In this document: positions 1 to 64,000 of the stretch, one piece after another | How the letters are laid out: each line of letters starts with the position of its first letter | How positions within the stretch are numbered: position 1 is the first letter of the stretch | Assembly: GCF_002214185.1 (NCBI RefSeq) | Contig: NZ_CP022161.1 | Location: forward strand, 10,299,486 to 10,363,485 | Direction: 5' to 3' | Length of the DNA stretch: 64,000 nt | Origin: Streptomyces capitiformicae | GTDB lineage: Bacteria; Actinomycetota; Actinomycetes; Streptomycetales; Streptomycetaceae | Position numbers and translations under genes: made by a program | The notes under the pieces: model-generated | What the model was told of the DNA's origin: nothing | The model's database searches: none | What the model saw: the letters and a program-made list of their open reading frames with translations, nothing else

Positions 1-1
1 C

Positions 2-715
2 TACGTCGGTGGCGTGCGTGCCCCGGAGGATCTACGGGGCGCCGAGTTCGAGGGCTACCGCAACGGCTACGAGTGGTCGAAGGCCGTATGCGAGGACATC
101 GTGACGACCGAGCACCGCGGACCGGTGACCATCGTCCGTCCACCACTGGTCATGGGACGCCGCGAGGACGGCCGCATCGCCCGCTTCTCCGGCCCTTACA
201 GCCTCTTCCCCGCGTTCGTCTCCGGCCTCGCGGCCGTCGTTGTCGGCGACCCGGCCGGCTATGCCGAGATCAGCCCCGTGGACGAGGTCGCCGAGGTGAT
301 CGCCGCCGCGGCTCTGGGTCCGGCACCGTCCGCGCCTCGCACCGAGGTGATCGCCGCAGGCCAGGACAGCCTGCGTCTGGACACCCTCGTCGACATCACA
401 TGCGACACTCTCAACGCGTTCCGGGCCGAGCACGGCGTCGAACCGATCGCCAAGCCTCCGACGGTGTCCACCGAGAGCTGGAACCGCTTCTTCCTGCCGC
501 TGGCCGAGCAGTGGCTCTCCCCGGTCCAGCAACAGGCCGTGAAGCTGCTGGCGATGTTCCAGAGCTACACCAGCATGAGCGAGCCGTTCCCGCCCACCTG
601 TCGGGTGGCCGACCCGGGTGGGGTGATGGCGGCATCGGTACGGCACTGGGCGCAGAGCAAGCCACGCCAGGCGCTCGGCCGGCCCACACCGTGGACGCTG
701 ATCAACGCCGAGTGA
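2..715 (+). CDS. SDR-family NAD(P)-binding oxidoreductase, C-terminal part
   Basis: The frame is open from the first bases of the window, so the N-terminus with its Rossmann GxxGxxG motif lies upstream. What is visible starts near the active site: an N-G-Y-E-W-S-K stretch supplies the YxxxK catalytic pair of extended short-chain dehydrogenases. It is followed by VRPPLVMG, the usual substrate-loop strand of epimerase, thioester-reductase and male-sterility type members. About 237 residues are present and the stop is at 713-715. The substrate cannot be told. The sequence changes character 80 bases downstream, at the broken end of a fucosidase gene, so this gene may not be a true neighbour of what follows. 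The family call is firm; the exact subfamily is open. Confidence 0.75.
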   Translation, partial: YVGGVRAPEDLRGAEFEGYRNGYEWSKAVCEDIVTTEHRGPVTIVRPPLVMGRREDGRIARFSGPYSLFPAFVSGLAAVVVGDPAGYAEISPVDEVAEVIAAAALGPAPSAPRTEVIAAGQDSLRLDTLVDITCDTLNAFRAEHGVEPIAKPPTVSTESWNRFFLPLAEQWLSPVQQQAVKLLAMFQSYTSMSEPFPPTCRVADPGGVMAASVRHWAQSKPRQALGRPTPWTLINAE

Positions 716-2398
716 CCGGGCCGAGTCGCGGGGGGCGTGGCCAAGGGGTCCTAATCCTTGAGTAGTGGCTCCGGTCGGTCTCCTCTGGGGGGCTGGCCGG
801 ACCGTTGAGCCATGGCCACTGCAGGACGTTGGCGCCGTTGGCGGTGCCCCCGCTCTGCACGTCGGCGGCCTTGCCGCTGTGCCGGGCGACGAGCCGGTAG
901 ACGGTGCCGTCGCCGGGCAGCGTGGTGGACACCAGGGCCGGCTCGGCCGTCCGGCCGCCGATCCTGACGCCGCCGATGTTGGCGTAGCCGCCGGTGGCCG
1001 CGTTGACCTGGATCCGCACGAAGCCTACGTTCCGGGCGGGCCATTCGGCCACCTTGATGGCGCGGTTGCCGGCCCACGTGCCGGTGGCGACCTGGGTGAA
1101 GTTCGTGCCGTCGGTGGTGTCGTTGCGACTCCACTGCTTGGGCAGGTACTCCAGGGTGGAGACGTTGCTCCACAACCCGCCCAGGTCGATCGTGATCGAG
1201 TGGGGCAGGGGCGAGGGCAGTCCCCAGGTCGACCAGCGGGTCTCGTAGCGGACGTCGCTGAGTCCGTCGATGGCGTTCAGCGGGCCCTCGCCGGTGCGGA
1301 AGGCGGTGGCGTTCGCGTTGACCGGTGTGACGGGGTGTTCGGCTCGCAGGGGCTGGGTGGGCAGCGGCGGCCGGGAGGTGTCGGGGCTCCATGCCGCGCC
1401 GACCTCGGCGAGTCGGTTGACGATGTTGGTGTCCAGCAGGCCGTTGCGGTTGGGCGGGCGGTTGAGGATGAACGAGGTGTACTTCGGTTCCAGGTCGGCC
1501 AGGTGCGAGAGGATCGCGTCCTTGCTCATCAGGCTCTCGGTCGGCGTGGTCGGGTGCCAGAACCAGCCGCCGCTGATGGTCTGTCCCTGCATTCCGGCGT
1601 AGGTGTTGCCTGCGGGCGCCGTGACGCCCAGCGGCTCCTCGAAGAAGATCGCGTCGCTGAGGAAGGGCTCCGACAGTCCGCCGATGTCGATCATGACGCA
1701 GTCGGGCTGAAGCTCCTTCACCAGTGAACGGATCCGCTGGTAGGAGACGGCCTGCTGCCCCATCTGCCATGCGTAACCGTCGGTCATGAACATGCCGATG
1801 GTGCCGTAGTTGGTGAGCAGCTCGCGGATCTGGCCGAGGATGAAGGTCATGTCGGCGGGCTGGATGGCATCGGTGATCTCCAGGCCGGTCACCCTGTGCC
1901 GGCTCTCCCATGCCTCGACGCCGAAGGTGCGGTCCCATAACGAGTAGTAGAGCCCGACCTTCAGCCCTTTCGCCCGGAAGGCGTCGCAGTACGCCTTCAC
2001 CACGTCGTGCTTGTAGGAGCTGTTCGCGACGTTCTGGGTGCCGTAGGCGCTCGGCCACAGGGCGAAGCCGTCGTGGTGCTTGGTGGTCAGGATGCCGTAA
2101 CTCATCTTCGCGGCAGCCGCCGCGTCGGCCCACTGTCCGCAGTTGACACTCGGGGGAGCGAAGAGGGTGGGGCTCTGGTTCGGGGCAGCCCACTCCTGGT
2201 TGGTGAAGGTGCCCAGGCTGAATTGGTTGAACATGCTGAACCGCATGTCGACCATCCTGCTCAGGTTGGTCGGGTGTCCGCGGCGGACGCCTGCGACAGA
2301 AGGCCGGAGAAACCGGGGACGAGCGGCAGAGCGGTCGCGGCGCTCGCCGCACCCGCCGCGCCGAGAAACGTACGGCGAGTCATTCTCGATGAGGACAT
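702..2398 (-). pseudogene. GH29 alpha-L-fucosidase with C-terminal lectin modules, frameshifted and truncated
   Basis: This is a secreted exo-enzyme that would remove alpha-L-fucose from glycans. A Tat leader (MTRRTFLGAAGAA, then an A-rich end) starts at ATG 2398 behind AGGAGCGG, but its frame stops at 2261. The mature enzyme resumes in another frame from about 2270 with the GH29-like start RFSMFNQFSLGTF. KHHDGFALWPS and the MFMTDGY strand (probable nucleophile Asp) follow. After the catalytic domain comes an F5/8-type (discoidin) module near ITIDLGGLWSNVSTLEYLP. Last is the beginning of a ricin-B domain that breaks off after its first QxW motif (LQWPWLNG, about position 795); the last 30 codons are unrelated. 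A one-base insertion or two-base deletion explains the frameshift. It is broken at both ends unless these are sequencing or assembly errors. Confidence 0.8.
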
Positions 2399-3284
2399 GG
2401 CCCGCTCCTGTGGATCGAATGGCATGGATGGCGGTGACAGCGTGCTGGGGAGTCGACGCAACCGGCGTCATCACGGAACTACGTGCAGGCTGGCCCGCCA
2501 GGTGAATTGACCCCCTGAGTTCGGCCCCGGCACAGGCGTTAGGCGCTGGGCAGCAGGTCTTCCGTTCGATACAGGGACCCGGGCGCAACGGCGAAGCCCG
2601 CCGTGGAGGACCACCATGCCGACGAGCGGCCCCTTCGGCAGGAGATCGGCTCTGACAAGGTCTTCTCCTGGCAGTTCACAGGACAGCACACGCGGCCATG
2701 ACCGGCCTTGAATACGGCGTGTGTTCAGCGACTAACATAGGACGTATTAGCGGACACCAGTCGGTCATCTGTCTAGGGTCTCGACGGAAATTGGCAGACG
2801 AACGCATAGATTGCCGCTTACAGGCGCGTTCGAGCGCCGGGCTGAGCTACTCGATTCATCGGAGTTTCTTGCCCTCGGCGGATCGAGTGAAGAGGGTAGC
2901 TGGGCTCTGCAGATGCCGACCTCGGGCTGTTCCACCGAGATCCGGAGCCTCGGCAGAAGACGGCGTTCCCGAACCAGGCGGACGGTGTCGGACGTGCATG
3001 GTGGTAGACGGCTCGCTGGATGTAGGCCGGAGCCGGTCGAGCCTCTGATGTGGTCGGAGCACTTTGTGGCGCTGCTCCTGCGAACAAGCCCACCACTCGC
3101 CGAAGCGCGGCGGACCTGCTGCAGGGCGACGTCCTGCCCGGCTACGGGGGCGGGGACGCCGTAGGGCCCGGCTGCCAAGAAGGGTTCAGCCAAGTCGTCT
3201 GCGGCGCAGGTGTCGTACGACGGCGGGCCGTACTTGGAAGAACACGACCGTGCACACAGGCGGACGTCGGCCCAGAACATCTTG
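2399..3284. other. Intergenic stretch with no recognised gene
   Basis: Nearly 900 bases between the fucosidase leader and the MMPL terminator. Open frames exist on both strands, but they overlap each other, lack ribosome sites and match no family I know. One minus-strand stretch around 3100-3250 has a protein-like composition, which could be a decayed gene, but I cannot name it. Confidence 0.4.
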
Positions 3285-3336
3285 CGCCGAGGCCCTGGCC
3301 CGGAGGGGGTGCTTCCTCCGGGCCAGGGCCTCGGCG
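3285..3336 (-). terminator. Strong hairpin downstream of the MMPL gene
   Basis: A perfect 22-bp inverted repeat (3285-3306 and 3315-3336) around an 8-base loop lies 34 bases past the MMPL stop codon. There is no T-run, as is common for actinobacterial terminators. Confidence 0.8.
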
Positions 3337-3369
3337 CGCGGCGGCTGATGCGCCGGGCGCGCAGCCGGG

Positions 3370-5568
3370 TCAGGGGACTCGCTCGGGCTGCTTGTGCTGC
3401 ACCTGCGGGGCCTTCTGGAGGCGTGTGCCTTCTACGTCGAGGTCGGGCAGGACGCGGTCGAGCCAGGCGGGGAGCCACCAGGCGTGGCGTCCGGCGAGGG
3501 CGAGGACAGCCGGGACGAGGGTCAGGCGGACGGCGAAGGCGTCGATGGCGACGCCGACGGCGAGCGCGAAGGCGATGGGCTTGATCAGGGCGTCGTCGAG
3601 CGGGAAGAACCCGGCGAAGACGGTGAACATGATCAGGGCGGCCGCGGTGACGACCCGGACGCTGTGCCGCGCGCCGTCGATCACCGACCCGCGAGCCACG
3701 CCCGTGTGGACCCACTCCTCCCGCATCCCGGAGACGAGGAACACCTCGTAGTCCATGGCGAGTCCGAAGAGCACGCCGATCAGGATGATCGGCAGGAAGC
3801 TGACGACGGGACCGGTGTGGGCGAGGCCGAGGGTGTCCGCCAGCCAGCCCCACTGGAACACGGCGACGACCAGGCCGAGCGAGGCCGCCACCGACAGCAG
3901 GAATCCGACGGCGGCCTTGAGCGGGACGACCAGCGAGCGGAACACCACGGTCAGCAGGATCAGGCTCAGGCCGACGACGATCGCCATGAACGGCAGCAGG
4001 GAGTCGCTGAGGCGGGTCGAGACATCGATGTTGACGGCGGTGGTGCCGGTGACCGCGACCGTCGCTCCGGTTGTCTCGCGGATGTCCGGGGCGGCGGCAC
4101 GGATGTCGCGGACGAGCCGGTCGGTGCGGGCGCTGTCGGGACCGGTCTCGGGTATGACCTGGATGACGGTCTGCGCGGGCTCGCGTGTGGGTACGGGGGG
4201 CAGGACCGCCTTGACCCCCTTGAGGTCCCGCAGCTTCCGCGCTGCCTGAGAACCCGCGTGCGCGCCCGGCCCCTTGTCGGTCTCGGTCAGCACCAGGAGC
4301 GGGCCGTTGAAGCCGGGGCCGAACTTGTCGTCGACCGTGTCGTACGCCTTGCGTTCGGAGGAGGCGGCCGGGGCCGAGCCGTTGTCCGGCAGGGCAAGGC
4401 GCAGGTCCGCCACGGGGAGCGCCAGTGCGACGAGGACGCCGGCGACGGCCAGGACGGTGAGCAGGGGCTTGGCGACGACAGTCCGCACCCAGCGGGCGCC
4501 CAGGGTCGCCCGGCCGGCTGATCCGTCGGGATCGGTGGCCCGCCGGGCCTCCTTGCTGCCGGGCTTCGGGGTCAACCGCGTGCCGGCGAATCCGGCGAGG
4601 GCCGGGAGCAGGGTGATCGCGGCCAGGACCGCGACGAGGACGGCTCCGGCGGCCCCGAGGCCCATCACGGTCAGGAACGGGATGCCGATGACGCCGAGTG
4701 CGGCCAGGGCGATGATCACGGTGCTGCCGGCGAAGACGACCGCGCTGCCGGCCGTGCCGTTGGCCAGTGCGATGGACTCCTGCGGGTCGGTTCCGCGGGC
4801 GAGCTGCTGGCGGTGGCGGGACAGGATGAACAGGATGTAGTCGATGCCCACGGCCAGCCCCAGCATCAGCGCGAGCGTGACGGCGGTGGAGGAGATGCTG
4901 ACCGCCGGAGTGAGGGCGAACAGCCCGGCAAGCCCCACGGCCACGCCGAGCAGGGCGGGCAGCAGCGACATGCCCGCGGCGAGCAGGGAGCCGAAGGTGA
5001 CGACGAGGACGAGCACGGCGACGGCGACACCGATGATCTCGGACGGGCCTATGTGCACGCCGTTGCTGCCGTAGGCACTGCCGCCCACCGACGTCCTGAG
5101 CCCGCTCTTCTCGGCCGCCTCGGCCGCCCGTTCGATCACGTCCAGGGACGAAGGGTGTACCTCGGCCCGCTGCACCGAGTACTGCACCTGCACGATCGCC
5201 GTGCTCCGGTCGGCCGAGACGGCCCCTGACAGGCCTGGGCCTATGACGGCTTCGACCTGGGGCGCCTTCGCGACCGCCGCCTCGGTTCCGGCGATGGCCG
5301 CGGTGTACGGGGCCTCGGTGATGCGGTGGCCCTCGGGTGCGGTGAAGACGATCTGGGCGCCCGCTCCGGAGGCTTCGGGCAGCGTCTTGCCGAGCGTGTC
5401 CAGCGCGCGCTGGGACTCGGTGCCCGGCACGGTGAAGCGGTCGTCGAGCTTGCCGCCGAAGACGCCGGCGCACGTAATGAGCGCGGCCAGGACCACGAGC
5501 CAGATACCGAACACCAGCTTGCGATGGCGGTAGGCACTGCGGCCCAGCCGATGGAGCAGGACTGCCAT
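3370..5568 (-). CDS. MMPL-family RND transporter
   Basis: A 732-residue inner-membrane exporter of the MMPL/RND superfamily, which uses the proton gradient to export lipids, hydrophobic metabolites or drugs. It has the duplicated layout: one N-terminal helix (LVFGIWLVVLAAL), a large outside domain, and a bundle of helices with the signature GLAVGIDYILF. A second outside loop and a second bundle with GLAMDYEVFLVSG follow; both Asp-Tyr pairs expected for proton relay are present. The chosen ATG at 5568 has GGGAG eight bases ahead; an upstream in-frame extension lacks a ribosome site. Length is typical. An inverted repeat upstream (5739-5763) may bind a regulator, but no regulator gene is adjacent. 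The substrate is unknown. Confidence 0.9.
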   Translation of the reverse strand: MAVLLHRLGRSAYRHRKLVFGIWLVVLAALITCAGVFGGKLDDRFTVPGTESQRALDTLGKTLPEASGAGAQIVFTAPEGHRITEAPYTAAIAGTEAAVAKAPQVEAVIGPGLSGAVSADRSTAIVQVQYSVQRAEVHPSSLDVIERAAEAAEKSGLRTSVGGSAYGSNGVHIGPSEIIGVAVAVLVLVVTFGSLLAAGMSLLPALLGVAVGLAGLFALTPAVSISSTAVTLALMLGLAVGIDYILFILSRHRQQLARGTDPQESIALANGTAGSAVVFAGSTVIIALAALGVIGIPFLTVMGLGAAGAVLVAVLAAITLLPALAGFAGTRLTPKPGSKEARRATDPDGSAGRATLGARWVRTVVAKPLLTVLAVAGVLVALALPVADLRLALPDNGSAPAASSERKAYDTVDDKFGPGFNGPLLVLTETDKGPGAHAGSQAARKLRDLKGVKAVLPPVPTREPAQTVIQVIPETGPDSARTDRLVRDIRAAAPDIRETTGATVAVTGTTAVNIDVSTRLSDSLLPFMAIVVGLSLILLTVVFRSLVVPLKAAVGFLLSVAASLGLVVAVFQWGWLADTLGLAHTGPVVSFLPIILIGVLFGLAMDYEVFLVSGMREEWVHTGVARGSVIDGARHSVRVVTAAALIMFTVFAGFFPLDDALIKPIAFALAVGVAIDAFAVRLTLVPAVLALAGRHAWWLPAWLDRVLPDLDVEGTRLQKAPQVQHKQPERVP

Positions 5569-5738
5569 GGCGAACTCCCAAGAGCGGTAAGGGGTTTCTC
5601 GGACGTCTCGTCGCGGACACGGACGCGGGACGAACGGCGGAACGGGTCGGCCGCGCCGTGGAGCGGCTGCGGGCATGAGGCATTTCGGTGCCAGGGCGGC
5701 ATCCGAGTGCTTCGAGCACCGACTTTAACAGTTGCTCA

Positions 5739-5763
5739 AGTTGGGTGACTAAATCATTCAACT
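5739..5763. promoter_or_regulatory. Inverted repeat, candidate operator between MMPL and the amine oxidase start
   Basis: Arms AGTTGGGTGA and TCATTCAACT match at 8 of 10 positions around CTAAA. The site sits in an A/T-rich island between divergent gene starts at 5568 and 5911. Size and spacing suit a MarR- or TetR-type dimer; this is inference. Confidence 0.45.
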
Positions 5764-5844
5764 GGAACTAACGACATTGTCAGCTGACCATGTCGCCTGT
5801 ATGGTGATGGTCACCGGAGCACACCGCCCCCGGGAAGAGCCAGG

Positions 5845-7053
5845 TCATGGGCCTGCGCCGCTCTCCCCGCGGAGCACGTCCGCAGCGCCGGGACCACCGC
5901 AGGACAAGGAGTGATCATGAGCAGCACGCAGAAGAAGGACATTGCCACGGCGCAGCACGCCCGCAGGGCGGATGTGGTGGTGGTCGGTGCGGGGCTGGCC
6001 GGTCTGACCGCCGGTGCAGTCCCAGAGTTGGATCTGGGTGCCGTTGGTGGTGCTGGAGCCGGGGACGGTCAGGCAGCGGCCGGACTGCGCGTCCACGATT
6101 CTCTGAACCGTGGGCGGCGGTGGGCTTGTGGGCGGCGTCGCGTCAAGGCCGAAGAAGCGGATGGTTTCCGCGGCCTCGTCCGGCAGACCGTGCCCCCGGC
6201 CTTGCAGGCTGATCGCCTCGACCGGCGCGGCGCCGCCCGTACCGCCGTAGCGGGTGCGGGTGTAGCCGGCCTTCGGCGAGTCGGTGAACGCGGGCGTCTG
6301 GCTGAGGCCGTGCACGTTCGTCCACTGCTTGACCTGCTCCGCGAAGTTGGGGTAGCGCAGGATGTCGTCGTTGGTGCCGTGCCAGATCTGCATCCGGGGC
6401 CGCGGCCCGGTGTACCCCGGGTAGGCGCCCCGCACCAGGTCACCCCACTGCTGCGGGGTCTTCGTGATCCGCCCCTGGGCGCAGTCGGAGTTCCACTCCG
6501 AGCCGTTGGTCGTGGCGAAGCAGGCGAACGGCACGCCGGCGATCGAGGCACCCGCGGCGATCACGTCCGGATAGAGGCCGAGCAGGACGTTGGTCATCAT
6601 CGCCCCGGACGACTCACCGACGGCGAAGATCCTGGCGGGATCCACGGGGTACCGCTGCTTCACGTAGTCGACCATCGACATGATCCCGACCGGGTCACTG
6701 CCTCCGCCGCGCCGCAGCGCCTGTGGCGAGGCGACGTCCCAGCACTTGCTGCTGCGCGTCACCGACGGGTAGATCACGATGTAGCCGTACCGGTCCGCCA
6801 GCCGGGCGTACGGCCTTCCGTCGTGGAAGGCCGGGCCACTTCCCCCGCAGTAGTGCGCGGCGACCACGACGGGTGGCCGCGCCGCCAGGCGGTCCGGCAC
6901 GTACAGGTACATGCGCAGGTTCGTCGGGTTGGCGCCGAAGTTGGTGACCTCGACGAGCGTGGCCGCGGCTGCCGGCGACGCGACCGCCGGCCGTCCGAAC
7001 GACGCCACAGCGATGGCGAGCACCGTGGCGACCGCCATGAAGATCCGTCTCAT
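5845..7053 (-). CDS. Secreted CE1/PHB-depolymerase-type esterase with truncated ricin-B tail
   Basis: An extracellular serine esterase of the PHB-depolymerase/acetylxylan-feruloyl esterase fold, likely removing acetyl or feruloyl groups from hemicellulose. A Sec leader (about residues 1-31) follows ATG 7053 with GAGGAG ahead. AHYCGGSG is the oxyanion region, GESSG (Ser148) the nucleophile elbow, and GRGHGLPDE supplies the likely catalytic His. A proline linker leads to a ricin-B module that reads QSGRCLTVPGSSTTNG, then QIQLWDC and stops making sense at about 6012. The last roughly 55 codons are the antisense of an amine oxidase start. The catalytic domain looks intact, so an active enzyme without its sugar-binding tail is possible. 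Confidence 0.8.
   Translation of the reverse strand: MRRIFMAVATVLAIAVASFGRPAVASPAAAATLVEVTNFGANPTNLRMYLYVPDRLAARPPVVVAAHYCGGSGPAFHDGRPYARLADRYGYIVIYPSVTRSSKCWDVASPQALRRGGGSDPVGIMSMVDYVKQRYPVDPARIFAVGESSGAMMTNVLLGLYPDVIAAGASIAGVPFACFATTNGSEWNSDCAQGRITKTPQQWGDLVRGAYPGYTGPRPRMQIWHGTNDDILRYPNFAEQVKQWTNVHGLSQTPAFTDSPKAGYTRTRYGGTGGAAPVEAISLQGRGHGLPDEAAETIRFFGLDATPPTSPPPPTVQRIVDAQSGRCLTVPGSSTTNGTQIQLWDCTGGQTGQPRTDHHHIRPAGVLRRGNVLLLRAAHDHSLSCGGPGAADVLRGESGAGP
5911..6012 (+). pseudogene. N-terminal fragment of a flavin-dependent amine oxidase
   Basis: The first 34 codons read MSSTQKKDIATAQ, then ADVVVVGAGLAGLTAG, the classic FAD-binding beta-alpha-beta motif (GxGxxG) that opens monoamine oxidases and related flavoenzymes. 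A CAAGGAGTG ribosome site precedes the ATG. At about 6012 the sequence switches without warning into the antisense of a ricin-B module belonging to the opposite-strand esterase. The frame stays open by chance beyond that point. The remaining 400 or so residues of an amine oxidase are absent, so the gene is cut, either biologically or by a mis-join. Confidence 0.7.
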
Positions 7054-7166
7054 CCCTGGGCTCCTCGGTCATCGGTAAGACCACGGTGATGGAGTGGTGC
7101 GGCCCGGCTCGCCACGGAGGGAGTGAAGGCGGCACGTGATGTCACGTACCGCCTTCACTCGTGCGC

Positions 7167-8504
7167 CTATGCTCGCGTCCAGCGCTGGTTGGCGCCGTCG
7201 TGGCAGCTCCACACGATGACCGCGGAGCCGCCCGCGGTGCTTGCGCCGTTGACATCCAGGCACAACCCGTTCTGACCGTTGCGGATCGTGCCGTTGCTGT
7301 TGAAGACCCACTGCTGGTTGGCGCCACCGTTGCAGTCCTGGATCTGTACCCGCGTGCCGGCGGCGGCGTCGGCCGGGACGTGCACGCACTTGCCCAGCAC
7401 CTGCAGCGCCGCACCGTTCTGGGTGAACTGCTGGTTGGCGTTGCTGTGGCAGTCCCAGATGATCATCGGTGTGCCGCCGGCCGCGTTTCCGCCGTTGACG
7501 TCCAGGCACCGGCCCGAACCCTCGTTGCGCAGCCGGACCGTGACCGGGTCCGGCGGCGGGGTGGGCGTCGTGTCGTCGAACTGCGTGAAGAAGTTCCACA
7601 CCACCGCCCGGGTCCACGACCTCTCACCCGGTTCGAAGTCGCCGGCCGATCCGTCGACAGGGCCGGGCGTATGACCCGCGTCGAACGCGGCCCATGCCAC
7701 GGGGTAGCCGGCGCGGCACCCCGAGTAGGTCGTGACGACATGCGTGAGGCTGCCCCGGGCCGGCTCCGGCGGGTTCTGGGGAGTGCAGCCGTTGTTCCGC
7801 ACGAACCTGTCCCGCAGCGAGCGTCCTGTGGAGATCGGGAGCACCGGGTCCCGCAAGCCGTGCAGTCCGATGTACGCGACCGGCTGGGTGCCGCCGTTGC
7901 ACCCGCTCAACTGTCCGCCCGCGTAGACGGCGACCGCGCGGAACACGGTCGGCCGGGCGCACGCGAGGGCGAAACTCATGCCGCCTCCGTAGCTGAAACC
8001 CCCGGCGAAGCGCTGGTTCGTGTCGACACACAGGCCCGCGTCGATCTGCCTGATCATGTCGTCCACGAAGGTCAGGTCCTCGCCATTGGAGTTGGCCCAG
8101 CCGTTCCCGAGGCCCTGGGGCGCGACGAAGATCGTGCTGTTGTTCGAGAGCGCCCGCAGGCCGTAGTACGACCAGGAGTATCCGCTGGTTCCGCCCGAGT
8201 CGACGTCGCCTGCGGTGCCGCCGTTCCAGTGGAAACCGAAGACCAGTCGGTACGGGCGGTTGTTGTCGTAGTTGGTGGGCACCCGCAGGATGTAGTTCCG
8301 CGTCCTGCCGCTGCTCTGAATCGAGTGCGGACCACTCGACAGCGTGGGGGGCTTGCCACATCCGGCGCTCGCGGCGAGGGAGGGGACCTCGGCGGCGGCG
8401 GACGTCAGCGAGATGCCGCTGATGCCGGCTGCGGCGAGTAAGAGCGTGATGGCCACGGCGATCAGCGTGCGCCATCGGTGACGATTGTTGCCCTGTCGCA
8501 TCAC
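7167..8504 (-). CDS. Secreted feruloyl/acetyl esterase (CE1-like) with complete ricin-B lectin domain
   Basis: A 445-residue secreted esterase. The leader spans about residues 1-38; the catalytic domain spans 45-300 with GFHWNGG as oxyanion strand, GGFSYGGGM (Ser171) as nucleophile and DAGHTPG as the His loop, like FaeB-type feruloyl esterases. After a TPTPPPDP linker come three QxW repeats (about 312-445), each with an NQQ/NQR-W ending, forming a full beta-trefoil that should bind galactose- or xylan-type sugars. The ribosome site is GGAGAA; GTG 8504 and ATG 8501 are equally possible starts. It lies in a same-strand run with two more polysaccharide enzymes, which fits arabinoxylan breakdown, where ferulate decorates arabinose. 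Confidence 0.88.
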   Translation of the reverse strand: MMRQGNNRHRWRTLIAVAITLLLAAAGISGISLTSAAAEVPSLAASAGCGKPPTLSSGPHSIQSSGRTRNYILRVPTNYDNNRPYRLVFGFHWNGGTAGDVDSGGTSGYSWSYYGLRALSNNSTIFVAPQGLGNGWANSNGEDLTFVDDMIRQIDAGLCVDTNQRFAGGFSYGGGMSFALACARPTVFRAVAVYAGGQLSGCNGGTQPVAYIGLHGLRDPVLPISTGRSLRDRFVRNNGCTPQNPPEPARGSLTHVVTTYSGCRAGYPVAWAAFDAGHTPGPVDGSAGDFEPGERSWTRAVVWNFFTQFDDTTPTPPPDPVTVRLRNEGSGRCLDVNGGNAAGGTPMIIWDCHSNANQQFTQNGAALQVLGKCVHVPADAAAGTRVQIQDCNGGANQQWVFNSNGTIRNGQNGLCLDVNGASTAGGSAVIVWSCHDGANQRWTRA

Positions 8505-8530
8505 GTTTCTCCGTTCATGGATGCAGCGAC

Positions 8531-10024
8531 TCAGCGGTAGCCGGCGGCGACGATGTTGGCTTGTACCGCGTTCTCGGTTGCGTCGGACGGGTATCCGGAC
8601 ACCATCGCGCCCTCGTAGAAGGTGCCGGCGCTGAGGTTCGCGCCGCCGCCGGGCTTGCAGCAGTCACCACCGCTGCCGAGGATGATGGCGCCCTGCTTCT
8701 TCATGGGGCTGTAGCCGGGTGGAAGCGCGCCGTCCCAGAGCGTGGTCAGGCTTCCGGTCTGGGCGTTGCCACCCTTGAGCGCGAAACGGCTCGTCCCGTT
8801 GTTCTTCAACATCGCCGTCACGAACTTGCTGGTGAAGGCCCGCTGGTTCGTGTTCCAGCTCTGACTGCCACCGGAGTAGAGCCCCCATTCGAGGTCGGCC
8901 TGGACCCATGGGCCGGTGCCGACGCACCCGCCGAACCAGCACTGGGTGCTGAAATTGATCGCGTCCATCGCCCCGGCCGCGTCGGCCGCTCGGGTCGTCT
9001 CGCTGTTGCCGTAGTCGAAGCAGCAGCCGCCGTTGACATGGGTGCCGCTGGTCACCATGTACATGCCTTCGGGGGCGCTGCCGGTCGGCACGCCGGTCAG
9101 GTGGCCGTCCCGCCAGTAGCTGTTGCCGGGGTTGATGTAGAGCGAGTAGGCCTTGCTGCCGCCGACCGCCAGCGACTCCGACGTCGCGATCGCCGGGCGG
9201 CTTTGGCTGGAGCCGGGAACCACACTCGATCCCTGGTACCACAGGTCGTTCCCGCGGCCGGACTGGTCGTAGATGGCGGTGACGACACAGGTGGTCCCCG
9301 CGCAGAACGAGTCCTGCGTCGTCGCGTCGGCGGTGCCACCCGCGCTCAGGACGCCGATGTTCCGGGTCGTGCTGTCGGACGAGCGCCGGACCTGGTAGAG
9401 GTTGCCGTTGTAGGTGCCGTAGAGCGCTCGTACGGTGCTGTGGGCGGCGATGCAGGGGGTGCCGCCTGAGGCGTAGATGTCGCACGTGCCCGCGCCGCCG
9501 GGCACCGGTGGGTTCGGCGGCGGGGTCGGTGAGTTCCACTGCTGGTTGGTGCCGCCGTGGCAGGACCAGAGGGTGGTCCTGGTGCCGTTGGCGGTGCCGC
9601 CGGCGTTGGCGTCGAGGCACAGTCCGGACTGGACGCCGGTGATGGTGCCGTTGGGGTTGACGTTCCACTGTTGGTTGTTCTGGCCGTTGCAGTCCCAGAT
9701 GATGACGGCGGTGCCGTTGGTGGTGCCGCGTCCGCTGGCGTCGAGGCACTTGTTGCCGTGGACGGTCAGTTGTTTGCCGGCGGTGTAGGTCCAGGTCTGG
9801 CCGGCTGCGTCGGTGCAGTCCCAGAGTTGGGTCTGGGTGCCGTTGGTGGTGCTGGAGCCGGGGACGCTCAGGCAGCGGCCGGACTGCGCGCCCACGATGG
9901 TGGCGCTCTGCCCGGGCTCGATCGGTGCCGCCACCGCGGCGGTGCCGACGCCAACAAGGACCAGGACGGTGCCCAGCGCAGACAGCCGTCCGTACCGGCG
10001 GGGCCGAGGTATCCGAAACACCAT
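8531..10024 (-). CDS. Secreted GH54 alpha-L-arabinofuranosidase with N-terminal ricin-B domain
   Basis: This enzyme removes arabinofuranose side chains from arabinoxylan or arabinan outside the cell. The leader ends near residue 33. Three QxW repeats (about 40-165: QTQLWDC, AVIIWDC, RTTLWSC) form a ricin-B trefoil, then a proline linker. From about 178 to 497 lies the GH54 catalytic domain, opening with CDIYASGGTPCIAAHSTVRA and containing the paired-Cys motif HVNGGCCFDYGNSE typical of the family. Length (497) is normal for the lectin-linked form. The ATG at 10024 has GAGGAA ahead. It sits 27 bases upstream of the feruloyl esterase and 71 bases downstream of the ThuA gene, so co-transcription is likely. 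Confidence 0.92.
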   Translation of the reverse strand: MVFRIPRPRRYGRLSALGTVLVLVGVGTAAVAAPIEPGQSATIVGAQSGRCLSVPGSSTTNGTQTQLWDCTDAAGQTWTYTAGKQLTVHGNKCLDASGRGTTNGTAVIIWDCNGQNNQQWNVNPNGTITGVQSGLCLDANAGGTANGTRTTLWSCHGGTNQQWNSPTPPPNPPVPGGAGTCDIYASGGTPCIAAHSTVRALYGTYNGNLYQVRRSSDSTTRNIGVLSAGGTADATTQDSFCAGTTCVVTAIYDQSGRGNDLWYQGSSVVPGSSQSRPAIATSESLAVGGSKAYSLYINPGNSYWRDGHLTGVPTGSAPEGMYMVTSGTHVNGGCCFDYGNSETTRAADAAGAMDAINFSTQCWFGGCVGTGPWVQADLEWGLYSGGSQSWNTNQRAFTSKFVTAMLKNNGTSRFALKGGNAQTGSLTTLWDGALPPGYSPMKKQGAIILGSGGDCCKPGGGANLSAGTFYEGAMVSGYPSDATENAVQANIVAAGYR

Positions 10025-10095
10025 GGCGGTTCCTCACCTGTTCGTAGGGAGGGATGCCCGGCGCGCAACCGCGTCGGGCATCCCGTTCGGACGGG

Positions 10096-13000
10096 CTATA
10101 CGGCGGTGAACCGCCACTGTTGGTTGGTGCCGCTGTGGCAGCTCCACTGCAGGAGTCGTGCGCCGTCGGCCGTCGAGCCGCCGTTGACGTCGACGCACAG
10201 TCCACTGGGGAGGCTTTTCACCGTGTACACGCCCACCGTGGTGGTCTGAGTGACGAGGAACTTCTGCGGGTTGCTGTTGTTGCAGGTGGACTGCTGCAGG
10301 AACGCGCCCTGGGTGGTGGACCCGCCCGTGACGGCGAGGCACTTGTCGCTGTGCACCGCCTTCAGGTAGACGGCGCCGCCACCGGCGTCGACGGCCTGCC
10401 ACTTCTGGTTGTTGCCGCCGGTGGCCGACCACTGGACGATCTGGGCGCCGTCAGCGGTCGAGGCGTCGCTGACGTCCATGAACTTGCCGCTGTGCTGCGC
10501 TGCGACCGTCCAGGTCCGACCGGCCACGCCGCCACCGCCGCCACTGCCCGGTTCGCCGACCCCGTTGCCGCCGAAGGTGAGTGAGTCGAGGTCGAACCAG
10601 TTGTTCGAGGTGCCCTTGAACACCAGGTAGAGCAGGTGCGAGCCGGCGAGATCGGCAGTGTTCACCGCCGGCGTGGACTGGTAGTTGTTCCAGCCGCCGG
10701 TGCTGGGCACCGGTGTGGTGGCCAGGAGTGTGCCGGTCGGGGAGTCGGCACGCAGTTCGATCGATCCGCCGCCGCTCGGCGACGACAGGCGGTAGCTCAC
10801 GCTCGTGATGCCCGACAGGCTCATCGGGTTGAACGCGATCCAGTCGTTGTCGGAGATGTTGCCGACCCGCTTGCCGCTCTCCGCGCCGGCCTGCTCGACG
10901 ACCTGCACACCCGACTGGTCCGTGTAGAACTCGGCCTGCTTGTGCTTGGGCTGGAGGATCGCTTGGGCGTAGCCGGTGAGCGGGTCCGCACCGCCGGGGC
11001 CGCCGTCGTCGGTGTAGCGGGCGTTGAGGACGTAGTACAGGTTGGCGCCCTCAGGGTGCCCGCCGAGCAGCGTCGTGTCGATGGTGCCCGAGCACCCCGG
11101 GTAGTCCGTGGTCTCGTGCTGGTGGTCGTCGTGGCCGAGGGCGGGGTTGACGAACACCTTGGCGCAGTCGATGGGCGCGCCGCCGGGGTCCGAGACGGAC
11201 ACCTTGTACGAGACGCGGTCGCCGAAGTCCAGCATGCCGCCGTTGGGCGGAATCGTGATGGTGACGATCGGTGCGGTGTTGCCCACGGTGATCGGCACGT
11301 TGGCGAAGGCTGTCTTGCCGGTGTTGTCGGTGACCTTGAGCTGGGCGGTGTAGTTGCCGTTGGCGGTGTAGGTGTGTGACGGGTTGGCCGCCGTGGACGT
11401 GGTGCCGTCGCCGAATGTCCAGTGGTAGCTGAGCGTGTTACCGGGATCCGGGTCCGTGGACCCCGCGCTGCTGAACTGCACGGTCAACGGCGCGTTCCCG
11501 TTGGTGGGCGTTCCGGTGGCTTTGGCGATCGGCGACCGCCCGCCCTGGTTGTAGTCGATGCGGTAAAGACCCGAGTCGTTGTTGCCGCCGAAGAAGTTGG
11601 TGCCCCACTCGAGCAGGTACAGCGAGCCGTCGGGCCCGAACTCCATGTCCATCGGCTTGAGGAACTTGCCGGCGGGCATGAAGGGGTTGGTCCGGGTGAC
11701 CGCGGTGGCGGAGTCGAAGTGGACCTCCTTGATGGAGTGGCGCGACCACTCGTAGAAGAAGTGGACCCCGTCGTAGTAGGGCGGGAACTTCGTCCCGGAC
11801 GGGTTCGCGGCGTTGTAGCGGTAGACCGGTCCGCCCATCGGCGCCGAGGCGCCGGAGCCGAGTTCGGGGAAGTCCGGTGAGACGCCGTAGCCGTACCACA
11901 TGTTCGGCGCGACGATCGGCTTGAGGCTGGTCAGGCCGGTGTTGTTCGGCGAGTTGTTGACCGGCGCGTTGCAGTTGAACTTGGGGCCGACGACGCGGGT
12001 GTCCGGGTTGTAGGGCGCGTAGGCCTGGTTGTCGCCGTGGCAGAACGGCCAGCCGTAGTTGCCCGGGGCCTTGATGACATTGAGCTCGACGAGCCCTTCG
12101 GGGCCGCGGTTCGTCGCGGGGGCGCCCCGGTCCGGGCCGTAGTCGGCGAGGTAGACCCACCCGTTGGCCGGGTCGATCGAGAAGCGGAACGGGTTGCGGA
12201 AGCCCATCGCGTAGATTTCCGGCCGGGTCTGCGCTGTGCCTTGCGGGTAGAGGTTGCCGGCCGGAATGGTGTAGCCGCCGCCGGCCGATGGCCGGATGCG
12301 CAGGAGCTTGCCCCGCAGGTCGTTGGTGTTGCCGGCGGTGCGGGCGGCGTCGAGGTTGGCCTTGCCCGGCCGCCAGTCCAGCGGGGCGTAGCCCTGCCAG
12401 TTGGAGTCGAGGTTCGGTGGGACGTCGTCCCCGGTGCCGATGTAGAGGTTCCCGTCGGGGCCGAACTCGATGTACCCGCCCGTGTGCCCGGGCTCGGCGA
12501 ACGTACGGTCCCGGGTCGCGGGGATGTCGATGATCGTCACCTGGCTCGACATGTTCAGGGTGTCGCCGGTGAGCGTGAACCGGGAGACCCGGTTGATGTC
12601 GGTCGGGACTCCGGCCGGGGAGTGATACAGGTACACGTAGCCGTTGCTGGCGAAGTCGGGGTCGAGCGCCAGTCCGGTGAGGCCGTCCTCGCCGCCGGTG
12701 TAGACGCTGAGCGTGCCGGCTGTCACGGTCCTGTTCGTGGTCGGTTTGAAGATCTTCAGCTGCCCGGCCCGCTGGACGTAGAGCACCCGCCCGTCCGGGG
12801 CGACCGCGAGGGCCATCGGGTCCGCGGTGTTGTCGTCGAGGGTGCGCTTCTCGAAGTTGCTCCACACGGTGCCGCCGCAGTCACCGGGCTCGTTGCCGGC
12901 CGCCCACTTGACGCCCCCGAGGACGTGGTTGCGGAAATGGGTCTCGCTGTAGGCCGCGCTGGTGTGCCCCATGCCGGTGGCCCACACGCGGCCGCCGCCG

Positions 13001-13650
13001 GTGTTGCGGCACCAGGAGATGGGGTGGTCCGGCCCCATGGCACGGGGGCCCGGGTTGTACGTGCGCTCGTCCGCGGTGACCAGGACATGGACGTCGCCGC
13101 GGGGGTTGCGGTCGAAGTTGTACCACTCCTCGCTGCGGTTCCAACGGTCCGGCAGGCCGGCCGTCGACGGGTGCTTCTTGTCCGCGACGATGGCGGTGCC
13201 GCCCAGCACGCCGGGGGAGTGCTCCGGCATGTGTGCGCCGCCGTTGATGGTCTGGTCCCACCACGGGTACTCGTTCTCGATGCCCATGTCTGTGGCGTTG
13301 TGGATCGCGACGATGCCCTTGCCACTGGCGAGGTAGCCCTCCACCGCCTGACGTTGGGCCGCCGTGGTCCACACCATTCCCGAGGTCTGGAACATGATGA
13401 GCACGTCGAAGGTGGCGAGGTTTGCCGGGGTGAAAACGCTCGAGTCCTCGCTATGGACCAACTCGAAGTTGTTGGCCGCCGCCTGCTCCCGGAACATCGC
13501 GAGGCCGGCAGGGATCGAATCGTGCCGGTAGCCGGCCGTCTTCGTGAAGACCAGGGCTCGGAAGGTCGGCGCCGCTGACGCCGGTTGGGCGATGACGAGC
13601 GACAGGAGCACGCTCGCGATCGCCCCGAAGATAAATATGATGCGACGCAT
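10096..13650 (-). CDS. Multidomain secreted ThuA / glucose-sorbosone dehydrogenase / PKD / CBM6 / ricin-B protein
   Basis: A 1,184-residue secreted protein. After a leader (1-27), a ThuA-like amidotransferase-fold domain (about 30-255, FRALVFTKTAGYRHDSIP; HMPEHSP) is linked to a beta-propeller sugar dehydrogenase of the GSDH/PQQ type (about 270-640; EDGLTGLALDPDF, GHTGGYIEFGPDGNLYIGTGD, FRNPFRFSIDP). A PKD domain (YHWTFGDGTTST), an uncharacterised beta region, a CBM6-like module (about 865-990, WIAFNPMSLSGI) and a ricin-B trefoil with QxW repeats follow. The architecture suggests oxidation of a sugar while anchored to polysaccharide. PQQ dependence and substrate are inferred from the family only. 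Start ATG 13650 follows GGAGACGGC. It heads the minus-strand CAZyme run and diverges from the sugar transporter operon. Confidence 0.88.
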   Translation of the reverse strand: MRRIIFIFGAIASVLLSLVIAQPASAAPTFRALVFTKTAGYRHDSIPAGLAMFREQAAANNFELVHSEDSSVFTPANLATFDVLIMFQTSGMVWTTAAQRQAVEGYLASGKGIVAIHNATDMGIENEYPWWDQTINGGAHMPEHSPGVLGGTAIVADKKHPSTAGLPDRWNRSEEWYNFDRNPRGDVHVLVTADERTYNPGPRAMGPDHPISWCRNTGGGRVWATGMGHTSAAYSETHFRNHVLGGVKWAAGNEPGDCGGTVWSNFEKRTLDDNTADPMALAVAPDGRVLYVQRAGQLKIFKPTTNRTVTAGTLSVYTGGEDGLTGLALDPDFASNGYVYLYHSPAGVPTDINRVSRFTLTGDTLNMSSQVTIIDIPATRDRTFAEPGHTGGYIEFGPDGNLYIGTGDDVPPNLDSNWQGYAPLDWRPGKANLDAARTAGNTNDLRGKLLRIRPSAGGGYTIPAGNLYPQGTAQTRPEIYAMGFRNPFRFSIDPANGWVYLADYGPDRGAPATNRGPEGLVELNVIKAPGNYGWPFCHGDNQAYAPYNPDTRVVGPKFNCNAPVNNSPNNTGLTSLKPIVAPNMWYGYGVSPDFPELGSGASAPMGGPVYRYNAANPSGTKFPPYYDGVHFFYEWSRHSIKEVHFDSATAVTRTNPFMPAGKFLKPMDMEFGPDGSLYLLEWGTNFFGGNNDSGLYRIDYNQGGRSPIAKATGTPTNGNAPLTVQFSSAGSTDPDPGNTLSYHWTFGDGTTSTAANPSHTYTANGNYTAQLKVTDNTGKTAFANVPITVGNTAPIVTITIPPNGGMLDFGDRVSYKVSVSDPGGAPIDCAKVFVNPALGHDDHQHETTDYPGCSGTIDTTLLGGHPEGANLYYVLNARYTDDGGPGGADPLTGYAQAILQPKHKQAEFYTDQSGVQVVEQAGAESGKRVGNISDNDWIAFNPMSLSGITSVSYRLSSPSGGGSIELRADSPTGTLLATTPVPSTGGWNNYQSTPAVNTADLAGSHLLYLVFKGTSNNWFDLDSLTFGGNGVGEPGSGGGGGVAGRTWTVAAQHSGKFMDVSDASTADGAQIVQWSATGGNNQKWQAVDAGGGAVYLKAVHSDKCLAVTGGSTTQGAFLQQSTCNNSNPQKFLVTQTTTVGVYTVKSLPSGLCVDVNGGSTADGARLLQWSCHSGTNQQWRFTAV

Positions 13651-14309
13651 GCCGTCTCCTATTTCGGCGGAGCAACGATGGCATGACCACGGGCACGCGC
13701 CGGCCGCACCTCCGATGCGCCGGAGTGCCTGAGCGCGTCGTAGGCACGCGTGTGCCGTCAGCTCGTCATCCGTCCGCCGTGACGGGCAGTCAAGTCCCTA
13801 CGGAAGCAAGGGGAGTCACACCAGATGCGACCGTCTCCCGTGGTCTGCCGGCCAGCATGCAGCGGCGTATCGCAACAGTCAATATGAATCGGGTGCGGCC
13901 GATTCCATAACACATTTTGCGCATGAATCGTCGTGGTTTGGTGCGCGACTGTCGTCGGGCTGATTCCATAACATATTTTGCGCATCAGTCGTCGTGGTTC
14001 GGCGCGCGACTGTGGACGGGCCGATTCGATAACAGATTTTGGCGTTTCAATCGCTGTCGACTGATCGCCGGTCCACAGTGAGCAGTTCGAACGGCGAAAC
14101 GTCCTACTGTGATGTCCGGTGGTATTGCCAGGCGCTCATCGAGGCATTTACCCTCGGGGCCGCGATGTCGCCATCGCGTCCGGCGAAAGTCCGCGGCTAT
14201 TCGACGACAGCTCGCGGGCGGGAGTTGTCATTCCATGCCGGCCGTACCCAAACGATTCAGCTATCGGTGACTCGATCCTGCTGACGACGCGAATGTAGAG
14301 GGTCCCACG
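13651..14309. promoter_or_regulatory. Divergent promoter region between the ThuA gene and the sugar ABC operon
   Basis: About 660 bases with no gene. It is markedly richer in A and T than its flanks and holds the 61-bp direct repeats described separately. It must carry promoters for both the minus-strand CAZyme run and the plus-strand transporter operon, so shared sugar-responsive control is likely. No clear -10/-35 pair can be assigned by eye. Confidence 0.5.
13899..14039. repeat. 61-bp direct repeats, two full copies and a partial third
   Basis: Copies begin at 13899, 13960 and 14021, an exact 61-base period. Each opens with YGATTCSATAACA then ATTTTG; the first two continue with TCGTCGTGGTT and a CGCGACTGT end. 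The conserved AT-rich block repeated at fixed spacing looks like an array of operator sites. Confidence 0.75.
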
Positions 14310-15821
14310 ATGTCTGGCCTGCTGCCGTCGCCGCTGCTCGCTCTGCGAGGCATCGGCAAGTCGTTCCTCGGCGTGCGGGTGCTCGATGGCGTCGACCTCC
14401 AGGTCCGGCCGGGCGAGGTGCACGCGGTCGTCGGCGAGAACGGCGCCGGCAAGTCCACGCTCATGAAGGTGGTGTCAGGCGTCTACCAGCCCGACGAGGG
14501 AACGGTTGAGTTCGCCGGCGCACCGCGGACGTTCCGCAGCCCGCGCGAGGCCCAACAGGCCGGTATCGGCATCGTCTACCAGGAGCTGACCCTGCTGCCC
14601 GAGCGCACCGTCGCGGAGAACGTCTGTCTGGGCCGCGAGCCCCTGCGCCGCGGGCTCGTCGACCGTAGGGCGATGCTCAGCCACACCGCGGGGCTCCTCG
14701 CCTCGATCGGGGAGGGCTCGTTACCGCCCGACACGCGCGTGGGACGACTCGGCGTGGCGCAACAACAGGTGGTCGAGATCGTCAAGGCGCTCGCCCTCGA
14801 CGCGCGGCTGCTCATCATGGACGAGCCCACCGCGGCTCTCGCCGACCACGAAGTCGACCAGCTCTACGCGCTCGTACGGCGGCTGCAGGAGCACGGGATA
14901 GGCGTGCTGTACGTCTCGCACCGCCTCAAGGAGGTCTTCGACCTGTCCAGCCGGATCACCGTGCTCAAGGACGGCCGGGCGGTGGCCACCCTGGACACCG
15001 CGGACACCAGCGCCGATCAGCTGGTGCGCCACATGGTCGGCCGCGAGCTGTCGAGCTACTACCCCGACCCGGCGAAGCCGCAGGAGCTGGGCCCGGTGCG
15101 GCTGACCGTCCGGGGCGGAGGCAACCGGAAGCTGCGCGGCATCGACCTACGGCTGCGCGCCGGCGAGGTGCTCGGCGTCGGCGGCCTGCAGGGCTCCGGC
15201 CGGTCGGCGTTGGCCCGCGCACTGTTCGGCGCCGCACCGTTCAGCACCGGCCAGGTGACCGTCGCCGGAGCGCCGGTCCGGCTGCGCTCGCCCCGCGCCG
15301 CGATACGGGCCGGTATCGCCTACGTCTCCGAGGACCGCAAGGGCGAGGGGATCGTCGCCGAGCAGTCGGTGCTCGACAACGCGCTGTTGGCCGGCCGCGC
15401 CGTCCGCCCGGGTCGGCTCGGCCACGGTGCCCGGACCGCGCGGGTCCGGGAGCTGCTCGCGGCCGTCGAGCTTCGCGCCGCAGGGGAGGACCAGGAGATC
15501 CGTTTCCTGTCCGGGGGCAACCAGCAGAAGGTCGTGTTGGCCAGGTGGCTCGCGCTCGCCCCGCGGATCCTGCTCTTCGACGAGCCGACCCGGGGCATCG
15601 ACGTGGGCGCCAAGTCGGCGATCCACGATCTCGTCCGCCGGCTGGCCCGCGACGGCGCCGCCGTGCTGATGGTCTCGTCCGAGCTGCCCGAACTGCTCGG
15701 CATGAGCGACCGGATCATCGTCATGCGCGACGGCCGGATCGCCGGCGAGCTACCCGCCGGCGCGACAGAGGAGGACGTCGTCGCCCTGGCGGTCGGCACC
15801 GCGCGGGAGGCGGCCGGATGA
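14310..15821 (+). CDS. Sugar ABC transporter ATPase (RbsA/XylG type)
   Basis: The cytoplasmic energy subunit of a monosaccharide importer, 503 residues with two fused nucleotide-binding halves as in RbsA, AraG and XylG. The first half has Walker A GENGAGKST, the LGVAQQQVVEIVKAL signature region and Walker B LLIMDEPTAAL. The second half has the degenerate Walker A GLQGSGRSA, the signature LSGGNQQKVVLARWL and LLFDEPTRGIDVG, as expected for this class. It is the first gene of a five-gene plus-strand operon, and its stop overlaps the next start (ATGA). The sugar is not shown by the sequence. Neighbouring arabinoxylan enzymes favour a pentose. Confidence 0.93.
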   Translation: MSGLLPSPLLALRGIGKSFLGVRVLDGVDLQVRPGEVHAVVGENGAGKSTLMKVVSGVYQPDEGTVEFAGAPRTFRSPREAQQAGIGIVYQELTLLPERTVAENVCLGREPLRRGLVDRRAMLSHTAGLLASIGEGSLPPDTRVGRLGVAQQQVVEIVKALALDARLLIMDEPTAALADHEVDQLYALVRRLQEHGIGVLYVSHRLKEVFDLSSRITVLKDGRAVATLDTADTSADQLVRHMVGRELSSYYPDPAKPQELGPVRLTVRGGGNRKLRGIDLRLRAGEVLGVGGLQGSGRSALARALFGAAPFSTGQVTVAGAPVRLRSPRAAIRAGIAYVSEDRKGEGIVAEQSVLDNALLAGRAVRPGRLGHGARTARVRELLAAVELRAAGEDQEIRFLSGGNQQKVVLARWLALAPRILLFDEPTRGIDVGAKSAIHDLVRRLARDGAAVLMVSSELPELLGMSDRIIVMRDGRIAGELPAGATEEDVVALAVGTAREAAG

Positions 15822-16789
15822 GCGGCGCGCTGTCCCTGCCGGACCGGCGGACCCCGCCCGGCGTGTTCGTCGCCCTGGTCCTCACCCTGGCGATCGGCTG
15901 GCTCATCGTCACGGTCGACGGCGGCCGGCTGTTCAGCCTGCCGACGACGGTGAGCCTGCTGCACGTCGCCGCCGGTCTGGGCCTCGTCGCGGTCGGCCAG
16001 ACGCTGGTCGTCGTCGGGGGCTCGCTGGACCTGTCCGTGGCGTACGTGGTCAGCCTGAGCACCCTCGTCGCCGCCGAGACCATGGCCGGTGACGACGGTG
16101 CGCTGCTGCCGGCGATCGGCCTGACGCTCGCCGTCAGCGCCACGATCGGCCTCGTCAACGGCCTGCTCGTCACCACAGCGCGGATCAACCCCTTCATCGC
16201 GACCGTCGGCGTCGGACTGCTGCTGAAGGGGTACCTCGACAACGGATACGACGGCCCGGCCGGCAAGACCGCACCCGCCCTGGTACAGGGCCTGGGGTAC
16301 CAGCGCATCGGCCCGGTGCCGCTGTCGTTCCTGCTGCTGCTCGCCGTCGCCGCCGCGGCCTGGTTCGTGCTGGCGCGCACCCGCTTCGGCCACCACCTGA
16401 TCGCCGTGGGCGGTGACCCGGAGGTCGCCCGGCTCTCCGGCGTGCGGGGCAGCCGGGTCCTCGTCACCGCCCATGTGCTGTGCGCCCTCTGCGCCGGCCT
16501 CGCCGGGGTCTACCTCGCCAGTCGGCTCGGCGCCGGCGCACCGAGGGTGGGCACCGAGGGACTGTACGACCTGGAGTCGATCGCCGCGGTGGTGCTCGGC
16601 GGCACCGCCCTGGCCGGCGGGCGCGGCGGCGTTGCCGGCACGGTCGGCGGCGTGCTGCTGCTCGCGAGCATCGACGCCATCTTCAACCAGCTCGAGGTCG
16701 ACGTGTTCTTCAAGCAGGTGATCCGTGGCGTGATCATCATCGCGGCGGTCGCCGTCTACGCCCGCCGGGCGATGCGAAAGGCGTCATAG
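15818..16789 (+). CDS. Sugar ABC transporter permease (RbsC type), first
   Basis: A 323-residue inner-membrane channel subunit with about nine hydrophobic segments. It carries the family signature GGSLDLSVAYVVSLSTLV in the second to third helices, NPFIATVGVGLLLKG, and the cytoplasmic loop GGDPEVARLSGVRGSRV that contacts the ATPase. ATG 15818 overlaps the ATPase stop by four bases, indicating translational coupling. Two permease genes in a row suggest a heterodimeric channel rather than the homodimer of RbsC. Confidence 0.92.
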   Translation: MSGALSLPDRRTPPGVFVALVLTLAIGWLIVTVDGGRLFSLPTTVSLLHVAAGLGLVAVGQTLVVVGGSLDLSVAYVVSLSTLVAAETMAGDDGALLPAIGLTLAVSATIGLVNGLLVTTARINPFIATVGVGLLLKGYLDNGYDGPAGKTAPALVQGLGYQRIGPVPLSFLLLLAVAAAAWFVLARTRFGHHLIAVGGDPEVARLSGVRGSRVLVTAHVLCALCAGLAGVYLASRLGAGAPRVGTEGLYDLESIAAVVLGGTALAGGRGGVAGTVGGVLLLASIDAIFNQLEVDVFFKQVIRGVIIIAAVAVYARRAMRKAS

Positions 16790-16790
16790 C

Positions 16791-17762
16791 ATGCGGATCG
16801 CGCGCCCACTGCGGCTCCTTGAGTTCCGCTCCGGCAGTCTCGCACCGATCATCGTGATCCTGGCGGTGTTGCTGGTTCTGCTGACCGCCCGCCAACCGGA
16901 CTTCCTCTCGCCGCCGTCGCTGATGTCGTTCCTCGGCCGCTCCGCGCCGATCATCCTGCTCGCCGCCGGCCAGTACTTCGTCATCGTCTCCGGCGAGTTG
17001 GACCTGTCCGTCGGCTCTCTGGTCACCGCGCAGGTGGTCATCGCCGCCCGGCTGATCGACAGCGATCCGTCGGCCGGCTGGCCTGTCGTCGTGCTCCTGT
17101 TCGCGTTCGGCATCGCCGTCGGCCTCGTCAACGGCCTCGTCACCACGCGGCTGCGGGTGCCGTCGTTCATCACGACCCTCGGGATGTTCCTGATCCTCGT
17201 CGGTGCCGTGTACCTGTGGTCCAACGGTGCCCCGAAGGGCGGCCTCTCCGAGGAGTTCCGCCGGCTCGGTCGGTCGGCGTTCGAGGACGTGCCCGTGCTG
17301 GGCCGGATACCGTACGCCCTGGTCATCCTGCTGGCGGCGGCCGCTCTGGCGCTGGTGCTGACGCGTTCGGACTTCGGCCGCACCCTGGTCGCCGTCGGCG
17401 GCAACCCGCGGACCGCCGAGCTGAGCGGCGTGCGCGTGTGGCGCGCCAAGACCATGGCGTTCGTCCTCAGCGGACTCGCCGCCACGCTCGCGGCGGTCCT
17501 TATCGGCGGGTACAGCGGAGTGTCGTTCCAGGCCGGTGCCGGCCTTGAGTTCGGCGCGATCACCGCGGCGGTCCTCGGCGGTGTCGCTCTGGGCGGGGGC
17601 CGCGGTTCGGTCGTCGGCGCGATGCTGGGTGCGCTGACCCTCGAGACGCTCTTCACGCTCATGAACTTCTACGGCGTCTCCGGCGCCCTCAAACCGACCG
17701 TCCAGGGCGCGATCATTCTGTTCGCCGTGGCGGCGGCGTCCTTCCGTTTCCCGTCCAGATAA
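16791..17762 (+). CDS. Sugar ABC transporter permease (RbsC type), second
   Basis: A 323-residue paralogue of the preceding permease. It has SGELDLSVGSLVTAQVV, VPSFITTLGMFLILVG and GGNPRTAELSGVRVWRAK at the equivalent positions and similar hydropathy. The start at 16791 is one base after the previous stop. It likely pairs with the first permease to form the translocation pore for the same sugar. Confidence 0.92.
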   Translation: MRIARPLRLLEFRSGSLAPIIVILAVLLVLLTARQPDFLSPPSLMSFLGRSAPIILLAAGQYFVIVSGELDLSVGSLVTAQVVIAARLIDSDPSAGWPVVVLLFAFGIAVGLVNGLVTTRLRVPSFITTLGMFLILVGAVYLWSNGAPKGGLSEEFRRLGRSAFEDVPVLGRIPYALVILLAAAALALVLTRSDFGRTLVAVGGNPRTAELSGVRVWRAKTMAFVLSGLAATLAAVLIGGYSGVSFQAGAGLEFGAITAAVLGGVALGGGRGSVVGAMLGALTLETLFTLMNFYGVSGALKPTVQGAIILFAVAAASFRFPSR

Positions 17763-17772
17763 AGGGGATTCA

Positions 17773-18957
17773 GTGAGGCACTCCATGACGGTGCTGGCCG
17801 TGAGCACATTACTGGTGCTGGCCGGCTGCGCCACCGACGAGCCCACCACCGGCGCATCGAGTTCGCCCTCCGCGGGCACCGGGTCGGGCACCGGGGAACA
17901 GTCGAAGTTCTTCGTGCAGGCCGACTACGACAAGCAGCTCGCGCTCCTGGACGCCGCGCCCACCGGGCCGGCCGGCAAGCCCTGGGAGCAAGCGCTCAAC
18001 CCGGCGATGGTGGAGACCGCGAAGTTCACGAAGTCCGGACCGTACAAGATCTGCTTCTCCAACGCGGGGCTGAACAACCCCTGGCGCCAGGTCGGTTTCA
18101 AGACCATGCAGGCCGAGGTCGACACGCACCGCGGCCGGATCTCCGAGTTCGTCCACGTCGATGCCGAAGGCAAGGACCAGAAGCAGATCGCCGACATCAA
18201 CGACCTGCTCGGCAAGGGCTGCCACGCGCTCATCGTCTCGCCGAACACCACCGCGACGCTCACCCCGGCCGTGGAGGCCGCCTGCCAGAAGGGCCTGCCG
18301 GTCATCGTCTTCGACCGCGGCGTCGACACGACCTGCCCGGTGACGTTCATCAACCCGATCGGCGGCTACGGATTCGGCCACGTCGCGGCGGAGTTCGTCA
18401 CCCAGAAGATGAAGCGGGGTGGCAAGGTGCTCGCGCTGCGCATCCTGCCCGGCGTCGACGTGCTGGAGACCCGTTGGTCCGCGGCGAAGGTCGCCTTCGA
18501 CAAGGCGGGCGTCGACGTCGTCGGCGTCGAGTTCACCGACGGCGACCCGGCCAAGACGAAGAAGATCGTCAACGACTACATCCAGCGGTACGGCACGATC
18601 GACGGCGTCTGGATGGACGCCGGGGCGGTCGCGGGCGCGGCGGTCGAGGCGTTCGAGGACGCCGGCAAGCCCGTGCCGCCGATCAACGGCGAGGACCAGC
18701 TCGACTTCCTGAAGCTGTGGAAGGACAAGAAGCTCACGGCGATCGCCCCGACCTACCCGACCTACCAGTGGCGCACCCCGATCATCGCCGCGCTGAAGAT
18801 CCTCGACGGCGAGCAGGTGCCGAACCCGTGGAAGCTGCCACAGCCGACCATCACCCAGGACAACCTGGACGAGTACGTCGACCCCACCATGCCGCCGCTG
18901 CACTACGCGATGTGCGGCTGCACGGATCTGCCCGGTTACCCGCGGCGCTGGAAGTAG
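17773..18957 (+). CDS. Sugar-binding lipoprotein of the ABC transporter (type 1 periplasmic-binding fold)
   Basis: An extracytoplasmic receptor that delivers sugar to the permeases. The GTG start at 17773 follows AAAGGGGA. A lipobox LVLAGC places the lipid-modified Cys near residue 19, so it is tethered to the outer face of the membrane. The mature part has the LacI/RbsB-like ligand fold: YKICFSNAGLNNPWRQVG, NDLLGKGCHALIVSPN, PVIVFDRGVDT and a GVWMDAGAVAG strand. With 394 residues it is longer than E. coli RbsB because of an extra N-terminal segment. Confidence 0.9.
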   Translation: MRHSMTVLAVSTLLVLAGCATDEPTTGASSSPSAGTGSGTGEQSKFFVQADYDKQLALLDAAPTGPAGKPWEQALNPAMVETAKFTKSGPYKICFSNAGLNNPWRQVGFKTMQAEVDTHRGRISEFVHVDAEGKDQKQIADINDLLGKGCHALIVSPNTTATLTPAVEAACQKGLPVIVFDRGVDTTCPVTFINPIGGYGFGHVAAEFVTQKMKRGGKVLALRILPGVDVLETRWSAAKVAFDKAGVDVVGVEFTDGDPAKTKKIVNDYIQRYGTIDGVWMDAGAVAGAAVEAFEDAGKPVPPINGEDQLDFLKLWKDKKLTAIAPTYPTYQWRTPIIAALKILDGEQVPNPWKLPQPTITQDNLDEYVDPTMPPLHYAMCGCTDLPGYPRRWK

Positions 18958-18961
18958 TCCG

Positions 18962-19840
18962 GTGTACACCATCGGTGTCAACCCGTGGGTCTGGGCCTCG
19001 CCGGTCGACGACGAGGCCATGGCCGAGCTGGTGCCGCGGATCGCCGCGTTCGGTTTCGACGCGGTCGAGCTGCCGATCGAGCAACCCGGCGACTGGGACC
19101 CGGCCCGCACCCGGGACCTGCTGGCGGCGTACGGCCTGCGCGCGGTCGGCGTCTGTGCGGTCACCTCGCCCGGACGTGACCTCGTGAACGCCCCGCCGGA
19201 GGTCGTCGCCTCCACCGTGGCGTACCTGAAAACGTGTGTGGACAGTGCGGTGGCCGTCGGCGCGCCCTGCGTCGGCGGCCCGGTCTACGCCGCGGTGGGG
19301 CGGACCTGGCGCATGTCACCGGTGGAGCGCGCGGCCTGCTACGCGGACGTCCGCCGCGCCCTGCGGCCCGTGGCCGACTACGCGGGGGAGCGGGGCGTGA
19401 GCATCGGCGTCGAGGCCCTCAACCGCTACGAGACGAGCGTCGTCAACACGGTCGAGCAGGCGGTGGAGCTGGTCGACGGCCTGCCCGCGAACGTCGGTCT
19501 CATGATCGACACCTATCACATGAACATCGAGGAGGCCGACCCCTACGAGGCGCTCGTCACGGCTGGTCCGCACATCAAGCACGTCCAGGTCAGCGGCACC
19601 GACCGCGGCACCCCGGGCGCCGACCACTTCGACTGGCCACGCTTCCTCGCCGGCCTGGCCACGACCGGCTACGGCGGCGCGGTGTGCATCGAGTCGTTCA
19701 CCGCGCAGAACGAGGCCATCGCTACCGCGGCCTCGATCTGGCGGCCCCTTGCCCCGTCGCAGGACACCCTCGCCCGTGACGGGCTGTCCTACCTCCGAAC
19801 TGTCCTCCGCGGACTGGAGAACGCTCCCTTGACCGGGTGA
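18962..19840 (+). CDS. Sugar phosphate isomerase/epimerase, xylose-isomerase-like TIM barrel
   Basis: A 292-residue cytoplasmic TIM barrel of the AP-endonuclease-2/D-psicose 3-epimerase superfamily, probably isomerising or epimerising the imported sugar. Metal-binding and catalytic features include SIGVEALNRYET (Glu), GLMIDTYHMNIEE (Asp, His), HIKHVQVSGTDRGTPG and GAVCIESFTAQNE (Glu). The GTG start lies four bases after the receptor stop, with only a weak GGAAG ahead, so it is probably translated by coupling. It closes the operon. A ketose 3-epimerase is the best single guess, but the substrate is open. Confidence 0.85.
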   Translation: MYTIGVNPWVWASPVDDEAMAELVPRIAAFGFDAVELPIEQPGDWDPARTRDLLAAYGLRAVGVCAVTSPGRDLVNAPPEVVASTVAYLKTCVDSAVAVGAPCVGGPVYAAVGRTWRMSPVERAACYADVRRALRPVADYAGERGVSIGVEALNRYETSVVNTVEQAVELVDGLPANVGLMIDTYHMNIEEADPYEALVTAGPHIKHVQVSGTDRGTPGADHFDWPRFLAGLATTGYGGAVCIESFTAQNEAIATAASIWRPLAPSQDTLARDGLSYLRTVLRGLENAPLTG

Positions 19841-19869
19841 CAGGGGTGGGGTCGCCTTGGTCTTCAAAC

Positions 19870-19882
19870 GACGTAATACGTC
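19870..19882. promoter_or_regulatory. Palindrome GACGTAATACGTC, candidate operator
   Basis: A perfect 6-bp inverted repeat around one base, about 100 bases ahead of the beta-helix gene. GACGT-type palindromes are common for GntR-family dimers; this is only suggestive. Confidence 0.35.
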
Positions 19883-19983
19883 ATACGAATTGGCCCACCG
19901 GGAACCGCACCACGGTCCGACCGGTCTGTGCATCGACCGTGCCGTCATCCCCTTCGGCCCGGGAACCGCCATAAGGAGAAAAC

Positions 19984-22281
19984 GTGTTCACAACTCTCAC
20001 GATACGAAGGCGGCTCCTGGCCGGAGCCGCCACAGTCGGTTTAACCGCGACCGCCGTGATGGCGTTCCCCGCGCCCGCATCCGCAGCTCCCCGCACTGTG
20101 TACGTCTCGCCGTCCGGCACCGGCACTGACTGTTCCAGCGCGCAGCCGTGCTCACTGACAGCCGCGCAGGCGGCGGTGCGATCGCTCAACGACGCCATGT
20201 CGGACGACATCGTGGTGCAGTTGGCCGACGGTGTGTACCGGCTGGCTCAACCCTTGCGGCTGACGGCGGAGGACTCCGGCTCAGGCGGCCACACGGTCAT
20301 GTGGCAGGCCGCCCCGTCGGCGCGTCCGGTGATCACCGGTGCCCGGGCGGTCACCGGCTGGTCGGTGGCCGACGCAGCCAGGAACATCTGGAAGGCCGAC
20401 GTGCCCGCCGGTCTCGATGCCCGGCAGCTCTACGTCGACGGCGCCGTCGCCACCCGGGCACGCACGCAGGTGAACAGGGCCGATTTCACGGCCTCCAGCG
20501 CCGGAATGAGGTTCTCGGGCGGTGCGCTGAGCTATTTGAACAACCTGGCCAACCAGAGCCGGATCGAGGTGGAGAGCGTCAACTCCTTCACCGACCGGTA
20601 CTCGCCGGTGCAGAGCATCAGTGCGAACTTCATCACGATGCAGCAGCCGGCGTGGAACAACAACAACTTCGGCTACGACACCCTCATGCGGCCACACCGG
20701 GCCGGTCCGTTCTACCTGTCCAACGCGTACGAGTTCCTGGACTCGCCCGGCGAGTGGTACCTCAACCCCACGGCCGGAGCCTTGTACTACATCCCCCTGG
20801 CCGGGCAGAACATGAGCACCGTCAGCGTGGAACTGCCGACGCTGCAGTCGCTGGTGAACGTCGGGGGCACGTACAGCGAGCCGGCGCACCACATCACGTT
20901 CAGCGGGATCACCTTCACCGGTACGAGCTGGCTGGGCCCCAGCAGCAACCAGGGTTACGCAGACCAGCAGACCGGCGCGTACATCGCCGGCAACTGGAAC
21001 TGGCCGAGCTTCGACTCCTGCCACAACGGCTGCACGCAGTTCGAGGCCGCCCGGCCACACTGGCTGCAGATGCCGGCCGCCGTGCAGATCTCCGCCGCCA
21101 ACACCATCACCTTCACCGACTCCCGGTTCGTCAACCTGGGCCAGACGGCCATCGGTATCGGCAACGACGCCAACGCGCACGCCAGCGGCGTCGGCCTGGG
21201 CGCCGGCAACATCACGGTGACCCGGTCGGAGATCGCCCGGAGCTCAGCCGGTGGCATTCTCGTGGGCGGCGTGCGCGCCGACGCCCACCACCCCAGCGAC
21301 CAGCGCATGGTCAACAGGGACATCACGATCAGCAACAACCGCATCCACGACCTCGGGGCGGACCACCGGGGCATCGTCTCTGTCCTGACCACGTACGTCA
21401 CCAACAGCACCGTCGCCCAGAACGAGGTCTACAACATGCCGTACTCCGGCATGTCGATCGGGTACGGCTGGGGCGCCAACGACGCGGGCGGCAGTAACCA
21501 CTATGCCAACCGCGGCCTGTACAACTACCAGCCGCGCTACACGACGCCGACCACCGCGTCCAACAACCGGCTCATCGGCAACTACATCCACGATGTCATG
21601 CAGCAGATGAACGACGGTGGCTGCATCTACACGCTCGGATGGAACCCGAGCGCGCTGATCAGCCGGAACCACTGCCTGCGGACCAACGGACACTTCGGGC
21701 TGTACTTCGACGAGGGCTCGAAGTACTACACGGCCACCAACAATGTCTTCTCGAACACCGGTACGTGGGCGACGGCCAACTACTGGGGTGGCGAGAACAT
21801 GGGGAACTGGACCGTCACCAACAACTGGTCGACCAACGGCAGCACGAACGTGACCAACGGGGACCGCGGCAACGTGGTCTCCGGCAATGTCACGGTCACC
21901 AATGGCAACTGGCCGTCCGGCGCCCAGGACGTGATGGCGTCCGCCGGACCGCAGGACACCACCCCACCGCCGACAACGGCTCAGAGAATCGTGGGCGCGC
22001 AGTCCGGCCGCTGCCTGACCGTCCCCGGCTCCAGCACCACCAACGGCACCCAGATCCAACTCTGGGACTGCACCGGCGACCGGTCGTCGTGCTCGCGTAC
22101 ACCGATTTCCCGGTCAGCGTCCGCTGACCGGGGCACACACCAACAAAGAGGAGACATGATGTCCGACCCGGAAGAGCACATGACCGACCCCGAGTCCGCC
22201 GGTGAGGTGCTGCCCGACGAGGAACTGGACGCCATCGCGGGCGGCGATGCCGGCCGTAAGCCGCGTCCGCCCTACCTGTAG
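19984..22281 (+). CDS. Secreted right-handed parallel beta-helix enzyme with truncated ricin-B tail
   Basis: A secreted protein with a leader (about 1-35) and a long right-handed beta-helix (about 40-650), rich in NN-x-ITx-N turns. It opens with VYVSPSGTGTDCSSAQPCSL and VMWQAAPSARPVITGA, as in pectate-lyase-fold or GH141-like glycosidases. A ricin-B module follows (QSGRCLTVPGSSTTNG, QIQLWDC) and collapses at about 22078 after its first QxW. The remaining 67 codons are other DNA: a short tail, then the in-frame small peptide gene at 22156. The ribosome site is AAGGAGAA. The native gene therefore lacks its true 3' end. The lectin fragment is almost identical, over about 95 bases, to that of the esterase at 6012-6107. 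Confidence 0.75.
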   Translation: MFTTLTIRRRLLAGAATVGLTATAVMAFPAPASAAPRTVYVSPSGTGTDCSSAQPCSLTAAQAAVRSLNDAMSDDIVVQLADGVYRLAQPLRLTAEDSGSGGHTVMWQAAPSARPVITGARAVTGWSVADAARNIWKADVPAGLDARQLYVDGAVATRARTQVNRADFTASSAGMRFSGGALSYLNNLANQSRIEVESVNSFTDRYSPVQSISANFITMQQPAWNNNNFGYDTLMRPHRAGPFYLSNAYEFLDSPGEWYLNPTAGALYYIPLAGQNMSTVSVELPTLQSLVNVGGTYSEPAHHITFSGITFTGTSWLGPSSNQGYADQQTGAYIAGNWNWPSFDSCHNGCTQFEAARPHWLQMPAAVQISAANTITFTDSRFVNLGQTAIGIGNDANAHASGVGLGAGNITVTRSEIARSSAGGILVGGVRADAHHPSDQRMVNRDITISNNRIHDLGADHRGIVSVLTTYVTNSTVAQNEVYNMPYSGMSIGYGWGANDAGGSNHYANRGLYNYQPRYTTPTTASNNRLIGNYIHDVMQQMNDGGCIYTLGWNPSALISRNHCLRTNGHFGLYFDEGSKYYTATNNVFSNTGTWATANYWGGENMGNWTVTNNWSTNGSTNVTNGDRGNVVSGNVTVTNGNWPSGAQDVMASAGPQDTTPPPTTAQRIVGAQSGRCLTVPGSSTTNGTQIQLWDCTGDRSSCSRTPISRSASADRGTHQQRGDMMSDPEEHMTDPESAGEVLPDEELDAIAGGDAGRKPRPPYL
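22156..22281 (+). CDS. Small GG-leader peptide, candidate RiPP precursor
   Basis: A 41-residue peptide starting MMSDPEEHMTDPESAG with a consensus GAGGAG ribosome site. It holds an acidic leader ending LPDEELDAIAGG, then the short basic, proline-rich tail DAGRKPRPPYL. The leader resembles double-glycine leaders cut by C39 peptidases. The core has no Cys, Ser or Thr, so it cannot become a lanthipeptide or azole. It follows, by 20 bases, the apparent 3' end of another gene (frame ending AYTDFPVSVR), so it may have belonged to an operon that is now cut. It is read in frame with the chimeric beta-helix gene, but its own ribosome site argues for separate translation. Confidence 0.6.
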   Translation: MMSDPEEHMTDPESAGEVLPDEELDAIAGGDAGRKPRPPYL

Positions 22282-22850
22282 AAGGGACGGATCATCGACG
22301 ATGGGTGGTCTGGCGGAACGGCCGCCTGCCACCCGCGCCGATCACTACCGTCCGCACAGCGCGATCAGTTCCGCAGCCAGGACCTGACCCTGAATGATGG
22401 ACACCTCTGAGCCCGGCCCCAGGGGCCGGGGAGGATCTCTTATGGTGACGCAGGTCTACTCGCCCGAGTCCAAGGCGGATGAGGTCGCGCTGCATCCATC
22501 GGACCCGACCCACACCTTCGACGGTATCGGCAAGGACCTGGAGGCCGGTGCCCGACCGCTCCGACCGGCGCCGTCACGGCAAGGACGACGCCCTCGACGC
22601 GGAGCGCCGCCCACGCCGCGCTGGTCGACCTCGCCAACGGCAACCTGATCAAGAGGAAACCAACCCTCATCGGGGCCCTGCCCGGACAGGTCGAAGACCC
22701 ACCACGCCCGCAAGACCCGTGATCTCGCTCGCCAGTTCCTCGGCAACCGCGTCGCCCTCACACCGGCATCAGCCTGACCGGCCCGTCTCACTGCCATCCG
22801 ATCCGCGCGCGGCTCGGATGTTGCCGCCTGCCCTCCCGCACATCGATTGA
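22282..22850. other. Degenerate IS3-like transposase remains and a hairpin
   Basis: A 9-bp perfect hairpin (22412-22430, CCCGGCCCC with its complement) is followed by ATG 22442 and VYSPESKADEVALHPSDP, recognisably the start of an IS3-family OrfA HTH. The frame then dissolves; a later stretch (GKDDALDAERRP) recalls IS110-type transposases. A 28-codon frame at 22301 has a ribosome site but no recognisable content. Read as debris of at least one insertion element. Confidence 0.45.
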
Positions 22851-23263
22851 GCCTGTATGCCCGTGTGTCCTCGCACGATCAGAAGACCGATCTGGAACGC
22901 CAGGTCGCTCGGCTGTCGGCGTGGGCAGCGGTGGCCGGTCACCGAGTCGTTCGTGTTGAGGCAGAGATCGCTTCCGGGATGAACGGCTGCCGTTCCAGGG
23001 CTCGACGTCTGCTGGCCGACCCGAACGTGACCTGCGTGGTGGTGGAGCACAAGGACCGGCTCGGCCGGATGAACGTCGAACTTGTCGAGGCCGCCTTGTC
23101 CGCGACGGGCCGTCGCCTGCTGGTGCTGGACGACGGCGAGGTCGAAGACGACCTGGTGCGGGACATGGTGGAGTTACTGACGTCGTTCTGCGCCCGCTTG
23201 TACGGGCGCAGGTCGGCAAAGAACCGCGCCCGCAAGGCACTGGAGGCCGCCGAACATGGCTGA
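22847..23263 (+). pseudogene. IS607-family serine recombinase (TnpA), N-terminally truncated
   Basis: A 138-residue remnant with the small-serine-recombinase core YARVSSHDQKTDLERQ (catalytic Ser), VVVEHKDRLGRMNVELVEAAL and an FCARLYGRRSAKNRA tail. IS607 transposases normally carry an N-terminal MerR-like DNA-binding domain of about 60 residues. Here the frame begins directly at the catalytic domain, so the DNA-binding part is missing. Its stop overlaps the start of the tnpB-like frame by eight bases, the standard IS607 order. Confidence 0.75.
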
Positions 23264-24073
23264 CCTCCGCCCGATCGCCACGCCGTTCGTCGCTCTCGGC
23301 CCGTCCGGTGTGGCGGTACGTACCCGGCTGGGGGACCTCACGCCCGAGGATGAGAAGGTCCTGCGCTTGTGGCGCACCTGGGCACGCTCGCCTCGAAGGA
23401 CCTCAAAGAGCGTTGCATGGACGGCCTGGAGCACTCCACCGGGTCGTGGGCGGCCCGTAAGCGGGACCTGACGGCCCGAGTCGTCGTCCAGGTGGGCCGG
23501 GTCGATCACGAAGGCCACGCATGAGCAGTGGGCACTCGCCCGGCGCGGCCAGGCCGCGCACGTGTAGTCCCTCGAAGCCGGGATCACGACGATCCGGCAC
23601 CGGCTGTCGCTGCCGGTCGGGGAGAAGGGCACCAAGCGGGCTCCGGGCGGCTACCGCTCCACGCACGAGTGGTTCCAGAAGACGCGACGACCGCATGTGC
23701 TGGAGGACCGGCTCGAGAAGGTCCGGGCCGACCGGGAAGCGGGCCGGGTGCATGTCATGCGTGGCGGTAAGCGTCTGCTGGGCACCCGTCACAACCTTGA
23801 CAAGGCGCAGCTCACCGAGACCGAGTGGCGTCAGCGGTGGGAAGCCGGGCGCTGGTTCCTCCAGGCGGACGGCGAGTCGGGGAAAGCGTTCGGCAACGAG
23901 ACGATCCGCATCACGCCCGAGGGCGAGGTGTCGATCAGGCTCCCGGCCCCGTGCGCCGACCTGGCGAACGCCAAGCACGGCCGGTACGTACTCGCTGCGC
24001 AGGTGCGGTTCGCTCACCGGGGGCAGGAGTGGGCCGACCGTGTGGAGGCGAACCGGGCCGTGGCCTACCGCAT

Positions 24074-24112
24074 CCTCCCCCGCGCTCGGCTTCGCTCACT
24101 CGGGGGGACCCC
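24074..24112. repeat. Short palindromic G/C element inside tnpB
   Basis: A TCCCCC arm and a GGGGGGA arm flank a GCTCGGCTTCGCTC core. The segment interrupts the TnpB reading just before its RuvC-I block and resembles small palindromes dispersed in Streptomyces genomes (from memory). Confidence 0.5.
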
Positions 24113-24682
24113 CATCGACACCGGGCGCGGGCGCTGGTACGTGGACGCCTCCTGACAGATCCCTCCCACCACGGCCGTCCCACTCGAAGCCGCTCTCGCC
24201 GAGGGCGTGATCGGCGTGGACACCAACGCCGACCACCTCGCCGCATGGCGCCTTGACACTCACGGCAACCCGGTCGCCCGACCCCGCCGGTTCTTCTACG
24301 ACCTGTCCGGTACCGCCCAGCACCGCGACGCCCAGGTACGGCACGCCCTCACGCGGCTGCTGAACTGGGCCAAAACCCGCGGCGTCAACGCCATCGCGGT
24401 CGAAGACCTCGATTCCAGGCCGAGAAAACCAGAGAGAAGCACGGGCGCAAGCGCCGATTCCGGCAACTCATCTCCGGCATGCCGACCGGCAAGCTCCGCG
24501 CCCGGCTCACCTCCATGGCCGACGCCACGGGTATCGCGATCATCGCAGTGGACCCGGCCTACACCAGCAAGTGGGGCGCCCAGCACTGGCAAGCCGATGG
24601 CCGGCCCCACCTGTAAGACCACCCGGCACGATGCGGCGAGCATCGCGATCGGACGACGCGCCCAGGGACACCCGATCCGGCT

Positions 24683-24719
24683 GGGGGTACCTCCCAGGCC
24701 CTTAAGGCACGGGGGGAGG
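24683..24719. repeat. Second short palindromic G/C element inside tnpB
   Basis: GGGGGTACCTCCC followed by GGCCCTTAAGGC and GGGGGGAGG gives a folded hairpin with CCTCCC/GGGAGG ends. It lies in the decayed 3' part of tnpB. Confidence 0.5.
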
Positions 24720-25054
24720 ACGACACCGCCCCGTGCACACCAGAGCGATGTGCACGGGCATCGGACCGTCCAGGCCGACCAGCGTGCCCCTGGGCGTGAG
24801 GGACCCCGCCCCCGCATCCCCGGACCACGGACACGATCCGTGCCGCCGGACGCGGCGAGTACGCGGGCAACCAGGACACCCAACACCGTTCGGGATGTCC
24901 GCAGTGACCAGGTATGGGTCCAAGACTCACCCCTGGGGTGTGGCCGTCAAGTCTGCGCCGCAGCTGATTGCACGTTGCTGATTCGTGCTGTGGCCGCGGT
25001 CGGCCGGGCGGTCGGCGTCTTCAGTTTCTGAGCCGACGAACAACGGCTGCTCTA

Positions 25055-25106
25055 TTGGGCTCCGAGCCCAAAGCTTCGGCATTGGGCTCGGAGCCCAATG
25101 CCGAAG
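25055..25106. promoter_or_regulatory. Nested perfect palindromes upstream of the RiPP precursor array
   Basis: The first palindrome, TTGGGCTC-C-GAGCCCAA, is at 25055-25071. Three bases on, a 33-bp perfect palindrome (25074-25106) contains the same core extended by CTTCGGCA on each side. They end nine bases before the first precursor repeat unit. They could be a terminator, a pair of operator sites for one dimer, or an attenuator. Confidence 0.6.
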
Positions 25107-25180
25107 AGTTCGCAGGAATCTAACGTTCTCGGTGTCAGGGCGGTTCTCCGTCAGGAAATCCCAGAAAGAGAAGGTTAATC

Positions 25181-25369
25181 ATGGGTGCTGTAGACGAAAA
25201 TGACAGCCAGGCCGACGCGAGTGTGGAGCTTGTCGAGGAAGATCTCGACGACGTTGCCGGCGGGTGGGGCCCCCCTCCCATCAGGTTTAATCCCGGTTCG
25301 GAGGGCAGCGGATCTGGTCAGCCCTCCTCAGGCGGTGGGTCGGCGCCGATGGTGTCGGGCTGGCGCTAG
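25181..25369 (+). CDS. RiPP precursor peptide 1 (GG-leader, Pro/Gly/Ser-rich core)
   Basis: A 62-residue peptide. The acidic leader runs MGAVDENDSQADAS, then VELVEEDLDDVAGG, which fits the L-x-x-x-x-L-x-x-V-x-G-G pattern read by C39 leader peptidases. The predicted 34-residue core begins WGPPPIRFNPG and ends MVSGWR, with no Cys. The ribosome site is AGAGAAGG. Leader conservation with core variation across three adjacent copies is the signature of a ribosomal natural-product family. The C39 exporter 6.8 kb downstream could cut and export it. What modifies the core is unknown; SET-domain proteins follow the array. Confidence 0.8.
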   Translation: MGAVDENDSQADASVELVEEDLDDVAGGWGPPPIRFNPGSEGSGSGQPSSGGGSAPMVSGWR

Positions 25370-25447
25370 TCCCGCGCCGCGGGAATCTAACGTTCTCGGT
25401 GTCAGGGCGGTTCTCCGTCAGGAAATCCCAGAAAGAGAAGGTTAATC

Positions 25448-25651
25448 ATGGGTGCTGTAGACGAAAATGGCCGCGAGGCCGACGTGAGTGTGGAGCTTGT
25501 CGAGGAAGATCTCGACGGCGTTGCCGGCGGGTGGGCCCCCCCTCCCGTCACGTTTCCGCCGCCCGGTTCGGGGGGCTCCGGTTCGGGGGGCCCCAGACCT
25601 ATTATCTCAAACGGCCCTCCGCAGGCTCCGTCGGCGCCGCCCCGGCGCTAG
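25448..25651 (+). CDS. RiPP precursor peptide 2 (GG-leader, Pro/Gly/Ser-rich core)
   Basis: A 67-residue copy of the array. The leader is MGAVDENGREADVS plus VELVEEDLDGVAGG; the 39-residue core starts WAPPPVTFPPPGSGG and ends SAPPRR. Compared with copy 1, the W-x-PPP opening is kept, but the rest has diverged in length and order. There is no Cys, and Ser is the main hydroxyl residue. It has the same 66-base upstream block and ribosome site. The stop is followed by the unit-boundary motif GTCCCGCGCC. Confidence 0.8.
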   Translation: MGAVDENGREADVSVELVEEDLDGVAGGWAPPPVTFPPPGSGGSGSGGPRPIISNGPPQAPSAPPRR

Positions 25652-25729
25652 TCCCGCGCCGCAGGAATCTAACGTTCTCGGTGTCAGGGCGGTTCTCCGT
25701 CAAGAAATCCCAGAAAGAGAAGGTTAATC

Positions 25730-25870
25730 ATGGGTGCTGCAGACGAAAATGACTACGAGGCCGACGTGAGTGTGGAGCTTGTCGAGGAAGATCTCGACGG
25801 CGTTGCCGGCGGCAACGGAAAGTTTGATGAAAAGAACACCGGGAATTGGGACAAGCACGCTAAGCGTTAG
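25730..25870 (+). CDS. RiPP precursor peptide 3 (GG-leader, Lys-rich core)
   Basis: A 46-residue peptide. The leader MGAADENDYEADVS plus VELVEEDLDGVAGG matches the other two copies. The 18-residue core NGKFDEKNTGNWDKHAKR is wholly different: it is charged and carries four Lys spaced at about four residues. Lys is the natural substrate of SET-domain methyltransferases, two of which are encoded 246 bases further on. That link is my inference. The gene was identified from the repeated upstream block and ATG; it ends with TAG at 25868-25870. Confidence 0.8.
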   Translation: MGAADENDYEADVSVELVEEDLDGVAGGNGKFDEKNTGNWDKHAKR

Positions 25871-26115
25871 TCCCGTGCCTGGGGAGGTCGCCGGGTAAAG
25901 CTGCGGTCGGCTCTGTATCTGCCGGTTGTCCGCCTGGTCGACTGTGTCGTGCGCGGTGGCCTGGAGTATTTGTTCCGGGTCACCGCACTCGGTGAAAGGG
26001 CCGGTTTGCCCGGCGATTCAGGATTCAAGTCGATGGGGGGCGACCGCGGAGCCAGGAGAGGGGCGGCGGGAGCTCGTGAACACGTCGATACTGGCGTGTT
26101 GGAAGGTGTGCTGAC

Positions 26116-26574
26116 GTGAGTGATCTGGAAGTTCGTAACTCTTCCTGCGGGCGTGGCGTGTTCGCCCTCCGAAGTTTCCAGGAAGGGGAGGTGGTCCAAC
26201 GATGTCCTGTCATGGTTGTTCCTCCGACGGAGTGCCAGTATCGGCGGGTCATTCGAGCCCTTTCTTTCTATAGCTATACCTGGACGGAGCCGCATTGGCC
26301 GGGGCGGGGAACGGCGATCTGTCTGGGGTACGGCTCGCTGTTCAACAATTCAGATGACGACCCGAATCTGACATGGATGCCTGACCCTGACAGCGCTCGA
26401 GCGATCGTCTTCAGTGCGAAACGCGACATTGCGGTCGGCGAGGAACTCACCCACAGCTACAACTGGTCGGAAGAGCACGCCAAGATCGGCTTCGGGCCTA
26501 CCGACATCGACGGTTTGCCTATCGTGGAGTCGGCGTCCGCTGCGGGCGCGGGGAATTCCCGCGAAGGAAGGTGA
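26116..26574 (+). CDS. Small SET-domain protein, first of a pair
   Basis: A 152-residue protein with the compact SET fold. SCGRGVFALRSFQEGEVV is the N-terminal SET motif, GYGSLFNNSDDDPNLTW takes the place of the NHSxxPN cofactor loop, and VGEELTHSYNW is the ELxxDY-like catalytic Tyr segment. SET enzymes methylate Lys using S-adenosylmethionine. The catalytic Asn-His pair is altered (NNS rather than NHS), so activity needs care. GTG 26116 has GGAAGG ahead. It is somewhat less G/C-rich than its flanks, suggesting transfer. It lies between the precursor array and the azole-forming genes, with its paralogue six bases downstream. Confidence 0.8.
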   Translation: MSDLEVRNSSCGRGVFALRSFQEGEVVQRCPVMVVPPTECQYRRVIRALSFYSYTWTEPHWPGRGTAICLGYGSLFNNSDDDPNLTWMPDPDSARAIVFSAKRDIAVGEELTHSYNWSEEHAKIGFGPTDIDGLPIVESASAAGAGNSREGR

Positions 26575-26580
26575 TCGAGG

Positions 26581-27060
26581 ATGAACGGGCTCGAGATTCG
26601 TGACACGGCGCATGGCCGTGGGGTGTTTGCGACCTGTGCTTTCCGGGTGGGTGATGTGGTCGAGCGCTGTCCGGTGGTGCTGGTCCCGCCGGCCGAACTG
26701 GTATTCGTTCCGCACGTGCGCGCTCTTGCCTATAGTTGGTTTCATTGGGTTCAGCCGCACTGGGAGAAGGGCGGTGGCGCCATCTGCCTGGGGTACGGCG
26801 CTCTGTACAACTCCTGTGACGAACCGAACCTCTCTTGGGACAGTGCTGCTGATGAGGAGCGCGTGATCGTCTTCACCGCGCTGCGTGATATCGAGCCAGG
26901 CGAGGAACTGACCTACAAGTACGCCTGGCCCGACTGGGTCGCGCGCACGGGATTCGGTCCAATCGACGCCGACGGCCTACCGCTCCAGGTGCCGCGGCGT
27001 TCCCAGGTGGCTATGAACAACTCATCTGCGGCATTCGCCACGACGCATCTCGTACCTTAG
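26581..27060 (+). CDS. Small SET-domain protein, second of a pair
   Basis: A 159-residue paralogue of the preceding gene, alike along its whole length: AHGRGVFATCAFRVGDVV, a GYGALYNSCDEPNLSW loop (NSC in place of NHS) and PGEELTYKYAWPDW. The last 25 residues are unlike the first copy. The start ATG 26581 has GAGG ahead and lies six bases after the first copy's stop, so the pair is co-translated. Two diverged copies could act on different precursors or form a heterodimer. A protein-lysine methylase unrelated to RiPPs is the alternative. Confidence 0.8.
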   Translation: MNGLEIRDTAHGRGVFATCAFRVGDVVERCPVVLVPPAELVFVPHVRALAYSWFHWVQPHWEKGGGAICLGYGALYNSCDEPNLSWDSAADEERVIVFTALRDIEPGEELTYKYAWPDWVARTGFGPIDADGLPLQVPRRSQVAMNNSSAAFATTHLVP

Positions 27061-27166
27061 CCGTCGAGGTCTCGACGGGTTATTTCACGGATGCGTAGCC
27101 GCCTTGCTCGGCAAGACATTCAGGGCATCAGCTCTGGCCTGCCCATCGAAATCGACGGAGAACGGG

Positions 27167-27535
27167 ATGTCACCGATGGAGCCTGATGGCAGAGCCGTTT
27201 TCGTCAACGGCTACACCAAGATCCTCACCGGTGCGTGGTCGAGCGAGGAGTTCTCGCTACGGCTGGAGGCCGACCCGGTGTCGGTTCTCGCCGAGAACGG
27301 GCTCGCCGTCGAGGCGGGCTCGCGTGTCGATATCGTCCGGATCCGCGACGGGGAACCCGATCTCCAGACCCAGATGCAGCTCTGGGAGATCGGACGCCGG
27401 TCGGGCCACTACGTCCTCTACGTACCGGAGCTCCCCCAACTGGATGTCCGTGACCTCGCGGACGAGGAACTCGGCGGCCTCGCCGGCGGTGGAGGCACCA
27501 GCTACTGCTGCAACCCGTGCTGCTGCCAGTCCTGA
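27167..27535 (+). CDS. Nitrile-hydratase-type leader peptide with Cys-rich core (azole RiPP precursor)
   Basis: A 122-residue precursor with a long folded leader resembling the alpha subunit of nitrile hydratase (NHLP family). FSLRLEADPVSVLAENGLAV and VDIVRIRDGEPD are the family segments, ending DVRDLADEELGGLAGG. The core GGTSYCCNPCCCQS holds five Cys plus Thr and Ser, ideal for conversion to thiazoles and oxazoles. ATG 27167 with GGAGAACGGG ahead is preferred over an upstream start. The next genes encode the cyclodehydratase, the dehydrogenase and the matching NHLM export system. The product class (thiazole/oxazole-modified microcin) follows from family knowledge; the structure is unknown. 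Confidence 0.9.
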   Translation: MSPMEPDGRAVFVNGYTKILTGAWSSEEFSLRLEADPVSVLAENGLAVEAGSRVDIVRIRDGEPDLQTQMQLWEIGRRSGHYVLYVPELPQLDVRDLADEELGGLAGGGGTSYCCNPCCCQS

Positions 27536-27556
27536 GCCGTCTCTACTCCACGTTGG

Positions 27557-29824
27557 ATGGACCCTGTGTTCGACAAGCCACGCCTCAGGGCGCACCTGAC
27601 GGCAAGGACCTCCGGATCTGCGCGGGTCTTCCTCATCGCGGAGGACCGTTACCACCTGGTCCACGGCGTCGCTGCCGCGGCGGTCGTGCCCTACCTGGAC
27701 GGCACGCACACCCTGGCGGACATTGTCGAAGCGACCAGCGCGGAGATCAGCTACACCGACTGCGTTCTGGCCCTGGCGACCTTCTTCACCTCCGGCCATC
27801 TCACCGAGGGTGAGGTGACCGACCTTCACGCCGACGCCGCTTGGGAGGCGCGTGGCGTGTCGGGCGCCGAGGCAGCACGTCGCTTGGCCTCGCGGACCGT
27901 GACGCTGGTGCGGGTGGGGGAACCACCTGTGGAGGACATCGTGACCGCGTTGCGGACCTGCGGTGTCCGAGTGCGAGTGGGCGATCCGTCGCCGGAGCGC
28001 GGACCGGTCGTGGTGGTGACCGACGAGTACCTGGATCCCCGGCTTTCCGAGCTCGACGCAGTGTTCCGTGCCGAGGGCCGTTCCTGGCTGCTGGCCAAAC
28101 CGACCGGTCTCGAGGTCTGGGTCGGACCGTACTTCCGTCCTGGACTCACCGGGTGCTGGCATTGCCTCGCCGAACGGCTGGACGGCAACCGGCCGATCGG
28201 GCAGTACCTGCGGATGTCCACGGGCGACCAGGAACCCGTCCGAGCCTCGATCGCGGCGTCGCCCGCGTCCCTTGGGCTGGCCGCGTACCTCATCGCGAAC
28301 GTGGTCACCGCCATGCTGATCGACGACAAACTCCCGGAGCTGGAAGGGGTTCTGCTGTCGGTACGCACGACGACGCTGGAGTCCGAACGGCACGAGCTGG
28401 TCCGCCGGCCGCAGTGCCCCGCGTGCGGCAGCCCTACGTCGGTTGTGCCCGCGAAGATCGAACTCACCGATGGGTACGTGCCCGTCGCGCTCGAGGGCGG
28501 ACGGCGGACCGTGCCGGTCGAGGCAACCCACCGGCGGCTGGCGAAGCACGTCAGCCGGCTGCTCGGAGCCGTCAGCACCCTGCGGCCGGTGGACGGCACG
28601 CGTGAAGGCGTCGCGCACAACTATGTGGCGGGCCACAACTTCGCCGTACGGCCGCACAACCTGGAGGTGCTGCGCCGCACGCTGCGTGGGCAGAGCGGCG
28701 GGAAGGGGCACAGCGACATACAGGCCAGGACAGGCGCGCTCTGCGAGGCGCTCGAGCGGTACTGCGGCGTGTGGCGCGGCGACCAGCCGATCACCACAGC
28801 CGGCCTGGCCGCGCTCGGTGAAACAGCAGTGGCGCCCAACAACCTGCTCCTGTTCTCAGAACAACAGTACGAGCGCCGCCTCAGGTGGAACGCGTCCCCT
28901 GCCGCCGGACGGCTGCACACCGTGCCTGTGCCGCTGGACCCGTTCCGGCCGATCAGCTGGAGCACCGCCTGGTCGCTGACCCACGAGCGGGAACGGCTGG
29001 TACCAGCCGGGTACGCCTGGTTCGGCCACCCCGACCTGGACGAGCACGGGTACTGCGTGCCGGATGCCAACGGCAACGCGGCGGGCAACACGATCGAAGA
29101 GGCTGTGCTCCAAGGGTTCTGCGAACTCATCGAGCGCGACGGCGTCGCGCTGTGGTGGTACAACAGGGCGCTGCGGCCCGGGTTCGACCTCGACAGCCTG
29201 TGTGATCCGCTCGTCGACCGGCTCCGCGGGTTCCACGCCGAGCAGGGGCGTGAGATCTGGGTGCTCGACCTCACCACCGACCTCGGCGTACCGACGTTCG
29301 CCGCGGTGTCGCGGCGGGTCGACCACCCGGTGCAGGACGTGCTGCTCGGCTTCGGCGCGCATCTGGACGTGCGCATCGCGGTCCTGCGCGCGCTGTCCGA
29401 GCTCAACCAGTTCCTGCCGAGCGTCGCCGAGCGGCGGCCCGACGGGAGCTCCGTGTACCGCGAGGACGACAAGTCCATCGTGGACTGGCTGACGACCGTG
29501 CGAGTCGAGCAGGAGCCCTGGCTGCTCCCGAGCCCGTCGGCGCCCACCTCGCTCACGACCTACCCCGTCCTGGGGGGCGAGGACCTTGCCGAGGACGTGC
29601 GGCTTTGCGTGCGTATCGCCCAGCGCGCCGGCCTTGAGATGATCGTCCTCGACCAGACCCGGCCGGACATCGAGCTGGCTGTGGTGAAGGTCATGGTCCC
29701 CGGCCTGAGGCACTTCTGGCGCAGGCTCGGCCCCGGCAGGCTGTACGACGTCCCGGTCCGGCTCGGCTGGCTCGACACCCCGACGACCGAGGACGGGTGC
29801 AACCCCGTCAGCGTCTTCGTGTGA
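27557..29824 (+). CDS. ThiF-like/YcaO fused cyclodehydratase
   Basis: This enzyme converts Cys, Ser and Thr of the core into azolines using ATP. Of 755 residues, about 1-330 form the leader-binding ThiF-like (ocin_ThiF) domain with two zinc pairs (GCWHCLAERLDGNRP and CPACGS). About 380-755 form the YcaO domain with QARTGALCEALERYCGV and NTIEEAVLQGFCELIERDG, the Glu-rich ATP/Mg sites. The C-terminus NPVSVFV lacks the PxPxP ending common in this family, which is unusual. ATG 27557 lies 21 bases after the precursor stop, with little ribosome site, so coupling is likely. Homologues are found with SagB-type partners, as here. Confidence 0.93.
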   Translation: MDPVFDKPRLRAHLTARTSGSARVFLIAEDRYHLVHGVAAAAVVPYLDGTHTLADIVEATSAEISYTDCVLALATFFTSGHLTEGEVTDLHADAAWEARGVSGAEAARRLASRTVTLVRVGEPPVEDIVTALRTCGVRVRVGDPSPERGPVVVVTDEYLDPRLSELDAVFRAEGRSWLLAKPTGLEVWVGPYFRPGLTGCWHCLAERLDGNRPIGQYLRMSTGDQEPVRASIAASPASLGLAAYLIANVVTAMLIDDKLPELEGVLLSVRTTTLESERHELVRRPQCPACGSPTSVVPAKIELTDGYVPVALEGGRRTVPVEATHRRLAKHVSRLLGAVSTLRPVDGTREGVAHNYVAGHNFAVRPHNLEVLRRTLRGQSGGKGHSDIQARTGALCEALERYCGVWRGDQPITTAGLAALGETAVAPNNLLLFSEQQYERRLRWNASPAAGRLHTVPVPLDPFRPISWSTAWSLTHERERLVPAGYAWFGHPDLDEHGYCVPDANGNAAGNTIEEAVLQGFCELIERDGVALWWYNRALRPGFDLDSLCDPLVDRLRGFHAEQGREIWVLDLTTDLGVPTFAAVSRRVDHPVQDVLLGFGAHLDVRIAVLRALSELNQFLPSVAERRPDGSSVYREDDKSIVDWLTTVRVEQEPWLLPSPSAPTSLTTYPVLGGEDLAEDVRLCVRIAQRAGLEMIVLDQTRPDIELAVVKVMVPGLRHFWRRLGPGRLYDVPVRLGWLDTPTTEDGCNPVSVFV

Positions 29825-29834
29825 AGGCGCCACC

Positions 29835-31139
29835 GTGATCACCAATGAGATCTCGCTGCGGCCAGGGGTACGGGTACGGCCCGACACGGACGGGTTGGTC
29901 CGGGTGTTCTCCCCGTTCGGCGGTGTACGGCTCGGCGAGCACAGCCGGAACGTGCTCGACCGGCTGGCCGCGGGTCCGTGCGACCTGGTTGAGCTGCTGA
30001 CGCCGGACGTGACCGGGGCGCACGCGCTGCTGGGCCGGCTCGGCGCCCGCGGTTTTCTGCGCACGACGATGTACCACGACGGGCGGCCGCTGCTGTCGTT
30101 CCCCGGTTCCCCCATGGTGTGTTCCACCCGGGGACAGCTGGTCCTGTCGCGGTTCGCGCTCGTCCACCGCGAGGACGACCGGCTGGTGCTGGAGTCCTCC
30201 CGCACGGGTGTGGTCGTTGAGGTGCACGACACCGCTCTGCTGAACGTGCTCGCCGAACCGGCGCGGTACCCATGGGCGGCGCCCGTGGTGGACGTCTTGG
30301 CGGCCCAGGGGTTCCTCGTCCCCGCGGAGGCCGAGCATGACGATTTCGACCTCGCCAAGTGGAGTCCGCATGAGCTGTGGTTTCACACCCGCAGCCATGC
30401 GGGTGACGACGGGCGGCCGTGGGGCGGCACGCGCTGGGCCGAAGGCCGGTTCGAACCGTTGCCTGCCCACCGGCCGGAGTTCCCGGGCCCCGTGGTGGAG
30501 CTGTCGGAGCCGGGCGTGCCGGACGTGCCCGTCGTGGGGCGCACGGTCCGCGCGCAGGACCACGCGAACCCCATGACGCTCGATCAGCTCTCGGAGTTCC
30601 TGCACCGCACCGTCCGCATCCGTCGCGTGTGGACGGACGGCGTCGCGGATCTGGTGGAACGTCCCTTCCCCTCCGGTGGAGCACTGCACGAACTGGAGAT
30701 CTACCCGGTCGTGACAACCGTGCGGGGCCTGCACCCGGGGCTCTACCACTACGACTCCGCCCGACACGTGCTGCACCTGGTTCGCGAGGACGGCCCGCTC
30801 GTGCGTCGGCTTGCCGACCACGCGACCAGGGCCGCGAACCTCGATCGCGCGCCGCAGGTCCTGCTCGTGATCAGTGCGAGGTTCGGACGCGTGATGTGGA
30901 AGTACCAGTCAATGGCGTACGCGCTGACATTGAAGAACACCGGCGTGCTGACGGCCGCGATGTACGCCGTCGCCACCGCGATGGGCCTCGCGCCGTGCGC
31001 GGTCGGCGGTAGCGACAGCGGGCTGTTCGCCCGCGCGACCGGCCTGGACGCGACGAAGGAGTCGACCGTGGGCGAGTTCATGCTCGGCTCGGCCCCCGTC
31101 GGTGTCGGACCAAGAGAAAGGAGTAGTAGCCAGTGGTAA
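29835..31139 (+). CDS. SagB-type FMN dehydrogenase (azoline oxidase)
   Basis: A 434-residue enzyme that oxidises azolines to aromatic thiazoles or oxazoles using FMN. The N-terminal 200 residues are a winged, partner-binding region. The C-terminal nitroreductase-like domain (about 235-434) carries RTVRIRRVW, PSGGALHELEIYPVV, LYHYDSARHVLHLVR and a KNTGVLTAAMYAVATAMGLA helix typical of SagB and McbC-like oxidases. The Lys-Tyr pair in WKYQSMAYAL matches the catalytic motif described for McbC/BcerB enzymes. GTG 29835 follows the cyclodehydratase by ten bases, and its stop overlaps the next gene. Confidence 0.92.
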   Translation: MITNEISLRPGVRVRPDTDGLVRVFSPFGGVRLGEHSRNVLDRLAAGPCDLVELLTPDVTGAHALLGRLGARGFLRTTMYHDGRPLLSFPGSPMVCSTRGQLVLSRFALVHREDDRLVLESSRTGVVVEVHDTALLNVLAEPARYPWAAPVVDVLAAQGFLVPAEAEHDDFDLAKWSPHELWFHTRSHAGDDGRPWGGTRWAEGRFEPLPAHRPEFPGPVVELSEPGVPDVPVVGRTVRAQDHANPMTLDQLSEFLHRTVRIRRVWTDGVADLVERPFPSGGALHELEIYPVVTTVRGLHPGLYHYDSARHVLHLVREDGPLVRRLADHATRAANLDRAPQVLLVISARFGRVMWKYQSMAYALTLKNTGVLTAAMYAVATAMGLAPCAVGGSDSGLFARATGLDATKESTVGEFMLGSAPVGVGPRERSSSQW

Positions 31140-31945
31140 CTATAAGGTTTCGGAGCAAAGCGCTCGACAGGCTCAACCAACGTGATGACCTCGACGCGCC
31201 TGCGGAGCTGACTCGTCCGCGCACCTGGATCGCGCTCGTAGTCGTCGCGGTGCTGGTGGTCGGCGGCGGAGTCTGGGCGATGAACGCTGAGTTGCCCCGC
31301 AAAGTCGCCGCGTCGGGCATCCTCACCTATTCGGAGGGCAGTTTCTCCCTGCAGAGCCCGGTGTCGGGGCAGATCAACGGTGTCTACGTCGACCAGGGCG
31401 ACACCTTTCCCGCCGGCACACCTATATTCAGTGTCCAGGTCGGCAAACGCGTCGAGGTGGTCAAGGCGATCACGGGCGGTCGGATCACCGCGATGCTCGG
31501 CAAGCTCGGCCAGGTGATCTCCGCTGGTTCCGAGCTGGCGGTGGTCGAGCGGATCGACGGCAAGAACGACCAGCTTGTCGCGGTGCTGTACGTACCCACC
31601 ACCGATGCGGGTCAGGTGCGCAAGGGCAGTCAGGTCGACCTCGCCGTGCGCTCGGCGCCCGCACAGGAGTACGGCGTCCTGCGCGGCGTGGTGCAGTCGA
31701 TCAGCCAGTTCACCGAGAGCAGGCAGCAGATCACGGACTTCCTCGGCGACGATCAGCTCGGCGAGCAGTTCTCCAGCCAGGGCCAGCCGCTGAAGGTCGT
31801 CGTGAAGCTCCTACCGCGTCAGACTGCCAGCGGCTATGAGTGGTCGACCCAGTCCGGTCCGCCCTTCCGTATCGACTCCCGGACGCTGGTCGACGGGGCG
31901 CTGTACCTGCCCCCGATCAAGCCGATCGACTGGGTGGTGCTGTAG
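31133..31945 (+). CDS. HlyD-like membrane fusion protein of the NHLM export system
   Basis: A 270-residue accessory protein with one N-terminal membrane helix (TWIALVVVAVLVVGGGVWAM, about 30-50) and a periplasm-facing-type biotinyl/lipoyl beta-barrel. SFSLQSPVSGQINGVYVDQG and FPAGTPIFSV are the half-motifs of the fold, and GRITAMLGKLGQVISAG is the second. It should dock on the ABC exporter and guide the mature peptide out; in a Gram-positive cell this is an extracytoplasmic adaptor. GTG 31133 overlaps the dehydrogenase stop by seven bases. Confidence 0.88.
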   Translation: MVTIRFRSKALDRLNQRDDLDAPAELTRPRTWIALVVVAVLVVGGGVWAMNAELPRKVAASGILTYSEGSFSLQSPVSGQINGVYVDQGDTFPAGTPIFSVQVGKRVEVVKAITGGRITAMLGKLGQVISAGSELAVVERIDGKNDQLVAVLYVPTTDAGQVRKGSQVDLAVRSAPAQEYGVLRGVVQSISQFTESRQQITDFLGDDQLGEQFSSQGQPLKVVVKLLPRQTASGYEWSTQSGPPFRIDSRTLVDGALYLPPIKPIDWVVL

Positions 31946-34105
31946 ATGAGCACCACTTACCGGAAGGTCCAAACGCCCAGTGTCCTCCAGATGGAGGTGG
32001 TGGAGTGCGGCGCCGCCAGCCTCGCGATGGTGCTTGCCTATTACAGGCGTTTCGTGCCGCTGGAAGAGCTCCGTGTGGCGTGCGGCGTCTCCCGCGACGG
32101 TTCCAAGGCGTCCAACCTGATCAAGGCCGCGCGCAGCTACGGCATGGTCGCCAAGGGCATGCAGCTCACACCGGAGTCACTGGCCGGCATCAAGCCACCA
32201 GCCATCGTCTTCTGGGAGTTCAACCACTTCATAGTCCTGGAAGGCATCGGACGTCGGTGGGGCAAGCCGGTCGTGTATGTCAACGACCCGGCGGAGGGCC
32301 GCCGGGTGCTGACCGCGGAGGAGTTCGACGAGGGCTTCACCGGCGTCGCTCTGCTGATGGAGCCGGGTGACGATTTCAAGCCCGGCGGGCGCCGCCCTGG
32401 CATCCTCGCCGGTTTGCCCGCGCGGTTGCGCGGCACCGGGGGCATGGTCCTGCTCGGTGCGCTCGCGAGCCTGCTGCTGATGGTGCTCGGCGTCGCCACC
32501 CCCGCCTTCACCCGCGCCTACGTGGACAATGTGCTGCTGGGCGGGGACACCTCGATCCTGATGCCGCTCGCGTTGCTGATGGCCTGCACCGTGGCGGGCA
32601 CGGTCGCGCTGACCGCGTTGCGCCAGTCCTTCCTGGTCCGCGCACAGATCACCAGCGCCACGCTCAGCAGCGCACGCTTCCTGCGGCACCTGTTCCGGCT
32701 GCCGCTGCAGTTCTTCGCCCAGCGAAGCGCCGCCGACCTGACCAGCCGCATGAGCTCCAACGAGAATGTGGCGCAGATGCTGTCACGCGACCTGAGCGGT
32801 GTCGTCGTCGACGCGCTGGTCGTGCTGCTGTACGCGGGCTTGCTATGGAGCTACAACCCCGAACTCACCATGCTCGGTGTGGCGATGGCCTTGTTGAACG
32901 TGGTGGCACTGCGGACAGTCGCCCGCCTCCGCTCGACCCGAGTGCACAAGCTCGCGGCGGACGAGTCCACGATGATCGGCGTGTCCTACAACGGACTTGA
33001 GCTCATCGAGACGCTGAAGGCCACTGGCGGGGAGAACGAGTACTTCCGCAAGTGGGCCGGAGCGTACGCGAAGGTGCTGACCGGCGAACAGCGGACCGCG
33101 ACGCCCACTGCAGTGCTGTCGGTCGTCGCGCCCACGCTCGCGGCACTCAACAGCGCGATGATCCTGCTGGTCGGTGGCCTGCAAGCGGTCGAAGGACACA
33201 TCACGATCGGCGTGCTGGTGGCGTTCCAAGCATTGATCACGTCGTTCACCGGCCCGATCACCCAGCTCACCGGCACCATGGGGCAGATTCAGGACTTCGG
33301 CGTCGATGTGGCGCGCCTGCGTGACGTCGAGAACTTCCCGCCCGAGGACATCGACGAGGCTGTAGAACCGGAGCGCGTACGCAAGCTGGACGGCCGGGTC
33401 CGGTTCGACGACGTGACCTTCGGATACAGCCCGCTGGGCGTACCGCAGCTGGCAGACTTCACGCTTGAGGTCGGGCCTGGCGAACAGATCGCGCTGGTGG
33501 GCGGATCCGGCAGCGGCAAGTCCACGGTGTCCCGCCTGATGGCAGGCCACTACCAGCCGTGGAACGGCGCGGTGTTGGTCGACGGGCTGCCCAGGACAGC
33601 CATCCCCCGCAGTGTCCTCGCCGCGTCGGTGGCGTTCGTGGATCAGGAGATCTTCCTCTTCGAGGGCACCGTGCGGGACAACGTGACACTGTGGGACACC
33701 ACGATCAACGACGACGAGGTCGTCGCCGCGCTGAAGGACGCCGAAGTCTACGACGTGGTCTCCGGCCGCAAGGGCGGCATCCACAGCCGCGTACTCGAGG
33801 ACGGCCGCAATTTCTCCGGCGGCCAGCGGCAGCGCCTGGAGATCGCCAGGGCGCTCGTCCGCGCGCCGAGCGTGCTGGTGCTCGACGAGGCCACCAGCGC
33901 GCTGGACGCAGAGACGGAGCGGCGCATCACCGCCAACCTCCGGCGACGCGGTTGCGCGACCGTGGTGATCGCGCACCGGCTGTCCACCATCCGCGACAGC
34001 GACGAAATCCTGGTGCTGAACAAGGGAAGCGTCGTGGAACGGGGTAAGCACGACGACCTCGTCCTGGCAGGCGGGCCGTACGCCGAGTTGATCAGGGAGC
34101 ACTGA
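31946..34105 (+). CDS. C39 peptidase / ABC exporter of the NHLM type
   Basis: A 719-residue peptide exporter that removes GG-leaders during transport. The N-terminal C39 Cys protease (about 1-140) shows Cys in QMEVVECGAASLAMVL, His in FWEFNHFIVLEG and Asp in YVNDPAEG, so the catalytic set is intact. Six membrane helices (about 165-430) follow, then the ATPase with Walker A GGSGSGKST, signature FSGGQRQRLEIARAL and Walker B VLVLDEATSALD. The start directly follows the stop of the HlyD-like gene. It could process both the azole precursor (LGGLAGG) and the three tandem precursors (LDGVAGG), which share the cleavage pattern. Confidence 0.93.
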   Translation: MSTTYRKVQTPSVLQMEVVECGAASLAMVLAYYRRFVPLEELRVACGVSRDGSKASNLIKAARSYGMVAKGMQLTPESLAGIKPPAIVFWEFNHFIVLEGIGRRWGKPVVYVNDPAEGRRVLTAEEFDEGFTGVALLMEPGDDFKPGGRRPGILAGLPARLRGTGGMVLLGALASLLLMVLGVATPAFTRAYVDNVLLGGDTSILMPLALLMACTVAGTVALTALRQSFLVRAQITSATLSSARFLRHLFRLPLQFFAQRSAADLTSRMSSNENVAQMLSRDLSGVVVDALVVLLYAGLLWSYNPELTMLGVAMALLNVVALRTVARLRSTRVHKLAADESTMIGVSYNGLELIETLKATGGENEYFRKWAGAYAKVLTGEQRTATPTAVLSVVAPTLAALNSAMILLVGGLQAVEGHITIGVLVAFQALITSFTGPITQLTGTMGQIQDFGVDVARLRDVENFPPEDIDEAVEPERVRKLDGRVRFDDVTFGYSPLGVPQLADFTLEVGPGEQIALVGGSGSGKSTVSRLMAGHYQPWNGAVLVDGLPRTAIPRSVLAASVAFVDQEIFLFEGTVRDNVTLWDTTINDDEVVAALKDAEVYDVVSGRKGGIHSRVLEDGRNFSGGQRQRLEIARALVRAPSVLVLDEATSALDAETERRITANLRRRGCATVVIAHRLSTIRDSDEILVLNKGSVVERGKHDDLVLAGGPYAELIREH

Positions 34106-37074
34106 TGACCTTCACTCTCACCCGTGCCGCCGGGCCGGACAGCGCGTCGCCACTGGAGCGCCTCGGCGAGGCCGTTGCCTGCGACGCAGGGAGTATCCCC
34201 TTGGCAGCCTCGAAGACACTGTGGCTGGTCACGGGGGGTTCGTTCGACTTGTTCGCCGTGCACACCACCGGCGGCCGTTGGCACCACGTCGGGACCCTCG
34301 AGGCAGGGACTGTCCTGTGTGCGCCCATCCAGGGGCCTCGGCACAAGCTCGTCGTCCGACCGCTGGAGGACGCCGCGCTGCGCCGAATCAGGATCAGCGA
34401 ACTCGTCGTGGCACAACGCGAGCAGTGGATCGCCCACCGGGACGCCGACGGCCTCTCCACGGAGGAGCGCGCTCTGGCGAAGGGCATCGACCTCGGACTG
34501 GCCCCCCTACTGGACTTCGCCGGGGAGGGCCTGCCGCCACGGGACTTTCTGTCGCTGCAGCCCGGCACCGAACTTGAACTGGGCGCCGGACAGAACGCCC
34601 GCCCGAGCGGCGGCATCCTGTGGGTCGACGTGCTCAAGGGCCGCATTCGCGCCGGCGGGCTGGCCGCGTTCCGCGACCGCGAAGCCGGGGACTCGGTCAC
34701 GCTGTCCGAGCAGGGATGGCTCTCCAGCGAGTCCTACGCACAGGTTCGGGTGAACGACACCGAAGGCATGCTCGCCCGCGGTGAGCTGTGGGAAGCGCTG
34801 ATCAAGGTCCAGATGCGGGCCCTGTACACCGTGGACCGCGCGGTCGAGCGCCGCGAGCAGGTGTCCGAAGACCGCAACACCATGAGCAGGCAGGCCGGGA
34901 ACACCGCTCGGGACAAGGCCGACCACGCGCTGCACGCGGTCATCCAGCCGAACTTGGACTCGCTGGCCACCTTGTCGCTGAATCAGGACGACCCGACGTT
35001 CGCCGCATGCAAGCTGGTGGCCGACGACCTCGGCCTCACCATCAGCGCGCCCGGAGGCCAGGAGGTCTCGGGCAAGGTGGGCCCGATCGAGCGGATCGCG
35101 GTCCGCTCGCGCATCCGCACCCGCACCATCGCGCTCAAGGGCACGTGGTGGCGCACCGACATCGGCCCTCTCGTCGGTCACCGAGGCGACGAGAAGGCGC
35201 CGATCGCCTTGCGCTGGCGATCGGGCCGATACCAGGCGGTGGATCCGGTTACCGGCGAGAGCACTCCGATCACCCAGCGCGTCGCGTCGGAGATCAGCGA
35301 GCTGGCGGTGATGTTTTACCCGTCGCTGCCGGAGCAGCCTGTGTCGACCTTGCGGCTGCTGCTGTTCGGGTTGCGGGGAAGCCTGCGTGACCTGCGGAGG
35401 ATGGCGGCCAGCATGCTTATCGCGGTCCTGCTCGGGCTGCTCATACCGATCGCGACCGGAGAGGTACTCGGCAGCCTCGTGCCGAACGGTGAGAGCGAGC
35501 TCATCGTCCAGCTCTGCCTCGGCCTGGTCGCCGCCAGCCTCGCCTCCGCCGCGTTCCTGCTGCTGGAGGACCTCGCGCTGCTGCGTGTGGAAGGCCGTTT
35601 CGAGTCCACCCTGCAAGCCGCGGTGTGGGATCGCCTGCTCCGGCTGCCCACGACATTCTTCGCGCGCCACTCCACCGGCGAGCTCGCCAGCGCGGCGCTG
35701 GGCATCAAGCAGATCAAGGCGGTGCTGGCAGGCAGCACCTCGGTCGTCCTGCACTCCACGGTGCTCGCTGTGGCGAACTTCGGGCTGCTGTTCGCCTACA
35801 GCGTGCGGCTGGCACTGCTGGCCGGCGTGTTCCTCGCGATCAGCACCGCTGTCTTCGTCTTCCTCGGCGTTCGCCAGATGCGCTGGCAGAGCAAGTCGCT
35901 CGAGGTCAACTACCGGCTGTCCAACAAGGTGTTCCAGACCCTGCGCGGCTTGGCCAAGCTGCGAGTGGCCGCGGCCCAGAACCACGCCTACGCGGACTGG
36001 GCGGCGGACTTCGTGCGGGGCAAGGACTACCAGAAGCGCATCGCGCACTACCAGAACCTGATCACCGCGTTCAACGCCGGATACGTGCCGCTGTGCACAC
36101 TCGTGCTCTACCTCATCGTGGCCGGCTCAGCCGTGGGGCAGCTGAGCGCGGCGCAGTTCCTGGCGTGCAGCACCGCATTTTCGATCATGCTGGCCTCGAT
36201 GATGCAGGTGACGAACTCGATCACGTCGATCGTCGCCGTTGTCCCGATGTTCCGCCGTCTCAAGCCGGTGCTCACCGAGCCGCTCGAGGTGTCCGAGGAC
36301 AGCGCGGTGCCCGGCGAGCTGTCGGGCAAGATCGAGGTCAACCACCTCTCGTTCGGTTACTCCGAGGACGCGCCGCCGGTGATGACCGATGTGTCCTTCA
36401 GCTTGGAGCCGGGCGAATTCGTTGCGATCGTCGGGCCGAGCGGCTGTGGCAAGTCCACGCTGCTGCGGTTGTTGCTCGGCTTCGAGAAGCCCACCAGCGG
36501 CACGATCCTCTACGACGGCCAGGACCTGTCGTCCTTGGACATCGCCGCGGTCCGCAGGCAGTGCGGCGTCGTGCTGCAGAGCGCGAAGACCCCCACGGGC
36601 ACGATCTTCCAAGCCATCGCGGGAGCACAGAACTTCTCCGTCGAGGAGGCGTGGGAGGCCGCCGAGATGGCCGGTCTGCGTGAGGACATAGAGGCCATGC
36701 CCATGGGGATGCACACGGTCCTCAGCGAGTCGGCGACACTGTCGGGTGGCCAGCGCCAGCGCCTGGTGATCGCGCAGGCCCTGATCCGGCGGCCGCGCAT
36801 CCTCTTCTTCGACGAGGCCACCAGCGCGCTGGACAACGAGACCCAGCGCGTGGTCACCGACAGCACCAAGAGGTTGCACGCCACCAGGATCGTGATTGCC
36901 CACCGGCTGAGCACGGTGCTCGACGCCGACAAGGTCATCGTGCTGTCGGAGGGCCGAGTCGCCGAGTGCGACAGCCCCGCGGAGCTCCTCGGTGACCCGA
37001 ACAGCATTTTCCACCACCTCGTCCGTCGCCAGATGCCTGAGGCCCAACCAGACGCGTTGCCCCACAAGGAGTAA
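34105..37074 (+). CDS. Second NHLM-type ABC exporter with N-terminal regulatory domain
   Basis: A 989-residue exporter half or full-length partner. The first 380 or so residues are soluble: a cupin/cyclic-nucleotide-like beta region at 20-150, then a region with conserved NHLM-partner features. Six helices follow (about 430-700; LLIPIATGEVLG), then an ATPase domain with Walker A GPSGCGKST, signature LSGGQRQRLVIAQAL and Walker B ILFFDEATSALD. It has no protease domain, so it likely pairs with the C39 exporter as a heterodimer. The start overlaps the previous stop (TGATG). Length suits the long NHLM transporter family. Confidence 0.92.
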   Translation: MTFTLTRAAGPDSASPLERLGEAVACDAGSIPLAASKTLWLVTGGSFDLFAVHTTGGRWHHVGTLEAGTVLCAPIQGPRHKLVVRPLEDAALRRIRISELVVAQREQWIAHRDADGLSTEERALAKGIDLGLAPLLDFAGEGLPPRDFLSLQPGTELELGAGQNARPSGGILWVDVLKGRIRAGGLAAFRDREAGDSVTLSEQGWLSSESYAQVRVNDTEGMLARGELWEALIKVQMRALYTVDRAVERREQVSEDRNTMSRQAGNTARDKADHALHAVIQPNLDSLATLSLNQDDPTFAACKLVADDLGLTISAPGGQEVSGKVGPIERIAVRSRIRTRTIALKGTWWRTDIGPLVGHRGDEKAPIALRWRSGRYQAVDPVTGESTPITQRVASEISELAVMFYPSLPEQPVSTLRLLLFGLRGSLRDLRRMAASMLIAVLLGLLIPIATGEVLGSLVPNGESELIVQLCLGLVAASLASAAFLLLEDLALLRVEGRFESTLQAAVWDRLLRLPTTFFARHSTGELASAALGIKQIKAVLAGSTSVVLHSTVLAVANFGLLFAYSVRLALLAGVFLAISTAVFVFLGVRQMRWQSKSLEVNYRLSNKVFQTLRGLAKLRVAAAQNHAYADWAADFVRGKDYQKRIAHYQNLITAFNAGYVPLCTLVLYLIVAGSAVGQLSAAQFLACSTAFSIMLASMMQVTNSITSIVAVVPMFRRLKPVLTEPLEVSEDSAVPGELSGKIEVNHLSFGYSEDAPPVMTDVSFSLEPGEFVAIVGPSGCGKSTLLRLLLGFEKPTSGTILYDGQDLSSLDIAAVRRQCGVVLQSAKTPTGTIFQAIAGAQNFSVEEAWEAAEMAGLREDIEAMPMGMHTVLSESATLSGGQRQRLVIAQALIRRPRILFFDEATSALDNETQRVVTDSTKRLHATRIVIAHRLSTVLDADKVIVLSEGRVAECDSPAELLGDPNSIFHHLVRRQMPEAQPDALPHKE

Positions 37075-37076
37075 CC

Positions 37077-37845
37077 ATGAGGAACAAGTGCTTGGTCGCC
37101 GGTCTCGTGCTGGTGTGTGTCCTTCCGCTCGCCGGGTGCGGTTCTGCCACGCCCTCTGCCGACGCCGCGCCCGCGTCGCCACCCATCGTGTCCACCACCG
37201 AGGCGGACAGGGTGCTCACCGCCTACGACGTCGGCAACAACAAGGTCAACTCGACAGCCGACGCAGCGGGTCTGGCGAAGATCGAGAGCACTCCCCTGCG
37301 CGTGGCCAGTGAAGCCGAACTCGAGGCCAATAAGGTGCTCGATCAGTCCATACCGTTGATCAAAAGCACCGACCAACGCTTCATGATCCCGTCAAGAAGC
37401 GCCGACCTGCCCTGGTTTGTGTCCATCAGTACCCGCCTGCACGGCGGGGTGGTGGCGACGAACCAGACCTACACCGTATTCAAGCGGCAGGATAAGGGCG
37501 CCCCTTGGCTGGCGGCGTACTCACTCACCCCGCCGGCGGATGTGCAGGTGCCTGCCGTCACGCTCAACGGCGCATCAGCGGCCACGGCGGTGAACGATTT
37601 CGGCGACCTTGCCCTGCAGCCCGACGAGCTCGCCCAGCGGATCTTCGCCCACTACAAGCAGGACGTCGCGGGCAGGGACATCTTCGGCACGAGCGCCGTG
37701 CTGGACGACCAGCTCGGCAACGGCTTCAAGGCCGCGTTGCGGGTGTTGCGCGGCAAGGGAACCCAGTTGGTCCGCACGGTGAAGCCGGGTCCGCCGCAGG
37801 CGTTCGCGCTGCGCACGGCCGACGGCGGCGCGCTGGTTCGTGCCG
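37077..37845 (+). pseudogene. Lipoprotein at the end of the RiPP operon, C-terminus lost
   Basis: About 256 residues are native. A lipobox LPLAGC gives a lipid-anchored Cys near residue 20. VLTAYDVGNNKVNSTAD and FMIPSRSADLPWFVSISTR resemble actinobacterial extracytoplasmic lipoproteins of the DUF8094 kind (recalled, not searched). ATG follows the exporter stop by two bases with AAGGAG inside that gene, so it belongs to the operon. A role in immunity or in export at the cell surface is conceivable. At about 37845, within TADGGALV, the sequence turns into the antisense of a ricin-B module. The frame then runs on by chance through the opposite-strand galactosidase. Confidence 0.7.
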
Positions 37846-39179
37846 CCGTTGCAGTCCCAGATCTGCGTCTGGGTGCCGTTGGTCTGCGAAAAGCCGGGCA
37901 CGTCAAGGCACTTGCCCGAACCGATGGCGTGGACCGGACCTGTGGTGGCGCCGGTGCCACCCGCGACCCGGTACATCACCGTGCCGTGCGCCGGCACGCT
38001 GGCGCTGATGGTGCCGGTGGTGGTGGACGTCGCGCCGGTCCACAGGTTGGTGAGCGTGTAGTCGGAGGCGCCGGTCTTGCCGACGGCCGAGGCGCTGGTG
38101 GTGATGGTCGCGGTGGAGTTGGTCTCGTTGAACAGCACGACCGACACGTCGCCGTTGGCGAGCGGCTTGGCCAGCACGTCCAGGCCGCCAGAGGAGGAGA
38201 CCATGGTGCCCTGCTTGCCCAGGGGGTCCTGGTTGACGGCGATGACCGCCTTGTTGGTCAGGATCGACAGGGTCTCCTGGCTCGCACCGATGATCTTGCT
38301 GCCGGAGATCAGGGGGGCGGCCATCTGGGCCCACAGGCTGAACTGGCTCCGGTACTCGGTCGCGGTCATGCCGCCGTTGCCGGTCTCCAGCATGTCGGGG
38401 TCGTTCCAGCCCCCGGGCCCGGCGTACGCGGCCAGGTTCACGTTGCTGCGGTAGTTCGCCAGGAAGCTGGCGTAGGTGTCGGCGATGTCACCGCTGGTGC
38501 GCCACATGTTGCCGATGTTCGGACCCCAGGTCCACACGTTGTCCTGGCCCCAGTTGCACAGGCTGAACAGGATCGGGCGCCCGGTGGCCTTGAGCGCGTC
38601 GCTCATCGCGGTGTACCGGGTCTGGTTGCTGATCCCGTTGTTGTTGCAGTTGTCGTACTTGAGCAGGTCGATACCCCAGGAGGCGAACAGTTTCGCGTCC
38701 TGCGTCTCGAAACCGAGGCTGCCGGGCATGCCGGCGCAGGTCTTGGTGCCGCCGTCCGCGTAGATGCCGAGCTTCATGCCAAGGGAGTGCACGTAGTCGG
38801 CGACGGCCTTGATGCCGTTGGGGAACCTCACCGGGTCGGGCACCAGGTTGCCGTTGGCGTCCCGGTTCGGCGCCATCCACGCGTCGTCGATGTTGACGTA
38901 CTCGTAACCGGCCGCCAGCATGCCGTTGTTGCGCATCTCCAGCGCGGTCTGCTTGATCAGCTCTTCGGTGGGGTTGTTGCCGTAGGCGTTGTAGTTGTTC
39001 CAGCCCATCGGCGGGGTCTTGGCCAGACCGTTGTCCAGCGCCGCGGCCGGCGTCGCGACGGCCGTCACGGCCACCGGCGCGACGGGCAGGGCCAGAGCAC
39101 AGGCCACGAGCACGGCGCGCAGCCTGCCGCGTCTGTACCGGTCCGCGCGTCGCAGGAACGAGGGTGGGGTCAGTCGCAT
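37575..39179 (-). CDS. Secreted GH27 alpha-galactosidase with truncated ricin-B tail
   Basis: This enzyme releases terminal alpha-galactose from galactomannan or raffinose-type sugars outside the cell. ATG 39179 follows GGAAGG; a leader of about 45 residues ends PAAA-LDNG. The GH27 barrel has LAKTPPMGWNNYNAYG, YEYVNIDDAWM, LLKYDNCNNNG (nucleophile Asp) and SLCNWGQDNVWTW. GGWNDPDMLETG contains the expected acid/base Asp. A beta-sandwich domain follows, then ricin-B sequence SGKCLDVPGFSQTNG, QTQIWDC. At about 37845 this ends inside the first QxW repeat, and the last 90 codons are the antisense of the lipoprotein. The catalytic part is complete. Confidence 0.85.
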   Translation of the reverse strand: MRLTPPSFLRRADRYRRGRLRAVLVACALALPVAPVAVTAVATPAAALDNGLAKTPPMGWNNYNAYGNNPTEELIKQTALEMRNNGMLAAGYEYVNIDDAWMAPNRDANGNLVPDPVRFPNGIKAVADYVHSLGMKLGIYADGGTKTCAGMPGSLGFETQDAKLFASWGIDLLKYDNCNNNGISNQTRYTAMSDALKATGRPILFSLCNWGQDNVWTWGPNIGNMWRTSGDIADTYASFLANYRSNVNLAAYAGPGGWNDPDMLETGNGGMTATEYRSQFSLWAQMAAPLISGSKIIGASQETLSILTNKAVIAVNQDPLGKQGTMVSSSGGLDVLAKPLANGDVSVVLFNETNSTATITTSASAVGKTGASDYTLTNLWTGATSTTTGTISASVPAHGTVMYRVAGGTGATTGPVHAIGSGKCLDVPGFSQTNGTQTQIWDCNGGTNQRAAVGRAQRERLRRTRLHRADQLGSLAAQHPQRGLEAVAELVVQHGARAEDVPARDVLLVVGEDPLGELVGLQGKVAEIVHRRGR

Positions 39180-39189
39180 CGCAACCTTC

Positions 39190-39862
39190 CAGGGGGTGTG
39201 AGTGTCAGCCGAGTTGTCATTGCCGGTTGCTGCCGCCGTTGCAGGATCCCCAGTCGAGCAGGGCACCGCTGGCGGTGGAGGTTCCGGCCACCTCCAGGGG
39301 CAGGCCTGATTGCAGGCCGGTGATGGTGCCGTGGGAGTTGAAGCTCCACTGTTGGTCGGCACCGCCCGTGCACGTCCAGGTCTGAACCCTGTGCCCGGGG
39401 CCGTCTGGTCGTCGTACGCGCCCAGGCCCAGCTGACTGGCACCGGAGTACACCGTCAGCTGAGCCGAGGACGTCCGCATGAAGATCTGATGGGCACCGCC
39501 ATGGCAGTCCCGGATCTCCGACTGCTTGCCCGGCGTGGTCGAAGCAGTCGGCACATCCAGGCACCTGCCGGACGCGGTGGGGGTTCTGGAGCAGTCGTTG
39601 ATCAGTACGTTGTCACTGGCGCGGTTCCAGGTGTTCCAGGTCCAGGCGAGGTACCCGGACTTCTGACCGTCCAGCCGGCTCATCAGCGGGTTGATGCAGC
39701 TGTCACCGCAGTCGCCCTGCCCGATCTAGCCGGTGACCAGCGGGCTGCTGGCGATGACCGGGGCGATCTGGCTGTTCCAACAGGAGGCGGTGTCACACGT
39801 GTTGAAGCTGCAGGAGTGCCAGGTCGCGGTGAGGTTGCCCTTGAGGTCGCCGGGCTCGTACT
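39190..39862 (-). pseudogene. GH5 cellulase C-terminus with ricin-B domain, decayed
   Basis: The minus strand reads, from about 39862 down, YEPGDLKGNLTATWHSCSF, then SPLVTG-stop-IGQGDCGDS and YLAWTWNTWNRASD, the end of a GH5-type cellulase domain. The Glu expected in the GEIGQGDCG strand is a TAG codon at about 39726, a nonsense change at a likely catalytic position. A ricin-B module follows (SGRCLDVPTASTTPG) and shifts frame near 39400, continuing as QTWTCTGGADQQW and LDWGSCNGGSN. The N-terminal catalytic part is gone. It lies just upstream of, and on the same strand as, the alpha-galactosidase. Confidence 0.7.
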
Positions 39863-41009
39863 AATTTCGCGGCGAGGAACCGGGGAGACAGCGACGCAAC
39901 CGCCGTCACGGCGATCGACCGTCTCACCGATGGATGGGCGGTCGGCCCACACGTACGCACATCGGTGTGCATGACCATTGCTTTCCCGCGGCTCATCGCG
40001 TCAGAGATGACAGCGCCCTCCGGGCCCGACAGTGCGGCTGAGCCCGGCCGTCTCGAAAGGTGACCGCTCGGTCTCTTCACGTTTCCTCCGTCACGGTGCT
40101 CTGCGTGGCCGGCCGTGGGTGGGGACGGCGGGCGGCCACGACATGGTGGGTGACCGGCACACCGAGGGGCGGGAGCGCCCCCAAAAGGTCTGCTCGGCCG
40201 GATCGACTCAGAGTCGGGTGAAGACGTGATCACGCGGTCAGAGGGGCGGCCGGTGCCATCCGGATTACTCGAAGGGCTTGATGGCGGGCCGAGCGTATGG
40301 ATGAGGGGTTGCGAGGGTCAAGACTTTTGTCGGATCTGATGTTTGACCATGTTGGATTGCGCGCCATTGGGGGCTCGTGCCGAGGTACTGGTTCGTGGGG
40401 GTGGCCACGGGTTGTGCGGCGATGGTCTCGGGCTGTGCGGCGACGTCGCCGGGGTCGCGACGGCTTCGGGAGGGTGCGTGCCCGGTCGGGGTGGTGACGG
40501 CGGGCCTCGACCTGGTTTGCGGGCCGTGTGCTGATCCAGCACGACGGGGAGCCGACCCTGGACGGGGCGCGATCGGCGGGTCGAGCCCCAGCAACCAGAC
40601 ATCGGATGCCAGCGGGCCAGTGCCGGAGAGAGAGGGCGGCGAACAGCCCATAGGAGCAGCGACAACGGGACGAAGTGGCACAGAAGTCGCCTCTGCGGCA
40701 CCGCTCTCAAATTTCTGGCATTCATGGGATGTCCCAGATGTGGATCAGCGTGGTATCTCTACGGATGCTCTGGTGAACCGGTCCGGGCCGACCGCTCAGC
40801 ACAGGACGGCCGGAGCGGACGGGACGCCGGGCGGATGCGGCGTTGTCAGCGCTCACAGCGCAAGAGACTTCCCACCCACGCCGTTCCTGCCAGTACGTCT
40901 GGCGGTCGCCGACGCCCACGCCGATGGGGCGGCACGACTGCCGAGTTGCTGACACGAACGGCGTTCACCCCCGCTGATTCAGCACTCACTCGCAGAAGAG
41001 GACGCCTGC
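39863..41009. other. Intergenic region with no recognised gene
   Basis: More than 1.1 kb. Frames exist on both strands (for example 40377-40952 plus and 40265-40681 minus), but they overlap, are compositionally biased and match nothing I know. It ends with the GAAGAGGAC ribosome site of the SGNH esterase. It may hold decayed genes. Confidence 0.4.
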
Positions 41010-42116
41010 ATGAGAAAGAGTTGGATACTGCCCCTGGTCACGCTGGTCGCTGCCGCGCTCGGAGTGACGGCGGCAGGCGTGGCCCCCGCCTCCGCCGCCT
41101 CCAACACCCCCTTGCGGGTCATGCCGTTGGGTGACTCGATCACCTGGGGTGTGGGAAGCAGTACGGGCAACGGCTACCGGAAGCCGTTGTGGGACAAGCT
41201 TGCGGCGGACGGCCATCCGCTGGACTTCGTGGGCACGGTGCGGGGCGGTTCGATGTCCGACCCCGACAACGAAGGCCACCCCGGATACCACATCAACGAG
41301 ATCGCCGCACTCGCCGACGCCTCGCTGACCCGTTACCAGCCCAACGTCGTGACGCTGCACATCGGCACCAACGACCTCATAGGCGCCTCCGGGCCCAACG
41401 CCGCCATCGCCGAGCTGAAGTCACTGGTCAACCAGATCACCGCCGACGTCCCCGACGCAACCGTCCTCGTCGCCTCCCTGGTCGTGTCCACCAACAGCTC
41501 GGAGGAGCAGTGGCGGGGCACGTACAACCAGGCCATCCCCCAGATCGTCAGCGACGCACAGGCCGCGGGCAAGCACGTCGCCTACGTCGACATGAGCAGC
41601 CTGACCCCGGCCGACCTGGACGACCCCCTGCATCCCAACGACGCGGGTTACCAGAAAATGGCCGACGCCTTCCACCGCGGCATCCAGACCGCGGACAGCG
41701 CCGGGTGGCTGAAGGACCCCGCCCCCGCCCCCGCCCCCGTGCAGTCCGGCATCGCCGGCAAGTGCATGGACGTCAACGGCGCCGGCACCGCCGACGGGAC
41801 CGCCGTCCAGATCTGGAGCTGCAACGGCGCTGCCAACCAGCTCTGGTCGCTCTACACCAACGGCACCCTGCGCTCCATGGGCAAGTGCCTCGACGCCGCC
41901 GGCTTTGGCACCGCCAACGGCACCAAGGTGCAGCTCTGGACCTGCCACGGCGGCACCAACCAGGTCTGGCAGCCCTACAACGGCGGCTACCGCAACCCCG
42001 CCTCCGGCCGCTGCCTCGACGACCCGGGCTCCTCCACGACCGACGGCACGCAGCTCGTGCTGTGGGACTGCCACGGCGGCTCCAACCAGAAGTGGACCAC
42101 TCTGACCGCCGGCTGA
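41010..42116 (+). CDS. Secreted SGNH/GDSL esterase with complete ricin-B domain
   Basis: A 368-residue extracellular esterase. The leader spans 1-30. The SGNH fold has MPLGDSITWG (block I, Ser), VRGGSMSD (Gly block), LHIGTNDL (Asn) and DDPLHPNDAGYQKM (Asp and His), like carbohydrate acetyl esterases of families CE2/CE3. After a PAPAPAPV linker, three QxW repeats (about 247-368: AVQIWSC, KVQLWTC, QLVLWDC) form an intact ricin-B trefoil, unlike the broken ones nearby. GAAGAGGAC precedes ATG 41010. It is probably involved in deacetylating plant polysaccharide together with the other CAZymes. Confidence 0.9.
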   Translation: MRKSWILPLVTLVAAALGVTAAGVAPASAASNTPLRVMPLGDSITWGVGSSTGNGYRKPLWDKLAADGHPLDFVGTVRGGSMSDPDNEGHPGYHINEIAALADASLTRYQPNVVTLHIGTNDLIGASGPNAAIAELKSLVNQITADVPDATVLVASLVVSTNSSEEQWRGTYNQAIPQIVSDAQAAGKHVAYVDMSSLTPADLDDPLHPNDAGYQKMADAFHRGIQTADSAGWLKDPAPAPAPVQSGIAGKCMDVNGAGTADGTAVQIWSCNGAANQLWSLYTNGTLRSMGKCLDAAGFGTANGTKVQLWTCHGGTNQVWQPYNGGYRNPASGRCLDDPGSSTTDGTQLVLWDCHGGSNQKWTTLTAG

Positions 42117-42388
42117 CCCCCGCTCCCAGGACCCGAGCCCCTTTCCAGGCGCCGGTCCTGGGAGAACATCGGTGGCGGGCACCGCCGGGTGCGGCGCCCG
42201 CCATGACCGGCGTCAGTGGCCCGGTCGCCTGACGGCGACGCCCTGAGACGACCGCACGGGCGGCGGCAGCGACCGGCTGATCGACGCGTTGTGCGAGTGG
42301 GGCGACCACGGTTGACAGCGGTGCGATCCGACCCGCACGACCGCCCGAGCGAAAGCCATCTGCGCACGTCAGAGCCATACGGCCCGCC

Positions 42389-42457
42389 CAAGCACCGTCG
42401 CTTCCCAAGCTGAGAGCGCGAGTTCGATTCTCGTCACCCGCTCCATGATGAAACCCC
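42389..42457 (+). repeat. tRNA-Gly 3'-half, copy 1 of a 69-bp direct repeat (att-like)
   Basis: The sequence runs from an anticodon-loop part (CTTCCCAAGC, anticodon CCC) through the T arm (GAGTTCGATTCTC) to the acceptor end ACCCGCTCCA. It is the 3' half of a tRNA-Gly; the 5' half is missing. It matches 48407-48475 at 68 of 69 bases and is followed by its own terminator. Such 3' halves are the usual integration sites left by actinobacterial integrative elements. Confidence 0.85.
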
Positions 42458-42477
42458 AGGTCAGCGACCTGGGGTTT
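42451..42477 (+). terminator. tRNA-type terminator after copy 1
   Basis: AAACCCCAGGTC, loop AGC, and a perfect complementary arm, then GTTTGTTGT. Confidence 0.8.
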
Positions 42478-42774
42478 GTTTGTTGTCTAGTCCAAAACTC
42501 ACCCCTCAAGCCCCTCAAACCGCTCAAACGGCGAGACGTATTTCGTGCGACCTGCGCCACTGCTGCATGCCGTGGCTGCGAAGTCGCTTACGCAAAGCAG
42601 CAGTTCCCGGATGAGGCGTGCGCGGTCCCTTCGCCGACGGCTCCCCCAACGCCGCCTCGTCGTCAGGCTGCGGCGTAGGGAGGCGCACAGCCGTAGCGGG
42701 TGTCACGTGCTGGGGCCCACGCCGAGGTCGGTGAGCAAGCCCGGATCCGGTCCTCGATCCCGCCGGACGACATG
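42478..42774. other. No gene seen after the first tRNA-Gly fragment
   Basis: About 300 bases containing only overlapping, compositionally odd frames. The start (CCCCTCAAGCCCCTCAAACC) is a short imperfect repeat. Confidence 0.4.
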
Positions 42775-43005
42775 TCAGCGGACCACAGACAGCTGCGGCC
42801 GATTGTGTCCACCTCCGTGCCGTTGCCTCTCTCCCTCCTGCGCGGTGACAACAAGCCCTATGATCAGGTCGTCGAGATCGGCAGGCCGCAGGTGAATCTC
42901 GCGCGCCGCATCGGCAGGCCGCGTTCCCTCGCTGCGCAGGGCAGTGAACACCTTGCCCAGCACCTGGGAGGTCTCGCGGGCGACTCCGCCGGCCTGGCCG
43001 CACAC
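42775..43005 (-). pseudogene. C-terminal fragment of an XRE/ImmA-type regulator
   Basis: A 76-residue frame whose segment TSQVLGKVFTALRSEGTRPADAAREIHL and LDDLIIGLVVTAQEG resembles the C-terminus of Streptomyces XRE-ImmA/IrrE regulatory proteases, where a helix pair with ARExHLxPxDLxDLxxGLxxT is conserved. (The two pieces are adjacent with one short linker.) The N-terminal HTH and the HExxH protease domain are absent, and the sequence upstream is unrelated. Probably a remnant of a mobile element's regulator, fitting its position just inside the tRNA-Gly repeat. Confidence 0.4.
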
Positions 43006-43203
43006 GGGGGACTCGCTTCACTGTTCTCGCCGGCGGCTTTCCGCTCCTTGCCCGGCCGCTCATGCCGCCTCAGCCGAGGGGCTCGCGACCCGGCATCAAA
43101 GACGCGTAAAGTTGCCGGAACACGGCAATGAAGCGGGGCGACTCTGCGTGTGAGTATTCCGTCAAGCCGGAGGTCAGCGACGGGCGAGAGGGGGACGGCC
43201 GCC

Positions 43204-43671
43204 ATGCGTATCCGCATCGACGCCGTCGACCTGCCCGGGCTCACCCGCCCCGCCTCCGTCGACGGCAAAGTGCCCGCCTACGGGAACATCCACATCGCCG
43301 TGCAACGCCGCGACCGTCCGGCCGAACTCCTGGAGCCACAGCCCGGCGACGCACCGTCGGCGACATGGACCCTGGAGTGCACCACCAGTTCCTCGCCGAC
43401 CGGCACCGAGGTCAAAGGGCCCTATGTGCAGGACCGTCTGGGCCGACGGTTCATCTACCTGTCGTGGGGCACGGTCGACGAGTCGGGCACCTTCACGATG
43501 TTCCGCCGCGCCAAGCTCATGCTCGACGTCATCCCCGCCGACCTACTCGCCACCGCCGCACGCGACGGGCTGCTGGTCGGACGACTCGGCTTGACCGACG
43601 CGCAGGGCGGGCCCCTGTGCGGACGCGTCGAGCCCCCGCACATCACCTGGACCGCCGCACGCGCCGACTGA
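43204..43671 (+). CDS. DUF5990 family protein
   Basis: A 155-residue soluble protein of unknown function. MRIRIDAVDLPGLT, GNIHIAVQRRDRPAELLEPQ, GPYVQDRLGRRFIYLSWG and MFRRAKLMLDVIP match the DUF5990 pattern seen across Streptomyces. ATG 43204 gives the conserved start; an upstream in-frame extension is unlikely. No catalytic motif is obvious. It is the first intact gene after the tRNA-Gly copy. Confidence 0.8.
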   Translation: MRIRIDAVDLPGLTRPASVDGKVPAYGNIHIAVQRRDRPAELLEPQPGDAPSATWTLECTTSSSPTGTEVKGPYVQDRLGRRFIYLSWGTVDESGTFTMFRRAKLMLDVIPADLLATAARDGLLVGRLGLTDAQGGPLCGRVEPPHITWTAARAD

Positions 43672-44225
43672 GAGCGGTTGCATACCATCCCTCGCCGGCA
43701 TCGCCTGCGCGCCACCCGCGGTCAGTGCTCACCGGTGGTGAGGCTGAGCGAGACACAGCGATTCTCGTGGCGGCAGGCGCGGCACGATGTCGTCGCCGTA
43801 CGGGCGGAACGCCGCCCGACAGCCTGGCGAAAGCACCTGACCGACGAACCGGCCACCCGTCCGGTTGACGACGCGGGGTGCTCACGGGAACCGCCGTGGC
43901 TGCGGCCGTCGGCGTCGTGCCCTTCTGGCCGATGTGACCTTCATCGCGGTAGTGGGGTCTCAGCGGGGTGCCCGTTGCCCCATCCGCTGATGACGATGGC
44001 AGCGGCGCATGGCTCATCGCCGGAGGTCATGGCGCTGTGGCCGGAAGCGCTCGGCAGGAACACTGCATCCGCGCGGATCAATATCTGTATCCGTGAAGTG
44101 AGAAATAGGTGCGGCACGCAGCGAGTATTCCTCGATCACCGACCCTGGCGGAATCATTTCCCGCGCAGGGCCGTTCGCGGCATGCTAATGTCGATCTCAG
44201 TTGCAGGTGTGGTTGCCAGAAGGTT
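43672..44225. other. Intergenic region before the cold-shock gene, nothing recognised
   Basis: About 550 bases. A long plus-strand frame covers it, but its translation looks non-coding. The last 150 bases become A/T-rich and presumably hold the csp promoter. Confidence 0.4.
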
Positions 44226-44308
44226 CATTTTCCGACGGGTTAATCAGCACGGCGGCGCGGAATTCGCACAGGGCGAATTCCGTATATCGTCCCCGAAGGG
44301 GAAATGAC
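44226..44308 (+). promoter_or_regulatory. Structured 5' leader of the cold-shock gene
   Basis: A perfect 10-bp stem, CGGAATTCGC at 44258-44267 and its complement at 44273-44282, is followed by a small CCCC-GAA-GGGG hairpin that contains the GGGGAA ribosome site just before ATG 44309. The pair could make translation depend on temperature, as known for csp leaders elsewhere. Confidence 0.5.
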
Positions 44309-44512
44309 ATGGCTACTGGCACAGTGAAGTGGTTCAACGCGGAAAAGGGCTTCGGCTTCATCGAGCAGGACGGCGGCGGCGCCGACGTCTTCGCCCACTA
44401 CTCGAACATCGCCACCCAGGGCTTCCGCGAGCTGCAGGAAGGCCAGAAGGTGTCGTTCGACATCGGGCAGGGCCAGAAGGGCCCGACGGCCGAGAACATC
44501 GTTCCTGCCTGA
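44309..44512 (+). CDS. Cold-shock protein (CspA family)
   Basis: A 67-residue single OB-fold RNA/DNA chaperone. It opens [18 protein letters not shown] (RNP1 KGFGFI) and has DVFAHYSNI (RNP2-like VFAHY), with the family ending [10 protein letters not shown]. It melts RNA structure, mainly at low temperature. It precedes a DEAD-box helicase by 285 bases on the same strand, a common Streptomyces pairing (compare SCO5920/5921, from memory). A strong terminator separates the two. Confidence 0.95.
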
Positions 44513-44536
44513 CACCGGCGGCAACGCATACTTCGC

Positions 44537-44572
44537 AGCTGGGGCCCGCACCTTGGGGTGCGGGCCCCAGCT
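44537..44572 (+). terminator. csp terminator
   Basis: A perfect 16-bp stem (AGCTGGGGCCCGCACC) with a TTGG loop, 24 bases after the csp stop. Confidence 0.88.
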
Positions 44573-44610
44573 CGCTGCATTTCAGGGCGCATGACGGGAA
44601 TGCCTCACCG

Positions 44611-44658
44611 CATCACCGCATCACCGCATCACCGCATCACCGCATCACCGCATCACCG
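44611..44658. repeat. Six tandem copies of the octamer CATCACCG
   Basis: A perfect 8-bp microsatellite between csp and the helicase, preceded by a partial copy. The number of copies may vary by slippage; it lies in the helicase leader. Confidence 0.9.
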
Positions 44659-44796
44659 AACGGTGACGCATTCCCCCGTCGATCCGAATCGGCGCCCATC
44701 ACCTCCGGCCCGTTCTCGCGATTCTCTGCGCCATTCATTTTGCTGCGGAATCTCCTTGCTACGTGCCAACGTGCTCACATCGAGGAAAGGTTCCGC

Positions 44797-46299
44797 TTGA
44801 ACCGCGCACGCACCGCACTCACGACCCGCACAACCCGCACCTACGACCGCTCCCGGGGGTCTGCCGCTCAGCGCTCGGGAGCGCCGCGGCGTTCCAACGG
44901 CTACGAACGTCGGCCGGCCGCACGCCAGGGCGAGTTCGCGCTGCCGAAGACGATCACGCCCGCATTGCCCGCCGTCGAGTCGTTCGCCGACCTCGCCCTG
45001 CCGGCGCCGTTGCTGGCCGCGCTCGGGCACGAGGGCGTGACCGTACCGTTCCCCATCCAGGGAGCGACCCTGCCGAACTCCCTCGCCGGACGTGATGTGC
45101 TCGGCCGCGGCCGTACCGGGTCGGGCAAGACCCTCGCCTTCGGTCTTGCGATGCTGGCCCGTACAGCGGGCCGGCGCGCGGAATCACGGCAGCCGCTTGC
45201 CTTGGTCCTCGTCCCCACCCGCGAGCTGGCCCAGCAAGTGACCGACGCGCTCACCCCGTACGCCCGCTCCGTGCGGCTGCGGCTGGCGACCGTGGTCGGC
45301 GGGATGTCCATCGGCAGGCAGGCCGGGGCGCTGCGGGCCGGGGCAGAGGTCGTCGTCGCGACGCCGGGTCGGCTCAAGGACCTCATCGGCCGTGGCGACT
45401 GCCGGCTGGACGACGTCGCCATCACCGTCCTCGACGAGGCCGACCAGATGGCCGACATGGGCTTCATGCCGCAGGTCACCGCCCTGCTCGATCAGGTGCG
45501 GCCCGAAGGACAGCGGATGCTCTTCTCCGCCACCCTGGACCGCAACGTCGACCTGCTCGTCCGCCGCTACCTGACCGACCCGGTGGTCCACTCCGTCGAC
45601 CCCTCCGCGGGAGCGGTCACCACGATGGAGCACCACGTACTCCACGTGCACGAGGCGGACAAGCAGCGGACGGCGACCGAGATCGCGGCCCGGGACGGCC
45701 GGGTGATCATGTTCCTGGACACCAAGCACGCCGTGGACCGGCTCACCAAGCACCTGCTGAACAGCGGCATCCGCGCTGCGGCCCTGCACGGCGGCAAGTC
45801 CCAGCCCCAGCGCACCCGGACCCTCGCCCAGTTCAAGACCGGGCATGTGACGGTACTGGTGGCGACGAACGTCGCCGCCCGCGGCATCCACGTCGACAAT
45901 CTCGACCTGGTCGTCAACGTCGATCCGCCCACCGACCACAAGGACTACCTGCACCGCGGCGGCCGCACCGCCCGCGCCGGCGAGTCCGGCAGCGTCGTCA
46001 CCCTCGTCACCCCCGACCAGCGCCGCGGCATGAGCCGGCTGATGGCTTCAGCCGCCATCACCCCCCGGATCACCCCGGTACGTTCGGGTGAGGCGGAACT
46101 GAGCCGCATCACCGGGGCCCAGGCCCCTTCCGGAATTCCCGTCGTCATCACCGCCCCCGTCGCGGAACGCCCCCACCGAGCCGGGTCGTCCGCGGCTTCC
46201 TCGCCCCGAGGCCGCCGCGCCCGCCCCGCCCAGGGGCGCGCCACCGGACGAGCGGGGCGGCGCAGGACGCAGCGGCCCGCCTTCGACCCGGCTGCCTAG
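44797..46299 (+). CDS. DEAD-box RNA helicase
   Basis: A 500-residue ATP-dependent RNA helicase. It has Q motif VPFPIQGATLP, motif I GRTGSGKT, Ia PTRELAQQ, Ib TPGRL, II DEAD (VLDEADQM), III SAT, IV IMFLDTKH, V ATNVAARGIHV and VI HRGGRTARAG. The tail is basic and disordered. TTG 44797 with GAGGAAAGG six bases ahead is preferred over a long in-frame extension that runs back through csp. It likely unwinds mRNA and rRNA at low temperature with the neighbouring cold-shock protein. CBS and SCO5918-like genes follow on the same strand. Confidence 0.93.
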   Translation: MNRARTALTTRTTRTYDRSRGSAAQRSGAPRRSNGYERRPAARQGEFALPKTITPALPAVESFADLALPAPLLAALGHEGVTVPFPIQGATLPNSLAGRDVLGRGRTGSGKTLAFGLAMLARTAGRRAESRQPLALVLVPTRELAQQVTDALTPYARSVRLRLATVVGGMSIGRQAGALRAGAEVVVATPGRLKDLIGRGDCRLDDVAITVLDEADQMADMGFMPQVTALLDQVRPEGQRMLFSATLDRNVDLLVRRYLTDPVVHSVDPSAGAVTTMEHHVLHVHEADKQRTATEIAARDGRVIMFLDTKHAVDRLTKHLLNSGIRAAALHGGKSQPQRTRTLAQFKTGHVTVLVATNVAARGIHVDNLDLVVNVDPPTDHKDYLHRGGRTARAGESGSVVTLVTPDQRRGMSRLMASAAITPRITPVRSGEAELSRITGAQAPSGIPVVITAPVAERPHRAGSSAASSPRGRRARPAQGRATGRAGRRRTQRPAFDPAA

Positions 46300-46340
46300 A
46301 GGCATCGATCAGAAGCTCACGCATCCCCGAGGAGACAGCT

Positions 46341-46751
46341 TTGACACCGGTACAGACGCAGCGGCAACGAACGGTTACCTCCCCCAGGAGCGCAGTCGAC
46401 GACATGGACGCGGCCGGGCCCCGGGTCCGGGACGACATGACCGTCGAGGTCGCCCTGGCCGTCATGGCCAGTGCCGGTGTCGAGTACCTCCTCCTGTGCG
46501 ACGGGGACGACGAGTGCACGGGCTCGATCAGCAGGGCCGAACTCGCCGTGCACCGCCGATGTTCCACGTACACGGACCGACTCCGTCTACGGGACGTCCT
46601 CGACGGACCGTTCACCTCGCCCGCCCCTCGGCCCGTCGCCGTCGGGGAACACGGCCGCCCCCAGGCGTCCTCGTTCTCTCCCGCTGATCCGCCCCGCCCC
46701 GCCCCGATCAGTTCGTTCTCCTTCCCTCAGCCCGTCTCCATCTCTCTGTGA
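46341..46751 (+). CDS. Single CBS-domain-like protein
   Basis: A 136-residue protein starting at TTG 46341 with GAGGAGA ahead. VRDDMTVEVALAVMASAGVEYLLLCD and a CTGSISRAELAVHR stretch form one CBS-type half-domain (the two segments are nearly adjacent). The C-terminal 50 residues are Pro/Ser-rich and disordered. CBS modules bind adenosyl compounds in pairs, so it may dimerise. It is 41 bases behind the helicase and seven bases ahead of the next gene, so the three are probably one unit. Confidence 0.65.
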   Translation: MTPVQTQRQRTVTSPRSAVDDMDAAGPRVRDDMTVEVALAVMASAGVEYLLLCDGDDECTGSISRAELAVHRRCSTYTDRLRLRDVLDGPFTSPAPRPVAVGEHGRPQASSFSPADPPRPAPISSFSFPQPVSISL

Positions 46752-46757
46752 GGGCTC

Positions 46758-47069
46758 ATGCGCTTTGTCATCGCCCGGTACCCGTTCGACCTGACCAAGA
46801 GCGGAGTGCTGGCCTCGATGAGGGGCGTCACGCCCGAGATCGTCACGGGTGAGTCCGTGACCATCGGCCGCCGCCGCTACCCCGTCAAGCAGGTGGGCCA
46901 GGTCATCACCCGACAGGACCGCCGCGACTTCACCGGCGGCGAAGTCATCCGGGCCATGACCCGCCTCGGCTTCACCTGCCATGCCCGCCCCGACGCCGCG
47001 CCCGTGCGTGTCCCGACTCCGCTCCAGACCGCGTCGGCACTGCTCGGCGCCGCCTCCATGGGCGTATGA
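46758..47069 (+). CDS. SCO5918-like small conserved protein
   Basis: A 103-residue protein: MRFVIARYPFDLTKSGVLAS, GESVTIGRRRYPVKQVGQVI and EVIRAMTRLGFTCHA match the family recalled from S. coelicolor SCO5918, next to the same helicase/csp pair. Function is unknown. The synteny argues that csp-helicase-CBS-SCO5918 is a conserved cold-response block rather than foreign cargo, even though it lies between two tRNA-Gly fragments. Confidence 0.75.
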   Translation: MRFVIARYPFDLTKSGVLASMRGVTPEIVTGESVTIGRRRYPVKQVGQVITRQDRRDFTGGEVIRAMTRLGFTCHARPDAAPVRVPTPLQTASALLGAASMGV

Positions 47070-47100
47070 AGCCGGGCGGCAAACCGCCATCAGGATCGCC

Positions 47101-47138
47101 GTGAGGGCCCTGCCGACATGTGTCGGCAGGGCCCTCAC
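47101..47138. terminator. Perfect 18-bp hairpin after the cold-response block
   Basis: GTGAGGGCCCTGCCGACA, two bases, and the exact complement; 31 bases after the stop of the SCO5918-like gene. Confidence 0.88.
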
Positions 47139-47695
47139 GGCCGTCTCGCCGCCCGTTCTCCGCGACTGGATCGCCCGCCACAACGGCCTGCGTCACCCGT
47201 TGTTGCAGGTCACAAGCTATCTATTCCTCCAAAGAGCTGAAATCTACTCTTGCCAGAGTAGACATTAGGCCCTGGCACGGTTAGCCTTTTTCTCGTTGAC
47301 ACCGGTCAAGCGAAACCCGGCAGACACGAACTGGCGGGTTGCAGTACATGAAGTTCGCAGGCCAGTGCGGCTCTGGAGTCCCGAAGCCAAGTGTTCGTAG
47401 AACGGTGACGGGGCTGAGGGCCACACTGGGCGGCCCGCAGGTCGAGGGGCCGCCGACAGCAGTACCGCAGTACCAGTTCACCAAGCGGTTGGTTCAGAGA
47501 AAGGACGGAGGACGCAGACGCCATCAGGATCGCCCGGCCCGGGAAGCACTCGGCCGGGTACCGCAAGACCCCGGATTGGAAGGTGGTCCCCGGTCACGCA
47601 GCCGCGATCCCCGCACCCCCCCTTCTGCAGGGCTGGTAGCGGAAACAGAAGGTCGGCACAGCAATAGGGCCGACAGATGGTGTTGAATTTCCTTC
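47139..47695. other. Region without a recognised gene, bounded by two terminator-like hairpins
   Basis: About 560 bases, distinctly A/T-rich in 47210-47320, with no convincing coding frame. It contains a GGCGGCCC...GGGGCCGCC hairpin (about 47431-47455) and ends at the hairpin 47696-47727. A non-coding RNA between promoter-like and terminator-like features is possible but unproven. Confidence 0.35.
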
Positions 47696-47727
47696 GGGGC
47701 CCTGGTGCCGCACGGCACCAGGGCCCC
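47696..47727 (+). terminator. 15-bp perfect hairpin just ahead of the MerR gene
   Basis: GGGGCCCTGGTGCCG, CA loop, and full complement. It ends 25 bases before the merR-like start, so it either ends an upstream transcript or controls the gene as an attenuator. Confidence 0.7.
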
Positions 47728-47752
47728 TCGACGCGTTGCGCAACGAGGTGAC

Positions 47753-48106
47753 ATGACAGCAGATATCCCCCTCAGTGATCGTCTGGACGACGACGACTAC
47801 CCCGCATACACCATGGGGCGGGCCGCCGAGATGCTCGGAACCACCCCGGCTTTCCTCCGAGCCATCGGTGAGGCCCGTCTGATCACTCCGCTTCGCTCGG
47901 AGGGCGGACACCGCCGGTACTCCCGCTACCAACTACGGATCGCTGCGCGTGCCCGCGAGCTCGTCGACAGGGGCACCCCGATCGAGGCTGCATGCCGCAT
48001 CGTCATCCTTGAGGACCAGCTCGAGGAAGCTCAGCGCATCAACGCCGAGTACCGGAGCCGTGCCGAGCACGAGGCGCCCGACAGCTCCCTTCCCGGTGAC
48101 AGCTGA
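47753..48106 (+). CDS. MerR-like helix-turn-helix regulator
   Basis: A 117-residue DNA-binding protein. [20 protein letters not shown] is the winged HTH, followed by [19 protein letters not shown], the MerR wing and second helix. An [16 protein letters not shown] coiled tail serves for dimerisation. There is no effector-binding domain and no metal Cys. ATG 47753 has GAGGTG ahead; a longer upstream frame has no ribosome site and runs through a hairpin. Small MerR-like genes of this kind accompany cold-shock genes in Streptomyces (from memory). Confidence 0.85.
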
Positions 48107-48406
48107 TCACGTGGGCGCGTGCCGGTCGGCTCGAACACGCGCGACGCCCGATCGCCCCTGAGCGCCCGCCTGGGACAGCAGGTCGTGCCCCGCGGGTCAG
48201 CCTCCCGGCAGCAGGCGGCGGCGCCTCCGCGGTCGACGGCGGTCTTGGCGCCCGCGAAGATCGCCAGTCGGACTCCCCCACTGCGACGCCGTGCCCCCAG
48301 CGTGCCCGTAACAGGGGACGACAACGGTCGACAGCGGTACGAGCCGGGACTCACACAGCGCTACCCGCAAGCCACATAAGTGCAGGTCAACGACCACGTC
48401 GCCTTC
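48107..48406. other. Element-end-like segment upstream of the second tRNA-Gly copy
   Basis: No gene seen. Bases 48319-48346 match 42303-42330 at 24 of 28 positions, at nearly the same distance (88 and 86 bases) from their tRNA-Gly copies. This suggests the two fragments carry related element ends. Confidence 0.5.
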
Positions 48407-48475
48407 CAAGCGCCGTCGCTTCCCAAGCTGAGAGCGCGAGTTCGATTCTCGTCACCCGCTCCATGATGAAACCCC
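48407..48475 (+). repeat. tRNA-Gly 3'-half, copy 2 of the 69-bp direct repeat (att-like)
   Basis: Identical to 42389-42457 except for one base. It again lacks the tRNA 5' half and is again followed by a separate terminator. A tyrosine-integrase remnant starts 80 bases away with its 3' end toward this site, the standard actinobacterial att-int arrangement. Confidence 0.87.
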
Positions 48476-48496
48476 CAGGCCAGCGGCCCGGGGGTT
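48470..48496 (+). terminator. tRNA-type terminator after copy 2
   Basis: AACCCCCAGGCC, loop AGC, GGCCCGGGGGTT (one mismatch), then CTTTGTTG. Confidence 0.78.
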
Positions 48497-48554
48497 CTTT
48501 GTTGTCCAGACCGGTGAGCGGGTAGCGCACCACAACCGCACCATGAGCTCTCGG

Positions 48555-48840
48555 TTAGCTTCCGGTGGCGTCCTCCTTGTGGTGCGCGGGGTTGTCCTCG
48601 TGGTGCTTCGCACGCTCGGCGCGCACCATCTCGTCGAGCCCGGCCGTCACCTCGCGCTGCCGCTCCTCGTCGGAGTGCTGATAGAGCAGCGCGGCCTTCT
48701 CGGAGGACTGGCCCGCGCGAACCACCGTCCTTCAGACCGACGACCGCGCGGGCGCGCCGTCGCTTACGGCCGAAGGAGGTGCCTCGAAGGGCCGCACCCT
48801 TCTCACCGACGAAGAGCAGCCCATCGGGTCGCAGCGACAA
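48555..48840 (-). pseudogene. Tyrosine integrase, C-terminal remnant
   Basis: Two pieces of a phage-type integrase remain. SLRPDGLLFVGEKGAALRG and FGRKRRRARAVVGLKDG lie in one frame; after a deletion, VRAGQSSEKAALLYQHSDEE follows in another frame, with the nucleophilic Tyr. The tail then runs REVTAGLDEMVRAERAKHH to a TAA at 48555-48557. The R-H-R box with DLRHTGHT is missing. It would have catalysed insertion at the adjacent tRNA-Gly site and cannot do so now. Confidence 0.75.
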
Positions 48841-48849
48841 GGTGGCCGG

Positions 48850-49215
48850 CGCAAAGGGAGACGGGGTCGCCTCGGGTGTGCGGCTCGATCAGCGACTCCA
48901 GCGTCGGCAGCAGACCGGAGTCGGTGTCTGGCAGCCGCTTGCGGCCGGCACCTGGAGCCCGGATCCGTAGGGTCGGCACGGAGCAACCGGCCAACTCGGC
49001 CATACCGCGCGCGATCGTGGCGGTACTGGTGGTACTGGTGGTACTGGTGGTACTGGTGGTACTGGTGGTGCCGGAGGCGGCGGCGACTCGAGTGATCCCG
49101 CCGTGGCCGATGGCGGTGGCCTCGCCGGCCAGGTACAGCCGACAGGCGCTCGTCGACGTGCGGCAGTATCTGATCGAACTTGGCCCGCAGCGCACGGGTC
49201 GAGAGACAGCCTGGC
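48850..49215 (-). pseudogene. ISAzo13-family transposase, N-terminal remnant
   Basis: The minus strand reads RAKFDQILPHVDER, then in another frame RLYLAGEATAIGHGGITRV, IARGMAELAGCSVPT, RIRAPGAGRKRL and LLPTLESLIEPHTRGDPVS, the N-terminal HTH part of ISAzo13-type transposases. The DDE domain is missing; it runs straight into the integrase remnant. A Thr-Ser-Thr-rich stretch within it comes from an expanded 9-bp repeat. Confidence 0.7.
49022..49075. repeat. Six tandem copies of the nonamer GGTACTGGT
   Basis: A perfect 9-bp repeat, in frame with the surrounding transposase remnant, where it adds a (T-S-T)n insert not expected in the family. Confidence 0.9.
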
Positions 49216-49257
49216 AGACACGTGGTCATATCCCGGGCTCCCACCAACACCCGCCTA

Positions 49258-49580
49258 CCGAGGACTTATTGACGTACAGGCCCCGGCGGTGCCGTTGTAC
49301 TGGCGCTGCACGCCCACCGTGGCGACGCCCTTCTTGATGTCGCCGGTCTCATCAACGACCAGCACCGCGTCCTCGTGGCGCAGACGCTCGACGACAAAGC
49401 CGCGGATGTCGTCACGTACCGCGTCGGCATCCCACCTGGCCCTCGACAGCAGGTGCTGCAGGCCGTACGGGGTCGCGTCCCCGGCCTGCTCCGCAAGCGT
49501 CCAGCACATCTCCAGACCGCCGGTCGGAGGGCCGGCCAGGCTGGACCCGTTCCTCCGGACGTACAGGGCGACGGCCTCCG
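49258..49580 (-). pseudogene. IS701-type transposase fragment
   Basis: The minus strand reads ALYVRRNGSSLAGPPTGGL, EMCWTLAEQAGDATPYGLQ, LSRARWDADAVRDD and AVLVVDETGDIKKG (DDE catalytic Asp), ending QRQYNGTAG. These are the N-terminal third of an IS701-family transposase; the start and everything after the first catalytic strand are missing. It abuts the sigma-factor fragment on one side and the ISAzo13 fragment on the other. Confidence 0.75.
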
Positions 49581-49582
49581 GC

Positions 49583-49777
49583 GCCGTTCAAGTCCAGTTC
49601 GGCCCGGCGTTCCCAGGCCCGGACGAAAGCCTCCTGGACCACATCCTGCGCCTCGGCGAGGTCGCCTGTCATCGCATTCAGCCGGCCGATGAGTCGGCCG
49701 ACGCTCGCGGCGTAAAAGGCGTCGAACTCGTGCTCGTCCGCACCCTGGCCGCCGCGCGGTTCATCCGGTGGTCGCAT
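49583..49777 (-). pseudogene. ECF sigma factor, N-terminal fragment cut by an IS
   Basis: ATG 49777 with GGAGAGG ahead opens MRPPDEPRGG, then EFDAFYAASVGRLIGRLNAM and AQDVVQEAFVRAWERR, sigma region 2 of the SigE-like ECF group. After about 64 codons, at LDLNGA, the sequence becomes IS701 transposase. Region 4 is gone, so no promoter recognition is possible. Confidence 0.72.
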
Positions 49778-49976
49778 GCCTCTCCTGTCACGCTGCGCCG
49801 TGCCACTTGGCTCCCTCGCATCGGCTCCCTCGAACCACAAGAAGTCAGCGACTCACGCGCAACCCCCGGGCCCCGACGCCCAGCTCTTCCGACCACCACC
49901 GACGGCCTCCCCACCCGCCTACCCACCCCCACTGGGAATTCCCGACTTCGGCATCGACACGTCCGAGGGCCGGACG

Positions 49977-50867
49977 CTACTCGCGCGAGCCTGACGCCAC
50001 TGGAGGTGAGGGCAGCCGGGTCGTGGTGGCGGCCCCGCCCACGCGGGCCTCGAAGCACTCCCGTTCGCCGTCGGCCGACGCGGGCCGGAAGCAGGCCCGG
50101 ACGGTGCTGCCGGGACGGACTTCGGTCATCTCGGTATAGATGAAGGTTGCCGCGTCGTCCTTGTTCCTGATGCGCACGCCGTGGGTCGGGCCGCCTGCCG
50201 TTACGTCCAACCGGTCGCCGATCTCGGTCCCCCAGGTCCGGGCCCAGCTCGCACCGCACTTCTTGCTGTGGCGCAGCTCGACGTGGGCGCCGGTGGCCGT
50301 GCGGTGCGAGGCGAGGGTGTCGGGGCCGAGGCCGCAGATCAGGCGCATCGGATCCCGGCCCTCGCAGGCGGCTCCGTGGCATTGGGGAGCGAGGGAGAAC
50401 GGGACGGAGGCCGGCAGCGGTTCGTCCTCCTGAGCCTCCGAGTCCGGCAGCAGGAGGAACAGCAGGGCCGCAGCACCACCGACGATCACGGTGTACGCCG
50501 ACGCCAGCACCACCAGGAGCCTGCTCCCGCCACGTCGCCGCCGCCCGGTCCCGGCGGGCGGTGGCGCCTCCTGAGGTTGTGGCCGCGGCGACTCGTCCGT
50601 GGGAGGGGCGGGTGCGGGGGCCACCGCGCGTCCGCTCCAGTGCGACTCGGCGATCTCCCACAGGGCCAGCAGCCGCCCGTCCGGTTCGTTCGCGAGCCGG
50701 CACAGTTCCCGTACGGCCTGGCGAGGAGGCAGGCTCTTGCCGTTGAGGTACCGCTCCCACGAGGACTTGCTGTACGCCGTCCGCTCCGCCAGCGCCGCCA
50801 GGCTCAGCCCCGCACCGGCCCGCAGCTCCCTCAGCGCCGCGACCAGCCGGGTGTGTTCCGCGGTCAC
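49977..50867 (-). CDS. Membrane-anchored XRE regulator with DUF2690-like outside domain
   Basis: A 296-residue protein. An N-terminal HTH (LVAALRELRAGAGLSLAALA, KSSWERYLNGKSLPP; about 5-60) lies in the cytoplasm, then a Pro-rich linker and one membrane helix (LLVVLASAYTVIVGGAAALL, about 115-140). An extracytoplasmic domain follows with CHGAACEGRDP and CGLGPDTLASH and conserved Cys, as in DUF2690. Such layouts suggest one-component signalling from the cell surface to DNA. Its GTG start overlaps the stop of the next minus-strand gene, a near-homologue in its HTH, so the two are coupled. Confidence 0.82.
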   Translation of the reverse strand: MTAEHTRLVAALRELRAGAGLSLAALAERTAYSKSSWERYLNGKSLPPRQAVRELCRLANEPDGRLLALWEIAESHWSGRAVAPAPAPPTDESPRPQPQEAPPPAGTGRRRRGGSRLLVVLASAYTVIVGGAAALLFLLLPDSEAQEDEPLPASVPFSLAPQCHGAACEGRDPMRLICGLGPDTLASHRTATGAHVELRHSKKCGASWARTWGTEIGDRLDVTAGGPTHGVRIRNKDDAATFIYTEMTEVRPGSTVRACFRPASADGERECFEARVGGAATTTRLPSPPVASGSRE

Positions 50868-51661
50868 TTCGGATCCGCCTCCCGCAGGGCCTGCCAGGTG
50901 GGCGGGTCGATGACTCCGTTCACGATCAGCCCGTTCTGCTTCTGCATGCGCTCGACCGCTCGCCGCGTCTTGGGGCCGAAGATGCCGTCGATGTCCCCTG
51001 GCTCAGTACCCGCCCGGCGCAGCAGGCACTGCGCCTCGGCCACTTCGAGCCCCACGTGGGTGTTGGACAGGAGGATGTCCGTGGTCCGGCTCAGGCCCGC
51101 GTACCAGCGGCCGTCACGCTGCTCCAGCCGACAGGTGTAGATGACCGGCACCGTGGACTCCGACACGGTGGCCAGGGCCGTCGCGACAGCATCGCTGCGG
51201 TCGTGCGCGAGCTGGGCACGGGCCTCGGTGAGCCGCAGGGCCAGCAGGAGCGCGGCGGAGACGGACAGCACCGTGACCACGGCTCCCGCCGTGACCGCGA
51301 CGCGCAGGTGACGCCCGTACGGCTGCTGCTCCGTGGGGGTGTGTTCCGGTGTCGCGGAGAAGTCCTCGGGGGTGTCGGTGGTGACCACCCGTCCCTCCGC
51401 CCAGCGTTGGGCGGCGATCTCGTGCATCACCAGCAGCCGGTGCGGATCGTCACCGCCGACGCGGGCCATCGCCTCGACGGCCTCCCGGGGCGGCAGAGAC
51501 CTGCCGTTCAGATATCGCTGCCACGACTTCGCGCTGTACCCGGTCCTCGCGGCCAGTTGCCGCGTGCTCAGTTCGCTGTGGTCCTTAAGCCTGCGCAGTC
51601 GCACGATCAACTGGTGGACGTGTGGATGCAGTTCTGCGGGCAGTTCCTTCCATCGCGACAC
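50864..51661 (-). CDS. Membrane-anchored XRE regulator with peptidoglycan-binding domain
   Basis: About 265 residues. The HTH (LIVRLRRLKDHSELSTRQLA, KSWQRYLNGRSLPPREAVEA) closely matches that of the downstream partner. A linker and one membrane helix (VAVTAGAVVTVLSVSAALLLA) follow, then an outside part ending in a PG_binding_1 domain (AEAQCLLRRAGTEPGDIDG, FGPKTRRAVERMQ). This suggests a wall-sensing, DNA-binding protein. GTG 51661 with GGGGGAAGC ahead is preferred to a longer frame starting at 51724. It is first of the coupled pair and is transcribed away from a secreted peptidoglycan-binding protein. Confidence 0.82.
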   Translation of the reverse strand: MSRWKELPAELHPHVHQLIVRLRRLKDHSELSTRQLAARTGYSAKSWQRYLNGRSLPPREAVEAMARVGGDDPHRLLVMHEIAAQRWAEGRVVTTDTPEDFSATPEHTPTEQQPYGRHLRVAVTAGAVVTVLSVSAALLLALRLTEARAQLAHDRSDAVATALATVSESTVPVIYTCRLEQRDGRWYAGLSRTTDILLSNTHVGLEVAEAQCLLRRAGTEPGDIDGIFGPKTRRAVERMQKQNGLIVNGVIDPPTWQALREADPK

Positions 51662-51986
51662 GCTTCCCCCCACTCGCGTTCGGGACCGCAGGCCCGGCCC
51701 CCGTGTCCCGGTCTCATTCTGCATCAGCTGTCACCGGGATCACAGAGCTGGACCCGCCCCGGAGCGACCCCGCCCTGGCGCGGAATCAGCCATCCCCTCT
51801 CGTCGCAGTCCCGCCGCAGGGACTCGGCGGGCGACATCTCAGCAGGTCAGCGCGCGGGACGTCTCGGGATGAGGTCACTTCCGCGCCAGCTGTGGCCGAA
51901 CATCACGCCGAACCCGCAGTCTCGTCGCAGAGCCGGCCGGGTGCGGTCGGCTCCGGCAAACGCATGCCAATCAGGGAAGGACCACA
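51662..51986. other. Divergent promoter region, no gene seen
   Basis: About 325 bases between the wall-sensing HTH gene and the secreted peptidoglycan-binding protein. It ends with AGGGAAGGACC ahead of ATG 51987. No clear operator was found. Confidence 0.4.
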
Positions 51987-52538
51987 ATGAACTTCCGTAC
52001 GACCCGGACCCGCCTCGCAGCCGCCGTCACCGCCGCCGTCGCGACGGGCGCGCTGGCCGTGAGCGCCTCGCCCGCCTCGGCCACCTCCGCCCAGGGGTAC
52101 TTCACCGGTTACGGCACCACATGGACGGACGACTGGAGCAACGAGGGAACGCTGTCGTCCGGCAGCTACGCCAGGTCCAACGCCACCTGCCTGTGGCAGA
52201 AGATCCTCTGGGCCGAGGGCGCGACGGAGAGCGACGGCACCGCCTACGACTACGCGGACATCGACGGAGTCTTCGGCCCCAACACCACATACGCCAGCAA
52301 GCGGCTTCAGACGCGCTGGGGCCTGGACGACGACGGACTGGTCGGCCCCCTGACGCTCGGCAAGGCGGACAACAAGCTGCGGTACAGCTCGGGCAGCACG
52401 TCCTCCGGGACGCTCTACCTCACGTACGACGGCGCGGCCCACGACTTCACCCTGAGGCGCGACGACAGCAACCGGTACGGGTTCGTCCAGGACAGTGCCT
52501 GGCGCCTCGCGGGCTACAACTACCGCACCTGCAGCTGA
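51987..52538 (+). CDS. Secreted peptidoglycan-binding protein
   Basis: A 183-residue exported protein with a Sec leader (about 1-32, ending ASA). TCLWQKILWAEGATESDG, YADIDGVFGPNTTYASKRLQ and GLVGPLTLGKAD form one PG_binding_1 domain. The remaining 60 residues are a beta-rich tail (LYLTYDGAAHDFTLRRDDSN). The DIDG-FGP core resembles that of the divergent membrane regulator, so both may see the same wall ligand. No hydrolase motif is present. Confidence 0.85.
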   Translation: MNFRTTRTRLAAAVTAAVATGALAVSASPASATSAQGYFTGYGTTWTDDWSNEGTLSSGSYARSNATCLWQKILWAEGATESDGTAYDYADIDGVFGPNTTYASKRLQTRWGLDDDGLVGPLTLGKADNKLRYSSGSTSSGTLYLTYDGAAHDFTLRRDDSNRYGFVQDSAWRLAGYNYRTCS

Positions 52539-52650
52539 CCACACGTCCTTCCGAGGCCGTCGGTCGGCAGCTGGGCGAACGACGCCCACGCCATCAAGAT
52601 CTGGGGTGACCGCGACGACGGGAAGTGCTGCGGCACCTGGCAGGTGCCGC

Positions 52651-52690
52651 AGGGCCGCAGGGCCACAGGGCCACAGGGCCACAGGGCCGC
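52651..52690. repeat. Five tandem copies of the octamer AGGGCCRC
   Basis: Copies 1 and 5 end GC; copies 2-4 end AC. They form a slippage-prone tract downstream of the peptidoglycan-binding gene. Confidence 0.88.
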
Positions 52691-52718
52691 ATCAAGGACG
52701 GCCGGCGCCCCTGACACA

Positions 52719-52756
52719 CGCGGCCCGTCCCCTCGTGCAGGAGGGGACAGGCCGCG
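52719..52756. terminator. Hairpin between the two secreted-protein genes
   Basis: CGCGGCC and GTCCCCTC arms pair with GAGGGGAC and GGCCGCG around GTGCAG, with one mismatch. It lies 180 bases after the upstream stop. Confidence 0.7.
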
Positions 52757-52964
52757 TGCGTCCCCTCCGGTCCACCCAGTGATCCGGACGAAACCGCCTG
52801 GCTGGTCCCGTCCTTCGCAACAACGCCGGGCCCGGGCAGCAGTCCTTGCCGTCGTGATGACCCGTCAGGGGCCACAGGCGGCACCCGATGAACGACAAGC
52901 ACTCCAAGCACTGGTCGGCCGACTCGGCTCGGCGTGCCACAACAAAAGGAAATACGGGGGAATC

Positions 52965-53612
52965 ATGTCTCTTCGCAGCCGACTCACGCGCCGCGCGCAG
53001 GTCACTCTCATAGGCGTCGCCGCCGGAGGTGTCGCGGCCGCCGCGATCGCCGTCGTACCGTCGCTCGCCGACAGCAACTCCTCGGAGCTGGCGACGGTCG
53101 CCGCCCAGAAGGAGACCGACTACGGGCCCGAGCCCGAGGCCGACAGCAAGCTCGTCACCCAGGGCAGCGAGCTGTCGACCATGAGCACGGCCACGCTCTC
53201 GCCCGACGTGATGATCAACCGGGCCCATTCCTGGCTCACGGCCAACAACGGACGCCCGGTCCCCTACAGCATGGAGCGCGTCTGGAAGGACGGCTACCGC
53301 CAGGACTGCTCCGGCTTTGTCTCCATGGCGCTCGGGCTGGGGAAGCCCGGCCTGAACACCGTCGGGCTGGCCGACTCGAGAAACGGCGTCACCACGCGGC
53401 TCAGCAGCGTGAGTCAGCTCAAGAAGGGTGACCTGCTGATCGACTACCGCGAGGATGACGGCGATTTCCGTCACGTAGTGATCTTCGAGCACCATCCAGG
53501 ACCTGCTGAACTGCTGGACCGGCACCTGCACCACCTGCCACCGCCCCCTGCCCAGAACATCCACCACCAGCCCAAACCCAAGAGCCAGAGCAACCTAACG
53601 GAGCCCTACTAG
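52965..53612 (+). CDS. Secreted NlpC/P60-like protein with altered C-terminus
   Basis: A 215-residue exported protein: a basic leader (MSLRSRLTRRAQ then a hydrophobic run), WLTANNGRPVPYSMERVW, and GYRQDCSGFVSMALGLG with the active-site Cys. LKKGDLLIDYREDDGDFRHV follows with the His, in the layout of NlpC/P60 or related amidase-fold proteins. After HVVIFE (about residue 175) the normal family strand with W and Y is replaced by a His/Pro/Asn-rich tail (HHLPPPPAQNIHHQPKP), pointing to a frameshift or junction near 53490. ATG 52965 follows GGGGGA. Confidence 0.7.
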   Translation: MSLRSRLTRRAQVTLIGVAAGGVAAAAIAVVPSLADSNSSELATVAAQKETDYGPEPEADSKLVTQGSELSTMSTATLSPDVMINRAHSWLTANNGRPVPYSMERVWKDGYRQDCSGFVSMALGLGKPGLNTVGLADSRNGVTTRLSSVSQLKKGDLLIDYREDDGDFRHVVIFEHHPGPAELLDRHLHHLPPPPAQNIHHQPKPKSQSNLTEPY

Positions 53613-53666
53613 GGGTGCCGGAGTTCAGCGGCGGACCACCACGGCCGCCGTGCGGGGTGTCGGTGT

Positions 53667-55586
53667 TCAGCGCGGGGCTGCCACGGCTGCGACGGCCGCG
53701 GTAAGGATGCGGTGCAGGACGGGGACCGGGATCGCCGGGTTGGTGACCGCTGCGCATGCCGTGTCGCGGTCGTGCAGCAGCCCGGCCAGGACGCGGGCCG
53801 GCAGCCGCGGATTGCGCACCGCGGTGCCGCGGACGTAAGCCTCCGGGTCGTTCAGCAGCCGCATCGCGTCGGCCGGTGACAGCCGGGGGTCCTCAGCCGC
53901 GCGGCGGCGCACCTCGGCTTCGGGATCCCGGGCCAGGCGTGCGACGTCGGCCGGTGTCGACTCCGGATCGTCCAGGGCCAGGCGGCGCATTCGCCCGCTG
54001 GGGTCGGCGATGTAGCGCAGCAGGCCCGCACGGGGGAAGTTGGGGTGGCTGTGAGGCCGGTCGGGGTGGCTGAAGCTGCCGTCCCACCAGCGCCAGACCT
54101 CCAGCAGCATGTCGGCCGGCGCGTCCTCGCACGACTCGGCGAGGAACAGGCGGACCACCCGGTCCCCGTCCCGCGCCAGGCGCGTCACGGCATCCGGCGG
54201 GAGGTGCCGGGCTCGGGCCACACTGCGGCGGACCAGCGGGTGGGACGACGCGGCGAGACGGCGCATCGCGTCGGCGTCGCCGTGCAGGTCCTCGACCCAG
54301 GGCAGGGTGTGCGACATCGACATCGGGTCGAAGTCGTGGCGGACCGCGGCACGTTGCTCCTCGGTGAGGTCGGGGCGCAGCGCCACCGTGGAGCGGATGT
54401 CGTCCCGCGGGTCCTGCGCCAGTACGGCGACGCCGTGCGCGCTCAGGCCCCGGTTGGCGGCCAGCGCCCGACGTATCTCCGCGTCCCCGTCCCGGACCAG
54501 CTCCGCCTCCAGCTCGGGCGCGAGGCGGCACCGTTCGAGCGCCCGCCGCGGGTCGGGCAGGGCGGCGAAAACCTCGCGCGGCATGGGTACGCCGGTGTGG
54601 TGGGCGAGCAGCGCAGCCGTTCGCACCGCGTCGTCGGTGTCGGCCAGCAGCCGCTCCCGCAGCGGCGCGGCGAGGTCCTCCCACCGGGCACAGGCCGCCG
54701 CCCGCACCCGGGGATCGGCGTCGGCCGCGAGGCCAGGGAGGTGATGTGCGGGGAGCCCCGGGAGTTCGGCGGCTCGCGCGCGGGACGGGCCGGCGAGGAG
54801 GTCGTCGTACAGGTCATCGGGGAGTTCGGCGCCCCAGACGCAGGCGCGCTCCGCCCAGAACACGCGCCGATCGGGCGACGGCTCGGCGCGGACCAGGTGT
54901 ACCCACTGATCGGACGTGAGCTTGGGCCGGAAGGTGTCGGCGGGCCGCGACCGCACCTGCGGATCGGGGTGCGCCAGGGCGGCGTCGAGGACGGAGGGCC
55001 GGTCGCATCCGTGGAGGAAGCCCTCGTCCACATCCAGCAGCCGGATCAGTAGTTCGTCCGTCGCGGCAGGATTGGATCCGATCCCCTCCGCCCAGTGCAG
55101 AGGCCACGCATGTCGGCCGGGCACCGCCGTCCACACCTCGGCGCGCTCGGCCTCCGTCTCGCGTCCGGCGGCCTCGGCGGCCTCCTCCAGCCGCTCCGGC
55201 AGTCGGTCGAGGGCCGTCACCCGGGGCCCGCCCGCGCCGGGCACCTCCGCCAGCAGCACCTGCCCGTCGAGGGAGAGCGCCACGAACCCGGGGTCGCCGG
55301 TCAACTCCGGCACGCCACTCCCGGCGTGCCGGACCCGGGTCCACCAGGAGTCGTTGCCGCCGATCCGGTGCCTGAGGACGGCCACCAGGAACTCGCCGTC
55401 GACATCGCAAAGACGGCGCCACCACGCGGCATCGAGCGCTCCCCGGGCCACGCCGTCCGGCGCCGCGATCCCCCGCGCGATCCGCCAGGCGGCCTCCGGC
55501 GGGAACAGGCTGCCCGGGCGCACGTCCTCGACAACCGTGAGTCCGGCGCGTGCGAGTAGTTCGTGGAGTTCCTCTCCGTGCTGCAC
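53667..55586 (-). CDS. Leucine-rich-variant / HEAT-like repeat protein
   Basis: A protein of roughly 640 residues. The N-terminal 200 residues are a globular part of unknown fold (WRIARGIAAPDGVARGALDA). Then, to the C-terminus, come short helical repeats of 22-24 residues such as VARLARDPEAEVRRRAAEDP and DAMRLLNDPEAYVRGTAVRN, the leucine-rich-variant pattern. These make a solenoid for protein binding. The start is uncertain: GTG 55586 keeps the likely N-terminus EELHELLARAG, but an open extension reaches 55640. Neither has a strong ribosome site. Function unknown. Confidence 0.75.
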   Translation of the reverse strand: MQHGEELHELLARAGLTVVEDVRPGSLFPPEAAWRIARGIAAPDGVARGALDAAWWRRLCDVDGEFLVAVLRHRIGGNDSWWTRVRHAGSGVPELTGDPGFVALSLDGQVLLAEVPGAGGPRVTALDRLPERLEEAAEAAGRETEAERAEVWTAVPGRHAWPLHWAEGIGSNPAATDELLIRLLDVDEGFLHGCDRPSVLDAALAHPDPQVRSRPADTFRPKLTSDQWVHLVRAEPSPDRRVFWAERACVWGAELPDDLYDDLLAGPSRARAAELPGLPAHHLPGLAADADPRVRAAACARWEDLAAPLRERLLADTDDAVRTAALLAHHTGVPMPREVFAALPDPRRALERCRLAPELEAELVRDGDAEIRRALAANRGLSAHGVAVLAQDPRDDIRSTVALRPDLTEEQRAAVRHDFDPMSMSHTLPWVEDLHGDADAMRRLAASSHPLVRRSVARARHLPPDAVTRLARDGDRVVRLFLAESCEDAPADMLLEVWRWWDGSFSHPDRPHSHPNFPRAGLLRYIADPSGRMRRLALDDPESTPADVARLARDPEAEVRRRAAEDPRLSPADAMRLLNDPEAYVRGTAVRNPRLPARVLAGLLHDRDTACAAVTNPAIPVPVLHRILTAAVAAVAAPR

Positions 55587-55802
55587 GCGGTCATGATCCC
55601 CGCCGGCTCGCGGTGGGGACAAGGCCCTCAGTCCAAGCACAACCGGCCCTCACCCGCGTACACGTCATTGACTGCGACGTCGTTCGGGCAGCCCCACCCG
55701 GGCAGCGGGAATCGGCTCCCCTTGAACATCGACAGCTTTCTCAGACTCCGGCAGAGACCTGCCCATGCCGGCACGGGGACCGCTTCGAGCCGTCACGGAT
55801 CT

Positions 55803-56075
55803 TCACGAAACGGGGACGCTTCGAGTCGTCATGCCGGGCCGAACTACGACGTCGTAGCCACTGTTCCGGTGCACGTCGTACGAGCCGTCGGCTCCGAGCA
55901 CGAACCACTTGCCGTCGTGTACGCCAGCCCGCTCCAACATGGCGGACGCGTCAAACCCCCAGCCTCCGCTCGCCCGTGCCGCCGAGGTGTGGTGCATGAG
56001 GACGACGGCTTCCTGACGCTCCTCCTCTACAGGGCCTCTCTCCTCTTCGGAACCACGGACGGACGACGTACCCAT
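55803..56075 (-). CDS. Small hypothetical protein divergent from a truncated XRE gene
   Basis: A 90-residue frame from ATG 56075 with GGAG eight bases ahead. The N-terminus is acidic (EEERGPVEEERQE); the rest (GWGFDASAMLERAGVHDGKW, VLGADGSYDVHRN) looks protein-like but matches no family I know. Streptomyces often pairs an XRE regulator with a small divergent or adjacent gene; the palindrome at 56101-56120 in between fits that plan. Confidence 0.45.
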   Translation of the reverse strand: MGTSSVRGSEEERGPVEEERQEAVVLMHHTSAARASGGWGFDASAMLERAGVHDGKWFVLGADGSYDVHRNSGYDVVVRPGMTTRSVPVS

Positions 56076-56100
56076 GCGCTCCATGTAGCCCTCTGAGACT

Positions 56101-56120
56101 CAGTTACGCTCTCGTAACTG
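56101..56120. promoter_or_regulatory. Perfect inverted repeat CAGTTACG-CTCT-CGTAACTG
   Basis: 8-bp arms and a 4-base spacer between the small minus-strand gene and the XRE remnant; a good size for an XRE-family operator. Confidence 0.55.
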
Positions 56121-56154
56121 CGTGATCTGTGAGACAGACTGAAGCGCCAACACA

Positions 56155-56514
56155 ATGGGCGAGATCGAGATGCTCGCCGAATCCTCCGCCCTCGACCTCG
56201 ACGCGCCGCACCGCGCCCTGACCCACTTCGAGCAGGCGCGCCATGCCCAGGACGCGGGCGACGGCTACGCCCGCGACCGCGTCCCCCACCTCATCCGCAC
56301 CGCCCGCGCGCAACTCCCGCTCGGTGACCTGGATGCCGCCTGCATCGTCGCGACGGAAGCGTTCACCCAGGACGTCACCCTCAACTCCTCACGGCCATCA
56401 GACGCGCTCGATGACCTGCGTGACGCGCTGGCTCCCCACCGGGACGTCCGGCCGGTGCGGGACTTCATGCTGCTGAGCGCCTGGAAAGTCCGCGTGGCTC
56501 TGTCGGTGAGTCGT
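56155..56514 (+). pseudogene. XRE-family regulator, C-terminal remnant
   Basis: MGEIEMLAESSALDLDAPHR, ALTHFEQARHAQDAGDGYAR, ARAQLPLGDLDAACIVATEA and NSSRPSDALDDLRDALAPH match the helical (TPR-like) C-terminal third of long Streptomyces XRE regulators. The HTH and the middle are missing upstream, and the last codons run into the IS21 left end near 56515. It is broken at both ends. Confidence 0.65.
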
Positions 56515-56638
56515 AGTGTCGTTTGTCGTTGAGCGCGGATGGCACCGTCGTGTGGGCGAAGACGATGTCGTCGAGTTTTAATGGCAGTTGGGGCCTTGTG
56601 GTGGGACGATGGCTGTGCTTCTCCTGCTGGGGGCACCG

Positions 56639-58300
56639 ATGCGCCTGTCGAAATCCAAGGCCGATCTGTACGCGGCGATCCGCCGGGACCACCGCGCCGG
56701 GATGTCGATGCGTGCTCTGCAGCGCAAGTACGGGGTCACCTGGCAGACGGTCCGCAAGGCACTGGACCTGGTCTGGCCCGAGCCGCGCAAGAAGCTGCCT
56801 CCGCGTCCGACCAGGCTGGATCCCTACAGGCCGCTGATCGACGAGATGCTGCGCAGGGATCTGGACGCGCCGCCGAAGCAGCGGCACACCTCCAAGCGGG
56901 TCTTCGACCGGCTACTGGACGAGTACGCCGCGACGGAGATCTCGTATCAGATGGTCCGCGGCTACATCGCCACGCGTCGTGGGGAGATCCGTCAGGAAGC
57001 GGGGCGGGGGCCGTCGGAGGTGTTCGTGCCGCAGACCCATCTGCCGGGCGCCGAGGCAGAAGTGGACTTCGGGGACGTGCAGATCGTGCTCGCCGGCGTG
57101 GTGACCCGCTGCTATCTGTTCTCCTTCCGGCTGTCGTACTCGGGTAAGGCGGTCCACCGGGTCTTCGCGTCCTGCGGCCAGGAGGCGTTCTTCGAGGGCC
57201 ACGTTCACGCGCTGTCCGTGCTGGGCGGTGCCCCTCGCGGCAAGGTCCGTTACGACAACCTGAAGGCCGCGGTCGCCAAGGTGCTCGGGTTCGCCCGGCA
57301 CCGCCAGGAGAGCGAGCGGTGGACCGCGTTTCGCACGCACTGGGGCATCGAGAGCTTTTACTGCAGGCCAGGACTCGAAGGCGCCCACGAGAAGGGCGGT
57401 GTTGAGGGGCAGATCGGGTACTTCGGGCGCAATCACTTCGTCCCCGTTCCCGAGGTCGTCTCGTTGGCCGAGCTCAACGAGATGGTCGACCGGTGGGACC
57501 TTCAGGACGAGGGCCGAAAAATCCGCTCGCGGGCGAGGACGGTGGGCGAGTACTTCGCCGTCGAGGCGCCGTTGCTCAAGCCGTTGCCGACCGAGCTGTT
57601 CGAGACGGGCCGGCTCTTCACGCCGCGAGTGGACCGCTACAGCCAGATCGCCGCGCAGACCAACCGCTACTCGGTTCCGGTCCGGCTGATCGGCCGGACG
57701 GTGAGGGTGATGCTGCACGCCAGCCACCTCATCGTCTACGACCGGGGCCAGGAGGTCGCCCGCCACGAACGGCTCAGCACGAAAGCTGGCTCGCGCCTGG
57801 AGCTGGACCACTATCTGGAGGCACTGATCCGCAAGCCCGGCGCTTTCCCCGGCGCCACAGCTCTCGAACAGGCCAAGTCCGCGGGCAAGTTCACGCCGGT
57901 CCACGACGACTGGTGGGCGGCCGCCCGGGCGGCCCACGGCGACAAGGACGGCACCAAGGCCCTGATCGAAGTCCTGCTGCTGGGCCGCCACATGAGCCAC
58001 GAACACATCGTCGCCGGACTGGCGACGGCCCTGCGGGCCGGCGCGTTGACCGCGGACGCGGTCGCCCTGGAGGCCCGCAAGGCCGCTGAAGCCGACGAAC
58101 TGGCGGCCTCCATCCCTGCCCACGCTGCTTTGCCCGAGCCGCCTGGGCGGCAGCGGGCGACGGTCACCTTCCTGTCCGACTGGCGGATGTCTCATCTGCC
58201 GGCCGACACCCGTCCGCTGCCCTCGGTGGCCCCCTACGACCAGCTGTTACGACACCGCCGCCCGGGCGGTGCCCCTGCCACCGAGGGAGAAGCGACGTGA
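56639..58300 (+). CDS. istA: IS21 transposase IstA
   Basis: A 553-residue DDE transposase. HTH domains lie at the N-terminus (SKSKADLYAAIRRDHRAGMS, ALQRKYGVTWQTVRKALD). The RNase-H fold has AEVDFGDVQIVLAG (Asp), KVRYDNLKAAVAKVLG (Asp) and AHEKGGVEGQIGYFGRN (Glu), so the catalytic triad is complete. The C-terminal region carries the usual RYSQIAAQTNRYSVPVRLIG motif. Length is normal. ATG 56639 is chosen over an upstream frame. The last codon overlaps the istB start (GTGA). It is probably not functional alone, because IS21 needs IstB. Confidence 0.93.
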   Translation: MRLSKSKADLYAAIRRDHRAGMSMRALQRKYGVTWQTVRKALDLVWPEPRKKLPPRPTRLDPYRPLIDEMLRRDLDAPPKQRHTSKRVFDRLLDEYAATEISYQMVRGYIATRRGEIRQEAGRGPSEVFVPQTHLPGAEAEVDFGDVQIVLAGVVTRCYLFSFRLSYSGKAVHRVFASCGQEAFFEGHVHALSVLGGAPRGKVRYDNLKAAVAKVLGFARHRQESERWTAFRTHWGIESFYCRPGLEGAHEKGGVEGQIGYFGRNHFVPVPEVVSLAELNEMVDRWDLQDEGRKIRSRARTVGEYFAVEAPLLKPLPTELFETGRLFTPRVDRYSQIAAQTNRYSVPVRLIGRTVRVMLHASHLIVYDRGQEVARHERLSTKAGSRLELDHYLEALIRKPGAFPGATALEQAKSAGKFTPVHDDWWAAARAAHGDKDGTKALIEVLLLGRHMSHEHIVAGLATALRAGALTADAVALEARKAAEADELAASIPAHAALPEPPGRQRATVTFLSDWRMSHLPADTRPLPSVAPYDQLLRHRRPGGAPATEGEAT

Positions 58301-59088
58301 GTGCCCAACGCCATCACGGCCTGACCGAACAAGCCGCCGACACCGCCATCGACCCGGCATGCCGGATGCTGCGGCTGCCCACCATCCGGGGCCAGTTCCC
58401 CGACCTCGCCGAGGCGGCGAAGCGCGATCAGATGTCCTACAAGGGTTTCCTCGCCGAACTGCTGCTGGCCGAGTGCGACGACCGGGCCCGCCGCCGCTCG
58501 GAACGGCGGATCAAGGCCGCGGCGTTCCCGCGCGAGAAGTCACTGCGGGCGTTCGACTTCGACGCGAACCCCAATGTCGACGCCGCCACGATCAACACCC
58601 TCGCGACCTGCGAGTGGGTCAGGAAGGGACAGCCGCTCTGCCTGATCGGCGACTCGGGCACCGGGAAATCGCACCTCCTGATCGCGCTGGGCACGGAGGC
58701 CGCGATGACGGGCTACCGCGTCCGCTACACCCTCGCCACCAAACTGGTGAACGAACTCGTCGAGGCAGCCGACGAAAGGCTGCTGACCAAGACGATCGCC
58801 CGCTACGGACGCGTCGATCTCCTCTGTATTGACGAATAAGGCTATATGGAGCTTGATCGCAGGGGCGCCGAGCTGCTGTTCCAGGTCCTGACCGAACGCG
58901 AGGAGAAGAACAGCGTCGCCATCGCCTCCAACGAGAGCTTCGGCGGCTGGACAAAGACGTTCAGTGATCCGAGGCTCTGCACGGCCATCGTCGACCGGCT
59001 CACCTTCGACGCGGCCATCATCGAGACCGGCACGGACTCCTACCGCCTCGCCCAGACCCGGGCACGGGCCGGTGCGACAGCCGGCTAA
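58297..59088 (+). pseudogene. istB: IstB ATPase, interrupted by a stop codon in Walker B
   Basis: An AAA+ helper that activates IstA at the target. The 263-codon frame is intact except for one TAA at 58837-58839, right after LLCIDE, where GYMELD follows, i.e. in the Walker B strand (family: DELGYME). Walker A is GDSGTGKS. A single T-to-A change of a Leu TTA codon would produce it. Downstream it reads normally (ELLFQVLTEREEKNSVAIAS, FDAAIIETGTDSYRLA). The stop overlaps that of the opposite-strand methyltransferase. Confidence 0.88.
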
Positions 59089-59888
59089 GCATCGACGACC
59101 CCGACACGTCCCACCAGCGTGGACACCCTCACGTGCTCGGTGAACCGCTCGTCCGCGGGGAGTGCTTGCCGGATACGTTCGGCGAAGACAGCGCGTTCGT
59201 CCGGTCCGGGCAACTGGTCGGCGGGAATTGCTGAGCAGACGCCGCCGAACAGCTGATCGAAGGTCAGGTCACCGCTGTATTCGACTACGATCTCCCGCAC
59301 ATCGACGAAGCCCGCCGACTCCATCGCCTGCGCATACCTCAGCCTGTCGCGGCTGCTGGTACCGCAGGATGCTTCCAGCGTGGTTCCCAACCACTTTTCC
59401 AGACAGCCACGCAGGGCTCGGGACCATGCGCTGTTCTGCAGCCATAGCGGCGTTCCGTTCGAAATCACCGCAATGCCTCCGCCTACGCGGAGCAGCGGCG
59501 ACACAGCACGGAAGAGTTCTTCGTGCTGCATCCAGTGAAGAGCCTGTCCGATCACCGTCAGTGCCAGCGACCGCTCCCCCATCAGGGCTCCAAGCGCCGG
59601 AACGTCGGTGTCGGCGCCAAGGATCCAGGTCGCGTTCCTGATTCCCTGGTCGTCGGCTGCAACGCTGGCCAGCCGCAGCATGTCCGGCTCGGGATCCATT
59701 CCAACCACGGAACGAACCCGGGAAGCGAAAGGAAGGGCAAGCTGGCCAGTGCCACACCCCAAGTCGAGTACGACGTCGGCTTCCGACAACTCGAAGACTT
59801 CCTGCAATGCGTCGAAAACCTCGGAGGGGTACCCGCGCCGGAACTCTGCGTAGTACTCGGCCACTGCGCCACTGAATCCCACAGTCAT
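59085..59888 (-). CDS. Class I SAM-dependent methyltransferase (IS21 passenger)
   Basis: A 267-residue cytoplasmic enzyme. VVLDLGCGTGQLALPFA is motif I (cofactor loop), VVGMDPEPDML motif II, and ALTVIGQALHWM motif IV, as in the UbiE/TAM-like group that methylates small molecules. ATG 59888 follows GGTGGGG; an upstream frame lacks a site. It lies between istB and the right terminal repeats, tail to tail with istB with a four-base overlap, so it has been carried by the element. The substrate is not evident. It could protect the element or host, or simply be trapped cargo. Confidence 0.85.
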   Translation of the reverse strand: MTVGFSGAVAEYYAEFRRGYPSEVFDALQEVFELSEADVVLDLGCGTGQLALPFASRVRSVVGMDPEPDMLRLASVAADDQGIRNATWILGADTDVPALGALMGERSLALTVIGQALHWMQHEELFRAVSPLLRVGGGIAVISNGTPLWLQNSAWSRALRGCLEKWLGTTLEASCGTSSRDRLRYAQAMESAGFVDVREIVVEYSGDLTFDQLFGGVCSAIPADQLPGPDERAVFAERIRQALPADERFTEHVRVSTLVGRVGVVDA

Positions 59889-60215
59889 GTCCCCACCCTG
59901 CCGGGCATCCGCCACACCGGGAACCTCTCGCACCCGATATCGCTATCCGCTGAACCTGAGACAGAACCCGGACAACCTGAGGCAGCGCATGCCTCCCCCG
60001 AGATCATGTGCTGCCCAGCCATGTCTACGACGCCCTGGCGCTTCGCGCCGGGGGAATGCTCTCCGCGGCCTACGGAGGCCCTGCCAGAGCGTCCGAGTGA
60101 CATCGAAACTCACCGATATTCCAAGCCTCACGGGCCCTCGGATGACATCCGAACTCATCGACAAACGACACTCGTTGAGAGCTATGCAGCCAGTCCGCGA
60201 GCACCCGCCGTTTCA

Positions 60216-60665
60216 TCAGGCGGAGGAGCCCATGAGTACGCCGACGAATGCCCCGGCGAGGAGGAACGGGCCGAACGGGATCCTGGTCGCCCGGCCCGCC
60301 CGGCCTGCGAGGATGAGGGCTATGCCGTACAGCGCGCCGAGCAGGTACCCGGCGAAGGTCCCGATCAGGACGATGGGCCAGCCGTACCAGCCAGGACGGC
60401 GCCTAGCACGAGGGCGAGTTTCACATCGCCGAACCCGAAGCCCTTGCTGATGAGGCAGAGCACGAAAAAGCAGGCTCCCAGAAGGAGGGAACCGAGCAGC
60501 GCAGACGCCCAGCTGCCGTCGGGATCGGGCAGCAACGCGGCACCACCGAGCAGCACGAGCGTGGCTGCGGCGAGCGGCAGGGTGAGCACGTCGGGCAGCC
60601 GGTGCTCCCCGACGTCGACTGCAGCGAGGTGCGGGTTCGAAGCAGCAAGAACACTCTTGAACCAT
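60216..60665 (-). pseudogene. A24 prepilin peptidase, truncated and frameshifted
   Basis: A membrane aspartic protease for type IV-like pilins. The minus strand reads NPHLAAVDVGEHRLPDVLT, helices LPLAAATLVLLGGAALL and LLGSLLLGACFFVLCLI, then GFGFGDVKLALVLGAVLAG with the catalytic GxGD. At about 60390 the frame shifts, continuing WPIVLIGTFAGYLLGALYG and PFGPFLLAGAFVGVLM to a stop at 60216. The N-terminal helix is missing. It might work if the shift is a sequencing error, but the missing front argues against that. Confidence 0.72.
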
Positions 60666-60745
60666 GAGAGACCGCAGCCCGTCGTCAGTGGAACGGTGAA
60701 CCGCGTCCGCCCAGTTGCCGGGTCTGCTGCGAGCCGAGGAGTCTC

Positions 60746-61426
60746 TCAGCGCAGCCGGCGCACGCGCAGCACCAGATCGTCGGTATGGTGCGCGCCGGCG
60801 CCACCGCCGGGTGCCACGCGTGGCCGTTGCTCGTCGACCTCTACCTCCCAGTCGTCGTTGAGCAGAGCGGCGACCATCGAGGGCCAGACGTAGTCAGCCG
60901 GGTCGAAGCCGCCCTCGTGCGCCTGCTGGGTCTCCATCCCCGCATGGTGCACGAGCAGCAGCACGCCACCGGGCGCGACGGCCGCGAGCAGCGCTCGCTC
61001 GGCCGCGGCGTCGGGGGTGCGCAGCAAGGCCGGGTACTGCGCGGAAACCAGGTCGAAGGAGGCCGGCGGGAGCACCGCCTCGGTGAGTTCGGCGTGTACC
61101 CAGTGAACGGTGAGGCCTGCATCCCGCGCATGCCCGGCCGCCCGCTCCAGCGCCACGCCCGAGACCTCGAGCGCGGTCACGTCCCAGCCGCCGCGCGCGA
61201 GCCAGACGGCGTCCGCGCCCTCGCCGCAGCCGACGTCGAGCACCCGCCCGGGTGTGAGCCCGGCGACCTCGGCCACGAGCGCACCATTGGGCCGGCCGCT
61301 CCACAACTGTTGACGGTCGGCGTACCGGTTGTCCCACTCCGCCCGCACCGCGGGGTCTCCGACGTATCCGTCGGCAGACGAGGGAATGTGGGATGCGGGC
61401 GATCCTGCTGCGATGTTGTCGGTCAC
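60746..61426 (-). CDS. Class I SAM-dependent methyltransferase
   Basis: About 226 residues. WDNRYADRQQLWSGRPNGAL precedes motif I VLDVGCGEGADAVWLA, then VTALEVSGVALERA (motif II) and ASFDLVSAQYPALL (motif IV). The pattern is that of TehB/thiopurine-like methyltransferases acting on small molecules. GTG 61426 is preferred; an open frame extends to 61516. It is unlike the IS21 passenger enzyme except for the fold. No operon partners. Confidence 0.8.
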   Translation of the reverse strand: MTDNIAAGSPASHIPSSADGYVGDPAVRAEWDNRYADRQQLWSGRPNGALVAEVAGLTPGRVLDVGCGEGADAVWLARGGWDVTALEVSGVALERAAGHARDAGLTVHWVHAELTEAVLPPASFDLVSAQYPALLRTPDAAAERALLAAVAPGGVLLLVHHAGMETQQAHEGGFDPADYVWPSMVAALLNDDWEVEVDEQRPRVAPGGGAGAHHTDDLVLRVRRLR

Positions 61427-61835
61427 GGGCCCACCGTCGCCCACCGCGTCCCGATCTGCCACTCTTGTTGCCGGTCCGGCAAAACGGCGTCCAAAGGGCA
61501 TCCCGCTGGACGTCATCGAGGCAGCCTGACCGCGGCCTCTCGAGTGTCGCTCCCGCGCGATCCCTGGCTGAGAGGACGGCGCCTCGTCACAGCGAGGTCG
61601 GCAGAGCCGTCCGCTGACCGTCGCGGATTCCTTGCCCCCGAGCTCGCTCCGGCGACGCGACGCCAGAACCGGGGCCCTTTCCTGACTACGGAGCCCTGCG
61701 CGCGCAGGTACATCTGAAGATCAGCGCAGAGACGCGCAGGGGCAGCTCACGGCCCTCTGGACGGTGCTGACGGCGCCTGCCATCTTGCTCCCATGACGCC
61801 ACGGGGGACGTGCATACCAGGTACTCAACGCACTG
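61427..61835. other. No recognised gene
   Basis: About 410 bases. Several overlapping frames, none convincing. It may include the true start of the following membrane protein. Confidence 0.4.
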
Positions 61836-62189
61836 TTGGTCTTCCTTGCGGTCACGGCTACGGCTTACGCGGCAGCTGTGAACGCAGACATGCATGGTGC
61901 AGCAGGAGTGATGTGCCTGGTGGCGGCCGTCATCCTCGTTGGGGCGCATTCGGAGACCATGAGGCTTCAAGCTTCGGCGCTCCTGGCTGAGGACGCGATC
62001 AAGAAGATTCAGGAGCATCTGGCAACGATTCTTGACATTGATTCACTGCGCCTGGTCGAACGCGAACATGCCCTCCACCAGCCGCCGAGGCGGCGGTGGA
62101 TGCACCCGGTATCGGAGAGGGTGCTGGTGTCCGTAGGTGTGCTCGTGTCGCTCGGCGGTGCCGTCTACACCTGGGTAGCGACTCCATAG
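61836..62189 (+). CDS. Small membrane protein with two helices
   Basis: A 117-residue frame beginning at TTG 61836. VFLAVTATAYAAAVNADMHG and AAGVMCLVAAVILVGAH form one hydrophobic hairpin, a helical linker (AIKKIQEHLATILDIDS) follows, and a last helix VLVSVGVLVSLGGAVYTW ends the protein. The start is doubtful: ATG 61793 lies in another frame, and reading back in frame reaches a TGA at 61794. A small frameshift may have cut the N-terminus. No function can be assigned. Confidence 0.5.
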   Translation: MVFLAVTATAYAAAVNADMHGAAGVMCLVAAVILVGAHSETMRLQASALLAEDAIKKIQEHLATILDIDSLRLVEREHALHQPPRRRWMHPVSERVLVSVGVLVSLGGAVYTWVATP

Positions 62190-62359
62190 TGGAGCTTGGA
62201 GCCGACTGAGCCAGCAGTTCACCAGGAGCTGGACCGGGCGGCCGTGGACGGCGGCCGCCCGGTTGACCCGCAGGACTTGGACCCCCGGCCCGTGGCAGCC
62301 CGGCGACGACGTCGAGATCGAGATCGACGGCCACGTCGCCCGGGTTTCAAAGCTCTGAT

Positions 62360-63166
62360 CGAAGTTCCGTGAATCCGCAGGTGGGCCTCCAGGGAACGCC
62401 GCATGCGCCGGAAGCTCGCAGCAGGAAGGGACCAGGCTAGAAGGGAGGTCGCCAGCCGCCCCAGTGCGTCTTGTGGCCGGGCGGGGGCCAGGATGCCGTT
62501 TCACCTGGATGGGGCCACAGGCGGCCCACCCATTCACACTCCGGGATCGTGCCTTCCCAGTCGTCGGTGCACCGGTCGGCCCAGGTGCGGCCCACCATGA
62601 CCGGCCGGGTCACCACGCCGTTGGCGACCTCCTGCACCCGCACCACCAGACCGAGCCCGTTGGCTCCAGGGTTCCCCCGCGGACCGTAGGACACATCGAG
62701 CAGCCCACACGCGTGAGCATGCAAGAAGAACCGTTCCAGATCGGCTGGGACGCAGGCGGTCAACTCCCGTCCCCAGAGCGTCACCTGGGGTCCGTGGACC
62801 GCGTCCACCGCGACGCAGAACAACCGGCCGTCGATGAAGTAGGCGTACACGGCAGACTCCGCACGCCCTGTGCCGAACTCCACGCCGAGGGCCTCGCGAA
62901 ACGAGGGGTCAGCCTGGAACCGACGCAGCTCGGTCATGCCCGGCAGTACTGCGGCGACCTCAGTGATACGCATGCCGAAACACAGCGGCCCTACGCCTAC
63001 CAGGGGCATCAGCTCCCAGTCCAACCGCGTCGGCCCCTTCACGACACCCCGAATCTCTGCTGCCGCCATCTCTCTCCCCCCCACGCACACACCAAGCCGT
63101 CCCCGATTCTCGGCGCCAACATCACCCTGGCATTACACCAAGCTCAAGATCGTTCACGGAACTTCG
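62360..63166. repeat. 14-bp inverted repeats flanking the hypothetical gene
   Basis: CGAAGTTCCGTGAA at 62360-62373 and its exact complement at 63153-63166. The only gene between them is the minus-strand hypothetical. They could be ends of a small or decayed mobile unit. Confidence 0.5.
62437..63069 (-). CDS. Hypothetical soluble protein
   Basis: A 210-residue protein of unknown family. ATG 63069 with GGGGGAGAG ahead. PTRLDWELMPLVGVGPLCFG, AAVLPGMTELRRFQ, VYAYFIDGRLFCVAVDAVHG and VTLWGRELTACVPADLERFF suggest an alpha/beta fold of the kind seen in immunity or SMI1-like proteins, but I cannot place it. It lies between two 14-bp inverted repeats (62360-62373 and 63153-63166). Confidence 0.65.
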   Translation of the reverse strand: MAAAEIRGVVKGPTRLDWELMPLVGVGPLCFGMRITEVAAVLPGMTELRRFQADPSFREALGVEFGTGRAESAVYAYFIDGRLFCVAVDAVHGPQVTLWGRELTACVPADLERFFLHAHACGLLDVSYGPRGNPGANGLGLVVRVQEVANGVVTRPVMVGRTWADRCTDDWEGTIPECEWVGRLWPHPGETASWPPPGHKTHWGGWRPPF

Positions 63167-63189
63167 GGCAGAGCCAAAATCGCGGATCC

Positions 63190-63420
63190 CCATCAGCTTG
63201 TAGCGGTGGGCACGAACTGCCGAAGGCGCCGGCGGCGGAGGCCGCGCCGGGCGAGGCGGTGGACTGCTGGCGGCCCTGAAGCAGTCGGTGGCGCGGGCCA
63301 GGTCCACTCGGCGAGGACGAGGGCAACGTGCACGAGATGCCGAAGAGAAGGCGCCGGTCAAGAAGACCACCGCGAAGAAGACGGTCGCCAAGACCACACG
63401 GACAAAGCCCCGCAGTGCCT
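63190..63420 (+). pseudogene. Probable 3' remnant of a ku gene
   Basis: Ku binds DNA ends in bacterial non-homologous end joining. HELPKAPAAEAAPGEAVD in one frame, then, after a shift, LLAALKQSVARARS and KKTTAKKTVAKTTRTK look like the linker, the VVDLMAAL-QSV helix and the Lys-rich C-terminus of Streptomyces Ku. A third frame gives VHEMPK, also typical. The DNA-binding core is absent. The identification is from memory of the family. Confidence 0.4.
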
Positions 63421-63561
63421 GGATGAGTGGGCACAAGGCCGCCGCCGCAAAGCCCCAGGCCCCTGCGCGAAGACGTTCGCGCCCGCCGGACCCGGAACAG
63501 CACCGCATCGTCACCAGGGGCGTCGCCAGAGACGAGTCGGCTTCCCTGCACCCCCCGTAAG

Positions 63562-63575
63562 AGAACGCTCGTTCT
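63562..63575. promoter_or_regulatory. Inverted repeat AGAACG-CT-CGTTCT upstream of the TetR gene
   Basis: A perfect 6-bp palindrome with a further CGTTCTT half-site at 63584-63590, 15 bases ahead of the tetR start; a likely self-operator. Confidence 0.55.
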
Positions 63576-63605
63576 TGACTGGTCGTTCTTTAATCGCATA
63601 CGGTC

Positions 63606-64000
63606 ATGGGCATGGGACGACCACGCGCCTTCGACACCGATCAGGCCGTCAGTACCGCGGCCGCCCTCTTCGCCACCCACGGCTACGAGGGCACCTCGGT
63701 GGACGACCTGGTCACAGCCACAGGCATCCACCGAGGCAGTCTCTACAAAGTATTCGGCTCCAAACGGGGCCTGCATCTGACCGCCCTGCGAAACCACCTC
63801 GACCACGAGATCCACCCGGCCAGCGCCGCCATCGCCACCCTCACCGACCCCAGGCAGGCACTGAACGCAGCCATTGCCTCATACGACAACGGCCCGGCCG
63901 CCGGACTTCTCCTTCTTGCCGCCGCCGAACGCGCTCCCCACGACCCAGAGGTTGCCGCGCTGGTCGCGGAAGGCATCACCGCACTGGAGGACGCCCTGCG
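63606..64000 (+). CDS. TetR-family regulator, N-terminal part
   Basis: It runs off the right edge; 131 codons are visible. MGMGRPRAFDTDQAVSTAAA and FATHGYEGTSVDDLVTATG with HRGSLYKVFGSKRGL form the TetR HTH (the two segments are adjacent). The helical ligand domain starts after that (GLLLLAAAERAPHDPEVAAL). Two possible starts, ATG 63606 and 63612. A palindrome just upstream suggests autorepression. The target gene probably lies beyond the window. Confidence 0.88.
   Translation, partial: MGMGRPRAFDTDQAVSTAAALFATHGYEGTSVDDLVTATGIHRGSLYKVFGSKRGLHLTALRNHLDHEIHPASAAIATLTDPRQALNAAIASYDNGPAAGLLLLAAAERAPHDPEVAALVAEGITALEDAL

Follow-up and report, generated by a model that had tools for sequence, protein, structure and literature searches.

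SET-domain genes beside swapped-core Gly-Gly precursors in an azole-type RiPP cluster of Streptomyces capitiformicae

NHLP/TOMM clusters with NHLM export have been described previously (Haft, Basu and Mitchell 2010, PMC2887384). In the part of that paper on which we draw, these clusters contain an NHLP-like precursor, a YcaO/SagD protein with a leader-binding domain and a SagB protein. They also contain an NHLM exporter with HlyD and C39-ABC components, and Gly-Gly is followed by a hypervariable core. The term 'SET domain' is absent from its main text. In this study, we analysed a stretch of 64,000 nucleotides of Streptomyces capitiformicae (contig NZ_CP022161.1, positions 10,299,486 to 10,363,485), referred to here as the window. 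A locus in the window has all of these components and, unlike the clusters in PMC2887384 as far as that source was used, adds three precursors with 28-aa leaders and no Cys, and two SET genes.

The azole-type genes and the exporter were assigned as follows.

27167..27535, plus strand: NHLP-like TOMM precursor with a Cys-rich core, GGTSYCCNPCCCQS, after LAGG; TIGR04351 and TIGR03793 weak, below cut-off
27557..29824, plus strand: YcaO/SagD cyclodehydratase with leader-binding domain; TIGR03604 254 bits and TIGR03882 134 bits, both above cut-off; PF02624
29835..31139, plus strand: SagB/ThcOx-type azoline dehydrogenase; TIGR03605 158.8 bits; PF22767, PF00881
31133..31945, plus strand: HlyD-like secretion protein of the NHLM exporter; TIGR03794 148.6 bits, slightly below the cut-off of 156.2
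31946..34105, plus strand: NHLM exporter whose N-terminal C39 peptidase presumably cleaves the leaders; TIGR03796 956.8 bits (cut-off 853.3); PF03412
34105..37074, plus strand: second ABC transporter subunit; PF00664, PF00005
37077..37840, plus strand: lipoprotein-like ORF (LPLAGC), possible immunity protein; no Pfam family above cut-off

The precursor ORF at 27167-27535 gave two weak matches, to TIGR03793 with 23.2 bits (cut-off 50.9) and to TIGR04351 with 24.5 bits (cut-off 65). It was 46-51% identical to the precursors of the closest YcaO clusters, and its Cys-rich core has no lysine. The locus is collinear over about 15 kb, in the order P1-P3, SET1/SET2, NHLP-like precursor, YcaO/SagD, SagB, HlyD, C39-ABC and second ABC subunit. 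The region is an NHLP/TOMM-type (azole-type) RiPP cluster with an extra precursor/SET cassette. A sequence-only reading had proposed a stand-alone new RiPP class from the precursors and SET genes. This was ruled out, because the locus runs on into YcaO, SagB and the NHLM exporter. The link that it drew between Gly-Gly leaders and a C39 peptidase is supported by the exporter, which matches both TIGR03796 and PF03412 in the same collinear locus.

Two inverted lectin fragments bound the locus, with a 40-bp match of 88% between them. The 3' end of the lipoprotein-like ORF is apparently cut at its junction with the inverted ricin-lectin fragment. The G+C content was 0.60-0.63 in the cassette and 0.70 in the YcaO gene, and GC3 of the cassette was lower too. 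Since its G+C is lower than that of YcaO, the cassette may have a separate history and have joined the locus later. An Rfam scan of 19000-38000 gave nothing at gathering scores, and a promoter scan found no promoter-like site. The terminator scan returned one terminator-like site (27061-27078), below the 1.8 expected by shuffling. Elsewhere in the genome, a further locus encodes an NHLM exporter and a single Gly-Gly peptide, and the stretch read there has no YcaO match.

Upstream of the azole-type genes lie the small Gly-Gly precursors.

22156..22281, plus strand: P0, candidate fourth Gly-Gly precursor; leader ending LPDEELDAIAGG, core DAGRKPRPPYL; GAGGAG 5' of the ATG
25115..25180, plus strand: conserved 5' block of P1, repeated at about 25382-25447 (P2) and about 25664-25729 (P3)
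25181..25369, plus strand: P1 precursor; 28-aa leader, 34-aa core WGPPPIRF..SGWR, without lysine
25448..25651, plus strand: P2 precursor; 28-aa leader, 39-aa core WAPPPVTF..PPRR, without lysine
25730..25870, plus strand: P3 precursor; 28-aa leader, 18-aa core NGKFDEKNTGNWDKHAKR, with four lysines

Three adjacent small genes with repeated leaders and near-identical 5' blocks had been reported by the sequence-only reading, and they are present. The 67-nt block 5' of the ATG was 97-99% identical in pairwise DNA comparisons of P1-P3, with GAGAAGG directly 5' of each gene, and the leaders (84 nt) were 92-94% identical. Each leader is short and ends in Gly-Gly, has acidic and hydrophobic spacing and is followed by a variable core. 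The common leader end DLDGVAGG described earlier does not apply to leader 1, which ends in DLDDVAGG. The claim that identity stops exactly at Gly-Gly and that the cores differ fully is correct for gene 3, whose core shared 27% DNA identity with core 1 or core 2. It does not hold for cores 1 and 2, which were 63% identical in DNA and both start with W[GA]PPP[IV]xF, and the identity break at Gly-Gly is sharp for gene 3 only. The cores of P1, P2 and P3 all terminate in Arg-TAG, and conservation resumes in the 20 nt 3' of the stop (70-95% identity). The core is thus a variable insert, with conserved leaders on one side and the shared Arg-TAG and 3' sequence on the other. Neither the leaders nor the cores of P1 and P2 contain lysine; P3 has four in its 18 core residues. 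No Pfam family matched P1-P3 at E 1, and all NCBIfam matches, those to bacteriocin families included, were below cut-off.

P0 lies in frame with an upstream ORF, so its own start is a predicted one. It abuts a truncated lectin gene. P0 and P6 (see below) have a single lysine each. A recombinase gene (PF00239) and about 1.2 kb of broken frames lie between P0 and P1.

The two SET genes are found between P3 and the NHLP-like precursor.

26116..26574, plus strand: SET1, small SET-domain protein of 152 aa; PF00856 50.5 bits
26581..27060, plus strand: SET2, SET1 paralogue of 159 aa, 6 nt 3' of SET1; PF00856 45.2 bits

Both scores exceed the PF00856 cut-off of 22.4 bits and the two proteins were 50% identical, which confirmed the earlier assignment of two paralogous SET-domain genes. 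Their comparison gave a dN of 0.41 and a dS of 1.66. The resulting dN/dS of about 0.25 indicates that both have been kept as proteins. The genome has two domain-intact SET matches, both of them at the precursor/TOMM locus on the same strand. The nearest solved chains by sequence were 5h6z (SET domain-containing protein 7; 2.5e-10) and 1n3j (PBCV-1 vSET; 4.3e-8). The catalytic Tyr context GEELTxxY is retained, as GEELTHSY in SET1 and GEELTYKY in SET2, and these SET proteins carry a C-terminal GFGPxDxDGLP extension. The His of the N-H motif is absent: SET1 has N-N-S, SET2 has N-S-C, and the SET remnant of a second copy of the locus has N-Y-G. N-H was present in 21 of 24 relative stretches, the remaining 3 being too short to cover the motif, that is, in 21 of the 21 covering it. 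Some eukaryotic PR/SET proteins are active without a canonical N-H motif. By this analogy, loss of the His need not abolish the activity of SET1 and SET2. An AlphaFold model of SET1 had a mean pLDDT of 33.6, too poor for judging the site.

When the genome was searched with a SET1/SET2 profile, one more SET match appeared (G000:C1:10898171-10898317). This third match is broken and lies about 573 kb away from the first locus. On the minus strand of this stretch (L044), the order was P6, tandem palindromes, the block motif, P5, SET remnant, NHLP-precursor remnant and the 3' part of the lipoprotein gene. The palindromes of the first locus and the two Gly-Gly ORFs of the second copy are as follows.

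25054..25099, no strand: tandem 19-bp palindromes of the TTGGGCT-N3-AGCCCAA type, their starts 27 bp apart; probably an operator pair
L044 10461-10646, minus strand: P6, Gly-Gly ORF of the second copy
L044 9840-9986, minus strand: P5, Gly-Gly ORF, MGTPDEKN..EVAGG, with a lysine-bearing core ending in Arg

P5 has five lysines, three in its 23 core residues and two in the leader. The SET remnant is without the first 60 residues and without the catalytic end. Only the 5' part of the NHLP precursor remains, with a broken frame, and the 3' part of the lipoprotein gene adjoins it directly. Compared with the window, DNA identity was 80% over 100 nt for SET, 74% over 230 nt for the NHLP precursor and 97% over 118 nt for the lipoprotein gene. 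The simplest reading is that the whole cluster once had an old sister copy at the second locus, which then lost the part between the NHLP precursor and the lipoprotein gene by internal deletion.

The palindrome occurred at four sites in the 11-Mb genome at two mismatches or fewer, two 5' of P1 and two 5' of P5, and the control gave 0. The 27-bp spacing is common to both loci, and the pair was found in one of 199 genomes of the genus, its own. To judge from the sequence, it is most likely an operator pair. The block motif ATCTAACGTTCYCGRNGTCA, again with up to two mismatches, was found four times in the 11-Mb genome, three times at P1-P3 and once before the P5 leader, and its reversed control had 0 matches. 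The decayed copy in the same order and the confinement of the palindrome to the two loci suggest that SET is a component of this locus family. Chance proximity of SET as the main account was ruled out by the decayed copy with the same gene order.

We searched for this combination in other genomes. The SET1 protein was found in 1 of 392 genomes of the genus, which was its own. PF00856 matches occurred in 11 of 100 relatives, and the SET1+SET2 profile matched 3 of 127 genomes of the order and 13 of 396 genomes of the phylum, the own genome included each time. Two pattern scans over one genome per species (84,980 species, a set that may lack close records of the own genome) returned 34 and 27 stretches, none of which codes for a relative. 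SET relatives were present in 7 of 72,556 plasmid records at no more than 38.5% identity, and viral contigs gave one weak partial SET match (L110) of 29% identity. A model of the P1-P3 leaders matched two of the 392 genomes of the genus, the own genome and G374. The latter was rejected as a second genome with these leaders, as it matches only the Gly/Ser-rich part of the core (positions 28-62) and has an internal stop. No homologous leader was thus found outside the own genome among the 392 genomes with this close-leader model. The model did not pick up P5 in this same genome and would likewise overlook more distant leaders in others. No P1-P3 leaders were found in plasmids or viral contigs. 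A model of all six leaders returned those six, by construction, and two weak matches with E values of 0.40 and 0.86. The co-occurrence of SET and precursors that had been suggested as a check is therefore seen in two copies within the own genome, and the searches in the genus, order, phylum and one-per-species sets found no second genome pairing them.

We also examined 26 other SET loci, 10 from the relatives, 11 from the phylum search and 5 plasmid stretches, several of them short. The phylum loci came from 11 of the 12 other matching genomes (G719, with an internal stop, was left out), and the plasmid loci from 5 of the 7 records, one without annotation. At 1e-3, no match to YcaO, SagB or HlyD turned up in any of the 26, and several had ABC matches with 25-38% identity to the exporter ATPases. 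A Gly-Gly scan, the sole means by which NHLP precursors were looked for in these loci, found none, and five in the window as a control. SET homologues do therefore occur outside RiPP loci, a finding that the sequence-only reading had named as one that would count against it. The other such finding, homologous leaders without SET genes, was not encountered with the close-leader model. From the side of the azole system, YcaO relatives at E 1e-100 or better were present in 106 of 384 genomes. The nine best of these loci, own genome excluded (56 to about 41% identity), showed neither a SET gene nor a relative of P1-P3 in the stretches read. The complete TOMM gene set is nevertheless shared by two of the nine, L111 and L112, each of which has two Cys-rich precursors. 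These results indicate that the TOMM core does not need SET.

We propose that two sets of precursors belong to one RiPP locus. YcaO and SagB would presumably heterocyclise the Cys-rich NHLP-like peptide. The NHLM C39 transporter would cleave P1-P3, and probably P0, behind Gly-Gly and export them, and the locus-specific SET1 and SET2 may methylate the lysines of the P3 and P5 cores before export. P1 and P2 would be modified by something else or remain unmodified. We hold it as a tentative reading, somewhat short of an even chance, that swapped-core Gly-Gly peptides are exported by the NHLM system and that SET methylates lysine-bearing cores such as P3. That SET decorates the peptides is a plausible hypothesis. 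Core methylation is favoured by the position of SET, with the precursors directly on one side and the TOMM genes directly on the other, by the intact GEELTxxY and by the presence of a C39 exporter. The decayed copy in the same order, the palindrome confined to the two loci, the low dN/dS of the SET pair and the lysines in the cores of P3 and P5 also favour it. Against it, neither SET1 and SET2 nor the remnant keeps the motif His, the association is known from one genome, the nine closest YcaO loci read have no SET or P1-P3 relative, and the cassette is lower in G+C than YcaO. No single fact weighs more heavily against simple tailoring of all precursors than the lack of lysine in two of the three. 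Among P1-P3, lysine methylation is therefore applicable to P3 only. It is possible, if rather doubtful, that the SET pair, of a kind otherwise known to modify proteins, was recruited as peptide tailoring, methylating lysines in exchangeable Gly-Gly cores, with exporter and operator pair shared with the azole system and two chemically different product lines.

The lysine-free P1 and P2 leave P3-type cores or a cellular target for SET. Two of three precursors have no lysine, yet SET is under purifying selection and occurs in both copies. The bacterial SET proteins described in the parts of PMC10117894 and PMC3980110 used here act on proteins, mostly chromatin-like ones. The pair might accordingly methylate lysines of a cellular protein (a peptide target, a nucleoid protein or the exporter) for immunity or regulation and leave the peptides untouched. 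We regard this as unlikely, as there is no target candidate, SET sits between the precursors and the NHLP precursor in the usual place of a tailoring gene, and an immunity role would better suit the lipoprotein-like ORF, a separate gene that closes the locus. SET lies directly 5' of the NHLP precursor in both copies, and it could instead act on the NHLP/TOMM branch, modifying a lysine in the NHLP leader or in YcaO/SagB and not P1-P3. Such a substrate is very improbable, given that lysine is absent from the Cys-rich core and that SET is absent from related TOMM clusters.

Two further explanations dispense with methylation of the cores. The replacement of N-H, found in every relative stretch covering the motif, by N-N-S, N-S-C and N-Y-G could mean that the SET proteins, having lost the His, are independent of SAM and do not methylate, serving instead for binding or as scaffolds, perhaps as carriers of leaders. 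We give this little credence, since the GEELTxxY end is retained and the PR/SET proteins mentioned above work with a non-canonical motif. The lower G+C and GC3 of the cassette would also be expected if SET and its surroundings were the passenger of an acquired cassette, and P1-P3 were plain Gly-Gly bacteriocin-like peptides or YcaO azole substrates via Ser. The other NHLM locus of the genome, with its one Gly-Gly peptide and no YcaO match in the stretch read, indicates that Gly-Gly peptides need not be modified, and precursors and export systems mix and match in the part of PMC2887384 considered here. SET stands alongside the leaders in both copies and is under purifying selection, and we consider a passenger role improbable.

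If SET acts on peptides, a lysine methyltransferase fold famous from eukaryotes enters RiPP tailoring, and designed peptides could be methylated on lysine with a small enzyme. Even if it does not, two precursor families with different leaders share one NHLM exporter. The locus shows core swapping between conserved ends, and its decayed sister copy makes the SET association testable.

No description of SET in a bacterial RiPP locus was found in the open-licence papers searched; an earlier description elsewhere is possible. The closest relatives of the azole system are the clusters of G366 and G398 from the same genus (L111 and L112). Their YcaO is 56% identical, and they have NHLP precursors ending in Cys runs, SagB, HlyD, ABC1 and ABC2; unlike the present locus, they are without a detected SET or P1-P3 relative. 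P1-P3 resemble class II (unmodified) Gly-Gly bacteriocins in their short acidic Gly-Gly leader and in the C39 exporter of the locus. They differ in that they reach no NCBIfam bacteriocin cut-off, share a C-terminal Arg and are accompanied by SET genes. The SET proteins are like PBCV-1 vSET (1n3j) and SET domain-containing protein 7 (5h6z) in having a single small SET domain with a GEExxxxY end. Unlike these two, they have N-N or N-S in place of N-H, carry the GFGPxDxDGLP extension and are encoded in a RiPP context.

The RiPP locus lay between two inverted ricin-lectin fragments, which matched each other at 88% over 40 bp. In the window, the features at and near its borders were:

22000-22100 and 37833-37920, inverted ricin-lectin fragments, one on each side of the RiPP locus
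22847-24616, serine recombinase (PF00239), then broken frames
37077-37840, lipoprotein-like ORF, 3' of the exporter genes

The presence of inverted lectin fragments on both sides hints that the locus may have entered by recombination between lectin genes. The lipoprotein-like ORF was apparently truncated by the inverted ricin-lectin fragment. Its final 118 nt were 97% identical to the decayed second copy of the locus (L044), far above the remainder, which suggests that conversion or a recent copy may lie behind the 3' end common to both loci.

P0, the candidate fourth Gly-Gly precursor, was parted from P1 by the serine-recombinase stretch. This stretch was read as a candidate IS607-like element; the broken frames after the recombinase had no Pfam match. 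The P1-P3 leaders (25181-25870) showed few differences, mostly amino-acid changing, with dN of 0.06-0.10 and dS of 0-0.06, and these changes were too few to interpret.

Two further features were located elsewhere in the same genome:

L044 8800-9286, 72-nt repeat adjoining a truncated lipoprotein; second occurrence at L077 18206-18353 (94%)
L077 (G000:C1:146000-165900) 11182-17516, second NHLM exporter locus (TIGR03796, 1024 bits)

The second NHLM locus contained HlyD, C39-ABC and second ABC genes, plus a single Gly-Gly peptide whose core is rich in Ala, Val and Gly. Within the L077 stretch covered, no YcaO relative was matched. The L077 occurrence of the repeat was close to this locus, and a shorter match was also found in the window (24084-24123). 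The repeat is a recurring element end near RiPP loci.

Two related TOMM clusters of the genus carried paired NHLP precursors:

L111 6363-9127, NHLP precursor pair
L112 9272-11981, NHLP precursor pair

The two precursors of each cluster were near-identical and had Cys runs at the end (DNTYCCCCCPCCTCT type), and in both clusters an ABC ATPase-like gene sat between them.
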